DNA of 64,000 bases, taken from Salegentibacter sp. 24 (GTDB taxonomy: Bacteria > Bacteroidota > Bacteroidia > Flavobacteriales > Flavobacteriaceae). The DNA lies in NCBI RefSeq assembly GCF_004362395.1, contig NZ_SNWE01000011.1:1-64000 (forward strand). The letters are read 5' to 3'. The stretch's first letter is position 1; the number at the start of each line of letters is the position of its first letter. The position numbers and the translations under genes were made by a program. The notes below the pieces were generated by a model, which had not been told where the DNA came from, searched no databases, and saw nothing but the letters and a program-made list of their open reading frames with translations. Positions 1-64,000 of the stretch are shown one piece after another.

Positions 1-82
1 AAGGTACCAAATCATCATAACTGGGAGGTAAAAGACTTAACTGCGACTGGTTATAGGTCTTAAATACAACTTTAGCTTTCAT
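1..82 (-). CDS. IS1182-like transposase, N-terminal fragment cut by window edge
   Basis: Reading the minus strand from the ATG at 82 gives 27 codons without a stop up to the window edge. The peptide starts MKAKVVFKTYNQSQ and continues with LSLLPPSYDDLVP. A short basic start, then YNQ.Q..LLPPS..DL.P, is the usual N-terminus of IS1182-family DDE transposases in Bacteroidota. Only the start is visible, so neither integrity nor the catalytic residues can be judged. The element's terminal inverted repeat would lie just right of 82, before the hairpin at 124-145. The call rests on motif recognition of a short peptide. Confidence 0.65.
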   Translation of the reverse strand, partial: MKAKVVFKTYNQSQLSLLPPSYDDLVP

Positions 83-123
83 TACATGAAAATAACAAAA
101 ACCTCAAAAAAATCCAACAAAAA

Positions 124-145
124 AGGCTGCCTTTTCAGACAGCCT
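124..145 (-). terminator. Rho-independent terminator of lipoprotein A
   Basis: Inverted repeat AGGCTG (124-129) / CAGCCT (140-145). On the minus strand it is followed by a T-run (the A-run at 119-124). It lies 25 bases past the stop of the lipoprotein gene ending at 170 and closes the array on that side. Confidence 0.75.
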
Positions 146-169
146 CCTTTTAATAAAGGGTGATATGGT

Positions 170-1852
170 TTATTCAATTACCATTACATCAGCCCCACTT
201 ACTATTGTTGGATCATTTGATATTTTCATATCATCAATAGCAAAATCATTCCCACTTCTTTCGGTCTGGTCATTTTCCAAACGGAAATCTAGAACTCCAT
301 TGCTATCGGCTTTAAGTCTTAAACCAACTTTTAACCATCCTTCAGATTCGTCTGCTGAAATAATTTGTGGATTACTACTTCCATCTACAATTATATCACC
401 AGACTCACCGCCAGTACGTACTACTAATCTTACGTCATTTTCACCTCCTGGGGTTACTGCTAAAATGTTTCTTAAATTGAATGAAACAAAATAGTCTGCT
501 CCAGGACATACATCTTCCATCGTGGTAGCAAGATAAGCAGCCTGATCGGAATCGGGATCACCGTTAAATGCTAACATATTCCCATGGAATGTTTCATTAA
601 TCCAGTTGTCATGTACCAAGTTAGGATTAGTTGTCGGTGCGTAAAGTCCTTCTGGCCATAAAGAATTACTCACTATCGGAGCGGCTAAAGTATAATCAGT
701 TCCATCCCAGGCTTTGAAGGCCATTGGATACGACCCATCAAAGTGGTTCGCGTATTTTACTGGTGCAGAAAACAAACATGGTTCTGAATCATCTTGATTA
801 GAACAAGCTCCTTCTCTGAAATGGTAGTAATTGCTGGTTGAATCACCATTGCCATCTACTGAGTAATTTAAATCCCAAACATCGTCCTCATCGAATTCAC
901 CAACTCTTATTAATTTCTCACGGTTACCTTGATCATCTAACAACCAAACTTCTCCATAATAAACATCTATTTCATTTGGATCATCAGGTAATTGTACACA
1001 AACTGGTTCTGCATATTCATAAGTACCATATTCATCGCTACCTTCCAATAATTCATTTCCAGCTACAAATAATGGTGAACCTTTTGGATCCAGTGAATTT
1101 CCGCTATAATTCCATACCTCGAATTCAAATATTGCAGGTGTATGACGTCCGTCTTCATCGCATTCGTTTCCAAATAAACATAGATAAAGGATGTCTACCT
1201 CTTCAAAATCAAAGAATAGGTATCCGTATTTATTCACATAATGTTCATCATAACAAAGCACTTGTACATCTACATACTTCTTTTGTCCGTTATTTACGGA
1301 GAAAGCATCACTTGGTAAAGCATCATTTACAAAATTTTGATACTCAGCAGGCCCGTATTCTCCGCTTTCACTAGGAGCTAAATATAAAAGGGTATCGTCG
1401 GTTAGTTCACTGTCATCACCTCCAGATGCATAAACACCAAAGTAATTGATTCTATAAACCCCTTGTGGTAATTCTAATTCATCATTTGCTCCTTCTCCAG
1501 TTAACCAGGATCCATCATCTTGTGGAATTACAGGTACATCAAAATGGGATTTCCCATCTTTTTCATAAACTACATTCCCCGTAGCGCCTTCCAATAATTG
1601 AACACGTACAAAAACTTCTGCTTCACCTTCCTCTGGACATTCGGGTAAACCATTGTTGCCGGTACCAGGTGTGACTGATTGCTTAGTTAACATTTCTCGA
1701 TTAAAATCCTCAAGTAGAGCTGTGAAACCAATTGCCCCCATCTCATCGCCAGCCGGTCCGTCAGGACTGTCTGGGTTGTCTTCCTTACTACAGGAAGTCA
1801 TTACCATCGCTAATAGAGCGACATAAGCCAAATAAACTTTAAAGTTTTTCAT
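170..1852 (-). CDS. Surface lipoprotein A of the paralogous array, with carbohydrate-binding-like tail
   Basis: 560 residues. Residues 1-21 form a lipoprotein signal peptide ending in the lipobox MTSC; Cys21 is followed by SKED, which fits the K-[DE]2 surface-export signal described for Bacteroidota lipoproteins. Residues about 30-345 are the constant module shared with the four paralogs here: KQS near the N-terminus, NFVNDALP, KKYVDVQVLCYDE, YGYLFFDF, CDEDGRH and a closing YYHFREGAC. The tail of about 200 residues is unique to this copy. It looks like a jelly-roll carbohydrate-binding domain (NETFHGNMLAF, CPGADYFVSFNL, FAIDDMKI), a pattern common in secreted Bacteroidota proteins. Strongly acidic. 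Last gene of the array. Function unknown; anchoring and surface location are inferred. Confidence 0.85.
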   Translation of the reverse strand: MKNFKVYLAYVALLAMVMTSCSKEDNPDSPDGPAGDEMGAIGFTALLEDFNREMLTKQSVTPGTGNNGLPECPEEGEAEVFVRVQLLEGATGNVVYEKDGKSHFDVPVIPQDDGSWLTGEGANDELELPQGVYRINYFGVYASGGDDSELTDDTLLYLAPSESGEYGPAEYQNFVNDALPSDAFSVNNGQKKYVDVQVLCYDEHYVNKYGYLFFDFEEVDILYLCLFGNECDEDGRHTPAIFEFEVWNYSGNSLDPKGSPLFVAGNELLEGSDEYGTYEYAEPVCVQLPDDPNEIDVYYGEVWLLDDQGNREKLIRVGEFDEDDVWDLNYSVDGNGDSTSNYYHFREGACSNQDDSEPCLFSAPVKYANHFDGSYPMAFKAWDGTDYTLAAPIVSNSLWPEGLYAPTTNPNLVHDNWINETFHGNMLAFNGDPDSDQAAYLATTMEDVCPGADYFVSFNLRNILAVTPGGENDVRLVVRTGGESGDIIVDGSSNPQIISADESEGWLKVGLRLKADSNGVLDFRLENDQTERSGNDFAIDDMKISNDPTIVSGADVMVIE

Positions 1853-1893
1853 AATAAAAAATTTAGATTAATTAATTAATAAAAGGTTGATTT

Positions 1894-1930
1894 ATAAGCC
1901 TGTAAAAGAACCACCCAATGACAGGCTTAT
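1894..1930 (-). terminator. Hairpin between lipoproteins B and A
   Basis: Perfect 10-bp inverted repeat ATAAGCCTGT (1894-1903) / ACAGGCTTAT (1921-1930), 17 bases after the stop of lipoprotein B. The downstream T-tract is weak (TTATAAATC), so it may only partly terminate or may mark an RNA-processing or stabilising site. Confidence 0.5.
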
Positions 1931-1946
1931 GGGTTTAATATGTTTA

Positions 1947-3395
1947 TTATTCAGGTGTGCATATATTTTCGTCATTTACATTTTTTGCTGAGATCACTTC
2001 ATAAAGTCCTTCGCCAAAGATTTGGCCCGGAAATAAGGGTACTGAACAACTGGTATGGAGATTATGAGTTGTTTCTGCAATTGTAAACTCCAGTTCCGTC
2101 CACACTGAAGGGATAGGATGTCCACCGTTTACGGCCTCCCCTGGCAAAAGTATCTCCTGACCTGGACTTACTTCGCCATTAAATATCTCGTAGGGAGCTT
2201 CCGGTCCATTATGCACTACAATCAAGCTTGCTGCAGAAGTCCCTAAATATTTTACCGTTAACTGTTTTATTTTACCGCCCTGGTCATTGTCACAAACCAC
2301 ACATGGGGGATCCTGAGGTTCTTCTTCACAAATTCCTTCGTTGGAGGTTACATCATTTAATAATTGGTACTGATCCGTAGTCTCACAACAAGCTTCTCTG
2401 AAGTGATAATAATAATGTTCTTGTTCTTGCTTGTATATTTCTGACAAAGCGGTAGCATTAAAACTTCCCTCCCTGATCAAAGTTTCGATATCATTTTCAA
2501 CCAGCCATATTTTTGCATAAAATTCTTCCCCTTCTTCCAATTCGGGAAGTGGAAAACAAAGAGCATCGGCATAATAATGAGTACCGTTAACATCACTAAA
2601 AGATTTTCTTTCATTCTGTGCTACTACTAACAAATCCCCCTGGTCTGATTCTTTCCATACTTTGATTTTAAATTGAGCAGGCAGATGCTTTTGATTTTCA
2701 TCGCAAACATTCCCATAGGTGCAGAGATAAATTAGATTGGTGGAATTAAAATCGAAGAATAAATATCCGAAAGCGAAAGCATAATGCTCCTCATAACAAA
2801 GGACCTCAATGGGCTGATAATATTTTACCCCTGGACGAATTTTAACCTCAATTGGAAGCGGGTTATCCACAAAATTATGATACTGAATACTTTGACTATA
2901 GTCCAAATCCCCCTCGGGAACCCGGGGTGCCATATAAATGATATCTTCCTGGTTATTTCCGGGTGCAGTAGCGACAGCAAAGTATTCTATCCTGTATTGT
3001 CCCTCTTCAAGTTCAAGGTCTGCAGACTCCTGGGTGAACCAGGCATCTAGATTTCCGTCACTATCCAGATCGGTTCCGTTTGGATTAACTTCTATTTCAA
3101 TTTTATTGAGGTTAGAATCCCGATACCAGATCCAGGTCTCTCCCTCCTTTACTTTAATGGCTACTCTAACGTATAACGGATTTTCCTCTGAACATTCAGG
3201 AATGTCATAAGGGTCCAAAATACTTTGCTTCGTTAGTTGATTTCGGTTAGCCAAATCACTAAGAACACTTCCAAATGATAATTTACCTACATCGGTACTG
3301 GCTTCGGTTTCTTTACCTACTTCTTCTTTTGAACAGGAAATAATTAAAAATAAGGCTAGAAAAACAATAAAACTACTGCGTACAAAATTTTTCAT
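1947..3395 (-). CDS. Surface lipoprotein B of the paralogous array, with DUF7467-like tail
   Basis: 482 residues. The lipoprotein signal peptide ends at IISC, with Cys21 followed by SKEE. The constant module runs to about residue 340: LTKQSI, IPECSEE, YHNFVDNPLP, YYQPIEVLCYEEHY, FGYLFFDF, CDENQKH and YYYHFREACC. The tail of about 130 residues differs from the other copies: a CVVCDNDQGGKI opening, LTVKYLG, VWTELEFT, HTSCSVPLFPGQIFG. This resembles a small beta domain (DUF7467-like) found repeatedly in secreted bacterial proteins. The first codons (MKNF) match lipoproteins A and E, as expected for duplicated copies. A 773-base intergenic stretch lies upstream, so it probably has its own promoter. 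Function unknown. Confidence 0.85.
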   Translation of the reverse strand: MKNFVRSSFIVFLALFLIISCSKEEVGKETEASTDVGKLSFGSVLSDLANRNQLTKQSILDPYDIPECSEENPLYVRVAIKVKEGETWIWYRDSNLNKIEIEVNPNGTDLDSDGNLDAWFTQESADLELEEGQYRIEYFAVATAPGNNQEDIIYMAPRVPEGDLDYSQSIQYHNFVDNPLPIEVKIRPGVKYYQPIEVLCYEEHYAFAFGYLFFDFNSTNLIYLCTYGNVCDENQKHLPAQFKIKVWKESDQGDLLVVAQNERKSFSDVNGTHYYADALCFPLPELEEGEEFYAKIWLVENDIETLIREGSFNATALSEIYKQEQEHYYYHFREACCETTDQYQLLNDVTSNEGICEEEPQDPPCVVCDNDQGGKIKQLTVKYLGTSAASLIVVHNGPEAPYEIFNGEVSPGQEILLPGEAVNGGHPIPSVWTELEFTIAETTHNLHTSCSVPLFPGQIFGEGLYEVISAKNVNDENICTPE

Positions 3396-3587
3396 CTTAA
3401 TATAATATTAAGTTAAGCTTCTGAATTGCATCAGAAATATTCTAGTTAGAAAAATGTAGGGGAAAGATCGTAGGGAATTTTCAAGCTGGTAGGAGTTGCT
3501 CTCAAATCATAATACTAATTTAGAGTGAGGAAGGGGATGCTCTTATAGGGGTATTCCCGTAAGATTTACCAATTTGATGAAAAATCA

Positions 3588-3608
3588 TTATTAGTCCGAT
3601 TCCTACAA
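3588..3608 (-). promoter_or_regulatory. Repeated upstream motif, copy 1
   Basis: The plus strand reads TTATTAGTCCGATTCCTACA plus one A. It matches 5296-5316 at 19 of 21 positions. It lies about 195 bases upstream of lipoprotein B, in the same orientation relative to the gene as copy 2 has to the metalloprotease. A shared operator is an inference from recurrence alone. Confidence 0.3.
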
Positions 3609-4118
3609 ATTAATGTATAAAATTAGCATAACTAAAGACACTTTCCTTTTATTCTATCAGAGGCCTTAGGAAATATAGATAAAGCGCAAGCATAGTCGAT
3701 TAACTATTCAGATTCTAAATTAAATAAAAATGCCTGGAATGGAATTTTTATTCTATATCCAGGTTACTTATATGAAATTAGAAATGTTTTAAACTAGGAT
3801 TAGATACCTATTTTTAAAACAGTCAATGTGCAGCCAAACTTCCGATATTGGCGATATGATCTTTAATTTTATTGTCGCGTTGGTACCAAAAGAATTCACA
3901 ATCCAAATTGGATTATGGAAAACTCGAAAACATCCCTCATAGGCATATAAGTAATACTATGGTCTGACAAATTAAGAGATGAAGCTTTAATAGAGAAAAG
4001 TTAAAGTTGAGAAAATCAAAAAAATAATCCCTGATACTATGTATTCGTTTTTCAGTTTTCTTGTCACCTGTGAATAATTTCTACACACTGTAGAAAACAG
4101 TATTCTCATTTTCCACAT

Positions 4119-4146
4119 AAAAAAACCCGGACAGAATGCCCGGGTT
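4119..4146 (-). terminator. Rho-independent terminator of the metalloprotease gene
   Basis: Stem AACCCGG (4124-4130) / CCGGGTT (4140-4146), followed on the minus strand by a run of T (A-run 4119-4125). It starts 23 bases after the stop codon. Confidence 0.8.
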
Positions 4147-4168
4147 GAATCGTGAATGAAGTCGATAA

Positions 4169-5197
4169 TTATACAAAAAACCAATAACCATATTTGATCT
4201 CCACTTCTTTCCAGCCCCATTTCGAATTATAATACCATCTATCATAATTTCTAAGAACCGTCAGTCCATTCAAAGTGTAGTATTCTCCGTTAATATAGGT
4301 AGGTTTGGCCCCCTCTTCAGGATACATCGCTTTAACCCCTGCGATATCCCCTGATGAAAGTGCCGAACGTTGAACCTGGTAAGTACTTCCATTAGTTCTT
4401 GTTATTGTAGGTTCACCATTTGCAGAAAAGGAATAAGGACCATACATCATAATTGATCCAAAATCTAAACTGCTGGTAAATTCATTACCATCAAAGCCAC
4501 TGGTTTCATAGGTATGAAAATTATGCTCGGTGCCACTTCGGATATTATCGAAATTAATAGTGATATAATTACTACGATCTACCCTACTCTGCTCATGCCA
4601 CAGGCCTACTGCGTGACCTATTTCGTGAATGGTATTTCCAGTACTACAATATTCTGATAATGTGATGTTCTGTCTTCCTCCAATCATCCCTACATAGGAG
4701 GAACAACCAGACCCAGGGGTAAAATAAATATAATTGGACTCTCCTGACCTTTCAACAAATTTCAGGGGAGTATTATTCTCCCAGTGTTGAATCGCGTCAT
4801 ACACCCTGTCTTTATCAGCTAGCGTGGAGTTAATAGCAAAATAAACGGTATTATCCGGCCACATTCCTGAAGTACGGCCGGTACTTTTGTTCTGGGGAAT
4901 AGCCGCTTTATTTTTATAAATAATAGATTGAGGGGACTTGCTGGTTTTATTTACAGGAATCATTATATCTCCCTGATACACATAATCTCCATTATGTTCT
5001 TCTACAGGCATTTTTTGACCAGCGTAATAAACTTGTGAAACGGGGCCCAGCTTGTCTGGAAATGCCATTTCTGATTTTTGATTTAAAATTTCTTCTGGGT
5101 TGAGTTGCGTTTCTGCATTTTCATTCTCTGAAATTGGATCTTTACTACATGCCAGAATCGCTAGAACAGGTAGTAACAAAAATTTACTTTTTCGCAT
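4169..5197 (-). CDS. Astacin-type (M12A) zinc metalloprotease lipoprotein
   Basis: 342 residues. Signal peptide with lipobox LAILAC and Cys17 followed by SKDP, so it is probably membrane- or surface-anchored. Residues 20-110 look like a propeptide. The catalytic domain starts near MWPDNTVYFAIN (about 112). The astacin zinc motif is complete: HEIGHAVGLWHE at 191-202 (ligands His191, His195, His201; Glu192 catalytic) followed by QSRVDR. A Met-turn SIMMYGPYSF follows. This fits flavastacin-like endopeptidases of Flavobacteriaceae. A short aromatic C-terminal tail (NGEYYTLNG, RWYYNSKWGWKE) is unusual and may bind a surface. It lies between lipoproteins C and B on the same strand but with its own terminator and a long leader. 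It could process the neighbouring lipoproteins, which is untested. Confidence 0.9.
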   Translation of the reverse strand: MRKSKFLLLPVLAILACSKDPISENENAETQLNPEEILNQKSEMAFPDKLGPVSQVYYAGQKMPVEEHNGDYVYQGDIMIPVNKTSKSPQSIIYKNKAAIPQNKSTGRTSGMWPDNTVYFAINSTLADKDRVYDAIQHWENNTPLKFVERSGESNYIYFTPGSGCSSYVGMIGGRQNITLSEYCSTGNTIHEIGHAVGLWHEQSRVDRSNYITINFDNIRSGTEHNFHTYETSGFDGNEFTSSLDFGSIMMYGPYSFSANGEPTITRTNGSTYQVQRSALSSGDIAGVKAMYPEEGAKPTYINGEYYTLNGLTVLRNYDRWYYNSKWGWKEVEIKYGYWFFV

Positions 5198-5295
5198 AAG
5201 TAGGGTTTTACTTTTTAAGTTAAATTATTATAATTTTTAATTCTGGAGTTTGCAAAGGTCATTCCAAAAAAAATGGAATTTAATATCCTAAAATT

Positions 5296-5316
5296 TTAAT
5301 AGTCAGATTCCTACAA
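5296..5316 (-). promoter_or_regulatory. Repeated upstream motif, copy 2
   Basis: The plus strand reads TTAATAGTCAGATTCCTACA plus one A, with two differences from 3588-3608. It lies about 100 bases upstream of the metalloprotease start. Possible common regulatory site for the protease and lipoprotein B; inferred from recurrence only. Confidence 0.3.
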
Positions 5317-5512
5317 GGATGAAAGAAAATTAATTTTAAAACGAATTGGGGGATTTTAAAATTAAAACAATCAAAAAATATTTAAGTTCTTAAAGCCTGT
5401 ATTTTCAGCTGTCTTCGAAAATTTTTGGATTAAAACAATATGCAAAATTTCAGAAACTAGGGACCAACATAATATCTTATTCTTAATTTGTTAAATGTTT
5501 TAACAAAAAAAA

Positions 5513-5537
5513 GCTGTGCGAAATAAATTCGCACAGC
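5513..5537 (-). terminator. Strong Rho-independent terminator after lipoprotein C
   Basis: Perfect 10-bp stem GCTGTGCGAA (5513-5522) / TTCGCACAGC (5528-5537) with a 5-base loop. On the minus strand it is followed by eight T (A-run 5505-5512). It ends the C-D-E part of the array. Confidence 0.88.
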
Positions 5538-5570
5538 CTACTTTGTAACCTTCAAGATTGAGGATTACAA

Positions 5571-5615
5571 AAACCCAGTGAATTAGTCACCCCCCGGTTA
5601 TAAAATTACTGGGTT
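5571..5615 (-). terminator. Second hairpin just after lipoprotein C
   Basis: AAACCCAGTGAATT (5571-5584) pairs with AAATTACTGGGTTT (5602-5615) with one bulge, and a T-run follows on the minus strand. It begins 10 bases after the stop codon, so two hairpins stand in series here. Confidence 0.5.
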
Positions 5616-5624
5616 TGCCTTTAA

Positions 5625-7253
5625 TTAAGATCCTGTGGACCTTGAACAAACGTTTGCTGAAAAACGTACAAATACACTTCCTGAAAAATCTGTTCCTATA
5701 GCCTCGTCAATATCAACAGCATCGATATTATCAGGAGCTGTCAGACCATATTCATAAACACAGGTGGTCTCCCCACCAAGTTCATCTGCAATTTCCAACC
5801 TATAATCTCTCAGATAAAATTCGGTGTTTGAATTAATCAACAAGACATCCCCGTTAACATCAAAAGAGATCAGGCCAAGAGCTACAGTAGGATTATCACT
5901 TATAAAAATCGGTATAGGTTGCGAGTTTGATATTTCTACCCATTCATTAAGGTCATTTACATCAGTACCGGCAATATAGACTCTTTCACAATCCCCAGAT
6001 GATGGTATAGCAGGACATTCAGCCACCTGTTCTCCACAAGTAGGATCTGGATTTCTTACACAACCTTCATTTTCATTGTCATTAAGGATGTCATCTCCAT
6101 CGATATCAGTATCACAACCATCTGGAGTCCCATCTTCGTCCAGATCTAAACTATCATCAAATCCTGGGCATTGATCTACTCCATTTAATACACCATCATT
6201 ATCACAGTCATCAGCAGGGTTTTGAGGATCACATTCTCCATTTCCATTTCCCGGATCGCCACTGGCACAATTAAAGAATAAATGGAAATAATCTAGAGTT
6301 CCATCTTCACGAACTTTATCGGTAATATCTTCCCAGGACAGGTTGCGTATAATTTCCTTATCGGCTGGGTTTGGATAATTTCCTTCCCAATTGGATAAAG
6401 TTGCAATTATTTGAATGTAATTTGTTGTGCTGGTCTCATTATGCATTGGTGCAGGTATGGCAAAGCAGAACGGGTCCGCATAATAAATATCTGCATCATC
6501 ATCAAAACCGTAATGATCATCTGGAAGAGCCATAGTCTCATATAACACCTTATCCTCACTTCCTCCGGTATATACAACTCTTATATCATAATTGGCAGTA
6601 AAATGCCTACCATCTTCATCACAGTAATTTGCAAAAATACATACCTCGTGCAATACTTCCGGAACAAGGTCAAAAAATTGATATCCATATAAATTTACCT
6701 CACGATCGTCAAAACATAGTACTTCTATATCCACATATTTTTTAGAACCCGCTCTTATGGTAAAATTGTAAGGAAGCCCCTGATTAACAAAATTTCCATA
6801 TTCACTTGTTGTTGCAGGTGCTGCCCAAATTAAGGTTGATCCTTCATCCTCTGGGTCTCCGTCATACACTAAAAAGGTAGTAATGGAAACAGTAGCACTT
6901 TGGTCATCATCGTTAGCAACTGGAATTTTTAAACCTTCATCATAATCGGTGAAAAAGTTTCCGTCTTCGCTTAAAATTGGAACATTTATATTAATAACAC
7001 CTTCCAGGTCAGTGCCTGAGTTATGTGTTAATTCTATATGAGCATAGGCCGGTGCTTCAGATGAACAGATGGCCATGCTTTGCTTAACAGCTGCCCGGTT
7101 TACAAATTCATTAAGGCTCGCTCCCAGACTTAACTCAGCAAAATCCTCTGAATCTTCATTGTTAATTACAGCACCTTCTTCTTCCTTAGTACATGAAGTC
7201 ATAAAGAGTGAAAGAACGGCAATTAAAGCCAGATATTTTTTTAAAAGTCTCAT
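5625..7253 (-). CDS. Surface lipoprotein C of the paralogous array, with thrombospondin type 3 repeats
   Basis: 542 residues from the ATG at 7253. An ATG 13 codons upstream (7292) is open, but the start at 7253 puts a standard lipoprotein signal (MRLLKKYLAL...FMTSC, then TKEEE) at the N-terminus, as in the paralogs. The constant module includes VKQSM, ICSSEAPAYAHIEL, NFVNQGLP, AGSKKYVDIEVLCFDDREV, LYGYQFFDL, CDEDGRH, YYADPFCFAIP and YFHLFFNC. Next come calcium-binding thrombospondin type 3 repeats (DDCDNDGVLNGVDQCPG, DLDEDGTPDGCDTDIDGD), then about 150 residues of unassigned beta-rich tail (FYLRDYRLEIADELGG). The repeats probably act as a Ca2+-stiffened linker. Function unknown. Confidence 0.85.
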   Translation of the reverse strand: MRLLKKYLALIAVLSLFMTSCTKEEEGAVINNEDSEDFAELSLGASLNEFVNRAAVKQSMAICSSEAPAYAHIELTHNSGTDLEGVININVPILSEDGNFFTDYDEGLKIPVANDDDQSATVSITTFLVYDGDPEDEGSTLIWAAPATTSEYGNFVNQGLPYNFTIRAGSKKYVDIEVLCFDDREVNLYGYQFFDLVPEVLHEVCIFANYCDEDGRHFTANYDIRVVYTGGSEDKVLYETMALPDDHYGFDDDADIYYADPFCFAIPAPMHNETSTTNYIQIIATLSNWEGNYPNPADKEIIRNLSWEDITDKVREDGTLDYFHLFFNCASGDPGNGNGECDPQNPADDCDNDGVLNGVDQCPGFDDSLDLDEDGTPDGCDTDIDGDDILNDNENEGCVRNPDPTCGEQVAECPAIPSSGDCERVYIAGTDVNDLNEWVEISNSQPIPIFISDNPTVALGLISFDVNGDVLLINSNTEFYLRDYRLEIADELGGETTCVYEYGLTAPDNIDAVDIDEAIGTDFSGSVFVRFSANVCSRSTGS

Positions 7254-7292
7254 AATTAAAGTTTTTTGGATTAAATATTTAGAATGGTTCAT
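7254..7292 (-). promoter_or_regulatory. 5' leader of lipoprotein C, similar to that of lipoprotein E
   Basis: The plus strand contains AAAGTTTTTTGGATT then AAATATTTAGAATGGTTCAT. The region just upstream of lipoprotein E (10424-10463) has AAAGTTTTGGTT then AAATATTTAAGAATGGTTAA. The similarity sits in non-coding DNA directly before the start codon, so the duplication probably included the leader, or the leader has a conserved role in translation. Confidence 0.45.
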
Positions 7293-7296
7293 AAGA

Positions 7297-7328
7297 AACT
7301 ATCAGGAGCATAAGGCTCCTGATAGTTT
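7297..7328 (-). terminator. Hairpin between lipoproteins D and C
   Basis: AAACTATCAGGA/TCCTGATAGTTT is a perfect 12-bp stem enclosing GCATAAGGC, with further GC pairing inside. It lies directly after the stop of lipoprotein D and 44 bases before the start of C. The minus-strand T-tract is short (GTTTCTTATG), so partial termination or transcript processing is as likely as full termination. Confidence 0.6.
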
Positions 7329-7336
7329 TTATCATT

Positions 7337-9010
7337 TTAGTAACACGCTACTGCATGAATAATAATGTAGAAATCCTCACTATAGGTTCTTTCCCAAGTG
7401 TAAGTCAAGGTGCCTTGGCTAACCTCATCATTCAGGTTATATTGACCAGGTGCAAAAACAGCATTACCTGATGGCGCAGCTTCACTTAAATTAATATGAA
7501 GGTCATCTAAACTCTTACCAGGGTCAAGTGTTATTACTAGAGAAATATCATCTCCGGCTACAGTGATTTCAGCAGTACCAATATGTTCGCCTTTAGAGGT
7601 GTCGTTTTGACCTGCTCCTGCCCAAATATCAAAAGTTTCACTAGAACCTTCTACGCTAGTCTGATAATGTTCAGCCCAGCCCCAGCGATTTGCATTTGCT
7701 AAGGTATTAAGTGGTGTATCACCTTCCATATAGGCGGTTTCACAAGTGTCACCTCCGGGTTCAGGACATCCATCATTGGATTCTGGACCAGCCTGGTAAG
7801 GACATTCATCAATACAGTCATTTAATCCATCACTATCAGCATCACCAGTACAATCTTGAATTGGACATCCTCCATCTAAAGGATCTCCTGCATCTTCTGG
7901 ACAGGTATCACATCCATCTGGAACCCCGTCCTCATCCATATCATCGGAATCATCATAACCAGGACATATATCCTCTTCATTAGGTATGCAATCTCCATCA
8001 GTATCTTCAGGGGTTACTGGACAGTCTTGTGTTGGATCATCCCCACAATTGAAAAAGATATGTTCATAATCTATGGTTTGATTATCACCAAAATAGGCCT
8101 GAATATCGTTCCAGCTCAAGTAAATAATCTTAGGCTGTTCTGCTCCGGGAGTTCCGTAATTGTCATCCCAATCTGCTAAAGTAACGGTAACGCGTAAGTA
8201 ATCATCAGTATCAGCCTCATCATACATAGGAGCGGGTATAGCCAAACATAATGGATCGGCATACCAATCTCCTGTATTATCATCCGCTGTATTTCCAGTA
8301 ACAGGCGACTTATCTGAGTATAGATTTATCACCTGGTCACCCCTTAGGTAATCAATGTCTAAAGTATAATTGGCGGTATAGTGTCTTCCCGAATCTAGAC
8401 AATAGTTGGCAAATACACAGAACTCATACAGCTCAATAGGAATAAGATCAAAGAACTGATAACCGTAAAGATTTACATCCCGATCATCAAAACATAAGAC
8501 TTCTACATCAAGGTATTTTTTCGAACCAGCCCTTAAGTCAAAATCAATTGGTAAGGCATCATTTACAAAGTTCTTATACTCTCCTTCATCAGTAGGAGCT
8601 ACCCAAATAGGTGAAATACCTTCTCCCGGTTCTTCTGCATATACCATAAATTTAGTCAGGCTTACTGCAGTGGTTGTTTGGTCAGCGGGAATTGGAATTT
8701 CTAAATCATCATCGTAATCAGTGAAATAAGTAGTCCCATCAAAAAGAATGGGTACTACGACATCCTCAGTTCCCATTTCGTGGGTCAATACTACCCATGC
8801 ATACATAGGGGTACCATCAGAACATTCTGGGATTTCCTCTGAAATGGCCTGCCTGTTATCATTGACAAGGTCATTTAGAAGAGCACCTATAGAAATGCTC
8901 GCTACCTCCTCATTAACAGAGGGTTCGCTGGGCTCATCTTTACTACAGGATGTAAATAGCATCCCCGCAGCCACGAATGTGGCTAACATTAATTTTAATT
9001 TTTTCATCAT
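7337..9010 (-). CDS. Surface lipoprotein D of the paralogous array, with thrombospondin type 3 repeats
   Basis: 557 residues. Signal peptide MMKKLKLMLATFVAAGMLF with lipobox FTSC, Cys22 followed by SKDE (surface-export-like). The constant module is nearly the same as in lipoprotein E between about residues 60 and 200 (VVLTHEMG, DGTTYFTDYD, PADQTTTAVSLT, FVNDALP, LRAGSKKYLDVEVLCFDD, LYGYQFFDLIP) and ends at YEHIFFNC. At least three thrombospondin type 3-like segments follow (DTDGDCIPNEEDICPG, DMDEDGVPDGCDTCPED, DADSDGLNDCIDECP), then a unique tail of about 125 residues. It is 57 bases behind lipoprotein E with a terminator-like hairpin between them, so its expression may depend on readthrough. 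Confidence 0.85.
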   Translation of the reverse strand: MMKKLKLMLATFVAAGMLFTSCSKDEPSEPSVNEEVASISIGALLNDLVNDNRQAISEEIPECSDGTPMYAWVVLTHEMGTEDVVVPILFDGTTYFTDYDDDLEIPIPADQTTTAVSLTKFMVYAEEPGEGISPIWVAPTDEGEYKNFVNDALPIDFDLRAGSKKYLDVEVLCFDDRDVNLYGYQFFDLIPIELYEFCVFANYCLDSGRHYTANYTLDIDYLRGDQVINLYSDKSPVTGNTADDNTGDWYADPLCLAIPAPMYDEADTDDYLRVTVTLADWDDNYGTPGAEQPKIIYLSWNDIQAYFGDNQTIDYEHIFFNCGDDPTQDCPVTPEDTDGDCIPNEEDICPGYDDSDDMDEDGVPDGCDTCPEDAGDPLDGGCPIQDCTGDADSDGLNDCIDECPYQAGPESNDGCPEPGGDTCETAYMEGDTPLNTLANANRWGWAEHYQTSVEGSSETFDIWAGAGQNDTSKGEHIGTAEITVAGDDISLVITLDPGKSLDDLHINLSEAAPSGNAVFAPGQYNLNDEVSQGTLTYTWERTYSEDFYIIIHAVACY

Positions 9011-9033
9011 TTCTATGTTTTAAAGTGAATTAA

Positions 9034-9061
9034 AAAGGTGCCCCATTCTGGGACACCCTTT
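9034..9061 (-). terminator. Terminator-like hairpin between lipoproteins E and D
   Basis: AAAGGTGCCCCA (9034-9045) pairs with TGGGACACCCTT (9049-9060), allowing G-U pairs, with a tight loop. On the minus strand it is followed by TTTTT. It starts 7 bases after the stop of lipoprotein E. With only 57 bases between the genes, a separate promoter for D is hard to place. Confidence 0.75.
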
Positions 9062-9067
9062 AAATTT

Positions 9068-10423
9068 CTAATACTGGTCAAACTCACCACAGGCAAGTGG
9101 TGTCATATCTGATTCATGAAGTACAGCAGTCCTATTGGCTAGGTTAGCTGCGCTTACCTGAGCAGCAGTCAGAGTAAAGGTTCTTGTGTAGAAAAAGTTT
9201 CCTTCCCCATCTGCTTCTTCCCAAACACCTCCAGCATAATCAAGGGGCCAAAAAACTGGTCCAAAATCTGCACAAGTAGCATTTTGATGAATGTGCTGTG
9301 GAATATCTCCAGGAGTAAGTTCGGTAGCTGCAGTTGTAGCAGTTAACTTATTACCTTCCAACTTCAGGTATGCAAATCCAACGGCGTTAGAATCCCCTAA
9401 GTTCTTTAAACAGGCTTTGTAACGTTTAGCCTCAGTTTTAGGATCATCAAATGGTGGAGGGTTATCATCTCCACATCCGTAATTAAAGTGATAGTACTCC
9501 ATTGTTTCGGCCTCATCATCATTGTAGAACAATTTAATTTCATCATCAGTGATTGGTCCGGAAAGAATTACCTCACCTGCATCGTCTGAGGTATACTCGT
9601 CGGTATTATTTAAGGTGATTTCAAAGAAATAAGTATCTGTACCTTCAGTATCTGGTAACCAGAAACATAATGGATCAGCATAGTAGTCGCCGGTACCCTC
9701 ATCTTCTAAAACATCATTTGATACCTCGGTATAAAGTGGTTCTCCGGATGCTTCGGAACCTTTCCATACAGTTACTGTATAGCCTGCAACATAATGTCTA
9801 CCATCTTCAGAAGGACAGAAGTTTCCGAACAAACAGAATTTCATAAGTGGTACGGGAACAAGATCAAAGAATTGGTAACCATAAAGATTTACCTCACGGT
9901 CATCAAAACACAATACTTCCACATCTACATACTTTTTAGATCCAGCACGTAAATCAAAATTTACTGGTAAGGCATCGTTAACAAAGTTCTCATATTCACT
10001 GCCTTCCTTTGGAGCCACCCAAATAGGAATACTCATATCATCCGGCTCCTCAGCATAAACCCAGAAATCGGTTAGGCTTACTGCGGTGGTTGTTTGATCC
10101 GCTGGAATTGGAATGGCTAGTTCCTCATCATAATCGGTAAAATAAGTAGTCCCATCAAATTTGATTGGCACCACCACATCTTCTTCTCCTAATTCATGGG
10201 TAAGTACTACTCTCGCGTACATTGGCGCATCATCAGAACACACAGGAATACTTTGCTTTAAAGCCGTCTGGTTTCTGATAAAATCATTTAAAACCGCTCC
10301 TAACGAAATGGTTGCCATTTCGTCACCCACCTGGGGATCAGTGTCGGTTTCATCCTTGCTACAGGAGGCAAAAAGCATCGCTACTATTGCGATACCTGTA
10401 AAGTAATTTTTAAAGTTTTTCAT
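9068..10423 (-). CDS. Surface lipoprotein E of the paralogous array, with CHRD/SodC-like tail
   Basis: 451 residues and the first gene of the C-D-E run. Signal peptide MKNFKNYFTGIAIVAMLF with lipobox FASC, Cys21 followed by SKDE. Constant module: LKQSIPVCSDDAPMYARV, PADQTTTAVSLT, NFVNDALP, AGSKKYVDVEVLCFDD, LYGYQFFDLVP, SEDGRHY, YYADPLCFWLP and YYHFNYGC. The tail (about 330-451) differs: KACLKNLGDSNAVGFAYLKL, PGDIPQHIHQNATC, RTAVLHESDMTPLACGEF. The HIH element and the closing LACGE recall CHRD and Cu/Zn superoxide dismutase-like folds, but no metal site is demonstrated. The downstream hairpin may keep E more abundant than D and C. Confidence 0.85.
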   Translation of the reverse strand: MKNFKNYFTGIAIVAMLFASCSKDETDTDPQVGDEMATISLGAVLNDFIRNQTALKQSIPVCSDDAPMYARVVLTHELGEEDVVVPIKFDGTTYFTDYDEELAIPIPADQTTTAVSLTDFWVYAEEPDDMSIPIWVAPKEGSEYENFVNDALPVNFDLRAGSKKYVDVEVLCFDDREVNLYGYQFFDLVPVPLMKFCLFGNFCPSEDGRHYVAGYTVTVWKGSEASGEPLYTEVSNDVLEDEGTGDYYADPLCFWLPDTEGTDTYFFEITLNNTDEYTSDDAGEVILSGPITDDEIKLFYNDDEAETMEYYHFNYGCGDDNPPPFDDPKTEAKRYKACLKNLGDSNAVGFAYLKLEGNKLTATTAATELTPGDIPQHIHQNATCADFGPVFWPLDYAGGVWEEADGEGNFFYTRTFTLTAAQVSAANLANRTAVLHESDMTPLACGEFDQY

Positions 10424-10463
10424 AACGTAAAAGTTTTGGTTAAAAAATATTTAAGAATGGTTA
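10424..10463 (-). promoter_or_regulatory. 5' leader of lipoprotein E, similar to that of lipoprotein C
   Basis: Non-coding match to 7254-7292 (see there), immediately upstream of the ATG. It is AT-rich and unstructured, consistent with the Shine-Dalgarno-poor translation starts of Bacteroidota. Confidence 0.4.
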
Positions 10464-10525
10464 ATAAAATATATACACAGTCTTTAAACAAAGAACAATT
10501 GTATTCAGTTTTAATAAGCTGGGGG

Positions 10526-10560
10526 GCTAAAAAAAGTAGAGAAGTGGGGTGACTACTTTT
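10526..10560 (-). terminator. Rho-independent terminator of the LuxR-type regulator gene
   Basis: Stem AAAAGTAG (10532-10539) / CTACTTTT (10553-10560), followed on the minus strand by a T-run (A-run 10529-10535). It lies about 90 bases after the regulator's stop and separates it from the lipoprotein array. Confidence 0.7.
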
Positions 10561-10647
10561 CGATTGAAATTCTAGTATAAATGTAGGTTAATTCTTTCCT
10601 AGAAAGCTATGGGGGTTTTCTCCCATATTCAACCTGAAATTGTTTTC

Positions 10648-11664
10648 TTATACTTTTTGATAATCTATAAGGTCATGACTTATGGCATAGATGATACTTT
10701 CCAGAATAGTATCAGAGTTGGTACGCTTAATAATATTGGAGCGGTGTTTTTCTATTGTCTTGGGAGAAATAAATAAAGCTTCAGAGATATCTTTAGTCTT
10801 ATATCCTTTTATTAGTAATTCAATAATCTCCTTCTCTCTGTTGGTGAATTTAAAATCTGTAAGATGGCTATTTTGTTTAAAACACTCCTCTACATCTTCT
10901 GAAGAAGTTCCAATTCCATTAGTAATTACATCTTTTTCTTCCATAAAGTCTATAAACATGACAAACTGGTGTCCAAAATTTCTACTTAGCTTAGAAAATG
11001 TAATGCGTGCATTCCTCACTTTATCGTCTCTAAGCATTAAGGAAGTTTTCGTAGCGGCTTTTGTATGTTTCCCCCTGGCAAAATTCCGTAAGCTATCTTT
11101 AACCTTTTGTACATTCTCACATTTTATAAAATCAGTCAATTTTAGACCATCACTTTTTGTTAGCCTAAAACTTTGTTTAAAAGCATCATTCATAGCTACA
11201 ATTTCATTCTGATCTAACAATAAAACCGGTTTTGACATAAGATTGAACATCCCCATAAAAGCATCTTTCCAAAAATTGGAAAGAGAACGATTAGAATAAA
11301 CCATTTTTATGATTTTTCCACATAGGGATTCCATACTGGGCGAGTATATAAATTCATCTACGACTTTTCTGAATCTGCTTTCGGCTTCAGTCTGAAAACG
11401 GGCCTCGGCGTATACCACAAGCCAGGCCTTGGTAAGAAAATGATTAGATTTAAAATTGGCGATATTCTTAAAATTCTTACCTGATCTAAAAGAAGAATAA
11501 TCTAATAGAATTACATCGGGCAATAGGTTAAGCGCAATGTTAAAACCCGTGTGCAAAGAATTCGAATGGGTTACTTCAAATTGCATACTCAGGCCCTCCT
11601 GGATACAATCTACCATACTTTGTTTGCTGGTAATAAGCAATAATTGCTTTTTCTCCGTTATCAT
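10648..11664 (-). CDS. LuxR-family transcriptional regulator with receiver-like and PAS-like domains
   Basis: 338 residues. Residues 1-120 resemble a degenerate response-regulator receiver (KQLLLITSK at the start, DVILLDYSS around 54-62), but the acidic pocket near the N-terminus is not clear, so phosphorylation is doubtful. Residues about 150-260 look PAS-like (SKPVLLLDQNEIVAMNDAF). Residues about 275-335 are a GerE/LuxR helix-turn-helix (FTNREKEIIELLIKGYKTKD, ISPKTIEKHRSNI). The only regulator in the first 12 kb, on the same strand and directly upstream of the lipoprotein array, with its own terminator. Control of the array is inferred from position only. Confidence 0.85.
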   Translation of the reverse strand: MITEKKQLLLITSKQSMVDCIQEGLSMQFEVTHSNSLHTGFNIALNLLPDVILLDYSSFRSGKNFKNIANFKSNHFLTKAWLVVYAEARFQTEAESRFRKVVDEFIYSPSMESLCGKIIKMVYSNRSLSNFWKDAFMGMFNLMSKPVLLLDQNEIVAMNDAFKQSFRLTKSDGLKLTDFIKCENVQKVKDSLRNFARGKHTKAATKTSLMLRDDKVRNARITFSKLSRNFGHQFVMFIDFMEEKDVITNGIGTSSEDVEECFKQNSHLTDFKFTNREKEIIELLIKGYKTKDISEALFISPKTIEKHRSNIIKRTNSDTILESIIYAISHDLIDYQKV

Positions 11665-11798
11665 ACTACAACAATTTTGCGGCTGTTTAGCAGTTAGTTA
11701 AAAACGTGGAGTAAGTCCACTCGCCATTGAGGGGATAGATCAAAAACATTGGGCGTAAGGACCGGTGCTTTAATTATATCCCTTAGTAAGCATTATAT

Positions 11799-11827
11799 AA
11801 TGGGGGCAAAACTGAATGGGGGCAAAA
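11799..11827. repeat. 13-bp direct repeat upstream of the LuxR-type regulator
   Basis: AATGGGGGCAAAA occurs at 11799-11811 and again at 11815-11827, a period of 16 bases. It lies about 135-163 bases upstream of the regulator's start and could be a tandem protein-binding site, for example for autoregulation. Confidence 0.45.
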
Positions 11828-12618
11828 AACAAACTATAATTAGGTTTTCATTCTCCGGGGGGTGGAAACTTGTAAGCATGAAGATTTGGTATTTCAAATA
11901 TAGGGGATTAACCTTAATTCTTACAAAAAAATATAGTAATATTATACTGACAATCAATCAAATACAACTAGGATGAAAGTGATTATAAAGCCGACGATGG
12001 CTATATTTTTCAGATGGTAAAAAATTCATCAAGGGTACATTTATAATTGTGAATTAATTGAACTTCTAGTGGAATCTAAAATGCAATTAATAATAATGCA
12101 TTTGATTTATAGTATAAAACATAACGCATTGCAGATAAGGCATGGCCTCATCGGAAATTCCTACTATCGATCTTACATTAATATGGTTTAAAATCATATC
12201 AGGAGAAATTATAAAAAAGCCATAAGATAACTTTCATCTTAAGCAAAGGCTAATCCTCACAGGAACCAGAGCGATAAAATTTCAATCTTTGCCTTTCTGA
12301 TAATGCCTTTTATCTGAGTCTTTTGGACCTTAGACGGAAAAAATATCTAATATATTAAGGATGTTGCTAAACAGGGATTGCTATCAAAGGCCCAAACTTA
12401 GGAAAATCAATTCTCAAAATTGCCCGTGTATAAACTTATGTAAATAGAGAGGTATTAATTAAAGTCTTGTTACCAGGGACTCCAATCCTGTTAATAAATA
12501 CTGATTAGAAAAATAACTAATTTGCTATGACTTTTGGATCCAGCTAATAGCTTAAAATTTTAAACCATAATTAACACTAGTAGAAACATCCTTTCTTTTT
12601 AGTTAGCAACACTTTAAG

Positions 12619-12626
12619 TACCTTTG
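12619..12626 (+). promoter_or_regulatory. Promoter -7 element of uvrA
   Basis: TACCTTTG matches the Bacteroidota -7 consensus TAnnTTTG. T-rich sequence (12592-12599) stands where the -33 TTTG is expected, but without an exact match. Transcription would begin around 12632, giving a leader of only about a dozen bases before the ATG at 12644. Confidence 0.5.
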
Positions 12627-12643
12627 CCCCCTTGATAAAAAAT

Positions 12644-15475
12644 ATGGCAAAAAGCGAAGAATATATAGAAGTTTTAGGGGCTCGCGTCCATAATCTCAAA
12701 AATATAGATGTTGATATTCCCAGGGAAAAACTGGTAGTCATTACAGGTCTTTCGGGTTCCGGAAAATCTTCCCTGGCTTTTGATACTATATATGCCGAAG
12801 GCCAGCGACGGTATATTGAAACCTTTTCTGCTTATGCCCGGCAGTTTCTAGGTGGCCTGGAACGGCCCGATGTGGATAAAATTGAAGGACTCTCCCCGGT
12901 GATTGCCATAGAGCAAAAAACAACCAGTAAAAATCCGCGGAGTACCGTTGGCACGATTACCGAAATATATGATTTCCTGCGACTTCTTTTCGCCCGTGCC
13001 GGCGATGCTTATAGTTATGAGACCGGTGAGCAAATGGTTAGTTATACCGATAACCAGATAAAAAACCTCATTTTAAAAGACTTCCAGGGCCAAAAGGTAA
13101 GTGTACTGGCTCCAGTTGTAAAATCCCGAAAAGGCCATTATCGTGAATTATTTGAGCAGATAGCTAAACAAGGATTTCTCAAAGCTCGCATTGATGGGGA
13201 AGTTCGTGATCTGGTTAAAGGATTGAAACTGGATCGGTATAAAATGCACGATATCGAAATTGTTATCGATCGCTTAAAGATTGATGATAAGACCGACGCG
13301 CAGAAGCGCCTTGATGAAAGTATTAAGACCGCTATGTACCACGGTAGCGATACCCTTATGATTCTGGACCAGGAAACCAAGAAAGTTCGTTACTTCAGTA
13401 GGAATTTAATGTGTCCGACCACGGGAATTTCCTATCCCAATCCTGAACCCAATACCTTCTCCTTTAATTCGCCCAAAGGTGCCTGCTCCAGTTGTAATGG
13501 AATTGGTACTTTGTACCAGGTAAATATTGATAAAATTATTCCCGATTATTCTAAATCGATTAAAAATGGAGCATTAGCGCCTCACGGTCCTCAAAAGAAA
13601 AACTGGGTTTTTTCTCAATTGGAATTGATTGCTGAAAGATGGGATTTTAAACTAACAGATCCGGTTTCTAAAATTCCGGAGGACGCGATGAAGTTCATTC
13701 TTTACGGTGGTAAAGAAACCTTTACCAAAGCATCCAAAAGTCTTGGAATAAACCGTGAGTTCAAGATTAATTTTGAAGGAGTTGCAACTTTTATTGAAAC
13801 CACCTTTAATAATAATGATTCCACCTCTTTAAGACGCTGGGCAAAGGAATATATGGATAAAGTGGATTGTCCAGATTGTCAGGGAAAAAGACTTAAAAAA
13901 GAATCGCTTTATTTTAGAATAAATAATAAAAATATAGCGGAACTTTCTCTGATGGATATTGAAGACCTGGCAAAATGGTTTACTGGTTTAGAGAAAAAAC
14001 TAAGCGAAAAACAAAACCAGATCGCGGCGGAAGTTATCAAAGAAATAAGGACCAGGATCGGTTTTCTAGTAGATGTTGGCCTGACCTATCTCTCACTAAA
14101 TAGAGGGTCCAAATCACTTTCAGGCGGTGAAGCGCAGCGTATAAGGCTGGCCACCCAAATTGGCTCCCAACTGGTCGGGGTGCTTTATATTTTAGATGAA
14201 CCCAGTATTGGATTGCATCAGCGGGATAATGAGAAACTCATTAATTCCCTCCTTTCCTTGCGAGATATTGGGAATTCAGTTATCGTCGTTGAGCACGATA
14301 AGGATATGATAGAACGCGCCGATTATGTTATTGACATTGGTCCCAGGGCAGGAAAACACGGGGGGGAGATCATAAGCAAAGGCACCCCTTCAGAATTGAA
14401 AACACACGATACTCTTACCGCTTCTTATCTAAACGGCTTGAAAGAAATTGAAATTCCAAAAGAAAGAAGAAAGGGAAATGGGAAGTATATAGAGCTTAAA
14501 GGTGCCACAGGCAATAACCTTAAGAATGTTTCGATCAAAATTCCATTGGGAAAAATGATCGCGGTAACCGGGGTTTCGGGAAGTGGAAAATCCACCCTGA
14601 TCAATGAAACGCTTTATCCTATTATGAATGCCCACTATTTTAATGGCGTTAAAGAACCTAAACCTTATAAAACTATTAAAGGCCTGGATAATGCCGATAA
14701 AGTAATAGACATAAACCAAACGCCCATTGGCCGAACTCCAAGATCCAACCCTGCTACTTATACAGGGGTTTTCTCAGAAGTCAGGAGCTTATTTGCAAAA
14801 ACGCCAGAAGCGCTGATAAGGGGGTATAAACCCGGACGATTCAGTTTCAATGTAAAAGGTGGAAGATGCGAAACCTGCAGAGGCGGGGGCCTTAGAGTTA
14901 TAGAAATGAATTTCCTTCCCGATGTGTATGTAGAATGTGAAACCTGCCAGGGCAAACGTTTTAACCGGGAGACCCTGGAAATCCGTTACAAGGGAAAATC
15001 TATTGCCGATGTTTTAGAAATGACTATTAATGAGGCTACCAGCTTTTTTGAACCCATTCCTAAAATATACAGAAAGCTTAAAACCATCAAGGATGTTGGT
15101 TTAGGCTATATTACTTTAGGCCAGCAAAGTACTACACTTTCCGGTGGGGAAGCCCAACGAATTAAACTGGCTACTGAACTGTCCAAACGCGATACCGGCA
15201 ATACTTTTTATATATTAGACGAACCTACCACCGGATTACATTTTGAAGACATTAGGGTACTGATGGATGTTTTAAACGAATTGACCGATAAAGGAAATAC
15301 CGTTCTTATTATAGAACATAATATGGATGTGATCAAAATGGCCGATTATATTTTTGACATTGGGCCTGAAGGCGGTAAAAATGGCGGGCAGGTAATCGCA
15401 AAAGGAACACCGGAGGAAGTCGCACGATCGAAGAAAAGTTATACTGCTGAATTCCTCAAAAAAGAATTACACTAA
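12644..15475 (+). CDS. uvrA: UvrABC excinuclease subunit A
   Basis: 943 residues, normal for UvrA. It recognises bulky DNA lesions as a dimer and loads UvrB in nucleotide excision repair. Two ABC ATPase halves are seen: Walker A GLSGSGKSS (about 35) and GVSGSGKST (about 640), with signatures LSGGEAQRIRLA (about 490) and LSGGEAQRIKLA (about 830). Zinc-binding cysteine pairs are present: CSSCNG (about 280), CPDCQGK (about 408), CETC (about 742) and CETCQGK (about 765). The ATG at 12644 is preferred over an in-frame TTG at 12632, because the promoter -7 element ends at 12626 and the family starts close to this ATG. The LOG-family gene follows after 17 bases, probably in the same transcript. Confidence 0.97.
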   Translation: MAKSEEYIEVLGARVHNLKNIDVDIPREKLVVITGLSGSGKSSLAFDTIYAEGQRRYIETFSAYARQFLGGLERPDVDKIEGLSPVIAIEQKTTSKNPRSTVGTITEIYDFLRLLFARAGDAYSYETGEQMVSYTDNQIKNLILKDFQGQKVSVLAPVVKSRKGHYRELFEQIAKQGFLKARIDGEVRDLVKGLKLDRYKMHDIEIVIDRLKIDDKTDAQKRLDESIKTAMYHGSDTLMILDQETKKVRYFSRNLMCPTTGISYPNPEPNTFSFNSPKGACSSCNGIGTLYQVNIDKIIPDYSKSIKNGALAPHGPQKKNWVFSQLELIAERWDFKLTDPVSKIPEDAMKFILYGGKETFTKASKSLGINREFKINFEGVATFIETTFNNNDSTSLRRWAKEYMDKVDCPDCQGKRLKKESLYFRINNKNIAELSLMDIEDLAKWFTGLEKKLSEKQNQIAAEVIKEIRTRIGFLVDVGLTYLSLNRGSKSLSGGEAQRIRLATQIGSQLVGVLYILDEPSIGLHQRDNEKLINSLLSLRDIGNSVIVVEHDKDMIERADYVIDIGPRAGKHGGEIISKGTPSELKTHDTLTASYLNGLKEIEIPKERRKGNGKYIELKGATGNNLKNVSIKIPLGKMIAVTGVSGSGKSTLINETLYPIMNAHYFNGVKEPKPYKTIKGLDNADKVIDINQTPIGRTPRSNPATYTGVFSEVRSLFAKTPEALIRGYKPGRFSFNVKGGRCETCRGGGLRVIEMNFLPDVYVECETCQGKRFNRETLEIRYKGKSIADVLEMTINEATSFFEPIPKIYRKLKTIKDVGLGYITLGQQSTTLSGGEAQRIKLATELSKRDTGNTFYILDEPTTGLHFEDIRVLMDVLNELTDKGNTVLIIEHNMDVIKMADYIFDIGPEGGKNGGQVIAKGTPEEVARSKKSYTAEFLKKELH

Positions 15476-15492
15476 CAATACTAATAAATAAT

Positions 15493-16182
15493 ATGAGGAC
15501 TAACCTTAAGAATAAAGCCTGGAATGAAATAAAAACAAACGACTCCTGGGCTATCTTTAAAATTATGGGCGAATTTGTAAATGGCTATGAAAAGCTGAGT
15601 CAAATTGGTCCCTGCGTTTCAATATTTGGTTCTGCGCGAACAAAACCAGACCAGAAATATTACAAGTTAGCGGAAAAGATTTCAAAAAAAATCGTAGAAA
15701 ATGGTTATGGTGTGATCACCGGCGGTGGTCCCGGAATTATGGAAGCCGGTAATAAGGGGGCCCATCTTGGGGGCGGCACCTCCGTAGGCTTAAATATAGA
15801 TTTGCCTTTCGAACAGCACGACAATCCTTATATTGACAACGATAAAAGTTTGGATTTTGATTACTTTTTTGTAAGAAAAGTAATGTTCGTAAAGTATTCT
15901 CAGGGCTTTGTAGTAATGCCGGGCGGCTTTGGTACTTTAGATGAACTATTTGAAGCCATCACCCTTATTCAGACCCATAAAATCGACAAATTTCCTATAA
16001 TTTTAGTGGGAACGGATTTTTGGGGCGGCCTTGTAGACTGGGTCCAAAAAACGCTTCTGGACACCTTTCAAAATATAAGTGGCCCGGATATGGATTTGGT
16101 TCAGGTGGTAGATACCGAAGATGAAGTTATTGAAATTTTAAATGAATTCTACGGAGAATATAACCTTAGTCCTAACTTTTAA
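15493..16182 (+). CDS. LOG-family protein (TIGR00730-type Rossmann fold)
   Basis: 229 residues. It carries both hallmark motifs of the LOG/lysine-decarboxylase-like family: GGGPGIMEAGNKGA (about 77) and MPGGFGTLDELFEAI (about 140, the PGGxGTxxE nucleotide site). Characterised members are nucleoside 5'-monophosphate phosphoribohydrolases that release cytokinin-type bases; many bacterial homologs have unknown substrates. Cytosolic, no signal peptide. Probably co-transcribed with uvrA, although no functional link to repair is established. Confidence 0.9.
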   Translation: MRTNLKNKAWNEIKTNDSWAIFKIMGEFVNGYEKLSQIGPCVSIFGSARTKPDQKYYKLAEKISKKIVENGYGVITGGGPGIMEAGNKGAHLGGGTSVGLNIDLPFEQHDNPYIDNDKSLDFDYFFVRKVMFVKYSQGFVVMPGGFGTLDELFEAITLIQTHKIDKFPIILVGTDFWGGLVDWVQKTLLDTFQNISGPDMDLVQVVDTEDEVIEILNEFYGEYNLSPNF

Positions 16183-16234
16183 ACAATTCTTAAGCAGGGA
16201 AAAAAACTTTGATTATATTTAGCTCAAATTCTGT

Positions 16235-19069
16235 GTGACGCTAAAAAACTTCCCCTTGAGATTTTATTTTATTTATTTATTTTTTTTTGTGGGAACAGGA
16301 TGGAGTTTTGCTCAAAACTCCATCACACTGGATGCTCAATTAAACGATAGCACCCATACCTTTACTATTGATCAGCAACTGGTTTATGCCAATTCCAGCA
16401 GCGACACACTTACCCAAATCTATCTTAATGACTGGGCGAATGCTTTTAGTGAAAAAAATACACCCCTGGCCAAACGCTTTGCTGAAGAATTTGCACGCCG
16501 ATTCAGGTTCGCCAAACAGGAAGAACGCGGTGCAACTTATATAGAGAGTATAACCAATTCTCAAAACGACTCTCTCATTTGGGAACGTCCAAAGGGTGCT
16601 CAGGATCTTATCAGGATTAAACTTTACGATCCCCTGTTACCCGGAGAAAAATTTACGATACATCTTGATTACCGCGTTAAAATCCCCGTTGATAACTTTA
16701 CGCGCTATGGAGTTGATTCCGAAAATAATTACAAGCTCCGTTACTGGTATATTACCCCAGGAGTATACCAGGATGGAAAGTGGCAGGTTTACAGCCATAA
16801 AAATCTTGATGATCAGTATAACGCATTGCACGATGTGGAGGTCACCCTTACCACCCCGCCCCAATATTATGTTGGCAGTGCTCTAAATTTTGAAAGTGTA
16901 AAAACTACCAACGGTACTAAAACCGTGAGGTTAACCGGCAAAAACCAGTTAAACTCCAAGCTCTATTTAACAAACTCCTTTCTTTTTGAATCCCTTAAAA
17001 CAAAAGAGCACGAGGTGCTTACCAATGTTGAGGATGATGAACTTCAACCGGAAATTAAAAGGATAATCCTTGATAGAATTCTCGATTTTTATAACAAAAA
17101 ATTAGGCGAATATCCTCATAAGAATATTTTTGTAACCCGTGAAGATTATTTGAATAGTCCTATCTATGGTTTGAATCAATTACCCGGGTTTATCAGGCCG
17201 TTCCCGGATGGTTTTCAATACGATATAAAGCAGTTTAAAACCATCACTAATTATCTGCTTAAAAATTCAGTCCACATCAATCCCCGGAAAGAACAATGGG
17301 TTCAGGAAGCAATACTTGTTTCTTTAATGATCGATTATGTAAATGAATATTATCCCAAGATGAAGCTCCTTGGAAGTTTAAGTGACATTATAGGAATAAG
17401 ATGGTTTCACGCGGCTGACCTGGAATTCAATGATCAATACCAGTTTATGTACATGAATATGGCCCGGATGAATCTGGATCAACCTCTTAATTTAGCCCAG
17501 GATTCCCTGGTGAAATTCAATAAGAATATTGCCAACGCCTATAAAGCCGGACTAGGTCTTAAGTATCTTGAAGATTATCTCGGTGATGAACCGGTACAAA
17601 AGGCGATAAAAGACTTTTATTCGCAGTATAAAATGCAGCCGGCCTCAGCAGAGAATTTTGAACAAATTCTTAAAAGACACGCCACTAAAGATATCTCGTG
17701 GTTTTTTGAGGATTATGTGGAATCAAATAATAAGATAGACTTCACTATTAAAAATTTAATTAAATCCAAGGATTCCCTAAAGGTTACCATAAAAAACAAA
17801 ACAAAGACCAACTTTCCGGTTTCCTTGTATGGTCTGAAAGATGGCGAAATTGTTTTCAAGAAATGGATAGAAAACATTGACAACACCAAAACCATTGAAA
17901 TTGCAAGACAGGATGTTGAAAGACTGGCACTAAATTATGAGCAAAAAATTCCTGAATTCAACCAGCGGGATAATTATAAGGCTGTTAGCAAACTTTTTAA
18001 TAAACCGCTTCAGTTTAGATTATTTCAGGACATAGAAGACCCCCGGTATTCCCAGCTATTCTTTATGCCAGAATTTAGTTATAATTTATATGACGGTATT
18101 TCCATTGGTCCCAAACTTTATAATAAAACAGTACTTTCAAAGAATTTCAATTTCAATATTTCTCCTAAATATGGATTTAAAAGTGAAACCATAGTAGGCT
18201 CGGCAGCATTTAGCAACACCCACCAGTTTAAAAATAAAGAGCTCTATAAAATCACATACGGGATTGGAGGAACTCGCTATTCATACGGTTACAACCTTTT
18301 CTATGAAAAATACACTCCGTTTTTAAACTTTTCTTTCAGGAATAAAGATTTGCGTAATAATGAACGTCAAAACCTGTTGATTAGAAACATCAATGTAAAA
18401 CGCGATATAGATCCAACTAAAAATTTAGAAGAGCCTAACTACAATGTCTTCAATATTAATTACCGGTATAGCAAACCCCATTTGGTGGATTATTATTCCG
18501 CTTCCTTCGATTTTCAGCTGGCTGAGAAATTCAGTAAAATTTCTATGAGCCTGGAATATCGAAAATTGTTTAAAAATAACCGTCAAATCAACCTTCGTTT
18601 TTTCAGCGGGACATTTCTTTACAGTGATAATATGGATACCGATTATTTCAGTTTTGCTCTGGATCGCCCTACCGATTACCTATTCGATTATAATTATTAT
18701 GGAAGAAGTCAGGGATCTGGTTTATTCAGTCAACAAATTATTGTAGCTGAGGGTGGTTTTAAATCGCAGCTACAACCTGAATATGCCAACCAGTGGATTA
18801 CAACATTAAATGCCAGCACCAATCTCTATAAATGGATTTTCATATATGGGGATGTAGGTCTGGTTAAAAACCAGCATGAAAACGCTGAATTTTTATACGA
18901 TTCAGGTATTCGGTTGAGCCTGGTGGATGATTATTTTGAATTATTTTTTCCCGTCTACTCTAATTTAGGCTGGGAAGTAACCCAGGATAATTATGATCAA
19001 AAAATAAGGTTTATCGTTTCTTTGGATATAAATACTTTAATCAGGCTTTTTACCCGACGTTGGTATTAA
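16235..19069 (+). CDS. M1-peptidase-like protein lacking HExxH, fused to a predicted outer-membrane beta-barrel
   Basis: 944 residues from a GTG start, with TATATTTA just upstream resembling a -7 element. A signal peptide (FYFIYLFFFVGTGWSFAQ) is clear. Residues about 30-500 resemble the beta-domain and gluzincin fold of M1 aminopeptidases (RYWYITPGVYQDGKW, AVEN-like loop LNSPIYGLNQLPG). Where HExxHx18E should stand the protein reads EQWVQEAILVSLMIDYVNEY, so the zinc ligands are absent and peptidase activity is unlikely. Residues about 590-944 show alternating hydrophobic strands (FFMPEFSYNLYDGISIGPKL, ITYGIGGTRYSYGYNLFYEK) and end in an aromatic RRWY, typical of outer-membrane barrels. Probably an outer-membrane protein with a periplasmic pseudo-peptidase domain. 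Function unknown. Confidence 0.75.
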   Translation: MTLKNFPLRFYFIYLFFFVGTGWSFAQNSITLDAQLNDSTHTFTIDQQLVYANSSSDTLTQIYLNDWANAFSEKNTPLAKRFAEEFARRFRFAKQEERGATYIESITNSQNDSLIWERPKGAQDLIRIKLYDPLLPGEKFTIHLDYRVKIPVDNFTRYGVDSENNYKLRYWYITPGVYQDGKWQVYSHKNLDDQYNALHDVEVTLTTPPQYYVGSALNFESVKTTNGTKTVRLTGKNQLNSKLYLTNSFLFESLKTKEHEVLTNVEDDELQPEIKRIILDRILDFYNKKLGEYPHKNIFVTREDYLNSPIYGLNQLPGFIRPFPDGFQYDIKQFKTITNYLLKNSVHINPRKEQWVQEAILVSLMIDYVNEYYPKMKLLGSLSDIIGIRWFHAADLEFNDQYQFMYMNMARMNLDQPLNLAQDSLVKFNKNIANAYKAGLGLKYLEDYLGDEPVQKAIKDFYSQYKMQPASAENFEQILKRHATKDISWFFEDYVESNNKIDFTIKNLIKSKDSLKVTIKNKTKTNFPVSLYGLKDGEIVFKKWIENIDNTKTIEIARQDVERLALNYEQKIPEFNQRDNYKAVSKLFNKPLQFRLFQDIEDPRYSQLFFMPEFSYNLYDGISIGPKLYNKTVLSKNFNFNISPKYGFKSETIVGSAAFSNTHQFKNKELYKITYGIGGTRYSYGYNLFYEKYTPFLNFSFRNKDLRNNERQNLLIRNINVKRDIDPTKNLEEPNYNVFNINYRYSKPHLVDYYSASFDFQLAEKFSKISMSLEYRKLFKNNRQINLRFFSGTFLYSDNMDTDYFSFALDRPTDYLFDYNYYGRSQGSGLFSQQIIVAEGGFKSQLQPEYANQWITTLNASTNLYKWIFIYGDVGLVKNQHENAEFLYDSGIRLSLVDDYFELFFPVYSNLGWEVTQDNYDQKIRFIVSLDINTLIRLFTRRWY

Positions 19070-19243
19070 CAAAGTTTTAAACAGATAATTAATTCTTAGC
19101 ATTCTGCATTTCAATTACATAAAAATCAATTTTTCCTTTTATTATTGTTATTTCGTTTCGATAATTATAATAAAAATACTTTAAAATACACTTTTCTTAA
19201 AATATTTTGATTTTAATGAATTGTGTACAATCGAAGTTTTCGT

Positions 19244-19251
19244 TACATTTG
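19244..19251 (+). promoter_or_regulatory. Promoter -7 element of the fused E1 gene
   Basis: TACATTTG fits TAnnTTTG, with ATTG 20 bases upstream (19220-19223) as a partial -33 match. The predicted transcript starts near 19258, just before the ATG at 19273, which argues against the upstream ATGs at 19207 and 19216. Confidence 0.55.
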
Positions 19252-19272
19252 TTATTATTCAAAATAACGTTC

Positions 19273-21675
19273 ATGCAAAGCGAAATACAAACGAAAGATT
19301 CAATTTCATTTGAAGATTTTAAAGCCGAGGTTCTGGCAGATTACGAGATAGCCTTTACCAGCCGTGAATGCAGCCTTTTAGGAAGGCGCGAGGTGCTTAC
19401 TGGAAAGGCTAAATTCGGAATCTTTGGCGATGGAAAGGAAGTGCCACAACTCGCTATGGCCAAAGCTTTTAAAAATGGCGATTTCAGGTCTGGTTACTAT
19501 CGGGATCAAACTTTTATGATGGCTATTGATCAGTTGAGCATAGAACAATTCTTTGCCGGTTTATATTCCGACTCCAACCTGGAAAATGAACCGATGTCCG
19601 GGGGAAGACAAATGGGAGGTCATTTTACCACCCATAGTCTTAATGAAGACGGAAGCTGGAAAAATTTGATGGAACAGAAAAACTCCAGTGCAGATATCTC
19701 CCCTACTGCCGGCCAGATGCCCAGGCTTTTAGGACTGGCACAGGCCTCGAAAATTTATAGACATGTAGAAGGGCTTTCTCCGGAGAAATTTTCAAATAAC
19801 GGAAATGAGATTGCCTGGGGAACCATCGGAAACGCCAGTACCAGCGAAGGACATTTTTGGGAAACCATCAATGCAGCGGGTGTGCTTCAGGTACCTATGG
19901 TGATGAGTGTTTGGGATGACGAGTATGGAATCTCGGTTCATGCAAAACACCAGACGACCAAAGAAAATATTTCTGAGATCCTAAAAGGTTTCCAAAGAGA
20001 TGAAGAGAATAAGGGTTACGAGATAATTGTGGTCAATGGCTGGGATTATGTAGGGCTGATGGAAGCCTATGAAAAAGCCGAAAAAATAGCCCGAGAAGAA
20101 CATTCTCCTGTGCTCATTCATGTGGTAGAACTCACACAACCACAAGGCCACTCTACTTCCGGTTCTCACGAACGTTACAAAAACGAACAACGTTTATCCT
20201 GGGAACGGGAAAACGATTGCAACGTAAAACTTAGAAAATGGATCATCGAAAACAATATCAGTTCTGACCAGGAGCTGCAGGAGATTGAAAAGGAAATAAA
20301 ACGCAAGGTTAGAGAAGGAAAAAGAACCGCCTGGAACAATTATTTAGAACCTACAAAAGCCCGGCAAAAACAACTGCTTGCCATACTTTCAAAATTAGCG
20401 AAAACCACCGATCAAAAAGACGCGGTTATTAAATTTGCAAAGGAACTTAACGGCAAAAAAGAACCCCTTAAAAGAGATCTTGCCCTTGCGGCCCGGAAGA
20501 CTTTAAGAGCCATTAGAAAAGAAAATTCTGAAGAAAAATCTAAACTTCTGGAATGGTTCAGCGATTTCGAAAAGGCTATGGCTGAGGATTACAACAGTCA
20601 TTTATATATGGAATCAACCGATCTTCAATCAGAAGTTTTGCCGCAATATGATCATGATGCCTCCGAAGTTGACGGAAGGATTATTCTACGTGATAACTTC
20701 GACCAAATTTTCGAAAATAGGCCTGAAGCCCTGATTTTTGGAGAAGATGCCGGTGAAATAGGAGATGTAAACCAGGGACTGGAAGGATTACAAAAAAAGT
20801 ATGGAAAACTGCGGGTTGCCGATGTAGGTATTAGAGAGGCTAGCATTCTTGGACAGGGAATTGGAATGGCTATGAGAGGTTTAAGACCTATTGCTGAAAT
20901 TCAATACCTGGACTATGTCATGTATGCCCTACAGGGAATGAGCGACGATCTGGCCACATTACAATACCGTACTAAAGGAAAACAAAAGGCTCCGCTTATT
21001 ATAAGAACCCGTGGTCATCGTTTGGAAGGAATCTGGCATAGTGGCTCACAGATGGGTGGAATCCTAAACCTGGTACGCGGAATGTATGTTTTGGTACCCA
21101 GAAATATGACCAAAGCTGCAGGATTTTATAATACTTTACTCGAACAGGACACTCCTGCCCTTTTGGTAGAATGCCTAAACGGATACCGCTTAAAAGAAAA
21201 AAAACCCAGCAACTTATCAGAACTTAGGACTCCCATCGGAAAAGTGGAAACGGTAAGAGAAGGAAGTGATATTACCTTAGTTTCGTATGGTTCAACCTTA
21301 AGAATTGTAGCCCAAACCGCCGAAGAATTAAATGAATTCGGGATTAAGGCCGAGGTGATTGATGTACAATCCTTACTTCCATTTGATTTGGACCACGATA
21401 TTGTAAAAAGTGTGGAAAAAACTAACCGACTTCTGGTTATAGACGAGGATGTTCCTGGAGGAGCTTCTGCCTTTATTCTAGATAAGGTATTAAACGAGCA
21501 AAATGCATGGAGATACCTCGATAGTAAACCACAAACCCTTACTGCGAAAGAACACCGTCCTGCTTATGGCACCGATGGGGATTATTTTAGCAAACCTTCT
21601 GCAGAAGACATTTTTGAAAAGGTTTATGCTATTTTTAACGAAGTAAACCCGGAAGAATACCCGGCGATACGGTAA
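19273..21675 (+). CDS. Branched-chain 2-oxoacid dehydrogenase E1, alpha and beta subunits fused
   Basis: 800 residues from the ATG at 19273; an in-frame start 22 codons earlier lies before the promoter and is rejected. The N-terminal part (about 1-440) is E1-alpha-like: GTIGNASTSEGHFWETINAA is the thiamine-diphosphate-binding segment, followed by VWDDEYGISVHAK. The C-terminal part (about 470-800) is E1-beta-like: FGEDAGEIGDVNQGLEGL, DVGIREASILGQGIGMAMRG, IDVQSLLPFD. It should decarboxylate oxoacids from valine, leucine and isoleucine and transfer the acyl group to an E2 lipoyl domain, feeding branched fatty acids. Such fused E1 proteins are common in Bacteroidota. E2 and E3 are not in this window. 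Monocistronic, with a strong terminator downstream. Confidence 0.9.
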   Translation: MQSEIQTKDSISFEDFKAEVLADYEIAFTSRECSLLGRREVLTGKAKFGIFGDGKEVPQLAMAKAFKNGDFRSGYYRDQTFMMAIDQLSIEQFFAGLYSDSNLENEPMSGGRQMGGHFTTHSLNEDGSWKNLMEQKNSSADISPTAGQMPRLLGLAQASKIYRHVEGLSPEKFSNNGNEIAWGTIGNASTSEGHFWETINAAGVLQVPMVMSVWDDEYGISVHAKHQTTKENISEILKGFQRDEENKGYEIIVVNGWDYVGLMEAYEKAEKIAREEHSPVLIHVVELTQPQGHSTSGSHERYKNEQRLSWERENDCNVKLRKWIIENNISSDQELQEIEKEIKRKVREGKRTAWNNYLEPTKARQKQLLAILSKLAKTTDQKDAVIKFAKELNGKKEPLKRDLALAARKTLRAIRKENSEEKSKLLEWFSDFEKAMAEDYNSHLYMESTDLQSEVLPQYDHDASEVDGRIILRDNFDQIFENRPEALIFGEDAGEIGDVNQGLEGLQKKYGKLRVADVGIREASILGQGIGMAMRGLRPIAEIQYLDYVMYALQGMSDDLATLQYRTKGKQKAPLIIRTRGHRLEGIWHSGSQMGGILNLVRGMYVLVPRNMTKAAGFYNTLLEQDTPALLVECLNGYRLKEKKPSNLSELRTPIGKVETVREGSDITLVSYGSTLRIVAQTAEELNEFGIKAEVIDVQSLLPFDLDHDIVKSVEKTNRLLVIDEDVPGGASAFILDKVLNEQNAWRYLDSKPQTLTAKEHRPAYGTDGDYFSKPSAEDIFEKVYAIFNEVNPEEYPAIR

Positions 21676-21696
21676 ACCTTGTTAATTGTTCAAAGC

Positions 21697-21734
21697 AAAA
21701 ATCCCAGGGTAAATTTAGTCCTGGGATTTTTTTT
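21697..21734. terminator. Bidirectional Rho-independent terminator
   Basis: Stem AATCCCAGG (21700-21708) / CCTGGGATT (21720-21728), with T-runs on the plus side (21726-21734) and A on the other. It sits between the convergent E1 gene and the small lipoprotein gene and can serve both. Confidence 0.88.
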
Positions 21735-21751
21735 AGTTTTAGCTATAATCC

Positions 21752-22300
21752 TTAAAGCCAGTTAAACTCACTTATTTTGAAGCCGGTAAAACAATCATCC
21801 ACACAGCCCTTCTCAAAAAAGCCACAATCAGAAATTAACCCAGCCTGATCAGTATTAAAGAAAACCTCGTGCTGCTCTCTACTGACCTTTAAATATTCCG
21901 AAATACAGGTTTCATATAACTGGTCTATAAGCAAAGGCTCAAAACCTTCAGCGTTTCTACCGATTTGATCTCCGGTTTCCGTATAAGACTCTATTTCAAC
22001 TTCTATCATTTCACCTTCCTCATTGAAGGTCTGCTGGAAATAAAGATATTCCCTTTTGCTAATAAGCCCATCTTTCACACTTAGGACTGTTCGGCTTCCA
22101 TATCCGGACCAGGAAATAAAACTAGTGGTATAACGGTAGGATTCCCCATTGATAGCTTTAAGTTCAATCCAGGCATCCTTACTGTCGCTAAAGCTGGTTC
22201 CGCTCTCCCCCTTTATTTGACGGTATTCATTCTCGTTCTTGGAGCACGAAAACAGAACCAAAATAAATAAAATGCCAAAGGAAAAATTGAAGAATTTCAT
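21752..22300 (-). CDS. Small lipoprotein of unknown function
   Basis: 182 residues from the ATG at 22300; an ATG three codons earlier is possible, but MKFFNFSFGILFILVLF fits a signal peptide directly. Lipobox LFSC, Cys19 then SKNENE. The mature part is polar and probably beta-rich, with four cysteines close to the C-terminus (ISDCGFFEKGCVDDCFTG plus one upstream) that could form disulfides. No family recognised. It shares the convergent terminator with the E1 gene. Confidence 0.7.
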   Translation of the reverse strand: MKFFNFSFGILFILVLFSCSKNENEYRQIKGESGTSFSDSKDAWIELKAINGESYRYTTSFISWSGYGSRTVLSVKDGLISKREYLYFQQTFNEEGEMIEVEIESYTETGDQIGRNAEGFEPLLIDQLYETCISEYLKVSREQHEVFFNTDQAGLISDCGFFEKGCVDDCFTGFKISEFNWL

Positions 22301-22395
22301 ATAAATCATTTTTTAGTCTATATAAAAGATGACAAAAAGTAGAAAAGGTTGCGTTGCTTTCGAAAATTAATGATCTTATCAATGTATTTTAGCAG

Positions 22396-23919
22396 TTACA
22401 TCCAGTTTTTCGAACTTACTTCAGCTTTATACAATACATAATTTACATATGGTAATATATCCTTGGTAACCGCGTAAAACCTAAGGTCACCCCCGGCTGT
22501 ATGGAAAACCACATTGACCAGGTTTTTTCTTTTATACCAGATGGGTTGGTTTACACTTATGGATTGTATTTTAAACAGTTCCAGGGTTTCTTCTGTCTTA
22601 TTCCAAAATCCTGTTTTCTTCTGTAAAAATTCTTCACTGATAATGAGTTTCCGGGCCTTAAATGCCAGGATTTGTACAATTATGGCCAGAACAATATAAA
22701 TAGCCGATACTACTAAGGCAGCCCATAATGAGAGGGTTATAAAACCGGTGACATACCATAGGGCCAGGAAAAGCAAAACCGGAATCATGACCAGGAAAAT
22801 TTTACGAAAGAGTAATAATTTATCAGGCCTGAAAGTAGTGTTAAATCGGGTTTTGGCAGATTCAGGATATAAAAAATATTTTATTTTTTTTACGATTTCT
22901 TCTCCGAGTCCCGGGATCTTTATTTTATTCTTTTTAAGTTCATTCTCACTACTGGATAAGAAAAGTTGAGCCTCAAAAAGATTTAATCTTTTCTGTACCG
23001 GATTGGTATTAATTCGCATTAACTGAAGCCTTCTGGGTTGAAGCGAAACCTTTGTATTGGTCTTCAAACCCATCTCCACCTCTATTTTATCTTTATTCTG
23101 CTGAATCTTAAGGCCATAGTACTTAATAAAGACTTCAATAATAGTAATACAAATACTCAACAGCAAAAGCAGCAGAAAAAGAACCGTTAAAAACCCTATG
23201 GATTGTAAAACGCCGGAAAACTGATCAAAGTATACTTGAACATCTTCCATGCGATCCTTAAAATAGGTATTTATCCTATTGTAAATAGTCATTACAAAGG
23301 CGAAGATCAAGGACAGGCCCCTTAAGTAATTTGTACTGATGCCAATCTTGAGTAGCGTGAGAATTCCAACCTTATGGGTCCACATACCCCCATCACCTTC
23401 CTCTGCTTGTGTAGATTCTACTTGCGATGTTGGTGTCTGGGTCTTTTCAGCTTTTGCTTTTAAAAGAATTTCAGACAGCCTGTTGGCGTCTTTTCCTGAA
23501 ATAGCTTTTATCTCTACTTCTTTTTGGTTACTTCCGGCTGTATCGATTACAAGGCTGTAAACCTTTATTATCCGTTGCAAAATGGATCGCTTAAAGTAAA
23601 CCTGTTGAATTTTATTAAAAGGAATAGCGGTGTTTTCGGTAGAAAAAATTCCTTTTTCCAGAACGAATTCTTCCCGATTATAATCTATATAATAAACAAA
23701 TTTGCGGTAATATAAATAACTATAGATTAAGGTTGATATACCCAATAGTAACAATCCCAGGCCAGTATATACTAAAGTGGTCCTACTGGGGCCACTTATT
23801 AATAAATATGCACCCAGGGCCCAAAAGGTCCTGAAAATTTTATAAAGACTGGAGAAAAAGATAAGAAGAACCCCGGCTTTGGATTGATGTTGTGCGGTAT
23901 GATATGCTTTAGGATTCAT
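22396..23919 (-). CDS. Membrane protein with three bacterial PH domains (YdbT-like)
   Basis: 507 residues. Paired hydrophobic helices alternate with three bPH2-type domains: about 70-160 (YYIDYNREEFVLEKGIFS, IPFNKIQQVYFKRSILQR), about 270-350 (YYGLKIQQNKDKIEVEMG, LQPRRLQLMRINTNPVQKR) and about 410-500 (KLIISEEFLQKKTGFWN, LFKIQSISVNQPIWYKRK). The layout matches Bacillus YdbT-like proteins, which work with a YdbS-like partner at the membrane. The upstream single-PH gene overlaps by 11 bases and is that partner. The molecular role of the family is poorly known; envelope or antimicrobial stress has been suggested for relatives. Confidence 0.82.
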   Translation of the reverse strand: MNPKAYHTAQHQSKAGVLLIFFSSLYKIFRTFWALGAYLLISGPSRTTLVYTGLGLLLLGISTLIYSYLYYRKFVYYIDYNREEFVLEKGIFSTENTAIPFNKIQQVYFKRSILQRIIKVYSLVIDTAGSNQKEVEIKAISGKDANRLSEILLKAKAEKTQTPTSQVESTQAEEGDGGMWTHKVGILTLLKIGISTNYLRGLSLIFAFVMTIYNRINTYFKDRMEDVQVYFDQFSGVLQSIGFLTVLFLLLLLLSICITIIEVFIKYYGLKIQQNKDKIEVEMGLKTNTKVSLQPRRLQLMRINTNPVQKRLNLFEAQLFLSSSENELKKNKIKIPGLGEEIVKKIKYFLYPESAKTRFNTTFRPDKLLLFRKIFLVMIPVLLFLALWYVTGFITLSLWAALVVSAIYIVLAIIVQILAFKARKLIISEEFLQKKTGFWNKTEETLELFKIQSISVNQPIWYKRKNLVNVVFHTAGGDLRFYAVTKDILPYVNYVLYKAEVSSKNWM

Positions 23920-24436
23920 CCTGGGTGATCTTAACTGCGATGGCTTCTTTTAGCCGGACTGCCTTTTCCGGTTCCAGTCCGGGGATGGTGATATCACTCC
24001 CACTTCCACCGGCGGTAAAAATATTAAGGCTGGAAATGCCTAAAACTTTATCCCAGACCCCTCTTGAAATCGATGCGTGCTGCACCCTATTAAATGGGAT
24101 AACCGTAGCCTTATTAAAGATAAACCCCCTTTTATAAATAATATCCTTCTCCCGTAAAGCAAAACCCAGGCTTTGAAGGAGCTTGTAATTATTCCAAAAC
24201 CTAAGTACAAAAGCGAGTATTAAAATTGTAAAAATAATCGCTACCTGTAGAAGATTTAATTGAAAGAACCAGAAGACTCCAAGCCCAATTAACAAGACGA
24301 GCATAAAAATGCCCGTCTGAATATGGAGTTTAATAAGATATTTAGGCGATACTGAGGAAAAATCCACCGATTCATACCTGGGCAGAGAAGTTAAATCTAC
24401 TTGCTTATTACTAAATTCTTTGCCTATGGTATCCAT
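23909..24436 (-). CDS. Membrane protein with one bacterial PH domain (YdbS-like)
   Basis: 175 residues. Two transmembrane helices (IFMLVLLIGLGVFWFF and VAIIFTILILAFVLRF) precede a single bPH2 domain (LREKDIIYKRGFIF, VIPFNRVQHASISRGVWDK, ITIPGLEPEKAVRLKE). It overlaps the three-PH gene downstream by 11 bases and menB upstream by 13 bases, so menB and the two PH genes are probably translated from one mRNA. Partner of the three-PH protein by family analogy. Confidence 0.82.
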   Translation of the reverse strand: MDTIGKEFSNKQVDLTSLPRYESVDFSSVSPKYLIKLHIQTGIFMLVLLIGLGVFWFFQLNLLQVAIIFTILILAFVLRFWNNYKLLQSLGFALREKDIIYKRGFIFNKATVIPFNRVQHASISRGVWDKVLGISSLNIFTAGGSGSDITIPGLEPEKAVRLKEAIAVKITQDES

Positions 24437-25263
24437 TTCTTGTCAAAATTGGGTTTTCTCTTTTCCAGAAATGCATCACGGCCTTCTTTGGCTTCATCAG
24501 TCATATAAGCAAGGCGCGTAACTTCTCCCGCAAAAACCTGCTGACCTACCATGCCGTCATCGGTCATATTCATTGCGAATTTTAGCATTTTTATAGAAGT
24601 AGGCGACTTGGCCATAATTTCCTGTGCCCACTCATAAGCAGTGGCTTCCAGCTCATCGTGCGGAATTACGGCATTTACCATTCCCATCTCATAGGCTTCC
24701 TGGGCTGAATAGTTTCTTCCCAAAAAAAAGATTTCCCGAGCTTTTTTCTGACCAACCATTTTGGCCAAATATGCGGACCCATACCCAGCATCAAAACTGG
24801 TAACATCGGCATCTGTTTGTTTAAAAATGGCGTTTTCCTTACTGGCCAGGCTTAGATCACAAACCACGTGCAAACTATGCCCGCCACCAACAGCCCAGCC
24901 GGGAACCACGCAAATCACAGCCTTGGGCATAAACCTTATTAGACGCTGAACCTCAAGAATATTCAACCGGTGATAACCATCCTCGCCCACATAGCCCTGA
25001 TGTCCACGTGCTTTTTGATCACCCCCGCTACAAAATGCCCATTTGCCATCCTTGGGGGATGGTCCTTCAGCAGAGAGTAAGACACAGCCAATCGATGTAT
25101 CCTCGTGAGCATCATGAAAGGCATCTAAAAGTTCGGAGGTAGTTTTAGGCCTGAATGCATTGCGAACCTCGGGTCGGTTAAAAGCAATCCTTGCCACACC
25201 ACCTGATTTTTTATAAGTTATATCTTCGTATTGCTTTACTGTTTTCCAGTTGATTTCACTCAT
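24424..25263 (-). CDS. menB: 1,4-dihydroxy-2-naphthoyl-CoA synthase
   Basis: 279 residues, of the crotonase fold. It closes the naphthoquinone ring from o-succinylbenzoyl-CoA in menaquinone synthesis. Diagnostic segments: FCSGGDQKARG (oxyanion loop), VPGWAVGGGHSLHVVCDLSL, TDADVTSFDAGYGSAYLA (with the catalytic Asp and Tyr region typical of MenB) and EGRDAFLEKRKPNFDKKW at the C-terminus. The stop overlaps the start of the PH-domain gene. menD, menF and menI lie 2-5 kb upstream on the same strand, separated by two non-men genes. Confidence 0.95.
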   Translation of the reverse strand: MSEINWKTVKQYEDITYKKSGGVARIAFNRPEVRNAFRPKTTSELLDAFHDAHEDTSIGCVLLSAEGPSPKDGKWAFCSGGDQKARGHQGYVGEDGYHRLNILEVQRLIRFMPKAVICVVPGWAVGGGHSLHVVCDLSLASKENAIFKQTDADVTSFDAGYGSAYLAKMVGQKKAREIFFLGRNYSAQEAYEMGMVNAVIPHDELEATAYEWAQEIMAKSPTSIKMLKFAMNMTDDGMVGQQVFAGEVTRLAYMTDEAKEGRDAFLEKRKPNFDKKWIP

Positions 25264-25307
25264 AAGTCTTTATTTTATTCAAAAATAAGCTTTTCAATTT
25301 ATCTTAA

Positions 25308-25332
25308 TATCTTTGCGCAACAAATAGATTTG
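25308..25332 (+). promoter_or_regulatory. Two -7-like elements upstream of the small exported protein gene
   Basis: TATCTTTG (25308-25315) and TAGATTTG (25325-25332) both match TAnnTTTG on the plus strand, 37-61 bases before the ATG at 25369. Neither has an exact -33 TTTG at the usual spacing. Confidence 0.45.
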
Positions 25333-25368
25333 CATTGTTTTTGTTGTACTAAATACAAAAGTCGTAAA

Positions 25369-25860
25369 ATGAATTTTCGTATCCTTTTCCTAAGCCTGTT
25401 TTTCTTTAGCATAACCACAGTCTCTGCCCAGGAGTACTGGGATATGGGTGATTTTGAAATCAGCAATTACAGCATAGAACCTTCGTGGAGCGACCTTAGT
25501 TTTGGACAACAATTCTTTAAAGGCGATTTTGATCTTCCCAGTGGCGAATTTCTAAATGTTGACGATAATAAACCTTCAAGCGTAGATATGGTAGGAATTC
25601 TCGAGCAACAGCGAAATATGCAAAAACCCACTGTCGATATTGGCTCTCCATTACCTACAAGGACGCAAAAGAAAAAAGCTTTTGAGATTACCAACAACTA
25701 TAGAATAAGGGATAAAGACGAGGTCTATAACGATGCTCTTAATTCCAATCCCTATTATCAAAATCAGCGGATTTATCAAAATGCACTACACCGGCAGACA
25801 CAACGAAGGATGTATTATAACTCCTATTATTCCCCTGCCAGCGGTCGTTACTTCTACTAA
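25369..25860 (+). CDS. Small exported protein of unknown function
   Basis: 163 residues from the ATG at 25369. A start 46 codons upstream (25231) is open, but this ATG gives a clean signal peptide (MNFRILFLSLFFFSITTVSAQ) and follows two -7-like promoter elements. The mature part is rich in Asn, Tyr, Arg and Gln, with a C-terminal YYNSYYSPASGRYFY segment. No domain recognised. It ends tail to tail with the cvfB-like gene, overlapping by 4 bases. Confidence 0.7.
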   Translation: MNFRILFLSLFFFSITTVSAQEYWDMGDFEISNYSIEPSWSDLSFGQQFFKGDFDLPSGEFLNVDDNKPSSVDMVGILEQQRNMQKPTVDIGSPLPTRTQKKKAFEITNNYRIRDKDEVYNDALNSNPYYQNQRIYQNALHRQTQRRMYYNSYYSPASGRYFY

Positions 25861-26699
25861 TTTTCGTTTTGGTTCAGGTAAAGCCCGTCGTCCTTAATTT
25901 CGATTTTTCTTTGTTTATAAAGATTCCCGGCGGCACGCTTGAAACTCTTTTTACTGATCCCCAACTGACTGTGTATTGCTTCCGGAGAGGATTTATCAGT
26001 AAGGTTTAAATAACCATCATTTTGCTTTAATTTATCGAGGATCAATTCAGCGTTTGGCTCAATACTCCTATAACCCGGTCTTTGCAAGCTCACATCTATT
26101 TTCCCATCAGGACGGGTTTTAGTGATAAACCCACGCATTTCATCGCCTACATTTATTTCCTGGAAAACATCATCGTGATAAATCAAACCCAAATGCAATT
26201 GATTGATGATTACATTGTACCCTAAATCGCTTTTATTACTAATTATAAGGTCTACCTCTTCAAAAGGCTCAACAGTCAGCTCCGAATTATCTAAAAATGC
26301 GTGTACTTTACTGGAAGCTACCAAACGATCAGTATCTTCATCCAAATAGCAAAAAATAAGGTAGCGCCCACCTTTTTTCATCGGGTAGGCCTGCTCTTTA
26401 AAGGGAACAAATAAATGTTTCTCCAGTCCCCAGTCCAAAAAGGCACCAAATTCAGTTACCTCAGCACATTTTAGAAAAGCGAATTCATCTAGTTTCACCA
26501 AAGGCTCTAAAGTGGTAGCTACCGGTCTTTCTTCGTGATCCAGGTAAACGAAAACATCGATTTCATCACCAATTTCAAAGGTTTCAGGAATATATTTGTT
26601 CGGAAGTAAAACTTCATCTCCTTGAGTATCTGTTAAGAAAAGTCCAGGTTCGGTTTCCCTGACAATATTAAGTGTATGATTTTCGCCGATTCTAAGCAT
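25857..26699 (-). CDS. CvfB-like S1-domain RNA-binding protein
   Basis: 280 residues, cytosolic. It shows the CvfB layout: tandem S1-like OB folds (TVVREXXGLFL-like start IVRETEPGLFLTDTQGDEVL, FGAFLDWGLEKHLFVPFKEQ, NVGDEMRGFITKTRPDGKID) and a C-terminal winged helix (SPEAIHSQLGISKKSFKRAA, GNLYKQRKIEI). In firmicutes CvfB affects virulence gene expression and binds RNA; in Bacteroidota the role is unknown. It lies between menB and menD with no obvious link to quinone synthesis. Confidence 0.85.
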   Translation of the reverse strand: MLRIGENHTLNIVRETEPGLFLTDTQGDEVLLPNKYIPETFEIGDEIDVFVYLDHEERPVATTLEPLVKLDEFAFLKCAEVTEFGAFLDWGLEKHLFVPFKEQAYPMKKGGRYLIFCYLDEDTDRLVASSKVHAFLDNSELTVEPFEEVDLIISNKSDLGYNVIINQLHLGLIYHDDVFQEINVGDEMRGFITKTRPDGKIDVSLQRPGYRSIEPNAELILDKLKQNDGYLNLTDKSSPEAIHSQLGISKKSFKRAAGNLYKQRKIEIKDDGLYLNQNEN

Positions 26700-26755
26700 A
26701 ATCTAAATTTTGAGTGCAAAGATACTTTATATTTTACGGCTTTTGCATAAAAGGG

Positions 26756-26788
26756 AAAAATCCGTTCTTCCTCTTGAAAAACGGATTT
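26756..26788 (-). terminator. Rho-independent terminator of the DUF2853 gene
   Basis: Stem AAATCCGTT (26758-26766) / AACGGATTT (26780-26788), followed on the minus strand by TTTTTCCCTTTT. It begins 22 bases past the DUF2853 stop and precedes the cvfB-like gene. Confidence 0.8.
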
Positions 26789-26809
26789 CTAAAATATTCC
26801 TTGCTTCAA

Positions 26810-27154
26810 TTATTTAAAAACACTTTCCTTTTTAAAATATTTAGTAAGCAGGTAATAAACCACCGCGCGGTATTTATTACGGTTAGACTTTCCGTACTTC
26901 TCCATCACGGCATTTAATCCCACATCCAGTTTTTCGTCATCCTTTAAGCCCAGTTTTTTAATAAGGAAATTTCGCTTAATAGTTTCCAATTCGGTTTCTG
27001 AAGAACCAGAAACGGTTTCAGCATCAGTTCTAAAAATACTGGGTCCGCAGGATTCGGTTACCTTTCTCAGCAGATCCACATCGGGCTCCTCCCCCGTTTT
27101 GTCTTTTACATCCTGGATGTATTTCCCTACTTTTTCATCGGTTTTTGTACTCAT
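26810..27154 (-). CDS. DUF2853 family protein
   Basis: 114 residues, cytosolic and charged. The whole chain fits DUF2853: KVGKYIQDVKDKTGE, DVDLLRKVTESCGPSIFRTD, ETIKRNFLIKKLGL and NKYRAVVYYLLTKYF. These are small all-helical proteins of unknown function found in Bacteroidota and Proteobacteria. It follows menD by 68 bases on the same strand, with a terminator behind it, so it may be the last gene of the menD transcript. Confidence 0.85.
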   Translation of the reverse strand: MSTKTDEKVGKYIQDVKDKTGEEPDVDLLRKVTESCGPSIFRTDAETVSGSSETELETIKRNFLIKKLGLKDDEKLDVGLNAVMEKYGKSNRNKYRAVVYYLLTKYFKKESVFK

Positions 27155-27222
27155 AATTACAATATTTTGGATTATTCCTTACCAAGTTACCGAAATGAGT
27201 ATTTTTCTGCGAATTTAAAATC

Positions 27223-28956
27223 TTAAGATTTCATAAAATTGAAATATTCCAGCAGTACTTCATCATTGACTGTTCTGGGAGTGAAAATTTCCAAAAGTTT
27301 AGGTTGGGGCGAATCATTAAAGAAATTCTTTAAATGCATCTTGATGTCTTCCGGACTTTTAGCCGACTGATATTGCAAGCCATACATTTGGCTTAAAAAT
27401 TTTGCCTGAAGCTGGTGGGTGGTTTCGAAATAAGTTTCAAAATTCTCGGTATTCTTATTTCCAGGTAAAATCCTGAAGATACCGCCACCATTGTTATTTA
27501 AAATAATTATCCTAAAACTGCTGGGGATATAATTATTCCATAACGCGTTACTATCATAGAAAAAGCTTAGATCACCAGAAATCATAAGGGTGGGCTCACG
27601 GTTCACGCAGGCTGCTCCAACAGCGGTAGAAATGCTACCGTCAATTCCGCTGGTACCGCGATTGCAAAAAATACGCAGGCTTTCCTTCCATCTAAATAAT
27701 TGCGCATAACGAATGGTAGAACTATTCCCCAGGTGCACCATATATTTATCAGGAACCTGTGGCACGATTTCCTGCATCGCCTTCAGGTCAGAATAAGGAA
27801 TTTCGTTCATATATTCCCTATGCCGAATTTGGCGTTTGTTTTTTACTTGTTTCCAAAATGTACCATAATCACTTTCATTTTTTTCAGTGAGTGGAAAAAA
27901 ATGTGAAAAGAAGGAATTTACCGTTGTTTCAAAATGCTTGTTAAGGCAGAAAAAAGTATTATAAGCTTTCTTGGAATCAATATGCCAGTGTTGCTGTGGT
28001 TGATAATTTCTTAAGAAGGCTTTGATTTTTTTGGAAACGATCATTCCTCCAAAGGTGAGCAAAATTTCAGGCTGCAGGGCTTTGAATAATTCCTCGCGGT
28101 TTTCGTCCTTTTCGATGGGTCCGATCAAGGTATCTATCCGTGTAAAAAATTCGGAATGATTTAAATTGGAAGTTGTTTCCGTAAGGACAATAACCGAATC
28201 ATCCTGTGCGAGTTCTTCCAAAAACTTCTTTTCTACAGCCCCAGGCTGGGCAACACCCACTATCACCATTTTCCGTTTAGCCTTGTTCCATAGAGCAGCA
28301 TAGCTGGCCAACTGGTTCTCGGTATAGGTTCGCTCCTTAATTTCCGGTAAAATCTCAATGGGATTCACCTCTGCATCCTCTACAAGATCATACAAAGGTT
28401 CGTAAAACGGCACGTTAATATGAACCGGCCCTTTTCCTTCTATCGCTTTATTGAGTGCAAGATTGATCTCCCTTTCATTATGTTTTTGAGATTCGAATTG
28501 TTTTTGCTGAAGTTTTTTATCCCTCGCCTGGAAATCCAGCACCAACTCGGAATGCAAATTGGCTGAATATAAAATATGATTTTCAAATACGTTCTTCTGT
28601 CTAATGGTTTGTCCATCACCAATATCTATTCGTTCTATGGGACGGTCGGCGGAAATAATGACCAAAGGAATATCACTGTAAAAAGCCTCGGCAATGGCCG
28701 GATAGTAATTGAGTAAGGCAGAGCCCGAGGTGCAGACAAGCGCCACAGGCTTTTGCAATTGCTGGGCCATTCCCAGTGCAAAAAAAGCCGCACAACGTTC
28801 ATCCACAATACTATAAGGTTTAATGTCCCGATGGTGCGTAAATCCTATAGTTAGAGGGGCGTTCCTGGAACCCGGGGAAATTACTACGTGATGTATGTTT
28901 TTAGCAACGCAAAGGGCTACAATAGATCTGGCAACAGGTATTTTGGAATATTTCAC
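27223..28956 (-). CDS. menD: 2-succinyl-5-enolpyruvyl-6-hydroxy-3-cyclohexene-1-carboxylate synthase
   Basis: 577 residues, the usual length. A thiamine-diphosphate enzyme that joins 2-oxoglutarate-derived succinic semialdehyde to isochorismate in menaquinone synthesis. Seen: the N-terminal pyrimidine domain VVISPGSRNAPLTIGF and IVDERCAAFFALGMAQQ (with the Glu that activates the cofactor), VALVCTSGSALLNYYPAIAE, and the C-terminal domain FCNRGTSGIDGSISTAVGAA, ISGDLSFFYDSNALW and LNNNGGGIFRILPG. Downstream of menF on the same strand after a 176-base gap. Confidence 0.95.
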   Translation of the reverse strand: MKYSKIPVARSIVALCVAKNIHHVVISPGSRNAPLTIGFTHHRDIKPYSIVDERCAAFFALGMAQQLQKPVALVCTSGSALLNYYPAIAEAFYSDIPLVIISADRPIERIDIGDGQTIRQKNVFENHILYSANLHSELVLDFQARDKKLQQKQFESQKHNEREINLALNKAIEGKGPVHINVPFYEPLYDLVEDAEVNPIEILPEIKERTYTENQLASYAALWNKAKRKMVIVGVAQPGAVEKKFLEELAQDDSVIVLTETTSNLNHSEFFTRIDTLIGPIEKDENREELFKALQPEILLTFGGMIVSKKIKAFLRNYQPQQHWHIDSKKAYNTFFCLNKHFETTVNSFFSHFFPLTEKNESDYGTFWKQVKNKRQIRHREYMNEIPYSDLKAMQEIVPQVPDKYMVHLGNSSTIRYAQLFRWKESLRIFCNRGTSGIDGSISTAVGAACVNREPTLMISGDLSFFYDSNALWNNYIPSSFRIIILNNNGGGIFRILPGNKNTENFETYFETTHQLQAKFLSQMYGLQYQSAKSPEDIKMHLKNFFNDSPQPKLLEIFTPRTVNDEVLLEYFNFMKS

Positions 28957-29132
28957 AAAGTTTATTTTGTAGACTCCGCAGCCCCGGATAGTATTCCAGA
29001 GAAACTGCCGAGAGCTTTTCTATTTAGTAAGTTATATAATCAATCTGGACCTATTCCAGGTCCCGAGCTAAAAAGCAATTCAATAGTATCAAAATTACGA
29101 TTTCAAAAAGATTTTAGCTGCAGGATTTGCGC

Positions 29133-30278
29133 TTATTTAACAAGCACTGATTTAATCGTATAGGATTTGTTGACGGTCTCCTGCCATTCCTTTGGAGGAT
29201 CGGAATCTTTGGTGATACCGCCTCCAATAAATAACCGAGCTTTCCCCGCATCGAGTTTCATACAACGTAGGTTCACAAATAAGGAAGTATGCTTTACAAT
29301 GCTTGCATAGGCCTGGTTCTCCTGGTTTTTACGGTTTCCATTTCGTTTGATCTCTTTTTTCATATTTAATTCACCTAAAAAGCCCGAATAGAATTCCCGA
29401 TTATAGGCTTCATTTTTCAAGATAAATTTCCTTGATTTTTCTTTGGGAAGCCCACAGACAGCAGGTGTTGGATGTAAAGCTAAAATAAGCTCTTTTAGAG
29501 TGGAACTTTTTGGTTCCAGCATGCCTGTTATATCGGTTTGCAGATGCAACAAATTTCCAGCTTTGCTGGTGTAAGGTTCTGATCTATGAATCGTTCCAGC
29601 GACTTTATCCTTTAAATTTTCCAGGATTGCCTGGGTTACAATTTGCTGTTCCTCGATCTCCTTATCTTCCCAATTTACATTAATAGTTCCCTGAAAGGAC
29701 TGGGTTCCGGCAAGGGCCATTGTTCTAAATTTACCGCGTTCTACACGCAAAAGAACTTCCGGGGTGGCGCCAAGCCAAATGCCTGTTTGAGGGTGAAACC
29801 ATAAATACACAAAAGCAGTTTCATATTTCTTTAGCAGATTCTTAAAAATTTCCAGGGCTTCAAGAGCGGTTTGCACATCTTCCTTTCGTGAGAGGACCAC
29901 TTTTTTGAATTCGCCTTGCCTTATGGCATCAATTGCTTTCTGCACTAATTCTTCATGTTGAATTTTTGCTTTGGCATTGGTATAGGCCGGTGGGAATTCC
30001 TGGTCTTTTTCCTTATCCCTGTTAGCATTTTCGGAAGGAAATTCAGTAACAATACTTTCAGCTTTCTCCAAGGGAATTATAAGCACCTTTTCAGCGATAT
30101 CAAATGGGGCAAAAATAAAACCACTTTGGCTAAAATCTGAGGTTTCATAAATTTCAGCTGAATCCTGAAGTAAAGCCCTGGTGAGCCCACTTTTGAGTTT
30201 AGGATCCCTGTAGGCCACCAAAGGCCTTCCATTATTAATTTGCGTTTCTAATCTTTTAAAAAATTCTTCCTTATTCAT
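29133..30278 (-). CDS. menF: Isochorismate synthase
   Basis: 381 residues, of the chorismate-binding enzyme family. It converts chorismate to isochorismate, the first committed step towards menaquinone. Typical segments: VLSRKEDVQT (active-site Lys region), YLWFHPQTGIWLGATPEVLL, TMALAGTQSF, LHLQTDITGML, LHPTPAVCGLPKE and YSGFLGEL, ending with RLFIGGGITKDSDPPKEWQE. Two bases downstream of menI and upstream of menD, which fixes the role as menaquinone rather than siderophore synthesis. Confidence 0.93.
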   Translation of the reverse strand: MNKEEFFKRLETQINNGRPLVAYRDPKLKSGLTRALLQDSAEIYETSDFSQSGFIFAPFDIAEKVLIIPLEKAESIVTEFPSENANRDKEKDQEFPPAYTNAKAKIQHEELVQKAIDAIRQGEFKKVVLSRKEDVQTALEALEIFKNLLKKYETAFVYLWFHPQTGIWLGATPEVLLRVERGKFRTMALAGTQSFQGTINVNWEDKEIEEQQIVTQAILENLKDKVAGTIHRSEPYTSKAGNLLHLQTDITGMLEPKSSTLKELILALHPTPAVCGLPKEKSRKFILKNEAYNREFYSGFLGELNMKKEIKRNGNRKNQENQAYASIVKHTSLFVNLRCMKLDAGKARLFIGGGITKDSDPPKEWQETVNKSYTIKSVLVK

Positions 30279-30280
30279 TT

Positions 30281-30700
30281 CTATCTCTTTTTAGGCAATG
30301 CTATAGTAGTAAGTTTAACGATAGAAACCAGGTTCTCGGCTTCATCGGTAATCCTGATCTCCCATAGTTGTGTGGTGCGGCCTTTATGAAGAAAAGTTGC
30401 TTTGGCAAAGACAAATCCTTCCGCCTTACTTTTTAAATGATTCGCTGAAATTTCAATGCCGCGGATAAAGAACTCTTTAGTATTTAGAAAAACATAACTA
30501 GCCATACTTCCTACACTCTCAGCTAAAGCCACGCTAGCTCCGCCGTGCAAAACCCCATCGGGTTGGTGCACTTTTGGGGTAACCGGCATTTTGGCGATCA
30601 AATAATCGTCCCCAACTTCCGTAAATTCAATATCCAGGGTTTCCATAAGTGTGTTTTTACACATCTCTTTCGAAAGCTCCAGGATTTCCTCTTTGGTCAT
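30281..30700 (-). CDS. menI: Hotdog-fold thioesterase, probable 1,4-dihydroxy-2-naphthoyl-CoA hydrolase
   Basis: 139 residues from the ATG at 30700; a TTG 11 codons earlier is open but unlikely. It aligns by eye with E. coli YdiI/MenI throughout: KMPVTPKVHQPDGVLHGGAS, VALAESVGSMASY (with the catalytic Glu of the HGGAS..LAES motif), GIEISANHLKSKAEG and TQLWEIRITDEAENL. Its place two bases upstream of menF supports hydrolysis of DHNA-CoA, the step after MenB. A generic PaaI-type thioesterase is the alternative. Confidence 0.82.
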   Translation of the reverse strand: MTKEEILELSKEMCKNTLMETLDIEFTEVGDDYLIAKMPVTPKVHQPDGVLHGGASVALAESVGSMASYVFLNTKEFFIRGIEISANHLKSKAEGFVFAKATFLHKGRTTQLWEIRITDEAENLVSIVKLTTIALPKKR

Positions 30701-30748
30701 AGCAATAAGATTGGTTTCTTTGTAAAAATACAAAACCGGCCCAGAAAA

Positions 30749-31384
30749 ATGAGTACCGAAAAGCAGCTTTCTTATCAGATCACCAACACCTACAGTGTTT
30801 TAAACGATTTTACCAGTAAAACAAAAACAGTTTGGCTGGTTTGCCACGGAATTGGTTATTTAAGCCGATATTTTCTCAGGCATTTTCATCATTTAGATGC
30901 CGAAGAAAATTACATTATCGCTCCCCAGGCTCAAGCTAAGTATTATCTTAACAATGAATATAAGCATGTTGGCGCTTCCTGGCTTACTAAAGAACGCACA
31001 CAAATGGAAAGCGAAAATGTCCTGAATTATCTGGACGAAGTTTACAAAGCTGAAAATCTTGAAAACTCATCCAGATTAATTATTTTAGGTTATTCCCAGG
31101 GTGTTTCGGTAGCAAGCAGGTGGATAGCAAAGAGAAAGATCCCCTGTGATGAATATATAATGCATTCGGGGAAGTTACCTGCAGAATTAACCAGGGAGGA
31201 TTTTCAGTTTTTAAATAAAACAAACTTTACGTTTATCTACGGAACTGAAGATGCGTATCTTAAAAACGGAATTATTAAAGTGGAAGAAAAAAGATTAAAC
31301 GAATTATTTCCCAGTAATTTAAAGATCAGAACCTATAAAGGGGGACACGAGATAAACACTAAATTTATTGCTGAATTTGCTTAA
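30749..31384 (+). CDS. Alpha/beta hydrolase, carboxylesterase/phospholipase type
   Basis: 211 residues from the ATG at 30749; the upstream open frame runs through menI antisense and is rejected. Cytosolic. Seen: the oxyanion strand TVWLVCHGIGYLSRYFLRHF, nucleophile elbow ILGYSQGVSVASRW (GxSxG, Ser near 118), acid region TFIYGTEDAYL and catalytic His in YKGGHEINT. This fits the small carboxylesterase/lysophospholipase family. Substrate unknown. Divergent from menI, with starts about 50 bases apart. Confidence 0.85.
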   Translation: MSTEKQLSYQITNTYSVLNDFTSKTKTVWLVCHGIGYLSRYFLRHFHHLDAEENYIIAPQAQAKYYLNNEYKHVGASWLTKERTQMESENVLNYLDEVYKAENLENSSRLIILGYSQGVSVASRWIAKRKIPCDEYIMHSGKLPAELTREDFQFLNKTNFTFIYGTEDAYLKNGIIKVEEKRLNELFPSNLKIRTYKGGHEINTKFIAEFA

Positions 31385-31446
31385 ATTGATTTCTGGACTA
31401 TCCCGTTCTAATAAAATCATGGTGCGGGGCATTGAATCTAATTTAA

Positions 31447-32715
31447 ATGGAACAAAAAACTACTTCTAAAACCTCCATTTTAAAAAGTATTGGGCCTGGC
31501 TTTTTACTTGCAGGTGCAGCCATTGGGGTTTCCCATTTGGTCCAGGCCACAAGGGCCGGTGCGGATTATGGATTTGTCTTAATTTGGGTTTTAATTATTG
31601 CCTGTATTTCAAAATATCCATTCCTTGAATTTGGGCCAAGGTTTGCCGCGGCCACTGGAAATCACTTGATAAGTGGTTATAAAAAACTCGGGAATTTTCC
31701 TTACTGGACCTATATTATAATTACAATAGGTAGTATGTTTATTATCCAGGCCGCAGTAACTATTGTAACGGCTGGCCTGGCGGAACGTTTATTCAATTTT
31801 GGCTGGTCTCTGTTTTTATGGAGCGGAGTAATTCTGGTAGCCTGTATCGTCCTGCTTTTAATTGGAAAATACCCAGGACTCGATAAGAGTATGAAAATCA
31901 TTGTGACCCTATTAACCCTGGCCACGCTCGCGGCGGTAATAATGGCTCTTGGAGCAGGAACAATAAACCAAGTTGCCCATACAGAACCACCTTCCCTATG
32001 GACCACGGCCAGTTTGGGTTTTATCATCGCTTTTATGGGCTGGATGCCTATTCCCTTAGATGCTTCTGTTTGGCATTCTATATGGACCAAAGAAAAGGCG
32101 ATCCAGAACAATCAGAAGATTTCTGTAAGAGGTGCTTTTGCCGATTTTAATGTAGGCTATCTTTCTGCCGCCTTTATCGGCTTGCTATTCTTTCTACTCG
32201 GGGTTTTAGTTATGTATGGCAGTGGCACTTCATTTTCGAGCAATAGTGTGGAGTTCTCGGGTCAGTTGGTAGAGCTTTACGGAAAAACCCTTGGAAAGTG
32301 GAGTAAGCCTTTAATCTCGGTAGCGGCTTTTATAACCATGCTCAGTACGGTGTTAACCGTCACCGATGCCTACCCCAGGGTGATTTCTGAATTAAAAATT
32401 CGTAATAAAGATAAGGTCGAAGACAAAAAAATAAAATGGCAAATCTACAAGATCTCCATTTTCATTATTCCGGTGCTATCACTTTCAATTTTGTATTTTC
32501 TCTCGGGCTCATTTACAATTTTAGTAGATTTCGCCGCAGGACTTTCATTTCTATCCGCCCCATTTCTGGCATGGTTTAATTACAAACTGGTCACCGGTAC
32601 ACAAATGCCAAAAGAACAGCGGCTGGGCCAAACTTATAAGATTTTCAGCCTCCTGTGTTTTGCTCTTTTAGTCGTTTTTAATTTTGTGTATTTATATTAT
32701 ACTTTTGTGGCTTAG
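31447..32715 (+). CDS. Nramp-family-related divalent cation transporter with altered metal-site motif
   Basis: 422 residues with about 11 transmembrane helices and the LeuT-like Nramp layout. Canonical Nramp proteins have DPGN in helix 1 and MPH in helix 6, which bind the metal. Here helix 1 reads SIGPGFLLAGAAIGVSHLVQ (GPG-F, no Asp or Asn at the ligand positions), and helix 6 reads FMGWMPIPLDASVWHSIW (Met kept, MPI instead of MPH). It belongs to the divergent Nramp-related branch common in Bacteroidota, and its substrate cannot be read from the family name. It follows the hydrolase gene by 62 bases. Confidence 0.8.
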   Translation: MEQKTTSKTSILKSIGPGFLLAGAAIGVSHLVQATRAGADYGFVLIWVLIIACISKYPFLEFGPRFAAATGNHLISGYKKLGNFPYWTYIIITIGSMFIIQAAVTIVTAGLAERLFNFGWSLFLWSGVILVACIVLLLIGKYPGLDKSMKIIVTLLTLATLAAVIMALGAGTINQVAHTEPPSLWTTASLGFIIAFMGWMPIPLDASVWHSIWTKEKAIQNNQKISVRGAFADFNVGYLSAAFIGLLFFLLGVLVMYGSGTSFSSNSVEFSGQLVELYGKTLGKWSKPLISVAAFITMLSTVLTVTDAYPRVISELKIRNKDKVEDKKIKWQIYKISIFIIPVLSLSILYFLSGSFTILVDFAAGLSFLSAPFLAWFNYKLVTGTQMPKEQRLGQTYKIFSLLCFALLVVFNFVYLYYTFVA

Positions 32716-32720
32716 AGAAA

Positions 32721-33339
32721 TTAAATATAATCCTCAAAATGAGAATATTGCTCTTCAGCCAGGAATGTAATATCTCCTTTATACGAAGCTTTAAGGTGGT
32801 ACCTATGGATTAATAATGGGATACAGTCTGATATTTTTTGGTAGCAATAACTTCAAAATCATCTTCTATTTTTTTATAAGCACCTCATTCAAGATTACTT
32901 ATAGCAACCCAGTAACCTTCAGATCTGATTACAAAAAATAGTTTAGTAACGGTATCTATACCACCAACTAAATTACTAACTCCTAATATTTCATTGATTA
33001 CCTGCGTTTCTCCATTGTGTATCGCAATTAAAAAATCATAGCAGTCTAAACCGACCAAACCCTTACAATGCTTAATCCAAATCAAAACAACGCTCTTTTG
33101 CCGGTGTACCACCTTCAGGAAATCTTGGATATTAATAATTCCCCGCTATAAGTTATAACGGCTCTTCCTAGAAAACTAATAATTCCAGCTAAGTCTAAAC
33201 TGGAATAATTTACTTCCCTTTCTTCAAATTCTTGGAACTTTTTAAAGTCAAGATTTATTTCATTAGCAATAAATCCTCCTCTTTTTCACACGCAAATAGA
33301 AAGCAGGCACAAACAAATAGTATAATTTTTTTCATCATG
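32721..33339 (-). pseudogene. Frameshifted lipoprotein pseudogene
   Basis: From the ATG at 33339 the minus strand encodes a lipoprotein start (MMKKIILFVCACFLFACEKE) that hits a stop after 27 codons. Coding-like sequence continues in other frames: FIANEINLDFKKFQEFEE, then FPEGGTPAKERCFDLD, then LDCYDFLIAIHNGETQVINE through VIRSEGYWVAISNLE, an in-frame TGA, GAYKKIEDDFEVIATKKYQT, and lastly LKASYKGDITFLAEEQYSHF up to a TAA at 32721. At least three frameshifts and one nonsense codon are needed. The original would be a lipoprotein of about 200 residues. No family recognised. Confidence 0.75.
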
Positions 33340-33392
33340 TTGGTATTTATATAATAGATGTAATACCTACCAAATGGTTGCCTGTTAAAATG

Positions 33393-33434
33393 AAAAAAGC
33401 GCAATCCTCCAATATTCTGGAAAATTGCGCTTTT
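33393..33434 (-). terminator. Rho-independent terminator of dnaK
   Basis: Perfect stem AAAAGCGCAAT (33395-33405) / ATTGCGCTTTT (33424-33434), followed by T on the minus strand. It lies about 60 bases after the dnaK stop. Confidence 0.85.
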
Positions 33435-33496
33435 AATTTTATAAGCAATTCACTTAATTTTCAAAATGCAATGCGATTTGAAAACTGGTGCTATGC

Positions 33497-35425
33497 TTAC
33501 TTAACCTCTTCAAAATCTACATCTTCAACATCGTCTCCACTTTTGGCGTTGCCTCCGTCTTTTTTATCGCCCTGGGCTCCTGTTGCACCTTGTTGTGGTC
33601 CTGCCTGGCCTCCCTGAGCCTCAGCCTGTGCTTTATACATTTCTTCAGAAGCTGTTTTCCAGGCTTCGTTCAATTTATCTAAAGCTGGGGTGATTTGATC
33701 CAGTTCCTTAGTTTCATAAGCTTTTTTCAACTCTTCTAAAGCTTCTTCTACCGGCTTTTTCTTGTCTTCAGAAATCTTATCTCCAAATTCTTTCAACTGC
33801 TTCTCAGTTTGGAAGATCATAGCATCAGCTTCATTAAGCTTATCTACCTTTTCTTTGGTCTTCTTATCGCTTTCAGCATTTGCTTCAGCTTCTTTCTTCA
33901 TTTTCTCTATTTCCTCTTCGGTTAATCCTGAAGAAGCCTCGATACGAATATCCTGAGATTTTCCGGTTGCTTTATCTGTAGCACTTACCTTGATGATACC
34001 ATTGGCATCGATATCAAAGGTTACTTCAATTTGAGGCGTTCCTCTTGGTGCCGGTGGAATTCCGTCTAAATGGAATCTACCAATTGTTTTATTATCTGCC
34101 GCCATTGGACGTTCCCCCTGTAATACGTGTATTTCTACCGAAGGTTGATTATCGGCTGCAGTAGAGAAGGTCTGGGATTTTTTGGTCGGAATCGTGGTAT
34201 TAGATTCTATCAACTTCGTGTTAACACCTCCCATAGTTTCAATACCTAAAGAAAGTGGGGTAACATCTAGTAGCAATACATCTTTTACATCTCCTGTCAA
34301 AACACCACCCTGAATAGCTGCACCAATGGCAACAACCTCGTCTGGGTTTACTCCTTTTGAAGGTTTCTTACCAAAGAAGGCCTCTACCTCTTCCTGAATT
34401 TTAGGAATACGGGTAGACCCCCCAACAAGAATTACTTCGTCGATATCACTTTTTGAAAGTCCCGCATCGCTAAGGGCCTTTTTAACAGGTTCCATAGAAC
34501 GGGTTACTAAATCAGACGCTAATTGCTCGAATTTTGAACGGCTAATGGTCTCCACAAGGTGTTTTGGTCCACTTGAGGTTGCCGTTACATATGGTAAATT
34601 GATCTCGGTTTGAGTAGAAGAAGACAACTCGATTTTAGCCTTTTCCGCAGCTTCTTTCAAACGCTGAAGTGCCATTGGATCTTTTCTTAAATCAATATCT
34701 TCCGCTTTTTGAAAGGTATCTGCAAGGTAGTCGATCAGTACCTCGTCGAAATCGTCACCACCAAGGTGGGTATCCCCATTGGTAGATAAAACTTCAAATA
34801 CCCCGTCACCTAATTCAAGAATAGAAATATCGAAAGTACCACCTCCAAGGTCATATACAGCGATTTTCTGGTCCTGAGATTTTTTATCAAGCCCATAAGC
34901 AAGTGCTGCTGCAGTCGGTTCGTTGATAATTCGGCTTACTTTCAAACCGGCGATCTCTCCGGCTTCTTTTGTAGCCTGGCGCTGAGAATCGTTAAAATAA
35001 GCTGGTACGGTAATTACCGCTTCAGTTACATCCTGACCCAGGTAATCCTCTGCCGTTTTCTTCATTTTTTGAAGAACCATAGCAGAAAGCTCCTGAGGAG
35101 TGTATTTTCTTCCGTCAACATCTACGCGGGGCGTATCATTATCACCTTTCACTACTTTATAAGGAACCCTTCCTGCTTCTTTAGAAGATTCGGAGTATTT
35201 GTTCCCCATAAAACGTTTAATTGACGAAATTGTTTTAGTAGGGTTAGTTACTGCCTGACGCTTGGCCGGGTCACCCACTTTTATTTCGCCACCTTCCACA
35301 AATGCGATCACAGAAGGTGTTGTTCTTTTTCCTTCGGCATTAGGTATTACCGTAGGCTCGTTACCTTCCATTACGGCGACGCAAGAGTTAGTAGTACCTA
35401 AGTCAATTCCAATTATTTTACTCAT
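33497..35425 (-). CDS. dnaK: Chaperone protein DnaK (Hsp70)
   Basis: 642 residues, full length. ATPase domain with phosphate-1 motif [33 protein letters not shown] and [33 protein letters not shown]; substrate-binding domain from about 390 ([17 protein letters not shown]); helical lid; and an acidic C-terminus ([15 protein letters not shown]) preceded by a Gly/Gln-rich linker. It folds and disaggregates proteins with DnaJ and GrpE, neither of which is next to it. A palindrome at 35506-35520 may be part of its control region. Monocistronic. Confidence 0.98.
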
Positions 35426-35505
35426 AACTTTATAGGTTGAATTTTATATTATTGATTTCAATTCTTCGGGGTGTTAAAGTCAATCATTATGCCAGCGGAA
35501 AACTT

Positions 35506-35520
35506 ATGACATGTTGTCAT
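35506..35520. promoter_or_regulatory. Palindrome upstream of dnaK
   Basis: ATGACATGTTGTCAT is an inverted repeat with 6-bp arms and a 3-base centre, about 80 bases upstream of the dnaK ATG. On the minus strand ATGTCA is followed 15 bases later by CATAAT. It could be an operator or promoter part for heat-shock control; it is not the CIRCE sequence. Confidence 0.35.
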
Positions 35521-35615
35521 TTTATCTCCGAACCACTTGCCAAATCTGCGCTTTGGTAGGGAGTAAATAATTTTAATATTTCTTCAATTCTTTCGCCATC
35601 AAACTAACAAATCCT

Positions 35616-35623
35616 TATTTTTG
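35616..35623 (+). promoter_or_regulatory. Promoter -7 element of the serine ammonia-lyase gene
   Basis: TATTTTTG fits TAnnTTTG, with TTTC 21 bases upstream (35591-35594) near the expected -33 position. The ATG follows at 35645. Confidence 0.45.
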
Positions 35624-35644
35624 CAGTAAAACTGGAGTTAAACG

Positions 35645-37078
35645 ATGCGAAAAATTGAATGTATTAGCGTTTTTGATATGTTGAAAGTGGGGGTGGGTCC
35701 TTCGAGTTCTCATACTTTAGGTCCCTGGCGTGCTGCCCAACGCTGGATTGCTGAATTAAAGCAAAAAGGCACTTTCCATCAGGTTCAGCACATTCATATC
35801 GATCTTTATGGCTCCCTTTCCCTTACTGGAATAGGTCACGCAACTGATATTGCCACTATTCTGGGGCTATGCGGCCATGATCCGGTAACTATGGATATCT
35901 CTACAATTGATGCAGAAATTCAGAAGATTCGCCAGACAGGGAAACTACAATTCAACGCTGAACGGGAAATCGATTTCAGCACGGAAGATGATGTAAAATT
36001 CAATCGCAAGTTTCTTGAATTTCATCCCAACGGAATGACCTTTCGTGCAAAACTGACAAACGGTAAAAAATCCTCGTCTTCGTTTTATTCCATCGGCGGA
36101 GGATTCGTTGTAAAAAAAGAGCGGAAAAACGCCAGCAGGAAAATGAAAAGCTTTCTGGAATTTCCTTTTCCTATAGAGAAAGCAACAGAGCTCCTTGCCT
36201 ACTGCAAGGCCGAAAATAAACTTATTTCTGAAATCGTCCTGGAAAATGAAAAATCCCTTAGAAGCCCGGAAGAAATAAATTCGGGTTTGAAGCAAATATG
36301 GGACGTGATGCTAGAGTCCATGTATATTGGATGCCATACCGAAGGTACACTTCCCGGCGGACTTAATGTCAAACGTCGGTCCTTTGAAATGCATCAGCGC
36401 CTTATTGCTGATGAAAAATATGATTCGCCCGAGCAATGGATCAGTGCCATTAGAAGAACCGAAGTTAAATTCAGACAAATTCTTAAATGGGTAAGCTGTT
36501 TTGCCATTAGTGTAAATGAAGTAAATGCTTCCCTTGGACGAGTAGTTACCGCACCAACAAACGGTAGCGCGGGTACCGTGCCCTCGGTTATGATGTATTA
36601 TATGGTCATAGAAAATCACCAAGCCACTTTTGAAGATATGAAACGTTTTATGCTTGTGGCCGGTGAAATTGGTAGCCTCTTTAAAAAAGGCGCCACAATT
36701 TCTGCTGCCATGGGCGGTTGCCAGGCTGAAATTGGTGTATCCTCGGCAATGGCTGCCGGCGGATTAACCGAACTGCTGGGGGGAACCCCAGAACAAGTCT
36801 TAATGGCTGCAGAAATAGCCATGGAACATCATCTGGGTTTAACCTGTGATCCTATTGCCGGTTTGGTTCAGGTACCTTGTATTGAAAGAAATGCTATGGG
36901 AGCCATCAAAGCCATCAACGCCGCAGAAATCGCACTGGAAAGTGATGCCACCAAAGCAAAGGTACCTTTGGATAAAGTTATTGAAACCATGTGGGACACT
37001 GCAAAAGATATGAACTCCAAATACAAGGAAACCTCAGAAGGCGGACTCGCAGTCAAAGTGAATTTAAGCGATTGTTAA
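35645..37078 (+). CDS. sdaA: L-serine ammonia-lyase (iron-sulfur, single chain)
   Basis: 477 residues. It deaminates L-serine to pyruvate and ammonia with a [4Fe-4S] cluster. The N-terminal domain starts with ISVFDMLKVGVGPSSSHTLG, and the alpha domain has TAPTNGSAGTVPSVMMYY, GCQAEIGVSSAMAAGGLTEL and LTCDPIAGLVQVPCIERNAM. These segments carry the conserved cysteines expected for cluster binding. This is the fused alpha-beta form, as in E. coli SdaA. Not in an operon with its neighbours. Confidence 0.93.
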   Translation: MRKIECISVFDMLKVGVGPSSSHTLGPWRAAQRWIAELKQKGTFHQVQHIHIDLYGSLSLTGIGHATDIATILGLCGHDPVTMDISTIDAEIQKIRQTGKLQFNAEREIDFSTEDDVKFNRKFLEFHPNGMTFRAKLTNGKKSSSSFYSIGGGFVVKKERKNASRKMKSFLEFPFPIEKATELLAYCKAENKLISEIVLENEKSLRSPEEINSGLKQIWDVMLESMYIGCHTEGTLPGGLNVKRRSFEMHQRLIADEKYDSPEQWISAIRRTEVKFRQILKWVSCFAISVNEVNASLGRVVTAPTNGSAGTVPSVMMYYMVIENHQATFEDMKRFMLVAGEIGSLFKKGATISAAMGGCQAEIGVSSAMAAGGLTELLGGTPEQVLMAAEIAMEHHLGLTCDPIAGLVQVPCIERNAMGAIKAINAAEIALESDATKAKVPLDKVIETMWDTAKDMNSKYKETSEGGLAVKVNLSDC

Positions 37079-37173
37079 ACCCCCAGGCCAGAAAGTGGTA
37101 GCGAACTGGGAAATTTTTATCATAAAAACATTTCATAATCTACTGCTTAATGAAAAGACAGTTTTAAATTGCG

Positions 37174-37872
37174 GTGATATTTAAAACAAAAACTTTGCAG
37201 TTCCCTAAAATCCCACCCAAAGTCAGCAATCTCTTTCGCAACTATTGGTTGATGCTTGGCACCTATTTCCTGTTTTTCTTTTTACTGGGGTTTTTAAACA
37301 CTTTTTTACCTGAATTAGACCTGGAAAAATACCAACAGACAGAATTGTTTGACCTGATGGATGAGAATCCCTTGGCATTTGTGATTATGGCAGTAATCAT
37401 CGCACCGCTGCTGGAAGAAAGTATATTCCGAACACTTATAAAGCCATCTTTTACTGAAATCTATATTTTTATTTGTGCAGTGATTGCTTTCGTCGGCCTG
37501 GGTTTTATTCCACAAGAAGCGCATTCCCTTCTCAAATATACCCTGGTAATTATATCGGCAATAATAATCTTTCTTTTTTTACAATCTTTAAAACCTGCCC
37601 GGCCATTTCGCAGATTCCGTATTTTCCTGTACCGAAATTACAAAGTGCTCTGGTTGCTTACCTCGCTGATTTTCGGCCTGGTTCACATCTGGAATTACGT
37701 GGAAGGCTGGCAATTCGATATGATTTTATTCCTCCTAATTTTTCCCCGGATTATCGCAGGTTATTTTTTTGGGAAAATCAAAATCGAAAATGGAAATCTT
37801 ATCTGGCCCATCACCATGCACGCCATGAATAACGGCATTGTAGTATTCTTCATACTTCCGAAGCTTTTATAA
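37174..37872 (+). CDS. CPBP-family intramembrane metalloprotease
   Basis: 232 residues from a GTG start; no in-frame ATG precedes it before a stop. About six transmembrane helices. The glutamate motif LLEESIFRTLIKP (EExxxR, about 85), FGLVHIWNY (FxxxH) and HAMNNGIVVF (HxxxN) form the catalytic site of the CAAX protease / bacteriocin-processing (Abi) family. Members cleave within membranes or confer bacteriocin immunity; the target here is unknown. No peptide toxin gene is seen next to it. Confidence 0.85.
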   Translation: MIFKTKTLQFPKIPPKVSNLFRNYWLMLGTYFLFFFLLGFLNTFLPELDLEKYQQTELFDLMDENPLAFVIMAVIIAPLLEESIFRTLIKPSFTEIYIFICAVIAFVGLGFIPQEAHSLLKYTLVIISAIIIFLFLQSLKPARPFRRFRIFLYRNYKVLWLLTSLIFGLVHIWNYVEGWQFDMILFLLIFPRIIAGYFFGKIKIENGNLIWPITMHAMNNGIVVFFILPKLL

Positions 37873-37946
37873 ACTTTTTTAACATAGGGTTAAAACAGAA
37901 GCCTTTATGCATTTTGTAACTTCAAGTTTCAAAAAAAATTCAAGTT

Positions 37947-38951
37947 ATGAAAGCAGTACAGGTAAAAGAAAAAGGTGGTGATTTTAAGGTTGTAGAAATA
38001 GATAAACCTTCACCAAAAGAGAATGAAGTATTAATTAAGGTAGAAGCTTGCGGTATCTGCCACAGCGATGCTTTTGTTAAAGAAGGTGCATTTCCAGGTA
38101 TTGAGTACCCCCGCGTTCCTGGGCACGAAGTGGTGGGAATTGTACAGGAAGTAGGTGCTCGCGTGAAAAACTGGAAAAAAGGTCAACGCGTCGGGATAGG
38201 CTGGCACGGTGGCCATTGTTTTCAATGTGAACCCTGCAGACGTGGGGATTTTATTAGCTGTGAAAATGCGAAAATCAGTGGGATCTCCTATGATGGCGGT
38301 TATGCTGAATATATGACCGCACCACAGGAAGCCGTTGCGAGTATTCCAGAAGAATTGTCTTCGGCGGAGGCTGCCCCCCTGCTCTGCGCCGGGATTACGG
38401 TTTTTAACGCTTTACGAAATTCAGGAATTACAGCCGGGGATACAGTTGCGATCCAGGGAATTGGCGGCCTTGGGCATTTAGCCATTCAATATGCCGCGAA
38501 AATGGGTATGCGTACCGTGGCAATTTCTACCAGCGACAGCAAAAAAGAACTGGCCAAAGAATTGGGCGCGCACCATTTTATAAATGCGAAACAAACTGAT
38601 GCTTCCAGGGAATTACAAAATATGGGAGGTGCAAAATTAATACTGGCTACCGCTCCCCACAGCGAAGCGATCACTTCTGTAATCGGAGGACTAGGAATTG
38701 ATGGAAAACTACTAATGGTAGCTGCCACCGGAGATCCTATTGAAGTCTCCCCAATGGAACTTTTAATGGGAAGAAAATCTGTTGCCGGTTGGCCAAGTGG
38801 TACTGCAATTGATTCTGAAGATACTTTGAAATTTAGCGCAATGACCGGAACACTTCCAAAAATTGAAGAGTTTCCTCTGGATAAAGTAAGTGAAGCTTAT
38901 GAAAAGATGATCACTAATAAAGCACGTTTCAGAGTGGTGCTAAAACCATAA
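37947..38951 (+). CDS. Zinc-dependent alcohol dehydrogenase (AdhP-like)
   Basis: 334 residues, of the medium-chain dehydrogenase family. Catalytic zinc ligands: CGICHSDAF (Cys about 37) and PGHEVVGIV (His about 60). The structural zinc lobe has the four cysteines in CFQCEPCRRGDFISC. The Rossmann motif is IQGIGGLGHLAIQYAAKMG. Close in pattern to AdhP/AdhA of bacteria, probably NAD-dependent oxidation of short alcohols, but substrate and cofactor are not decided by the sequence. Confidence 0.88.
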   Translation: MKAVQVKEKGGDFKVVEIDKPSPKENEVLIKVEACGICHSDAFVKEGAFPGIEYPRVPGHEVVGIVQEVGARVKNWKKGQRVGIGWHGGHCFQCEPCRRGDFISCENAKISGISYDGGYAEYMTAPQEAVASIPEELSSAEAAPLLCAGITVFNALRNSGITAGDTVAIQGIGGLGHLAIQYAAKMGMRTVAISTSDSKKELAKELGAHHFINAKQTDASRELQNMGGAKLILATAPHSEAITSVIGGLGIDGKLLMVAATGDPIEVSPMELLMGRKSVAGWPSGTAIDSEDTLKFSAMTGTLPKIEEFPLDKVSEAYEKMITNKARFRVVLKP

Positions 38952-38973
38952 TTTTTTCCAATTTTTTTATTTC

Positions 38974-39012
38974 AGCCGTGAACTTATGAAATTATTTCTG
39001 AGTTTCGCGGCT
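38974..39012 (+). terminator. Hairpin after the alcohol dehydrogenase gene
   Basis: AGCCGTGAACTT (38974-38985) pairs with AGTTTCGCGGCT (39001-39012) with one G-U pair and a small offset, followed by TATTACTTTT. The T-tract is imperfect. Confidence 0.4.
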
Positions 39013-39053
39013 TATTACTTTTACCGCAACTATCTTTACCTGAAAATTAAAAA

Positions 39054-40085
39054 ATGAATTCCTACATTTTTAAATTTAGCATTATCGCCTTCATTTTCTT
39101 TTCATTTTCCAGTTGTAAAAATCAGGAAAATGAGACTGTTAAAGCACCTGAGGAAAATAATAAGGAAACTAAAAAATCCTATTTTGATAATTACATGGAA
39201 GAAATTGCAGAAATTGAAGAACGTGATTCAGTTTCAACTGCCGGGATGCTTAAAATAGAAGGTGGCCAGTACAAAATGGGTGGTAATTCCAAGCAGGCCC
39301 GTAGAGACGAATTTCCCCAGCATACAGAAACTATCAAAGGGCTATGGGTAGACAAAACCGAGGTCACCAACGCTGAATTTCGGGAATTTGTAGATGCAAC
39401 CGGCTACGTAACCACGGCAGAGCGTAGTTTTGAAATTAACGGAAAAACATACCCCCCAGGGGCGATGACCTTTGATCCCGATAATCCGCAAAGATGGTGG
39501 AAATTTAAAAAAGGAGCCAACTGGAAACATCCACAAGGTCCTGGAAGCTCTATTGAAGGAAAAGAAAATCATCCCGTGGTGCAGGTTTCCTGGTACGATG
39601 CGATGGCTTATGCTAAATGGGCAGGAAAACGTTTACCAACTGAAGCAGAATTTGAATATTTGGCTCGGGGAGGTAAAGAAAACCAAATTTATCACTGGGG
39701 AAACGATTTTAAAAAGGCTACCGAATTTGTTAATTTTCATCAGGGTGAATTTCCTATAAACAATGAAATAAAAGATGGTTTTGAGGATACAGCGCCGGTA
39801 AAGAGTTTACCTGCTAACGGGTTCGGACTTTATGAAATTTCAGGAAACACCTGGGAGTGGGTTTTGGACACTTATTATCCTAATGCCTATACAAGGTTGG
39901 CACAACGAACCGATGGTTATTTTAAAGAATATTTCAATAACAAACAGCAAAAAGTAATTCGAGGGGGTTCTTTTTTATGCAGTGAGTCTTATTGTAGCGG
40001 ATACCGCAATGCAGCAAGAATGAGCTCTACCCCCGAAAGCGGTTTGGAACACCTGGGGTTCCGCTGTGTAAAAGATTTAGAATAA
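39054..40085 (+). CDS. Lipoprotein formylglycine-generating-enzyme (SUMF1) family protein with both active-site cysteines
   Basis: 343 residues. Lipoprotein signal peptide (MNSYIFKFSIIAFIFFSF, lipobox SSC). The FGE-sulfatase domain fills the rest: MLKIEGGQYKMGG, VDKTEVTNAEFREFVDATGY, HPVVQVSWYDAMAYAKWAGK, RLPTEAEFEYLARGG and EISGNTWEWVLD. The end reads RGGSFLCSESYCSGYRNAAR, which keeps both cysteines (about 309 and 314) that bind copper and do the chemistry in true FGE; most Bacteroidota relatives of gliding type (GldJ/GldK) lack them. So it may oxidise a sulfatase cysteine to formylglycine, outside the cytoplasm. No sulfatase gene is in the window. Confidence 0.85.
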   Translation: MNSYIFKFSIIAFIFFSFSSCKNQENETVKAPEENNKETKKSYFDNYMEEIAEIEERDSVSTAGMLKIEGGQYKMGGNSKQARRDEFPQHTETIKGLWVDKTEVTNAEFREFVDATGYVTTAERSFEINGKTYPPGAMTFDPDNPQRWWKFKKGANWKHPQGPGSSIEGKENHPVVQVSWYDAMAYAKWAGKRLPTEAEFEYLARGGKENQIYHWGNDFKKATEFVNFHQGEFPINNEIKDGFEDTAPVKSLPANGFGLYEISGNTWEWVLDTYYPNAYTRLAQRTDGYFKEYFNNKQQKVIRGGSFLCSESYCSGYRNAARMSSTPESGLEHLGFRCVKDLE

Positions 40086-40541
40086 TCATGGACATCCCAG
40101 TTTACTGCGGGTATCAACAAGGTAAATTATCTTCCATTGACTTTCGGATTTCATCAACTGGAAAGTATTCACGCCACAATGACTTAACTGGTCATTTACA
40201 TAGAAGGAATACGGTGTGCTTACATTAGCAATCATTCCATTTATATTAATTTCAAACCCATGTAATTCCTCTTTGAATTTTATGGATTCATCAATGGAGA
40301 CGATAGATTTCAAAAAGCTTGCATATGCTATGCTGGAAAGACTGGTATTTCCGACCGAATCAATTGCAACCGACTGCATTTTGATTTGGGGATGCGCAAG
40401 GATTTTCAAGGTCGCTGAATCTTGAGCGTGAAAAGCCACAAAGAATTCCTGAATTAAATTCTCGATATTTTCCTTATCCATATCCTGACTCCAGCTTAAT
40501 TGTCCTAAGAGAAAAAAACAAATTAGGTATAACTTCTTCAT
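40086..40541 (-). CDS. Secreted NTF2-like protein
   Basis: 151 residues. Signal peptide MKKLYLICFFLLGQLSWSQ. The rest has the NTF2-like/SnoaL pattern: an opening helix ENIENLIQEFFVAFHAQD, LKILAHPQI, NGMIANVSTPYSFYVND and the closing strand pair GVNTFQLMKSESQWKIIYLV. Such proteins are small periplasmic enzymes or binding domains; no catalytic residue can be assigned. Tail to tail with the FGE-like gene, with no spacer. Confidence 0.75.
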   Translation of the reverse strand: MKKLYLICFFLLGQLSWSQDMDKENIENLIQEFFVAFHAQDSATLKILAHPQIKMQSVAIDSVGNTSLSSIAYASFLKSIVSIDESIKFKEELHGFEININGMIANVSTPYSFYVNDQLSHCGVNTFQLMKSESQWKIIYLVDTRSKLGCP

Positions 40542-40601
40542 TTGAATATATTTATTCCTGCAAACTTAGTATTTTAAAACGCCATGTTAATCTTTTGAAC
40601 T

Positions 40602-41732
40602 ATGAAACCAATATCCATTATTAGTCTTTATCTCTTTATAAGTGTCTCGTTTATAAATTTAGAAATAAATGCTCAAGATGAACATAACAAAAAGATTGTA
40701 GGATATATTCTCGGGGGTAATGTAGAGGAAAAATTTGATGAAATTTCTCCCCAAAAACTCACCCATATAAACTATGCATTTGCCAATATTAAAGAAGGAA
40801 AAATTGTAGCAGGAAATCCTAAAGACAAAAAACGATTGGAAAAAATAAACCTTTTAAAAAAGGATAATCCTGATTTAAAAATCCTAATTTCTGTTGGGGG
40901 ATGGAGCTGGTCTGGTGGTTTTTCAAAGGCAGTAGCCACCCCGGCTGCCAGGGAGAAATTTGCTAATAGTGGAATTTCTTTTCTTCAAAAACATAAAATT
41001 GATGGAATAGATTTAGATTGGGAATATCCCGGGCAACCAGGCGCTGGAAATCCTCACACCCCTGAGGATAAACAAAACTTCACTTCTATTTTAAAGCTTT
41101 TCAGAAAAAAATTAGATTCCCTGGGTCAAATAGACCAGGAAAAATATTTGCTCACCATCGCTACCGCTGCAAACCAACAATACCTTGATCACGTAGAATT
41201 AGAAAAAATTCATCCTTACCTGGATTTTATAAATATTATGAGTTACGACTACCAGGGTGGTTGGAATGATCTTACCTCACATCATACCAATTTATATGTT
41301 TCAAATACTGATCCTGAACAATACAAACAAAGCACTCAAATTGCTGTAAAAGAGCATTTAAATGCCGGAGCACCTTCGGAGAAACTAATTGTTGGCGTTG
41401 CCTTTTATGGAAGAGGCTGGCACGATACTAAAAAGGAAAATAACGGATTACATCAGCCTGCCATGGGAAATGCTTTCAGTATAAATTATCGGGAAATTAA
41501 AGATAGTTTACAATCCGGAAATTATAAATATCATTGGGATAAGCAGGCAAACGCTCCTTACTTATGGCGGGAAGATACCGGTACATTTATCACCTATGAC
41601 GACCCTGAATCTATAAAGAAAAAAGCAAAATTCATTAAACAGAATAATCTTGGCGGTGCGATGTTTTGGCAGTATCATGGGGATGATGGCCAGCTGCTGG
41701 AGGCCTTATATACTGAACTTAAAAAACAATAA
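40602..41732 (+). CDS. Secreted chitinase-like glycoside hydrolase, family 18
   Basis: 376 residues. Signal peptide (MKPISIISLYLFISVSFINL, cut near INAQ). The TIM-barrel motifs of GH18 are complete: KILISVGGWSWSGGFSKA on strand 3, catalytic DGIDLDWEYPG on strand 4 (DxxDxDxE, Glu about 139), INIMSYDYQGGW on strand 6, VGVAFYGRGWHD, and GGAMFWQYHGDDG at the end. An insertion of chitinase type between barrel strands 7 and 8 is seen. It should cleave beta-1,4 N-acetylglucosamine chains outside the cell. No carbohydrate-binding domain and no T9SS tail is attached. Confidence 0.92.
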   Translation: MKPISIISLYLFISVSFINLEINAQDEHNKKIVGYILGGNVEEKFDEISPQKLTHINYAFANIKEGKIVAGNPKDKKRLEKINLLKKDNPDLKILISVGGWSWSGGFSKAVATPAAREKFANSGISFLQKHKIDGIDLDWEYPGQPGAGNPHTPEDKQNFTSILKLFRKKLDSLGQIDQEKYLLTIATAANQQYLDHVELEKIHPYLDFINIMSYDYQGGWNDLTSHHTNLYVSNTDPEQYKQSTQIAVKEHLNAGAPSEKLIVGVAFYGRGWHDTKKENNGLHQPAMGNAFSINYREIKDSLQSGNYKYHWDKQANAPYLWREDTGTFITYDDPESIKKKAKFIKQNNLGGAMFWQYHGDDGQLLEALYTELKKQ

Positions 41733-41791
41733 AGGCGGCTCGGGCCTGAAAACCGACTGTTTTTGTACTTTTACCATCCAAAATTAAAGAT

Positions 41792-42610
41792 ATGTCTGTA
41801 GCTAAAAAAGAATATAAAAGAGTCACCACGAAATCACTGGTGGATATGAAAAAGAATGGAGAGAAGATTGCGATGCTGACTTCTTATGATTATTCCATGG
41901 CCAAAATTGTTGATGGGGCCGGAATTGACGTGATTTTAGTAGGAGATTCTGCCAGCAATGTGATGGCAGGGCACGAAACCACGCTTCCAATTACTTTAGA
42001 CCAAATGATTTATCATGCAACCAGCGTGGTAAGAGCTATAAATCGTGCTCTTGTCGTGGTAGATCTTCCTTTTGGAAGTTATCAAAGTGACCCAAAAGAA
42101 GCCCTACGATCCGCTATTAGAATTATGAAGGAAAGCGGCGGACATGCGGTAAAGCTTGAAGGGGGAAAAGAGATTAAAGAATCCCTCAAACGTATCCTTC
42201 ATGCTGGAATCCCGGTTATGGGACACTTAGGCCTAACCCCCCAATCTATCTATAAGTTTGGAACTTACACCGTTAGGGCTAAAGAAGAGGAGGAAGCAGA
42301 AAAACTAAAATCCGATGCAATATTACTGGAACGTCTGGGTTGCTTTGCGGTAGTTTTAGAAAAAGTTCCGGCAAAACTAGCCAGAGAAGTCGCTGAAAGT
42401 ATACGCATTCCTGTTATAGGAATTGGCGCGGGAAACGGAGTTGATGGCCAGGTCCTGGTTATACAAGATATGCTGGGAATGACCCATGAGTTTAACCCGA
42501 GATTTCTTAGAAGGTATGCCGATCTGCACACGGAAATGACCAAGGCTTTTGAAGATTATCGTGATGATGTTAAAAGCAAAAGCTTTCCCTCTGATAATGA
42601 ACAATATTAA
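41792..42610 (+). CDS. panB: 3-methyl-2-oxobutanoate hydroxymethyltransferase
   Basis: 272 residues. It makes ketopantoate from 2-oxoisovalerate and methylene-tetrahydrofolate, the first step of pantothenate synthesis. Hallmarks: [40 protein letters not shown] (metal-binding Asp), [41 protein letters not shown] and [20 protein letters not shown]. Other pan genes are not nearby. Its substrate comes from the ilv pathway encoded at the other end of the window. Confidence 0.96.
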
Positions 42611-42661
42611 TTCACTACCCAGTGGGTAATTGTAGTTTTCAATACAAATAAAACAGCTAGT

Positions 42662-43360
42662 TTGGGAAAAATAATTTCGGATAAAAATAACCTCCAGGTG
42701 CTCTATGAAGACAATCATATCATTGTAGTCAATAAACGCCCAGGAGATATAGTGCAGGGCGATAAAACCGGTGATACACCCCTTAGTGAAGTTGTAAAAT
42801 CTTACCTCAAGGAAAAATACAATAAACCCGGGGATGCTTATTTAGGGGTTGTTCATCGTCTGGATAGACCAACCAGTGGAATTGTATTGTTTTCTAAAAC
42901 CTCGAAAGCACTTCCGCGACTAAATAAGCTTTTTCAGAAAAAGGAGGCACAAAAAACATATTGGGCAATTGTTAAAAATGTACCAGCCCAAAAGTCCGGT
43001 ACTTTAGTTCATTTTCTAAAAAGAAATCCAAAACAAAATAAATCCTACCCGCATATAAAAGAAGTACCCGATAGTAAAGAGGCGGTTTTGGAATATCGAA
43101 TCATAAGGCAACTCGATAATTACTACTTGTTGGAAATCGATTTGCATACCGGCAGACATCACCAAATAAGGAGTCAGCTTTCCGCCATTGGGTGTCCCAT
43201 AAAGGGCGATCTTAAATATGGATTTGACCGAAGCAATAAAGACGCCAGCATTCATTTACATGCCAGGGCCCTTAAATTTATTCATCCTGTAAAAAAGGAA
43301 GAAATTCATATTATTGCCCCACCACCTGAGGAGGTCCTCTGGAATAACTGTATTAATTAA
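42662..43360 (+). CDS. RluA-family RNA pseudouridine synthase
   Basis: 232 residues from a TTG start; the frame is open back to 42611 but has no ATG, and the product starts sensibly here. Catalytic motif GVVHRLDRPTSGIVLFSKTS (HRLDxxTSG, Asp about 66), LNKLFQKKEAQKTYWAIV, and a C-terminal LEIDLHTGRHHQIRSQLSAI with GDLKYGF. It lacks the N-terminal S4 domain of RluC/RluD, so it is a short RluA/TruC-type enzyme acting on rRNA or tRNA uridines; the site is not decided. 51 bases after panB. Confidence 0.88.
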   Translation: MGKIISDKNNLQVLYEDNHIIVVNKRPGDIVQGDKTGDTPLSEVVKSYLKEKYNKPGDAYLGVVHRLDRPTSGIVLFSKTSKALPRLNKLFQKKEAQKTYWAIVKNVPAQKSGTLVHFLKRNPKQNKSYPHIKEVPDSKEAVLEYRIIRQLDNYYLLEIDLHTGRHHQIRSQLSAIGCPIKGDLKYGFDRSNKDASIHLHARALKFIHPVKKEEIHIIAPPPEEVLWNNCIN

Positions 43361-43376
43361 ATTACTTTAACCAACT

Positions 43377-44105
43377 ATGAAACATTTTATCTTAAGCCTA
43401 CTTTTCACCGCATTTTCATTTTCCCTTTGCGCCCAGGATACCATCTATATGGATAAAGATTTTCAGAACCTGGATTCTAAACGGAATGCTGAATATTTCA
43501 AAATTATTTCCCCTACTCCTGATAAAAATGCCGAATTCTTAAGAACGACCTATTTATTGGATGGAACAAAACAAGCGGAGCAGTCTTATGATCTAAAAGG
43601 AGAGGTGAAAGTTTATAATGGAATGCATAAACATTATTATGAATCCGGGGAATTATTTTACCAGCTGGAATTTAAAAATGGAAAAAAGCACGGGAACTTA
43701 ATTGCATATTGGAAAAACGGAAGAAAGAGACGTCATGACGTATTTAAAAGAGATAAATTAATGCAAGGGAAAGTGTGGAATAGCCAGGGAGAAGAAATTA
43801 ATTATTTTAAACATTACATCCCTGCTTCATTTCCAGGAGAAGAAGAAAATCTATATGCCTTCCTAAAAGAGCATATCTATATTCCTCAGGAACAAAAACA
43901 AGGTATTGCAGTTAAGGTGACTCTTATTTTCACCATAAACACCGAAGGTTATCTCTCCGAAATACAGATTGTAGAAGGAGCGCCTCACAGGTATAATGCC
44001 GAAGCGGTAAGGGTGGTAAGTAATATGCCAAAATGGAAGCCCACCAGGCATTTTGGAAAAGCAATGGCTACCAGATATACTTTGCCAATAATATTCCAGA
44101 AATAA
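43377..44105 (+). CDS. Secreted protein with MORN-like repeats and TonB C-terminal domain
   Basis: 242 residues. Signal peptide MKHFILSLLFTAFSFSLCAQ, cleaved, so there is no permanent TonB-type membrane anchor. Residues about 55-140 show antitoxin/MORN-type repeats (KVYNGMHKHYYESGELFYQL, EFKNGKKHGNLIAYWKNGRK). Residues about 155-242 form a TonB C-terminal fold (EGEENLYAFLKEHIYIP-like region, VKVTLIFTINTEGYLSEIQI, YNAEAVRVVSNMPKWKPTRH). A soluble TonB-C protein cannot transduce energy alone; it may bind cell-wall or TonB-box partners. Role unknown. It follows the RluA gene by 16 bases. Confidence 0.8.
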   Translation: MKHFILSLLFTAFSFSLCAQDTIYMDKDFQNLDSKRNAEYFKIISPTPDKNAEFLRTTYLLDGTKQAEQSYDLKGEVKVYNGMHKHYYESGELFYQLEFKNGKKHGNLIAYWKNGRKRRHDVFKRDKLMQGKVWNSQGEEINYFKHYIPASFPGEEENLYAFLKEHIYIPQEQKQGIAVKVTLIFTINTEGYLSEIQIVEGAPHRYNAEAVRVVSNMPKWKPTRHFGKAMATRYTLPIIFQK

Positions 44106-45650
44106 CTAGCGGCTTACCAAAGCAACTTTTTCCGCGATCACCTCCGCCACCGGACGATTTTCTATTTTGCTTTCCAACCAGGAAATGATATCCAGGTAGA
44201 GAAACGCCCTGCGTTCATATGGGTGGTCCTCAAATCCTTTTAATTTACTGTGAAGCCTTTTAAATTCATCTTTGATTTGCAGTGGAGAAACTTCCGGCAG
44301 ATTTCGAAGAAAACGAATCATTTCTTTCTGAACTTCATGCAAATCATTCATTTTGATCAAAAATTTGTAGGTAGATTTAACCAGGCGATCCAAATGATAA
44401 TCCAGCCCCGCTTCATAATGAGCAACCAGGCTTAATATTCGCGCAAAGCACATCAGGTCTTCCCGCATTTCCAGTGATTTATTATTAATGATTTTATTAA
44501 GGAATTCAATGCACTTTTTGTTGTTCCCGTCTCCAAAATAAAGACAAGCAATTTTATAATAAAACACCATAATATGATGCTCATCAATACGATCCTGATA
44601 TTTTTTGATCCTCTTCTGGATCTTCTCCACCAATTCATCACCATTTGCAAAATTACCCTGCATAAAACGCAGGTTCAGCTTATTGGAATATAAATAAAGA
44701 AAAGCGAGTGCTTTAATATTATCATCATCCGGAATTTGGGCATCCTTTAGCATGCCTTCAAGATTTTTAAGAGTCTTTTCAAATAAATTGGTATGGTTGA
44801 GATAAAATAAAGATTCAAGCAAATAATGATTCCCTTTTAAATAAGAAACGGGATGAATAGGTACCAGGTGCTTATGATCGTTAAAAAGATCTATCCATTT
44901 CATGGAATAGCGGTAGCACGAGAGAAAATCCTGGGTGATAAAGCTAAACCACAAATGAGCTTTATACAGCCAAAGCTTTTCCCGGAAACCTATATTTCTT
45001 ATTTGGTACTCAGGGAGATTTTGATTAAAATAATTTCTAATGCTATCGGCTTCTTCCTGGGTTCTTGCATAGCCCATTTTTAAGAAAATAGCATATAGCT
45101 GTAAAGATAGATTTGAAAGTTTGCTAGAGATTAAATTTAGATCGCTAAGGTCCCTAGTTTGCTGAATAAGACTTTCAGCCCGGTTTCCTATACTTCGGGT
45201 GATGTACTGAGACTCTATAATTTTTTCAAGTTCCAGGATCTCATAAGCCAGGTTTTTCTCTTCATATTCCAGGGCTTGCCCCTTTATTTTATCAAGTAGC
45301 TTGAGACTCTGTTTATATAAACCCTTACGATAAAGTATATAAGCAAAATCAAACTGTTCCCTTATTTGTACCGGAATACTCTGGTGTGCGGGATTCAACC
45401 TTAAACTAATAAGTATCTGTTTGTATAAATGCGCTTTTACGTTTGATAATTGCTGCTTACTGATTTTTGTTTTAAGAAGAATTTCCTTTTCATTATACTT
45501 TTTAAGCTTAGTCATTACCTTAAACAAATTCAGAAATTTACTATCGGTATTTACACCAATTCTTCCAACATATAACGAAAATTGACGCTTTTCCGAAGGG
45601 GAAAGTGACTTTATCAAGGAAAATAAGTTATCAGTTAAATCATTAGTCAT
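44106..45650 (-). CDS. Large alpha-helical protein of unknown function
   Basis: 514 residues, cytosolic, rich in Leu, Lys and Ile, with no signal peptide. It starts with NLFSLIKSLSPSEKRQFSLY. Repeated helix pairs such as FDFAYILYRKGLYKQSLKLL and FYYKIACLYFGDGNNKKCIE look like degenerate TPR repeats. Proteins of this layout are widespread in Bacteroidota without a known function. The coding frame is firm: long, with Bacteroidota-like composition. It abuts the TonB-C gene tail to tail and diverges from leuA across a 147-base gap. Confidence 0.75.
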   Translation of the reverse strand: MTNDLTDNLFSLIKSLSPSEKRQFSLYVGRIGVNTDSKFLNLFKVMTKLKKYNEKEILLKTKISKQQLSNVKAHLYKQILISLRLNPAHQSIPVQIREQFDFAYILYRKGLYKQSLKLLDKIKGQALEYEEKNLAYEILELEKIIESQYITRSIGNRAESLIQQTRDLSDLNLISSKLSNLSLQLYAIFLKMGYARTQEEADSIRNYFNQNLPEYQIRNIGFREKLWLYKAHLWFSFITQDFLSCYRYSMKWIDLFNDHKHLVPIHPVSYLKGNHYLLESLFYLNHTNLFEKTLKNLEGMLKDAQIPDDDNIKALAFLYLYSNKLNLRFMQGNFANGDELVEKIQKRIKKYQDRIDEHHIMVFYYKIACLYFGDGNNKKCIEFLNKIINNKSLEMREDLMCFARILSLVAHYEAGLDYHLDRLVKSTYKFLIKMNDLHEVQKEMIRFLRNLPEVSPLQIKDEFKRLHSKLKGFEDHPYERRAFLYLDIISWLESKIENRPVAEVIAEKVALVSR

Positions 45651-45797
45651 TGTAACAGAATAGTTTACAAACCTCTGATTTACAGAGGCCTTACAATTTA
45701 TTTTTTAGTTTAATTATCGTAATGACCCATTAAGCAAAGCTCACGAGTGTATAGATTAACAATACTTTAGTTAAAGATAAAGTAAAATAAATCTCTT

Positions 45798-46970
45798 ATG
45801 AGCACAGAAAAGGTAGAAATTTTTGACACGACGTTACGAGACGGAGAGCAGGTTCCAGGATGTAAATTGAATACAGCCCAAAAACTCAAAATCGCTGCAC
45901 GCCTTGATGAGCTGGGAGTAGATGTTATCGAGGCAGGTTTTCCTGTTTCCAGTCCTGGCGATTTTCAATCGGTTTATGAAATCTCCAAGCTGGCTAAGAA
46001 TGCCGCCGTATGCGGTCTCACCCGTGCTGTTAAAAAAGATATCGAAGTTGCTGCTGAAGCCTTAAAATATGCCAAAAAACCGCGTATCCATACCGGGATT
46101 GGCACTTCAGATCCACATATCAAATACAAATTCAATTCTACAAGAGAAGAAATAATTGTGCGTGGTGTAGCCGCAGTTAAACACGCAAAGAATTTTGTAG
46201 ATGATGTAGAATTTTATGCTGAGGATGCCGGAAGAACAGACAATGAATTCCTTGCCAGGGTATGTACCGAAATGATCAAAGCTGGTGCAACGGTATTGAA
46301 CATTCCCGATACAACCGGATATTGTCTTCCTGATGAATACGGAAGAAAAATAAAATATTTAAAAGACAATGTAAAGGATATCGATAAAGTGATACTTTCC
46401 TGCCACTGCCATAACGATTTAGGTCTTGCCACCGCAAACGCTATTTCAGGAGTAATGAATGGAGCCCGCCAGATAGAATGTACTATTAACGGTATTGGTG
46501 AACGCGCCGGAAATACTGCTTTAGAAGAGGTCGTTATGATATTAAGACAACACCCAACCTTAAATTTAAACACGCAGATAGACCCGAAATTCCTTTTCGA
46601 CACCAGTTGTATGGTTTCTCGAGAAATGGGAATGTTCGTGCAGCCAAATAAGGCAATTGTAGGGGCCAATGCTTTTGCTCATAGCTCAGGAATTCACCAG
46701 GACGGTGTGATTAAAAACCGGGAGACTTATGAAATTATAGACCCTGCGGAAGTTGGGGTTACCGAATCTGCAATCGTACTTACTGCAAGAAGCGGAAGGG
46801 CAGCTTTGGCTTATAAGGCCAAGAAAATGGGTTATAATTTAACAAAACTTCAGTTAGACGAAGTTTATGCAGAATTTCTGAATTATGCTGACGCCAGAAG
46901 ATGTGTGGAAGACAATGATATTCACGAGATTATGGAAATTTCAGAAAGAAAAATTAGAGCCATTGCCTAA
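45798..46970 (+). CDS. leuA: 2-isopropylmalate synthase, short form without regulatory domain
   Basis: 390 residues against about 510-560 for classical LeuA. The TIM barrel is complete: [17 protein letters not shown] (metal Asp and catalytic Arg), [42 protein letters not shown], and metal ligands [17 protein letters not shown], then [17 protein letters not shown]. The subdomain after the barrel is kept ([20 protein letters not shown]), but the C-terminal leucine-binding allosteric domain is absent. Condenses acetyl-CoA with 2-oxoisovalerate. First gene of leuACDB. Homocitrate or citramalate synthase activity is a less likely alternative, given the operon. Confidence 0.92.
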
Positions 46971-47060
46971 TAATCCAGCAGGATTTTTGGAAAATAAAAT
47001 GGGCTCACAGCAACAACAAAGACAGTCTGAGAGAAGTTCCCGACCTGGGATTGAAGTTAT

Positions 47061-48449
47061 ATGAAAATGAAAAAAACATTATTCGATAAAATTTGGGATG
47101 CACACGTGGTAGAATCCATACCAAACGGGCCCGATATATTATATATTGATAAACACCTGATCCATGAAGTCACCAGCCCCCAGGCATTCAATGAGCTAAA
47201 AGAACGCGGGATATCCCTATTTAGGCCTGACCGAACTGTAGCTACGGCAGATCATAATACTCCTACGCAAAATCAACATTTGCCGGTTAAAGATCTGTTG
47301 TCCAGAAAACAACTGAAAGAGTTAACTCAAAATTGCGAAGAAAATAATATTACCCTTTACGGTCTGGGCCATCCTTATAATGGAATTGTTCATGTTATGG
47401 CTCCAGAATTGGGAATTACTCAGCCCGGAATGACGATGGTTTGTGGAGATAGCCACACCTCTACTCACGGTGCTTTCGGGACCATTGCCTTCGGAATTGG
47501 CACCAGCCAGGTTTCCCAGGTTTTCGCCAGCCAATGCGTTTTGGTTCAGAAGCCTAAAAGACTACGTGTCAATGTGAATGGTAAACTCAAAAAAGGGGTT
47601 TTACCAAAAGATGTAATTCTTTATATAATCAGTAAGCTGGGAACAAATTCCGGGACAGGATATTTCTGCGAATATGCCGGGAATGTTTTTGAAGAGATGT
47701 CTATGGAAGGCCGAATGACGGTTTGCAACATGAGCATAGAAATGGGAGCCCGTGGAGGATTGATCGCGCCTGACGAAACGACCTTTGAATATGTAAAAGG
47801 AAAAGAATTCGCACCTAAAGCAGAAGAATTTGATAATATAAAAACTTATTGGGAAACGCTAAAAACCGATAAGGATGCTGAGTTTGATCAGGAATATTCT
47901 TTTGATGCTGAGGATATTGAACCTATGGTTACCTACGGAACCAACCCTGGGATGGGTATTAAAATCACAGGTTCCATCCCGATGGAAGGCGGAAAAAGCG
48001 ATGCAAAGGCTTTGGCCTATATGGGATTTAAACCCGGTGAAACATTACTAGAGAAAACTATAAACTGGATCTTCATCGGTAGTTGTACCAATTCAAGAAT
48101 TGAAGATTTCCGACAGGCAGCTGCCTATATCAAAGGCAAACAAAAGGCTGCAAATGTAAATGCTCTTATTGTTCCTGGTTCTCGTCAGGTCGCCGCACAA
48201 ATTGAAGCCGAAGGTTTACGAGAAGTATTTGAAAATGCAGGTTTTACCCTCAGACAACCGGGTTGCTCAGCTTGTTTGGCTATGAACGACGATAAAATTC
48301 CTCCTGGTGAATATTGTGTTTCCACAAGTAACCGAAATTTTGAAGGAAGACAGGGACAGGGTTCCAGGACTATATTAGCCAGTCCTTTAACCGCAGCAGC
48401 AACGGCTATTTCCGGTAAATTAACCGACTTCACAAAACACCTTAATTAA
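47061..48449 (+). CDS. leuC: 3-isopropylmalate dehydratase, large subunit
   Basis: 462 residues, of the aconitase superfamily. With LeuD it isomerises 2- to 3-isopropylmalate. [4Fe-4S] ligands are seen in [14 protein letters not shown] and [20 protein letters not shown]. Other family segments: [40 protein letters not shown] and [14 protein letters not shown]. Start codons at 47061 and 47067 are both possible (MKMKK). Only one base separates it from leuD, so translation is probably coupled. Confidence 0.97.
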
Positions 48450-48450
48450 G

Positions 48451-49065
48451 ATGGAAAAATTTATCACCTTAACCGATACAGCGGTTCCCTTGGAAGTTGA
48501 AAATGTGGATACCGACCAGATTATCCCGGCCAGGTTTCTCAAAGCTACCGATAAAGCTGGGTTTGGAGAAAATCTCTTTCGTGACTGGCGTTTTGATAAA
48601 AATGATGAACCAAATCCGGATTTCACCCTTAACAAACCGGAATATTCAGGATCTATTTTGGTCGCTGGAGATAATTTTGGTTGTGGATCCAGTAGAGAAC
48701 ACGCGGCCTGGGCATTAAAAGCCTATGGATTTAAAGTAGTTGTATCCAGTTATTTTGCAGATATCTTTAAAGGCAATGCACTTAACAATGGGTTACTGCC
48801 GGTTCAGGTGAGCCCGGAGTTTTTGAATCAACTTTTTTTGGAAATCATTCAGGATCCCCACGTGGAAATTAAGATAGATCTGGAAGGCCAGAAAATTGGA
48901 ATTCCAAAGAAAAACATCTCAGAACATTTTGAGATTGATCCCTATAAGAAGACCTGTATGATCAATGGTTTTGACGATATAGATTTTCTTGTAAGCAAAC
49001 TCGATGCAATAAAAGATTTCGAAAAGAAAAAATCACAAAAAATACAAGCTTCCACACCCTTGTAG
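48451..49065 (+). CDS. leuD: 3-isopropylmalate dehydratase, small subunit
   Basis: 204 residues, the swivel-domain partner of LeuC. Signature elements: [20 protein letters not shown] near the N-terminus, [20 protein letters not shown] (active-site SSREHA) and [18 protein letters not shown]. Located one base after leuC and 62 bases before leuB. Confidence 0.97.
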
Positions 49066-49127
49066 TTTTAAAAAAAAATAAAAATTGACCCGATACCATC
49101 GGAAAACCACACATAAAGAAGAAAGAA

Positions 49128-50243
49128 ATGAAATTAAAAATAGCAGTCTTGCCCGGAGACGGGATAGGCCCCGAAATTACACAGCAATCAGTTAAAGTTT
49201 TAAAAGCTGTAGCAGATCGATTCGATCACCACTTTCAATTTGAAGACGCCTTGGTAGGTGCGGCAGCAATAGACTTGCTGGACAATCCGTTACCTGAAGC
49301 TACGCTGGAATTGTGCAAGAAATCTGATGCTGTGTTATTTGGGGCAATTGGACACCCAAAATATGACAATAATCCTGATGCAAAAGTAAGACCTGAGCAG
49401 GGTCTCTTGCAATTAAGGAAAGGCCTTGGGCTTTTTGCTAATATTAGACCCGTAAAAGCCTACGACAAACTCATAGAACAATCACCATTAAAGGCTGATC
49501 GCATTGCCGGTGCAGATATGGTAATCTACCGGGAACTTACCGGTGGCATCTATTTTGGTGATAAATATACCGCTGAAGATGGTCAGAGCGCTACCGATGT
49601 ATGCAGCTACTCCGTAGAAGAAATTTCCCGGGTGGCTCACCTGGCTTTTAAAGCCGCACAGAAGCGTTCAAAAAAACTAACCCTGGTCGATAAAGCGAAC
49701 GTTTTGGAAACTTCAAGACTATGGCGAAAAACAGTAACCGCAATTGGCAAAGAATATCCCGAAGTAGCACTTGACTTCCTTTTTGTCGATAATGCCGCGA
49801 TGCAAATGATCCTTAATCCAACACAATTTGACGTGATCCTTACCGAAAATATGTTTGGTGATATTCTTTCTGATGAAGCCAGCGTTATTGGTGGGAGCAT
49901 AGGCTTGTTAGCATCTGCATCAGTAGGAAAGGAAAACGCCATGTTTGAACCAATTCATGGTTCTTATCCCCAGGCAACCGGGAAGGGAATTGCAAACCCA
50001 GTAGCCTCTATTTTATCAGCTGCCATGCTTTTGGAGCATTTCGGGCTCAATGAGGAAGCTGAAGCGGTTAGAAAAGCAGTAGAACTTAGTATTAAACTCA
50101 ATGTTTGCACCATAGATATTAACAAAGACAACCATTATACCACCGAAAAAGTGGGTGATTTCCTTGAGGGGCTTATCAGTGAAGTTGATAATATTAGTAT
50201 CAACAATGAAAACCTTAATCTCGGGCAAATGACTATTATATAA
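49128..50243 (+). CDS. leuB: 3-isopropylmalate dehydrogenase
   Basis: 371 residues. It oxidises 3-isopropylmalate with NAD+ to the 2-oxo precursor of leucine. Motifs: [63 protein letters not shown] (catalytic Lys), VDNAAMQMI and [17 protein letters not shown] (metal-binding Asp residues), [15 protein letters not shown]. Last gene of leuACDB, followed by a strong terminator. Confidence 0.97.
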
Positions 50244-50271
50244 GAATTTTTTTCTTCATTTATGTTTTGGG

Positions 50272-50309
50272 CCTCTCGCATTTCGTGTGGTTTTGCGGGA
50301 GGTTTTTTT
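50272..50309 (+). terminator. Rho-independent terminator of leuACDB
   Basis: Stem CCTCTCGC (50272-50279) / GCGGGAGG (50295-50302) with one T-G pair, followed by seven T. Confidence 0.85.
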
Positions 50310-50318
50310 AGTGATACC

Positions 50319-50353
50319 CGCCAAACAGGAATTTATCCAACTCCTGTTTGGCG
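50319..50353. terminator. Perfect inverted repeat between leuB and argH
   Basis: CGCCAAACAGGA (50319-50330) / TCCTGTTTGGCG (50342-50353), a 12-bp perfect stem with an 11-base loop. No T-run follows on either strand. It lies about 30 bases past the argH stop, so it probably protects or processes the 3' end of the arginine mRNA rather than being a classical terminator. Confidence 0.5.
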
Positions 50354-50384
50354 TTGGTAGAACTATCCCGAGAAACCCCCTTCT

Positions 50385-51662
50385 TTACACCTGGTCTTTT
50401 TTACTTCTGATTTGCTCCAATCCAAGATTATCCTTGCTTCCCAGATGGGAATGTTTTTTAGCCTCGCCCGCTTCATAAGTTCCTGCCTGAACCTCCTGGC
50501 CAATAATTTGATAGGCTTCTCTAAAAGATTTTCCCTGCATTACCAAATCATTGATACTATCTACCGTAAATAAGTATTTATATTTATCATCCTGTAAATC
50601 GATATCCTTAACCTTAATTAAAGCAATAGCGTGAATAAAGACATCCAGGATCTCTTTAATATTTTCCACGGCATATATACTATTCTCTTTAATTAATTGA
50701 TAATCCCGGTGATACCCGCTAGGCAAATTATTGGTAATGAGAACCATCTCATTGGCGATACTCTGGAGTTTATTACATTTTCCACGAATCAACTCAAAAA
50801 CATCGGGGTTCTTCTTATGGGGCATAATACTGGATCCTGTAGTGAGTTCATCCGGAAAAGCGATGAAATCAAAATTCTGACTCATATATAAACAAATATC
50901 CATCGCAAACCTGGAAAGGGTATTAGAGACCGAGGCAATGTTGGAGGTGATGGTTCGCTCGCATTTTCCCCTACCCAATTGCGCTGCTACTACATTATAT
51001 TTTAAAGTTGAAAATCCCAGTTCCTTTGTGGTGAATTCCCGGTCTATTGGAAATGAAGAACCATAACCTGCAGCAGAACCCAATGGGTTTTGGTCCACAA
51101 CTTTTAATCCTGCGTTAAGTAAATAAAGGTCGTCTATAAGCAATTCAGCATAAGCTGAAAACCATAAACCAAAACTTGATGGCATCGCTACCTGTAAATG
51201 TGTATACCCAGGCAGCAGTTTTTGCTTGTGCTGCTCTGCCAGTTTTAAAAGAAGGTCAATCAGCTGCTTGGTTTTACCTGAGATTTCCTGCAGATTATCC
51301 TTAAAATATAATTGCATGGCCACTAAAACCTGGTCATTTCTAGAGCGTGCTGTATGGATTTTTTTTCCGGTATCACCCAGTGATTTGGTCAATTCAAATT
51401 CAATTTTAGAATGTACATCTTCAAAATCTTCTTCGATCACAAAAGTACCCTGTTCAAGTTGTTGCTGAAGTTTAGCAAGTTCCCTTTCAATATCTTTAAC
51501 TTCTCCTGAGGTGAGAATGCTGACTTTTCCAAGCATTCGGGCGTGTGCCTTTGATGCTCTTAAATCATATTGAGCAATATGCATATCCAACTCCCGGTCA
51601 TTTCCGACCGTGAAATTTTCAATCTTTTTATCTATAGTTAATCCTTTATCCCAGAGTTTCAT
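50385..51662 (-). CDS. argH: Argininosuccinate lyase
   Basis: 425 residues from the ATG at 51662, where the family N-terminus begins (MKLWDKG). An in-frame ATG at 51722 overlaps the argE stop (ATGA), which would favour coupled translation but adds 20 basic residues unlike the family; the choice is not certain. Splits argininosuccinate into arginine and fumarate. Signature GSSIMPHKKNPDVFELIRGK (fumarase/aspartase loop), HTARSRNDQVLVAMQLY, PGYTHLQVAMPSSFG and NPLGSAAGYGSSFPIDRE. Last gene of the arginine operon. Confidence 0.93.
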   Translation of the reverse strand: MKLWDKGLTIDKKIENFTVGNDRELDMHIAQYDLRASKAHARMLGKVSILTSGEVKDIERELAKLQQQLEQGTFVIEEDFEDVHSKIEFELTKSLGDTGKKIHTARSRNDQVLVAMQLYFKDNLQEISGKTKQLIDLLLKLAEQHKQKLLPGYTHLQVAMPSSFGLWFSAYAELLIDDLYLLNAGLKVVDQNPLGSAAGYGSSFPIDREFTTKELGFSTLKYNVVAAQLGRGKCERTITSNIASVSNTLSRFAMDICLYMSQNFDFIAFPDELTTGSSIMPHKKNPDVFELIRGKCNKLQSIANEMVLITNNLPSGYHRDYQLIKENSIYAVENIKEILDVFIHAIALIKVKDIDLQDDKYKYLFTVDSINDLVMQGKSFREAYQIIGQEVQAGTYEAGEAKKHSHLGSKDNLGLEQIRSKKDQV

Positions 51663-51718
51663 ATTTTTTCTTTTGCTTCTGCCGGATTTCTCCGATGATT
51701 TTAAAACCTTTATGGTTT

Positions 51719-52792
51719 TCATTTATTCTTAAAAGCCTTTCCAAGCAGTTTTATATAAGTATCAATCCCTTCTTCTATTTCCCTGATATAAATAAACTCA
51801 TCCGCCGAATGGGATCTTGTCGAATCCCCAGGACCTAATTTTAAGGAAGGGCAATTTAGCATCGCCTGGTCTGACAGGGTTGGGGAACCATAAGTTTCCA
51901 TACCCAGTGCAATGCCTGCTTTTATTAAATCATGGTCCTTTGCAATGGAAGAAGAATTCAAACGAAGCGAGCGTGCTGTAATTTTATCCACAGGTGCATT
52001 TTCCTGTAAAATCTGATTAATTTCCGTATTGGAATAAGCATCATTTACCCGAACATCAATAACCATATCTACGTGTCCAGGTACTACATTGTGCTGGCTA
52101 CCGGCATTGATTTGGGTCACAGTGAGTTTTACCTTTCCAAGGGCCTTAGATTCCCTGGGAAAATCAAACTTCTCAAACCATTTTAAAACATCGGCGGTTT
52201 TATAAATGGCATTGTTTTCATTGGGGTGCGCCGCGTGCGAGGGAGTTCCCATTACTTTAGCATCAAAAACAATCAGTCCTTTTTCAGCAATGGCCAGTTG
52301 CATCAAGGTAGGCTCCCCCACAATAGCAACATCAATTTTTGGCATTTTTGGCAACATACAGGCAATCCCGTTTTTCCCATTTATTTCCTCTTCCCCTGTT
52401 CCTGCAAAAATAAGGTTATAGTTCAGGTCTTTTGCCAGGTAATACCAGGTAAATGTGGCGAGTAAGGAAACAAGGCAACCGCCAGCATCATTGCTGCCCA
52501 AACCATATAATTTCCCATCTTCAATTTCAGGTTCAAAAGGATCACGAGTATAAGCGGAATTTGGTTTTACCGTATCGTGATGCGAATTTAACAGCAGAGA
52601 GGGTTTGGAGGAATCGAAATATTTATTGGTCGCCCAGACATTGTTTAAGTGCCTATAAAAGGTCATCTCCTTTTCTTTAAACCACCCCTCAAGCAATTCA
52701 GCAGTTTTATCTTCTTCCCCTGAAAAAGACTGTGTCTTAATAAGCCTTTTGAGTAAGTCTATAGCGTCATTCTGTAATTCTTTGAGCTTCAT
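51719..52792 (-). CDS. argE: Acyl-ornithine/citrulline deacylase (ArgE-type M20 peptidase)
   Basis: 357 residues, of the M20 zinc peptidase family. Metal ligands and catalytic residues appear in LLNSHHDTVKP (His, Asp), YGLGSNDAGGCLVSLLA (bridging Asp) and FAGTGEEEINGKNGIACM (Glu pair); the lid domain has GTPSHAAHPNENNAIYKTAD. With an ArgF'-type transcarbamylase upstream, its substrate is probably the acylated citrulline or ornithine with a succinyl or acetyl group. The start shares one base with the argB stop. Confidence 0.9.
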   Translation of the reverse strand: MKLKELQNDAIDLLKRLIKTQSFSGEEDKTAELLEGWFKEKEMTFYRHLNNVWATNKYFDSSKPSLLLNSHHDTVKPNSAYTRDPFEPEIEDGKLYGLGSNDAGGCLVSLLATFTWYYLAKDLNYNLIFAGTGEEEINGKNGIACMLPKMPKIDVAIVGEPTLMQLAIAEKGLIVFDAKVMGTPSHAAHPNENNAIYKTADVLKWFEKFDFPRESKALGKVKLTVTQINAGSQHNVVPGHVDMVIDVRVNDAYSNTEINQILQENAPVDKITARSLRLNSSSIAKDHDLIKAGIALGMETYGSPTLSDQAMLNCPSLKLGPGDSTRSHSADEFIYIREIEEGIDTYIKLLGKAFKNK

Positions 52793-53571
52793 CAGTTACT
52801 TATTTTTGTATAAACAGAATCTTTCTGTAATAACCTGAAATCCCCAAGAAATATGTGCTCCACACCATTTTCTAATGCCTGGAAACAGTTGTGAAGTTTT
52901 GGCAACATTCCATCGCTAATTATTTTTTCTTGAAGTAATTCCTGATATTTTTTCCAGGAAATTTTTTCGATTACCGAATCATCGTCATCAGAATCGGCCA
53001 GCACGCCTTTTTTCTCAAAACAATAATAAAGTTCGGTTTGGTATAATGAACTCATGGCTTTGGCGATTTCGGCGGCCACAGAATCTCCATTGGTATTTAA
53101 AAGCAGCCCGTCTTGCGTACAGGAAATTGCTGAAAAAACCGGGGTTATGTTTTGTTTAAGGATTGAATTGATAAATTCCGAATTCACCTTCTCTACATCT
53201 CCCACGAAGCCGTAATCTACTTCTTTAACGGGACGTTTTTTTGAAATGATACTAAGGCCGTCCGCACCACTAAGCCCTATGGCATTATTGTGAAGAGCCT
53301 GGAGTCCTGCGACAATATTTTTATTGATGTACCCGCCATAAACCATGGTAATGACCTTGATGGAATCGGCATCGGTAATTCGTCTTCCCTGGTACATTTG
53401 GGTTTTGTAACCGAGTTTTCCAGCGATTTCAGTAGCCAGGTTCCCACCCCCGTGAACCAGGATCTTTGGGCCATCCAGGGCGACAAAATCTCCAAGGAAA
53501 GCTTTGAACTTTTCCTTATCCTCGATAAGCTTTCCTCCTATTTTAACTATTTTTAAAACTTCCTTTTTCAT
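52792..53571 (-). CDS. argB: N-acylglutamate kinase
   Basis: 259 residues, of the amino-acid kinase fold. ATP-site motif KIGGKLIEDKEKF at the N-terminus, VLVHGGGNLATEIAGKLG-type segment (ILVHGGGNLATEIAGKLGYK), RRITDADSIKVITMVYGGYI and LLNTNGDSVAAEIAKAMSS. Phosphorylates the acylated glutamate, the second step of arginine synthesis. Overlaps argE by one base; 32 bases after argF'. Confidence 0.95.
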   Translation of the reverse strand: MKKEVLKIVKIGGKLIEDKEKFKAFLGDFVALDGPKILVHGGGNLATEIAGKLGYKTQMYQGRRITDADSIKVITMVYGGYINKNIVAGLQALHNNAIGLSGADGLSIISKKRPVKEVDYGFVGDVEKVNSEFINSILKQNITPVFSAISCTQDGLLLNTNGDSVAAEIAKAMSSLYQTELYYCFEKKGVLADSDDDDSVIEKISWKKYQELLQEKIISDGMLPKLHNCFQALENGVEHIFLGDFRLLQKDSVYTKISN

Positions 53572-53603
53572 AACGCTATTTTCCCGTAAGCTTATTGGAC
53601 CTC

Positions 53604-54578
53604 TCAGGCATTTTTCCCTAAATCCACTTCCTTTACTGTTTCCTCCAGGATGCTTTTTAAAACCGCCTGTGCAGCAAAAGTTCTGTTTCCCGCTTGTTTG
53701 ATAACCACTGAACTATCTGAATCCAGAACATCATCAGCAATCACCATATTTCGTCTTACAGGCAAACAATGCATCACCTTTGCATTATTGGTTTTTAATA
53801 ATTTTTCTGCTGAAAAAGTCCAATTTCGGTCTTCGCTCAATTTCTGTCCATAGCTTTGATAACTGCTCCAGTTTTTTACATATACAAAGTCGGCATCAAT
53901 TAAAGCTTCTTCCTGATTATGAATTACTAGAACATCCTTCGTGATTTCCGGGTTTAAATCATATCCCTGTGGATTGGTGATCACAAAATCTACCTCGAGC
54001 CTTTGCATTATTTCAGCAAAAGAATTAGGCACGCTTTGCGGCAATACCCTGGGGTGTGGCGCCCAGCTCAGGACAACTTTCGGCCTATCCTTCTTTTTTA
54101 ATTCAGAAATCGTAATGGCATCGGTCAGGGCTTGAAGCGGATGCCCGGTTGCACTTTCTAGGTTCACCACGGGGACTGAAGCATATTTTTTAAAACTATT
54201 CAAAACAATCTCAGCTTCATCTTTTTCTTTATCCTGCAAATCAGGAAATGCCCGGACAGCAATGATATCACAATACTGGGATAAAACTGCGGCGGCTTCC
54301 TTGATATGTTCTGCCTTATCGGAATTCATCACTGCTCCGTCTTCAAACTCTAATTTCCAGCTGTCACTTCCGGCATTCATCACCATTACTTCCATTCCCA
54401 GCAATCTGCCTGCCTTTTCAGTACTTAATCTCGTTCGCAGGCTAGGATTAAAAAATAGCATCCCCAGGGTTTTTCCCTTGCCAATCTCCAGGGCAGTTTT
54501 TGCTTTTTTTAGTTCCAATGCTTCAGTGATCAATTGCTGCAGATCTTTTATATCTGATAAATCTGTGTAATTTTTCAT
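53604..54578 (-). CDS. argF': N-acylornithine carbamoyltransferase (succinyl-type ArgF')
   Basis: 324 residues from the ATG at 54578 (MKNYTDLSDIKDL); an upstream start at 54611 adds 11 residues with no family support. Carbamoyl-phosphate motif LFFNPSLRTRLSTEKAGRL (SxRTR), then SWKLEFEDGAVMNSDKAEHI, IAVRAFPDLQDK and ATGHPLQALTDAITI, and a C-terminal MHCLPVRRNMVIADD. The WKLEFEDG and VRAFP segments are those of acyl-ornithine transcarbamylases (Bacteroides ArgF', Xanthomonas ArgF'), not of ordinary ArgF. It therefore acts on N-succinyl- or N-acetylornithine. The pathway goes through acylcitrulline, which ArgE then deacylates. Confidence 0.92.
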   Translation of the reverse strand: MKNYTDLSDIKDLQQLITEALELKKAKTALEIGKGKTLGMLFFNPSLRTRLSTEKAGRLLGMEVMVMNAGSDSWKLEFEDGAVMNSDKAEHIKEAAAVLSQYCDIIAVRAFPDLQDKEKDEAEIVLNSFKKYASVPVVNLESATGHPLQALTDAITISELKKKDRPKVVLSWAPHPRVLPQSVPNSFAEIMQRLEVDFVITNPQGYDLNPEITKDVLVIHNQEEALIDADFVYVKNWSSYQSYGQKLSEDRNWTFSAEKLLKTNNAKVMHCLPVRRNMVIADDVLDSDSSVVIKQAGNRTFAAQAVLKSILEETVKEVDLGKNA

Positions 54579-54678
54579 GTAATTGTTTTTCCAATGGTTC
54601 TGGCAGCACATCAGTATTAATCTTCAATATCATTTAATCCCGTATCAATTATTGCGGTACTGCGCTGGCAAATTATAT

Positions 54679-55806
54679 TTATTTTAAAACAATTTTCAAA
54701 GCTTTAAATAGCTTATCAAATTGCTCTTTATTAATATTTAAAGGGGGCAATATCCGCAGGAGTTTCTTGTTTGCGGAAGCACCGGTAAAGATTTGATGTT
54801 TATAAAGGATTTCTTTTCTTATCTGGGCGATCTCAAAATCGAATTCCAGGCCGATCATCAGTCCCCGTCCTTTAATTTGTTTTATCTGGGGAATTTCAGC
54901 TGCTTTCTCCTGTACGTATTCAAAGAGTTCCTTTGCATTTTTTAAAAGGTTTTCTTTTTCAAGAACCTTTAAAACCGCAATTCCCGCTGCACAGGCTAAA
55001 TGGTTTCCCCCGAAGGTTGTCCCCAACATTCCTGATTTTGCCTTAATGGATTTGTCGATTAAAATCCCCCCAATTGGAAAACCATTGCCCATACCTTTTG
55101 CTATGGAAATGATATCAGGGCGAATATTGTGTTTTTGAAATGCAAAAAAATCGCCTGTTCTTCCATAACCTGCCTGTACTTCATCGGCAATTAAAACCGA
55201 ACGATATGTTTGGCACAATTCCGCGGTTTTTTGATAAAATTCAGCAGAGGCCTCCTCCAGGCCACCCACCCCCTGAATTACTTCAAAAATAACCGCAGCC
55301 ACATCGCCCTTTCTAAGTTCATTTTCAAGGGCCTGGGTATCCTCAAAAGCAAGTTTGGTCGCTTTGTGATTTTGGTTAAAGGGAGCTTTAATATTTTCGT
55401 TGTCTGTTACCGCCACTACACCGGAAGTCCTTCCATGAAATGCTTTGTCAAAATAGATTATTCTATCCTTTCTGGTATGGAAAGAAGCCACTTTTAAAGC
55501 GTTTTCATTTGCTTCAGCACCAGAGTTACATAGAAATAAGCTATAATCTTTTATCCCGGAGAGCTTTTCTAGTTGATCGGCAAGTTCCTGTTGTAAGGGG
55601 TTCTTAACTGAATTGGAATAAAAACCCAGCCTGGCAACCTGTTTGGAAATCGCATTGACGTATGTGGGATGGGAATGCCCGATAGAAATTACGGCGTGAC
55701 CTCCATAAAGGTCGAGATACTTTTTTCCTTCGTTATCAAAAACATAGGCGCCCTGACCCTTTACCGGGATAATATCGTAAAGGGGATAAACATCAAATAG
55801 TTGCAT
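54679..55806 (-). CDS. argD: N-acylornithine aminotransferase
   Basis: 375 residues, a class III PLP aminotransferase. Motifs: YVFDNEGKKYLDLYGGHAVI, FLCNSGAEANENALKVA (phosphate-binding), FHGRTSGVVAVT, VLIADEVQAGYGRTGDFFAF and IISIAKGMGNGFPIGGILI (PLP Lys). Converts acylglutamate semialdehyde to acylornithine. Two bases downstream of proC in the operon; 100 bases before argF'. Confidence 0.95.
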   Translation of the reverse strand: MQLFDVYPLYDIIPVKGQGAYVFDNEGKKYLDLYGGHAVISIGHSHPTYVNAISKQVARLGFYSNSVKNPLQQELADQLEKLSGIKDYSLFLCNSGAEANENALKVASFHTRKDRIIYFDKAFHGRTSGVVAVTDNENIKAPFNQNHKATKLAFEDTQALENELRKGDVAAVIFEVIQGVGGLEEASAEFYQKTAELCQTYRSVLIADEVQAGYGRTGDFFAFQKHNIRPDIISIAKGMGNGFPIGGILIDKSIKAKSGMLGTTFGGNHLACAAGIAVLKVLEKENLLKNAKELFEYVQEKAAEIPQIKQIKGRGLMIGLEFDFEIAQIRKEILYKHQIFTGASANKKLLRILPPLNINKEQFDKLFKALKIVLK

Positions 55807-55808
55807 AG

Positions 55809-56603
55809 TTAATCAGTTGTTATGGTGTTTATTTTTTTAAAGGAAGCCTGGATACCTTTTATAAGCGAAGAACTCAACCCGTTGTGTTCCATTTCATTAA
55901 GGCCTTCTATGGTGCAACCACGCGGGGTGGTTACCTTATCGATTTCTTCTTCCGGGTGCTTCCCGGATTCTATAAGCAAACTGGAAGCTCCCAAACAGGT
56001 TTGCATCGCCAGCTGCTGCGCGTCTTTGGCATCAAAACCAAGTTGTACCGCGCCTTGAGTAGTGGCACGTATGAGTCGCATCCAAAAAGCAACTCCACTG
56101 GCACAGATTACTGTTGCAGCCTGCATTTTATTTTCTGCAATAATGATACTGGTCCCTAAACGATTGAAGATAGCCTCGGCAATTGCGATACGTTTCTTAC
56201 CATTTTCATTGCTACATAGACAGGTCATGGATTTCCCAACGGCGATAGCCGTGTTGGGCATGGAACGAACAATAAACCGTTGCTCCCCGACTATGGCTTC
56301 AATTGCAGCTATCTTGAAACCAGTAATAGTGGAAATAAGTACGTGCTTTTCGTGAAGCTCATCTTTTATTTCCTCCAGAATCCGTTCCATTTGCGTGGGT
56401 TGCACCGCGAAAATAAGGATATCGGAATTTTGCACCGCTTCCCGGTTATCGCTGGTGACTTTAACCTTAGCGTATTCTTCATAATCCTGAATGTCTTCAG
56501 TTTTCCTCTTGGTTAGGTATAAGGTGGTAAAAGCATTGGTTACAATTAGTCCTTTTGCAATAGAAAGTCCCAGGTTTCCAGCTCCGATAATGGCTATTTT
56601 CAT
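55809..56603 (-). CDS. proC: Pyrroline-5-carboxylate reductase
   Basis: 264 residues. N-terminal NADP site IAIIGAGNLGLSIAKGLIVT and C-terminal domain ATVICASGVAFWMRLIRATT, LGASSLLIESGKHPEEEIDK, VTTPRGCTIEGLNEMEHNGL (substrate loop). It makes proline from glutamate-derived or ornithine-derived pyrroline carboxylate, so it is a side branch within the arginine operon, between argC and argD. Such placement occurs in several Bacteroidota. Confidence 0.93.
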   Translation of the reverse strand: MKIAIIGAGNLGLSIAKGLIVTNAFTTLYLTKRKTEDIQDYEEYAKVKVTSDNREAVQNSDILIFAVQPTQMERILEEIKDELHEKHVLISTITGFKIAAIEAIVGEQRFIVRSMPNTAIAVGKSMTCLCSNENGKKRIAIAEAIFNRLGTSIIIAENKMQAATVICASGVAFWMRLIRATTQGAVQLGFDAKDAQQLAMQTCLGASSLLIESGKHPEEEIDKVTTPRGCTIEGLNEMEHNGLSSSLIKGIQASFKKINTITTD

Positions 56604-56669
56604 CTTTAAGATTTTATTTTTTTACTTTATCTACTTATCTAATCTCTCCAAAGGAATTTAATTTTTCCT

Positions 56670-57632
56670 TTAAAAATAACTGGCTTTGAGTTTCAGACCA
56701 GCAGTTTCCTCAAAACCAAAGATCAAATTCATATTTTGAACGGCTTGTCCGGAAGCGCCTTTTAGCAAATTATCGATCACACTGGTTATAAGTAATTTAT
56801 TGCCGAATTTTTGTAATCTCAAAAGACATTTATTGGTATTCACTACTTGTTTCAAATGCAATTCCTCCTCCCTGAGAAAAGTAAAAACTGAATCTTTATA
56901 GGCTTCAGAATATATTTTCCTGGCTTGTTCTAAACTACCTGTAAATTTAGTATATGCTGTAGCGTGAATTCCTCTGGAAAAATTTCCCCGGTTCGGAATA
57001 AAATTTATTTCCGGCAGATGACCAGGCTGAAGGATTTTCAAGCTCTGTCCAATTTCATTTAAATGCTGATGTTCAAAAGCTTTATAACTGGAAAAATTAT
57101 TATCCCTCCAGCTAAAATGAGTTGTAGCTGAAAGAGAGGTTCCTGCACCTGTTGCTCCGGTCACCGCGTTTATATGTAAATCATCCAGAAACAAGCCGGC
57201 ATTAGCAAGTGGCAGTATAGCCAGACTAATTGCTGTAGCGAAGCATCCCGGGTTAGCTATAAAACTAGCTTTTTTGATCTTATCCCTATTGAACTCTGGC
57301 AAACCATACACAAATGAGTGTTCTCCACTCATTCTATAATCAGTACTTAAATCAATGATTTTTGTTTTTTCTGAGAACGTATTTCCCGCAAGGAATTTCA
57401 CCGAATTACCATGCCCAAGACACAGAAAAACGACGTTTACATTTTTATTAATATCACCGCTAAACTGAAGCTCAGTTTCCCCCAGCAAATCCTGATGTAC
57501 TCCCGCCACCAGTTTCCCGGGCTGGGAGGTACTATATACAAAATCCAACTCTACCTCGGGATGGTGCATTAAAATCCTGATAAGTTCTCCGGCAGTATAA
57601 CCGGCACCTCCAATTATTCCTGCTGTAATCAT
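56670..57632 (-). CDS. argC: N-acyl-gamma-glutamyl-phosphate reductase
   Basis: 320 residues. NADP-binding start AGIIGGAGYTAGELIRILMH and catalytic Cys in ASFIANPGCFATAISLAILP, with VTGATGAGTSLSATTHFSWR and the His region FEHQHLNEI. Reduces the acylglutamyl phosphate to the semialdehyde. Overlaps argG by 4 bases; 66 bases before proC. Confidence 0.95.
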   Translation of the reverse strand: MITAGIIGGAGYTAGELIRILMHHPEVELDFVYSTSQPGKLVAGVHQDLLGETELQFSGDINKNVNVVFLCLGHGNSVKFLAGNTFSEKTKIIDLSTDYRMSGEHSFVYGLPEFNRDKIKKASFIANPGCFATAISLAILPLANAGLFLDDLHINAVTGATGAGTSLSATTHFSWRDNNFSSYKAFEHQHLNEIGQSLKILQPGHLPEINFIPNRGNFSRGIHATAYTKFTGSLEQARKIYSEAYKDSVFTFLREEELHLKQVVNTNKCLLRLQKFGNKLLITSVIDNLLKGASGQAVQNMNLIFGFEETAGLKLKASYF

Positions 57633-58816
57633 TCTCCTGTTTTTACGTGTTGATATATCTTACCGGCATTCGACAGAATTTTGATGAATCCCTTAGCATC
57701 ATCGGCAGTCCAGGCTTTATTCTCTTCCCCGTAATTTCCGAAGCTGGAATTCATTAAATCGTTTTTAGATTTAATTCCATCTAATGTAAAACGGTAAGGA
57801 TGCAGGCTTACAAAAACCTCCCCGCTAACCTGCTGCTGTGAACTATCAAGAAAAGCTTCCAAATCCCGCATTACAGGTTCCAGATACTGACCTTCGTGTA
57901 AATGAGTACCATACCAGTTAGCAAGGTAATCCTTGTGCTGTAATTGCCATTTGCTAAGGGTATGTTTCTCAAGCAAATGATGCGCTTTAATGATAATTAG
58001 CGCCGAGGCGGCTTCAAAACCAACCCTACCTTTTATACCAATAATGGTATCCCCTACGTGTATATCACGACCTATGGCAAATTTGGAAGCGATTTTCTCG
58101 AGGATTTCAATATTTTTTTCCGGTGAATTTTTCTCCCCATTTACTGCGGAAAGTTCCCCCTTAGTAAAGGTCAAACTGATCTGTTTTGCTTCTTTCTCCT
58201 TTAGTTGGGAAGGGTAAGCAGAATCTGGTAAAGGTTTCTCCGAAGTCAGGGTTTCTGCTCCCCCCACACTGGTCCCCCAGAGGCCCTTGTTCACAGAATA
58301 TTTTGATTTTTCCCAATTCATTTCCACCCCATTTTGTTTTAAATATTCAATCTCTTCCTGACGACTGAGTTGTTTATCCCTTATGGGGGTGATAATTTTA
58401 ATTCCAGGTGCCATTATTTGAAAGATCATATCAAAACGAACCTGGTCGTTTCCGGCTCCCGTGCTACCATGAGCGATATACTTAGCATCGATCTTTTTGG
58501 CATAATTTACAATTTCGATAGCCTGTACTATCCTTTCTGCACTTACTGAAAGCGGATAGGTATTGTTCTTCAAGACATTTCCGAAGATCAAATATTTAAC
58601 GACTTTCTGGTAAAATGAAGAAACCGCATCAATATTTTTATAGGACTTGGCACCAATTCTTTTAGCGTTTTCGCCAATTTTTTTCACTTCTTCTTTTGAA
58701 AAACCACCGGTATTGACACTCACCGCATGGACTTCAAAATTTTCTTCTTTAGATAAATATTTTGCGCAGTAAGAAGTGTCCAAACCTCCACTGTATGCTA
58801 TAACTACTTTTTTCAT
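57629..58816 (-). CDS. argG: Argininosuccinate synthase
   Basis: 395 residues. PP-loop VVIAYSGGLDTSYCAKYLSK at the N-terminus, AHGSTGAGNDQVRFD, EMNWEKSKYSVNKGLWGTSV and VHVGDTIIGIKGRVG-type segment (HVGDTIIGIKGRVGFEAASA). Condenses citrulline and aspartate with ATP. Overlaps argC by 4 bases, 90 bases after the GNAT gene, and second in the operon. Confidence 0.95.
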   Translation of the reverse strand: MKKVVIAYSGGLDTSYCAKYLSKEENFEVHAVSVNTGGFSKEEVKKIGENAKRIGAKSYKNIDAVSSFYQKVVKYLIFGNVLKNNTYPLSVSAERIVQAIEIVNYAKKIDAKYIAHGSTGAGNDQVRFDMIFQIMAPGIKIITPIRDKQLSRQEEIEYLKQNGVEMNWEKSKYSVNKGLWGTSVGGAETLTSEKPLPDSAYPSQLKEKEAKQISLTFTKGELSAVNGEKNSPEKNIEILEKIASKFAIGRDIHVGDTIIGIKGRVGFEAASALIIIKAHHLLEKHTLSKWQLQHKDYLANWYGTHLHEGQYLEPVMRDLEAFLDSSQQQVSGEVFVSLHPYRFTLDGIKSKNDLMNSSFGNYGEENKAWTADDAKGFIKILSNAGKIYQHVKTGE

Positions 58817-58906
58817 TTTACTGATTTTCGATTTTAACCTCCCTCCTGAACTTTATGTATCGGAAACTGAAAAAGCTGACGCAGGTTCAGCCTTGAGATC
58901 AATTTG

Positions 58907-59542
58907 TTAACTTTCGTTTTTCTCTTTTTTATAAAACAAGGTCTGTTTAATATTCTTCAACCTTTTAAAAGCTTTTTCATTTAAGCTTTCTTTTTTAGTT
59001 CCTTTTTGTAATTCTTTTTTTCTTTCAGGATCGTACATCATTCCCGTGCACAGGCACATTTTACGTTCTGTCCTGGTTAGGATATCGTAATTTTTACATG
59101 TTTGGCAGCCTTTCCAAAATGCTTCATCATCGGTAAGTTCGGAAAAGGTTACGGGTTGATAGCCCAGCTCATAATTTATTTTCATAACAGCCAAACCTGT
59201 AGTAATTCCAAAAATTTTTGCATTTGGATACATCTTTCTTGAATGACTAAAAATCACCTCTTTAATATCCTTGGCAAGCCCCTGATTCCTGAAATCCGGG
59301 TGCACGATAAGGCCTGAATTTGCCACGTACCTTTCGTGGCTCCAGGTTTCGATATAACAAAAGCCGGCAAATATTTCACCTTCAAGTGCAATAACCGCAT
59401 TGCCCTTTTCCATTTTTCCAATGATATATTCCGGAGTTCTGCGAGCAATGCCCGTGCCTCGAACCTTTGCAGATTCTTCTATATTTTTACAAATAATCTC
59501 CGCGTACCCGGCGTGAGATTTATTAGCAATGATAATCTTCAT
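58907..59542 (-). CDS. GNAT-family acyltransferase, candidate glutamate N-acyltransferase of the arginine pathway
   Basis: 211 residues, first gene of the arginine operon. The GNAT fold is seen: core strand IALEGEIFAGFCYIETWSHE, acetyl-CoA loop IVHPDFRNQGLAKDIKEVIF (R/QxxGxA/G) and a C-terminal part FGITTGLAVMKINYELGYQP. A cysteine cluster CQTCKNYDILTRTERKMCLC (about 152-172) looks like a zinc site and is not part of the minimal GNAT fold. No ArgA-type fused kinase domain and no ArgJ are present in the operon, so this enzyme probably attaches the acyl group (acetyl or succinyl) to glutamate. The assignment is inferred from position. Confidence 0.8.
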   Translation of the reverse strand: MKIIIANKSHAGYAEIICKNIEESAKVRGTGIARRTPEYIIGKMEKGNAVIALEGEIFAGFCYIETWSHERYVANSGLIVHPDFRNQGLAKDIKEVIFSHSRKMYPNAKIFGITTGLAVMKINYELGYQPVTFSELTDDEAFWKGCQTCKNYDILTRTERKMCLCTGMMYDPERKKELQKGTKKESLNEKAFKRLKNIKQTLFYKKEKNES

Positions 59543-59873
59543 TTGCTAAGGGTTTAGTGAGAAAATAAATTTGATTTGTTCTTTTTGAAAGGGGAACCGG
59601 ACTCACCTAAGTTCCATTAAATTATACACGCACCAAGGTGCGACGCGGAAAGCGACGGCGAATGGGTGTAATTTCAGAAGTGATTCTGAAATTTAAATTG
59701 GACGGTATATTTTGTGGATCTCTCAAGTTGTAATTAAAATCAAATAATATTAAAAAATAGTACATTTTACCTCTGCCTGCTAGGGCGCAGGAAGAAGCGA
59801 AAAAATGGGGATATTATTTGTTTCATTGAAAGCATATTGTAAATGTACATAATTATTTTAACCAACAAAATAT
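59543..59873. other. Intergenic region between ilvA and the arginine operon, with structured elements
   Basis: 331 bases holding the end of the ilv transcript and the start of the arg transcript. It contains a GC-rich island (about 59629-59660) in AT-rich DNA and the compound hairpin listed separately. No coding frame is supported, and no clean terminator with a T-run was found after ilvA. Confidence 0.6.
59617..59694 (-). promoter_or_regulatory. Compound stem-loop element upstream of the arginine operon
   Basis: Three nested or adjacent inverted repeats: CGCACC/GGTGCG (59629-59634, 59637-59642) with a 2-base loop; an outer pairing of ATTATACAC (59621-59629) with GTGTAAT (59666-59672, 2-base bulge); and AATTTCAGA/TCTGAAATT (59670-59678, 59685-59693). 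It lies 75-150 bases upstream of the first arg gene, so it could be a 5' leader structure, or a terminator or repeat element after ilvA. Confidence 0.4.
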
Positions 59874-61148
59874 TTATACTAAATATTGAAACAAATTAGG
59901 CTTATCGTTGAGATATTCCCCATAAAAATTCTTCGCTTTCATCCTGGCTACCAGTGGTTCAAAATCCGCAGGATCGTTTAGCTCTATTCCAACAACCGCG
60001 GGGGCATTTTCCCGATGATGTTTTTTTGAGTATTCAAAATGTGTAATATCATCCTTGGGGCCCAGAACTTTTTCAAGAAAATCTTTTAAAGCTCCTGCTC
60101 GCTGGGGGAAACTAATTACAAAATAATGCTTTAGACCGGCATATAACAAAGCCCTTTCCTTTATCTCTGCAGTTCGGGTAATATCGTTATTGCTTCCGCT
60201 AACGATGCAGACCACATTTTTCCCCTTGATTTCTTCTGCAAAAAAATCAAGCGCGCTTATAGCCATGGCCCCGGCTGGTTCTACAACAATTGCATCCTGG
60301 TTATAAAGGTCCAGGATACTTTGACAAATCTTCCCCTCGGGAACCGTAATCATTTTATCAAGATTTTCTTTGCAAATTTCAAAATTTCGGCTCCCTACTT
60401 TTTGCACTGCGGCACCATCTACAAAACGTTCTATTGATTTTAATTCTACCAGTTTTCCTTCTTTTAAAGAAGAGGTCATAGAAGGTGCGCCCTCTGGTTC
60501 TACACCGATAATTTTGGTATGAGGGGAAAGTTCTTTAAACATAGAAGACAAACCAGCTAGTAGGCCTCCCCCGCCAAGAGGTGCAAATACATAATCAATA
60601 GGTTCGGTGGCCTGTTCCAAAATTTCCAGCCCAATAGTGGCCTGGCCTTCAATTACTTTCTCATCGTCAAAAGGATGGATAAATACCAAACCGAATTTGT
60701 CGGCATGTATCATCGAACTTTTAAAGGAATCATCAAAGGTATCTCCTTTTAAAACCACCTCAACCCACTCCCCGCCAAACATCTTGGTTTGCTCCACTTT
60801 TTGTCTAGGGGTGGTAATAGGCATGTAGATGACGCCCTTTACCTGCAGTTTATTACAGGCAAAGGCTACACCCTGCGCGTGATTTCCGGCACTGGCACAA
60901 ATAACTCCCTTATTCAGCTGATCCTGAGGCAGGCTTGAAATCTTATTGTAGGCTCCCCGAATCTTATAGGAGCGCACCTGCTGCAGATCTTCTCTTTTCA
61001 ACATTACATTTGCTGAAAATTTCTTGCTATACGTAAAAGATTGCATAAGTGGGGTTTTAACCACCACTTTGGAAATACGCTCGGCCGCTTCTTTTACAGC
61101 TTTCAATTGGGGTTTATATATTTTTTTATCTGCCAGCAAAGTATCCAT
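59874..61148 (-). CDS. ilvA: Threonine ammonia-lyase (threonine deaminase)
   Basis: 424 residues, a PLP enzyme making 2-oxobutanoate for isoleucine. PLP Lys in LQQVRSYKIRGAYNKISSL, ICASAGNHAQGVAFACNKLQ, phosphate loop APLGGGGLLAGLSSMFKEL and IVSGSNNDITR. One C-terminal ACT-like domain (about 335-424, FPQRAGALKDFLEKVLGP) is present, against two in E. coli IlvA (514 residues), so feedback by isoleucine may differ. Two bases after ilvC; last of the ilv genes seen. Confidence 0.94.
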   Translation of the reverse strand: MDTLLADKKIYKPQLKAVKEAAERISKVVVKTPLMQSFTYSKKFSANVMLKREDLQQVRSYKIRGAYNKISSLPQDQLNKGVICASAGNHAQGVAFACNKLQVKGVIYMPITTPRQKVEQTKMFGGEWVEVVLKGDTFDDSFKSSMIHADKFGLVFIHPFDDEKVIEGQATIGLEILEQATEPIDYVFAPLGGGGLLAGLSSMFKELSPHTKIIGVEPEGAPSMTSSLKEGKLVELKSIERFVDGAAVQKVGSRNFEICKENLDKMITVPEGKICQSILDLYNQDAIVVEPAGAMAISALDFFAEEIKGKNVVCIVSGSNNDITRTAEIKERALLYAGLKHYFVISFPQRAGALKDFLEKVLGPKDDITHFEYSKKHHRENAPAVVGIELNDPADFEPLVARMKAKNFYGEYLNDKPNLFQYLV

Positions 61149-61150
61149 TT

Positions 61151-62629
61151 TTATTCCTGTATTTTTTTCATTGCAGTCATTGCTTTTCGTAGCCTTCCTC
61201 CTACTTTTTCCACCTGGTGTTGCCTGATGTCATCGTTCACTGCTATTAACTGCTGATTATCCACTCCTGTATAATCCGTTCCAAAAGAATGTCCTACAAC
61301 CTCTTTGGGTAAGCTGTTTACATAATCTTTAATAAGCGGTTTTGCGGAATGGTCAAATAAATAACAACCGTATTCTGCCGTATCAGAGATAATCCGGTTC
61401 ATCTCAAATAATTTCTTCCTGGCAATGGTATTTGCAATCAGTGGAGTTTCGTGCAGGGATTCATAATACGCTGAATCCGCAACGATTCCGGCTTCCACCA
61501 TCGTTTCAAAAGCCAGTTCTACGCCGGATTTCACAAAAGCTACAAGCAATACACCTTTATCAAAATACTCCTGTTCTTTGATCTTTTCAGAGGTGGCCTC
61601 AGATTTCTCAAAAGCGGTTTCTCCGGTTGCCGCCCGCCATTCCAGCAATTCTTTATCGCCATTTTCCCAGTCTTTCATCATTCTACTACTAAAAGCACCG
61701 GAAATAATATCATCCATATGTTTCTGAAAAAGCGGTCGCATCAGTTGCTTTAATTCCTTGGAAATCTCCTCGGCTTTAATCTTAGCCGGATTTGAAAGCC
61801 TATCCATCATATTGGTAATACCGCCATGCTTTAATGCCTCGGTAATGGTTTCCCATCCATATTGAATAAGTTTTGAAGCATACGAAGGCTCCACTCCTTC
61901 AGCAACCATTTTATCATAGCTAAGGATAGAGCCGGTTTGCAGCAATCCACATAGGATAGTTTGTTCTCCCATCAAATCAGATTTTACCTCAGCCACAAAC
62001 GAAGAGGCTAAAACTCCGGCCTTATCGCCACCTGTGGCAACGGCATAGGCCTTGGCCCATTCAAAACCAATTCCCAGGGGGTCATTTTCCGGATGTACAG
62101 CAATTAAAGTAGGTACTCCAAAACCTCTTTTATATTCTTCTCTTACTTCACTTCCAGGACATTTTGGTGCCACCATTATTACGGTAATATCCTCGCGTAT
62201 TTTCATACCTTCTTCCACGATATTGAATCCGTGGGAATAAGATAGCACGGCGTCTTTTTTGATATGAGGCTGAATTGCCTTTATTACCGAAGTATGTTGT
62301 TTATCAGGTGTCAGGTTAATAACCAAATCAGCGGTAGGGATCAGTTCCTTATAGGTCCCAACCTTAAAATTATTTTCTGTAGCGTTTTTATAAGACTGTC
62401 TTTTTTCTTTAATAGCTCCTTCGCGAAGGGCGTAAGAAATATCCAGCCCGCTATCGCGCATATTTAAACCCTGGTTAAGGCCTTGTGCACCACAGCCCAC
62501 AATCACTATTTTTTTCCCTTTTAAAGCAGCCACTCCGTCGCTGAATTCATCACTACCCATAAACCTGCAGGTTCCCAGCTGGGCTAATTGTTCACGTAAA
62601 GAAAGGCTGTTAAAATAATTCGTCATCAC
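61151..62629 (-). CDS. ilvC: Ketol-acid reductoisomerase, long (class II) form
   Basis: 492 residues, the long enterobacterial-type enzyme rather than the 330-residue form. NADPH site [20 protein letters not shown] with a following Arg/Lys-rich loop ([13 protein letters not shown]). [11 protein letters not shown]-like segment ([17 protein letters not shown]), metal ligands [20 protein letters not shown] and a duplicated C-terminal knotted domain ([40 protein letters not shown]). Converts acetolactate and acetohydroxybutyrate to dihydroxy acids. Six bases after ilvN. Confidence 0.96.
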
Positions 62630-62635
62630 TTTTAT

Positions 62636-63166
62636 TTAATTGGTTGTATCAAATTTTTCTAAAATTTTCGAGATTGGCATTTCATTCTTCGTTACAGCAA
62701 TAGTACCCGAACGAACGAACTGCATCAATCCATAAGGCTTTAATTTTTCATAAAGACTATCGGTTTCGTGGCGTTTCCCGGTTTTTTCAATTACAAAAAA
62801 CTTGGGAGTAACCGTCACGATACGCGCATTGGATTCCTTTATAAAATCCTGGATATTGAGATCTTCCACGAAATCTGCCGAATTTATCTTATAAAGCGCG
62901 GTTTCCTGGTAGATCATTTCATCGTCCGTATGATAAAAAGCTTTAATGACCTCAATTTGCTTTTCTATTTGGCCAGCGATCTTTTTAACCTGGTCTTCGG
63001 TCACCTGCACCACTATTGTAAACCGCATCACCTCGTTTACCTCACTTCTGGAAGCGGTAATACTCTCAATATTGATGTGCCTTTTCTGAAAAATAGCCGC
63101 GATCCGGCTCAAAAGGCCTATGTTGTTTTCGGTATAAACCGAAACTGTAAAATCTTTCTTTTCCAT
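62636..63166 (-). CDS. ilvN: Acetolactate synthase, small (regulatory) subunit
   Basis: 176 residues. The N-terminal ACT domain VSVYTENNIGLLSRIAAIFQ, KRHINIESITASRSEVNEVM binds the valine effector in this family. The C-terminal half (FVEDLNIQDFIKESNARIVT, ITVTPKFFVIEKTG-like) matches the second conserved domain. Regulates and activates IlvB. Shares one base with the ilvB stop. Confidence 0.93.
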   Translation of the reverse strand: MEKKDFTVSVYTENNIGLLSRIAAIFQKRHINIESITASRSEVNEVMRFTIVVQVTEDQVKKIAGQIEKQIEVIKAFYHTDDEMIYQETALYKINSADFVEDLNIQDFIKESNARIVTVTPKFFVIEKTGKRHETDSLYEKLKPYGLMQFVRSGTIAVTKNEMPISKILEKFDTTN

Positions 63167-64000
63167 TACTCTAATCTTATATCAGAAACTGAAGCCCCGG
63201 TAGGAACCATAGGGAATACATTTTCTTCCTGTTCAACTTTTACCTCAAGAAAATAGGCTTCCTTGGATTCCATCATTTCCGTAACGGCCTCTTTTAAATC
63301 CTCACGTTTACTTACCTGTTTGGCTTTAATATGATATCCTTTGGCAATAGTTATAAAATCAGGATTCATCATTTCGGTAGAAGCATAACGTTTCTCGAAA
63401 AACAATTGCTGCCACTGGCGTACCATCCCCAGAAAATCGTTATTTAAAACAACAATTTTAACCGGTACCTTAGTCTGAAATATAGTGCCCAGTTCCTGTA
63501 TGGTCATTTGGTAACCGCCGTCTCCAATTATTGCCACAACATCCCGCTCTGGCGCGCCCATTTTAGCTCCAATTGCTGCCGGTAGCGCAAAACCCATGGT
63601 TCCCAAACCTCCGGAAGTCACATTACTTCGGGTTTGGTTAAACTTTGAATAGCGGCAGGCGACCATTTGATGCTGTCCCACATCGGACACTATTACGGCA
63701 TCACCTTTGGAGCATTTATTAATTTCATCAATAACTTCAGCCATTCCGATCTTTCCGCGCTCAGCATTTAGATCATTTTTAATGATTTTATCAAATTCAA
63801 TTTTATAGTGATCTTTGAATTTTTGATGCCAGGCTTCGTGCTTATTGGGTTTTAAAAGGTCTAAAAGCACTTTAAGGGTTTCATTTACATTACCCAGAAC
63901 CGGAATATCAGCATGTACATTTTTATTGATCTCTGCGGGGTCTATCTCAAAATGGATCACTTTTGCCTGCTTAGCATATTTCTCCAAATTCCCGGTTACC
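63166..64000 (-). CDS. ilvB: Acetolactate synthase, large subunit, C-terminal part (gene runs off the window)
   Basis: About 278 codons, open to the window edge; the TTG at 63987 is an internal Leu codon, not a start. It covers the end of the middle domain (AKQAKVIHFEIDPAEINKNV) and the thiamine-diphosphate domain: VIVSDVGQHQMVACRYSKFN, SGGLGTMGFALPAAIGAKMG, AIIGDGGYQMTIQELGTIFQ (GDG cofactor motif) and VVLNNDFLGMVRQWQQLFFE. Makes acetolactate and acetohydroxybutyrate. First of ilvB-N-C-A in view; ilvD would be expected just outside. Confidence 0.96.
   Translation of the reverse strand, partial: VTGNLEKYAKQAKVIHFEIDPAEINKNVHADIPVLGNVNETLKVLLDLLKPNKHEAWHQKFKDHYKIEFDKIIKNDLNAERGKIGMAEVIDEINKCSKGDAVIVSDVGQHQMVACRYSKFNQTRSNVTSGGLGTMGFALPAAIGAKMGAPERDVVAIIGDGGYQMTIQELGTIFQTKVPVKIVVLNNDFLGMVRQWQQLFFEKRYASTEMMNPDFITIAKGYHIKAKQVSKREDLKEAVTEMMESKEAYFLEVKVEQEENVFPMVPTGASVSDIRLE

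What the first reader, a model, noticed from the sequence alone, without database searches (positions are those of the whole stretch)
170..10423. Array of five surface lipoproteins with one constant module and swapped C-terminal tails
All five have a lipoprotein start (C-[ST]-K-[DE]) and a shared segment of about 300 residues with the same landmarks: KQS, NFVN.xLP, KKY.D..VLC[FY]D, [YF]GY.FFD, C.E/D..GRH or similar, and a final [YH]HxxxxxC. After that last Cys the proteins stop resembling each other: a CBM-like tail, a DUF7467-like tail, two tails led by thrombospondin type 3 repeats that then diverge, and a CHRD/SodC-like tail. A fixed display part plus exchangeable ends, in tandem, suggests a surface-diversification or multi-component adhesion system. 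Seen: paralogy and tail differences. Inferred: surface display and function.
Basis: partly seen in the sequence, partly recalled or inferred. Interest (0 to 1): 0.8.

Follow-up and report, generated by a model that had tools for sequence, protein, structure and literature searches.

The report
Surface lipoproteins with recombining variable heads
A salt-loving marine bacterium carries a row of five probable cell-surface proteins that share one fixed anchoring part but end in different heads, and comparison with sister species indicates that heads are replaced by recombination while the anchor usually stays, much like changing the bit on a screwdriver.

Summary
Five lipoproteins (170-10423, minus strand) share a module of about 300 residues; tails resemble each other no more than shuffled sequence in 9 of 10 pairs. 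The module matches no Pfam or NCBIfam model above cut-off. It occurs in 14 of 15 sampled genomes of the genus and 11 of 397 of the family, own genome included. The array is conserved in Salegentibacter: LuxR-type gene, three lipoproteins, astacin, up to two more. Elsewhere the module carries other tails or none. N-termini match the known surface-export signal (66 of 85 against 5 of 55 other candidate lipoproteins), so outward display is likely but unproven. Tail replacement between species is supported: identity drops at or past the module's end and recovers near the stop codon, and the uvrA grouping is rejected for A, C tail and part of E. Domain type mostly stays with array position, so this is mainly allele exchange; the A module moved too. 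The E tail has a Cu,Zn-SOD fold with too few His for both metal sites. Best reading: surface display of exchangeable binding heads. Adhesion is inferred.

The parts
9467..10423 (-). Lipoprotein E, constant module (signal peptide, lipobox CSKDE, N-terminal strand, KQ linker, two beta domains)
   Evidence: module profile; AF2 mean pLDDT 82.1 full length, 80.9 module alone
9068..9466 (-). E tail: Cu,Zn-SOD fold, with HIH but only 3 His in all
   Evidence: Foldseek best E 5.9e-6, TM by target 0.55-0.76 among the 50 listed; His count
8039..9007 (-). Lipoprotein D, constant module
7337..8038 (-). D tail: Asp-rich TSP3-like linker plus a domain (WGW...AGAGQN) that recurs in other Flavobacteriaceae, also in very long frames
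   Evidence: TSP3 24.1 bits, cut-off 25; 32 of 149 genomes
6261..7253 (-). Lipoprotein C, constant module
5625..6260 (-). C tail: TSP3-like linker plus unnamed domain; position with exchanged tails between species
4169..5197 (-). Astacin (M12A) metalloprotease lipoprotein, conserved in the related arrays
   Evidence: Pfam PF01400 E 1.5e-45; synteny
2379..3395 (-). Lipoprotein B, constant module
1947..2378 (-). B tail: DUF7467-like; divergent in some sister species
   Evidence: PF24269 26.2 bits, cut-off 27
797..1852 (-). Lipoprotein A, constant module
170..796 (-). A tail: unnamed domain that recurs in other Flavobacteriaceae in open frames of up to 5347 aa
   Evidence: 33 of 149 genomes; sub-threshold MAM and CBM_11 hits in relatives only
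10648..11664 (-). LuxR-type regulator gene (GerE HTH, weak PAS) directly upstream, conserved next to the array
   Evidence: PF00196 E 5.7e-14; synteny
10531..10561 (-). Hairpin with conserved loop TCACCCCA and changing stem, upstream of E
5296..5316 (-). 21-bp element upstream of the astacin gene, nearly the same as one upstream of B
3588..3608 (-). 21-bp element upstream of B

Best explanation
A gene array of surface lipoproteins that works as a display rack. The fixed module exports and anchors: its N-terminus carries the Bacteroidota surface-export signal, and two disulfide-stabilised beta domains form a stalk. The C-terminal heads (SOD-fold domain, TSP3-linked domains, DUF7467-like, an unnamed domain on A) bind ligands or surfaces. 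A LuxR-type regulator gene and a lipid-anchored astacin protease travel with the array and may control it and trim or shed the proteins. Homologous recombination between strains and species, with the conserved module on one side and the conserved stretch after the stop codon on the other, replaces heads while usually leaving the anchor unchanged. Shown here by computation: architecture, synteny, export-signal enrichment, mosaic recombination. Inferred: actual surface location, disulfides, adhesive or ligand-binding function, regulation by the LuxR protein, role of the astacin, homology arms as the mechanism, and selection (phages, grazers or substrates) as the driver.
For: Module with no family match above cut-off, in 14 of 15 genus genomes, 11 of 397 family genomes (two of these only weak partial matches) and 5 of 395 phylum genomes. 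Of 92 module proteins in the window and 35 loci, 90 have a defined module end: 85 tails fall in 15 sequence clusters and 5 proteins have 23 residues or fewer after the module. Outside the array the tails include TTHB210-like and DUF7133 (over cut-off) and weak sorbosone dehydrogenase and vanadium chloroperoxidase matches (under cut-off). Export signal C-X-[KR]-(D/E)2 in 66 of 85 family members against 5 of 55 other candidate lipoproteins of the same loci, the signal being defined in PMC5080379 (passages). Synteny. Recombination: S. agarivorans (L012) vs S. salinarum (L013) DNA identity is 87% over the B module (82-95% in its last 480 bases), 40-60% over most of the tail, 98% just after the stop; S. 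salarius (L010) vs S. lacus (L011) share a 90-100% block over the last two thirds of E, with 57-90% before and 50-58% after it. AU tests reject the uvrA grouping for the E 3' part (p 2.8e-6), the A module, A tail and C tail (p 6.6e-5 or less). Chimera: S. echinorum A has a module 78% like the window's and 51% like S. salarius, but a tail 43% and 67% respectively. Tail identity is 25 points or more below module identity in 32 of 114 orthologue pairs; the two halves of the module differ that much in 0 of 114. D and A tail domains occur in 32 and 33 of 149 family genomes; 29 of those 32 and 32 of those 33 had no module match.
Against: No proteomics or microscopy: surface location rests on a motif, and the 55 control proteins come from a crude pattern. 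The D tail is often better conserved than the D module (12 of 28 pairs) and the A module itself was exchanged, so the module is not always the constant part. Domain type mostly stays with position, so part of the tail divergence could be fast evolution in place. B tail rejection is weak (p 0.018, one of nine tests, uncorrected), the B module is not rejected (0.26), the D tail is not rejected (0.074), and the C and D modules keep the tested grouping; uvrA alone stands for the species tree. The orthologue pairs are not independent: all seven E cases involve S. tibetensis L014. Single transcription is doubtful: terminator-like sites are more frequent than in shuffles (17 vs 8.0, sd 3.2) and lie after A, after C, after the astacin gene and between D and C. 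No tail has a demonstrated ligand; the SOD fold and the enzyme-like tails fit catalysis or metal binding as well. pTM is low (0.43, 0.46), so domain placing is unreliable.
Confidence: 0.6

Rival explanations
1. Type V pilus-like system: the module is a divergent fimbrillin. The N-terminal strand fills its own groove, a protease cuts at the conserved basic residue in the linker, and subunits then polymerise by strand exchange, carrying heads on filaments.
For: Lipoprotein start, conserved short strand, then a low-confidence linker with [KR]Q in 76 of 88 modules; weak fold hits to a putative Bacteroides adhesin 3pay (E 1e-4), Mfa2 5nfi (E 1.4e-3) and 4k4k (E 8.5e-3); far-below-cut-off Mfa1-family match at the N-terminus of four of the five; a protease in the array. 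Protease-mediated strand exchange is described in PMC8313007 (passages).
Against: No Pfam fimbrillin match for any of 44 modules at E up to 1; PF06321 and PF13149 not found in the own genome; the fold superpositions are poor (rmsd 18-26, TM about 0.2); the [KR]Q pattern was chosen after seeing the consensus and has no chance baseline; the C-terminus that would donate a strand is fused to a large tail; astacins are not known (recalled) to cut after Lys/Arg; [quoted passage not shown]
Confidence: 0.15
2. Surface enzymes and metal handling: the module is a generic lipoprotein stalk that displays enzymes and metal-binding domains rather than adhesins.
For: SOD fold on E; weak vanadium-chloroperoxidase-like and sorbosone-dehydrogenase-like tails elsewhere; astacin in the array.
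Against: The window's E tail has only 3 His, too few for the Cu,Zn site; A, C and D tails have no enzyme match. The enzyme-like tails are outside the array.
Confidence: 0.15
3. Tails differ only because they evolve fast in place; there is no exchange.
For: Most positions keep the same domain family across species; B tail and D tail tests are weak or not significant.
Against: Recovery of identity to 90% or more soon after the tail, a near-identical block between non-sister species, a module-tail chimera and AU rejections.
Confidence: 0.07

Closest known systems
Bacteroidota surface-exposed lipoproteins with a lipoprotein export signal (PMC5080379, passages)
   Same: Lipobox followed by C-X-K-(D/E)2, the optimal signal measured in Capnocytophaga canimorsus.
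   Different: Well-known cases (recalled) are Sus-type binding proteins and enzymes; here one export-and-stalk module is reused with many heads.
Type V fimbriae (FimA/Mfa1; PMC8313007, passages)
   Same: Lipoprotein precursors in gene clusters, N-terminal strand and a basic residue in the following linker, strong allelic diversity; weak fold resemblance.
   Different: No sequence match above cut-off, large C-terminal heads, an astacin instead of a gingipain, no evidence of polymerisation.
Polymorphic toxins (constant N-terminus, exchangeable C-terminal tip; recalled)
   Same: Constant N-terminal part with C-terminal ends replaced by recombination.
   Different: No toxin domain recognised and no immunity gene after the tails; gaps E-D, D-C and B-A are 57, 44 and 94 bp.
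LRR protein BT_0210 (PDB 4ecn; its N-domain is DUF4458 by recall)
   Same: Best fold hit of the module (E 1.8e-6); sub-threshold DUF4458 matches in 7 of 44 modules.
   Different: All below cut-off, poor superposition; heads and second domain differ.

Membership tests
Surface-exported lipoproteins (LES) | Lipobox Cys then X-K-(D/E)2 | tested here: met
   C-X-[KR]-(D/E)2 in 66 of 85 members, all five of the window; 5 of 55 other candidate lipoproteins
Surface-exported lipoproteins (LES) | Exposed on the outer face of the outer membrane | not testable with these tools
   needs shaving or labelling
Type V fimbrillins | Match to fimbrillin models | tested here: not met
   Pfam scan of 44 modules; NCBIfam Mfa1 family 13-17 bits against a cut-off of 130, N-terminus only, four of five
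Type V fimbrillins | Two-domain fimbrillin fold | tested here: inconclusive
   Foldseek hits to fimbrillin-like adhesins with poor superposition
Type V fimbrillins | Removable N-terminal strand and basic cleavage site | tested here: inconclusive
   strand plus [KR]Q linker in 76 of 88; cleavage not shown
Type V fimbrillins | Polymerisation into filaments | not testable with these tools
   none
Polymorphic toxin systems | Exchangeable C-terminal tip | tested here: met
Polymorphic toxin systems | Toxin domain and following immunity gene | tested here: not met
   no toxin match in Pfam or NCBIfam for the five; gaps E-D, D-C, B-A too short for a gene
Invertible (phase-variable) surface loci | Inverted repeats around promoter or cassettes | tested here: not met
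   at 16 nt or more only two pairs in 1-12600, one with arms 8 kb apart, one a palindrome
Cu,Zn superoxide dismutase (E tail) | SOD beta-barrel fold | tested here: met
Cu,Zn superoxide dismutase (E tail) | Full set of Cu and Zn ligands (six His and one Asp, recalled) | tested here: not met
   window E tail holds 3 His in all; HIH is in 16 of 17 tails of this cluster

The most novel reading that the evidence does not exclude
A second, flavobacterial kind of protease-matured pilus: each module is a divergent type V-like pilin whose N-terminal strand is cut off at the conserved [KR]Q linker so that subunits chain up, presenting a mixed set of recombining heads on one filament, with the array's astacin involved in maturation or release.
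Probability: 0.12. Interest if true: 0.82.

Novelty: new variant of a known kind. Interest (0 to 1): 0.55.

Why it matters
It gives an unnamed protein family with a clear division of labour, an export-and-stalk module and swappable heads, and natural chimeras that show where the parts can be joined. If surface display is confirmed, it offers a way to study how marine Flavobacteriaceae vary their outer surface, and a natural set of fusion points for displaying proteins on Bacteroidota.

Tried and rejected
Fimbrillin and DUF4458 membership by family search: 0 of 118 genomes for PF14660 and for PF06321, 1 of 118 for PF13149. The sample may hold few genomes rich in these families, and the PF14660 search rang nowhere, not even in the controls, so only the absence of PF06321 and PF13149 from the own genome is used. 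Solved-structure sequence searches of the module (two profiles), the A tail, the D tail and one distant relative gave nothing meaningful. Rfam found nothing at gathering thresholds in 1-13000. Promoter-like sites are no more frequent than in shuffles (51 vs 45.0, sd 6.4), terminator-like sites are (17 vs 8.0, sd 3.2); this speaks against one long operon, and I write 'array'. Invertible switch and silent cassettes: no support. Toxin reading: no toxin domain or immunity gene. The fold search of the whole E protein listed only SODs and the SOD-like EA4 protein in its 50 rows, so the module was folded alone. Folds of the upstream hairpin in L018 and L015 first failed because my stretches cut off the 5' arm; redone.

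Weak points of the counts. The control comes from a crude lipobox pattern, and several of its 55 rows are probably orthologues of the array's astacin (CSKDP start), so they are not independent. Five family members without a detected lipobox were dropped there (90 to 85), and two rows (L029, L035) had a wrong Cys chosen and count as misses. In one search at least four of the twelve modules without [KR]Q are failures of linker delimitation or truncated rows; no chance baseline was computed. Tail clusters are single-linkage; cluster 0 is held together by the TSP3-like linker and holds several different end domains. Two short Gillisia module proteins without a module end (L040, L041) were left out. 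Match counts per genome are lower bounds because at most five candidates were scored. In one search only three of seven distant relatives were read in the right frame (L043, L045, L046); the other four were not followed up. The AU tests (nine in all) are not corrected for number.
Full report
WHAT IS THERE. Five lipoprotein genes run on the minus strand from 10423 down to 170, in the order E, D, C, astacin protease, B, A. The window begins at the first base of contig C11, so the array ends against a contig edge. The shared module matches nothing in Pfam or NCBIfam above cut-off; a scan of 44 modules from the window and related loci gave only sub-threshold hits, DUF4458 in 7 of 44 (best E 0.046) being the most frequent. 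Across 88 modules the lipid Cys and six more cysteines are conserved: E residues 21, 62, 172, 197, 203, 253 and 317, in 87, 88, 88, 86, 88, 85 and 78 of 88. Three disulfides are possible; that is inferred.

SPREAD. The own genome holds these five. A scan of genome contigs gave 35 loci, nearly all labelled Salegentibacter, Salinimicrobium or Gillisia, plus three MAG contigs with other labels. Sampled genomes with a match, own genome included: 14 of 15 in the genus (one with 15 matches), 11 of 397 in the family (two of them weak and partial), 5 of 395 in the phylum, of which three are from other families and match only part of the module. One of those three carries a Laminin_G_3 head, so stalk-plus-other-head may be a wider theme.

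SYNTENY. In eight Salegentibacter loci (L008-L015) the order is LuxR-type gene, three lipoproteins, astacin gene; six of these have two more lipoproteins after it, and seven show uvrA upstream. In S. holothuriorum (L009) and S. tibetensis (L014) no B or A follows; another gene comes directly after the astacin gene. In S. flavus and near kin (L018, L020, L022) the relative of the E tail is on the second gene, not the first. Two Salinimicrobium loci (L025, L027) have regulator, four lipoproteins and astacin; Gillisia loci L040 and L041 have lipoproteins on both sides of the astacin. Other loci hold single copies without this setting. Terminator-like hairpins lie between or after several of the window's genes, so one transcript is not assumed.

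TAILS. Of 92 module proteins, 90 have a defined module end: 85 tails fall in 15 clusters and 5 proteins have 23 residues or fewer after the module. Outside the array the module carries TTHB210-like (39.4 bits, cut-off 26.6), DUF7133 (40.2, cut-off 27) with sub-threshold sorbosone dehydrogenase, sub-threshold vanadium chloroperoxidase N-domain, and TSP3 (40.7, cut-off 25) heads. A cluster with a DSSGSMNS motif looks like a von Willebrand A domain by recall only; Pfam gave nothing for its member. The E tail has the Cu,Zn-SOD fold but only three His; HIH is in 16 of 17 tails of its cluster. The D tail domain occurs in 32 of 149 and the A tail domain in 33 of 149 sampled family genomes; 29 and 32 of these had no module match, where they were all searched. 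Some matches lie in very long stop-free frames (up to 3823 aa for D, 5347 aa for A). The heads are therefore domains also used elsewhere.

SURFACE. The published optimal export signal is C-X-K-(D/E)2 (PMC5080379, passages). C-X-[KR]-(D/E)2 is present in all five and in 66 of 85 family members, against 5 of 55 other candidate lipoproteins of the same loci. The astacin has CSKDP, which lacks the second acidic residue.

STRUCTURE. AlphaFold2 on E (72 rows) and on the module alone (81 rows) gives a mainly beta protein, mean pLDDT 82.1 and 80.9, pTM 0.43 and 0.46: a short low-confidence N-terminal strand, a low-confidence linker, then what I divide into two beta domains from the strand order. The linker carries [KR]Q in 76 of 88 modules. 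Best solved-structure hits are an LRR protein (4ecn, E 1.8e-6), an unrelated-looking TIE protein (6fwv, 4.5e-5), a putative Bacteroides adhesin (3pay, 1e-4) and Mfa2 (5nfi, 1.4e-3), all with poor superpositions. This hints at fimbrillin-like stalks but does not prove it.

RECOMBINATION. Tail identity is 25 points or more below module identity in 32 of 114 orthologue pairs (E 7 of 28, all with S. tibetensis L014; D 0 of 28; C 15 of 28; B 9 of 15; A 1 of 15); the two halves of the module never differ that much, 0 of 114. Between S. agarivorans and S. salinarum, sisters by uvrA, DNA identity is 87% over the B module and still 90% just past its end, falls to 40-60% about 60 bases further on, returns to 98% after the stop codon and 92-95% through the start of A, and falls again inside A. 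Between S. lacus and S. agarivorans the C gene breaks about 270 bases past the module, after the TSP3-like part, and recovers about 100 bases after the stop. S. salarius and S. lacus share a 90-100% block from 360 bases into E to just past its stop, with 57-90% before and 50-58% after, and the uvrA grouping is rejected there (p 2.8e-6). AU tests also reject the uvrA grouping for the A module (p 5e-77), A tail (p 4e-62) and C tail (p 6.6e-5), weakly for the B tail (p 0.018, uncorrected), not for the B module (0.26) or D tail (0.074); the C and D modules already showed the tested grouping, though D with support of only 28/15. S. echinorum A is a chimera: module 78% like the window's and tail 67% like that of S. 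salarius, against 51% and 43% the other way round. S. tibetensis holds two E copies with modules 79% and tails 47% identical. Against a strict 'constant module' view: D tails are 10 points or more better conserved than D modules in 12 of 28 pairs, and the A module itself was exchanged.

READING. The most economical account is an export-and-stalk module displaying exchangeable heads, with recombination between species probably using the module and the stretch after the stop as homology arms. Each position tends to keep one type of head, so exchange is mostly among alleles. The driver and the ligands are unknown. The type V pilus-like reading is kept as the boldest alternative.

LITERATURE. Searches for Salegentibacter with lipoprotein or adhesin, DUF7467, DUF4458, and surface lipoproteins with modularity, recombination, domain shuffling or thrombospondin repeats showed no title that describes this family (listings only, and only 8 of 121 papers were listed). 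Passages of PMC5080379 and PMC8313007 were read.

Noticed in passing
window 10531-10561 (-), upstream of E: A hairpin with the loop TCACCCCA and a stem whose sequence changes between species: it folds in 12 of 14 upstream regions (window and 11 Salegentibacter loci), and the two Salinimicrobium regions lack the loop sequence. The exact 15-base core occurs once in the own genome. Possibly an RNA leader or a regulator site; covariation was not formally counted.
   Followed up: partly
window 3588-3608 and 5296-5316 (-): Two nearly identical 21-bp elements upstream of B and of the astacin gene (0 of 100 shuffles gave two matches). The astacin copy is kept in nine Salegentibacter arrays, the window's included, with at most one mismatch in its 15-base core; B copies in other species have 2 to 5 mismatches. 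Candidate operator or promoter element.
   Followed up: partly
window 1-169: The contig breaks just after A in a repeat with 99% and 93% copies elsewhere in the genome; the reading frame starts like an insertion-sequence transposase (recalled). A mobile element may sit directly after the array.
   Followed up: partly
L016 (NZ_JAHENT010000027.1, 3697 bp): A contig filed under an archaeal Methanohalobium bin encodes three Salegentibacter-like array proteins; most likely a misbinned contig.
   Followed up: no
window 4169-5197: The array's astacin scores 222 bits against the NCBIfam LegP model (cut-off 300), so a LegP-like protease architecture occurs as a lipoprotein in marine Flavobacteriaceae.
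   Followed up: no
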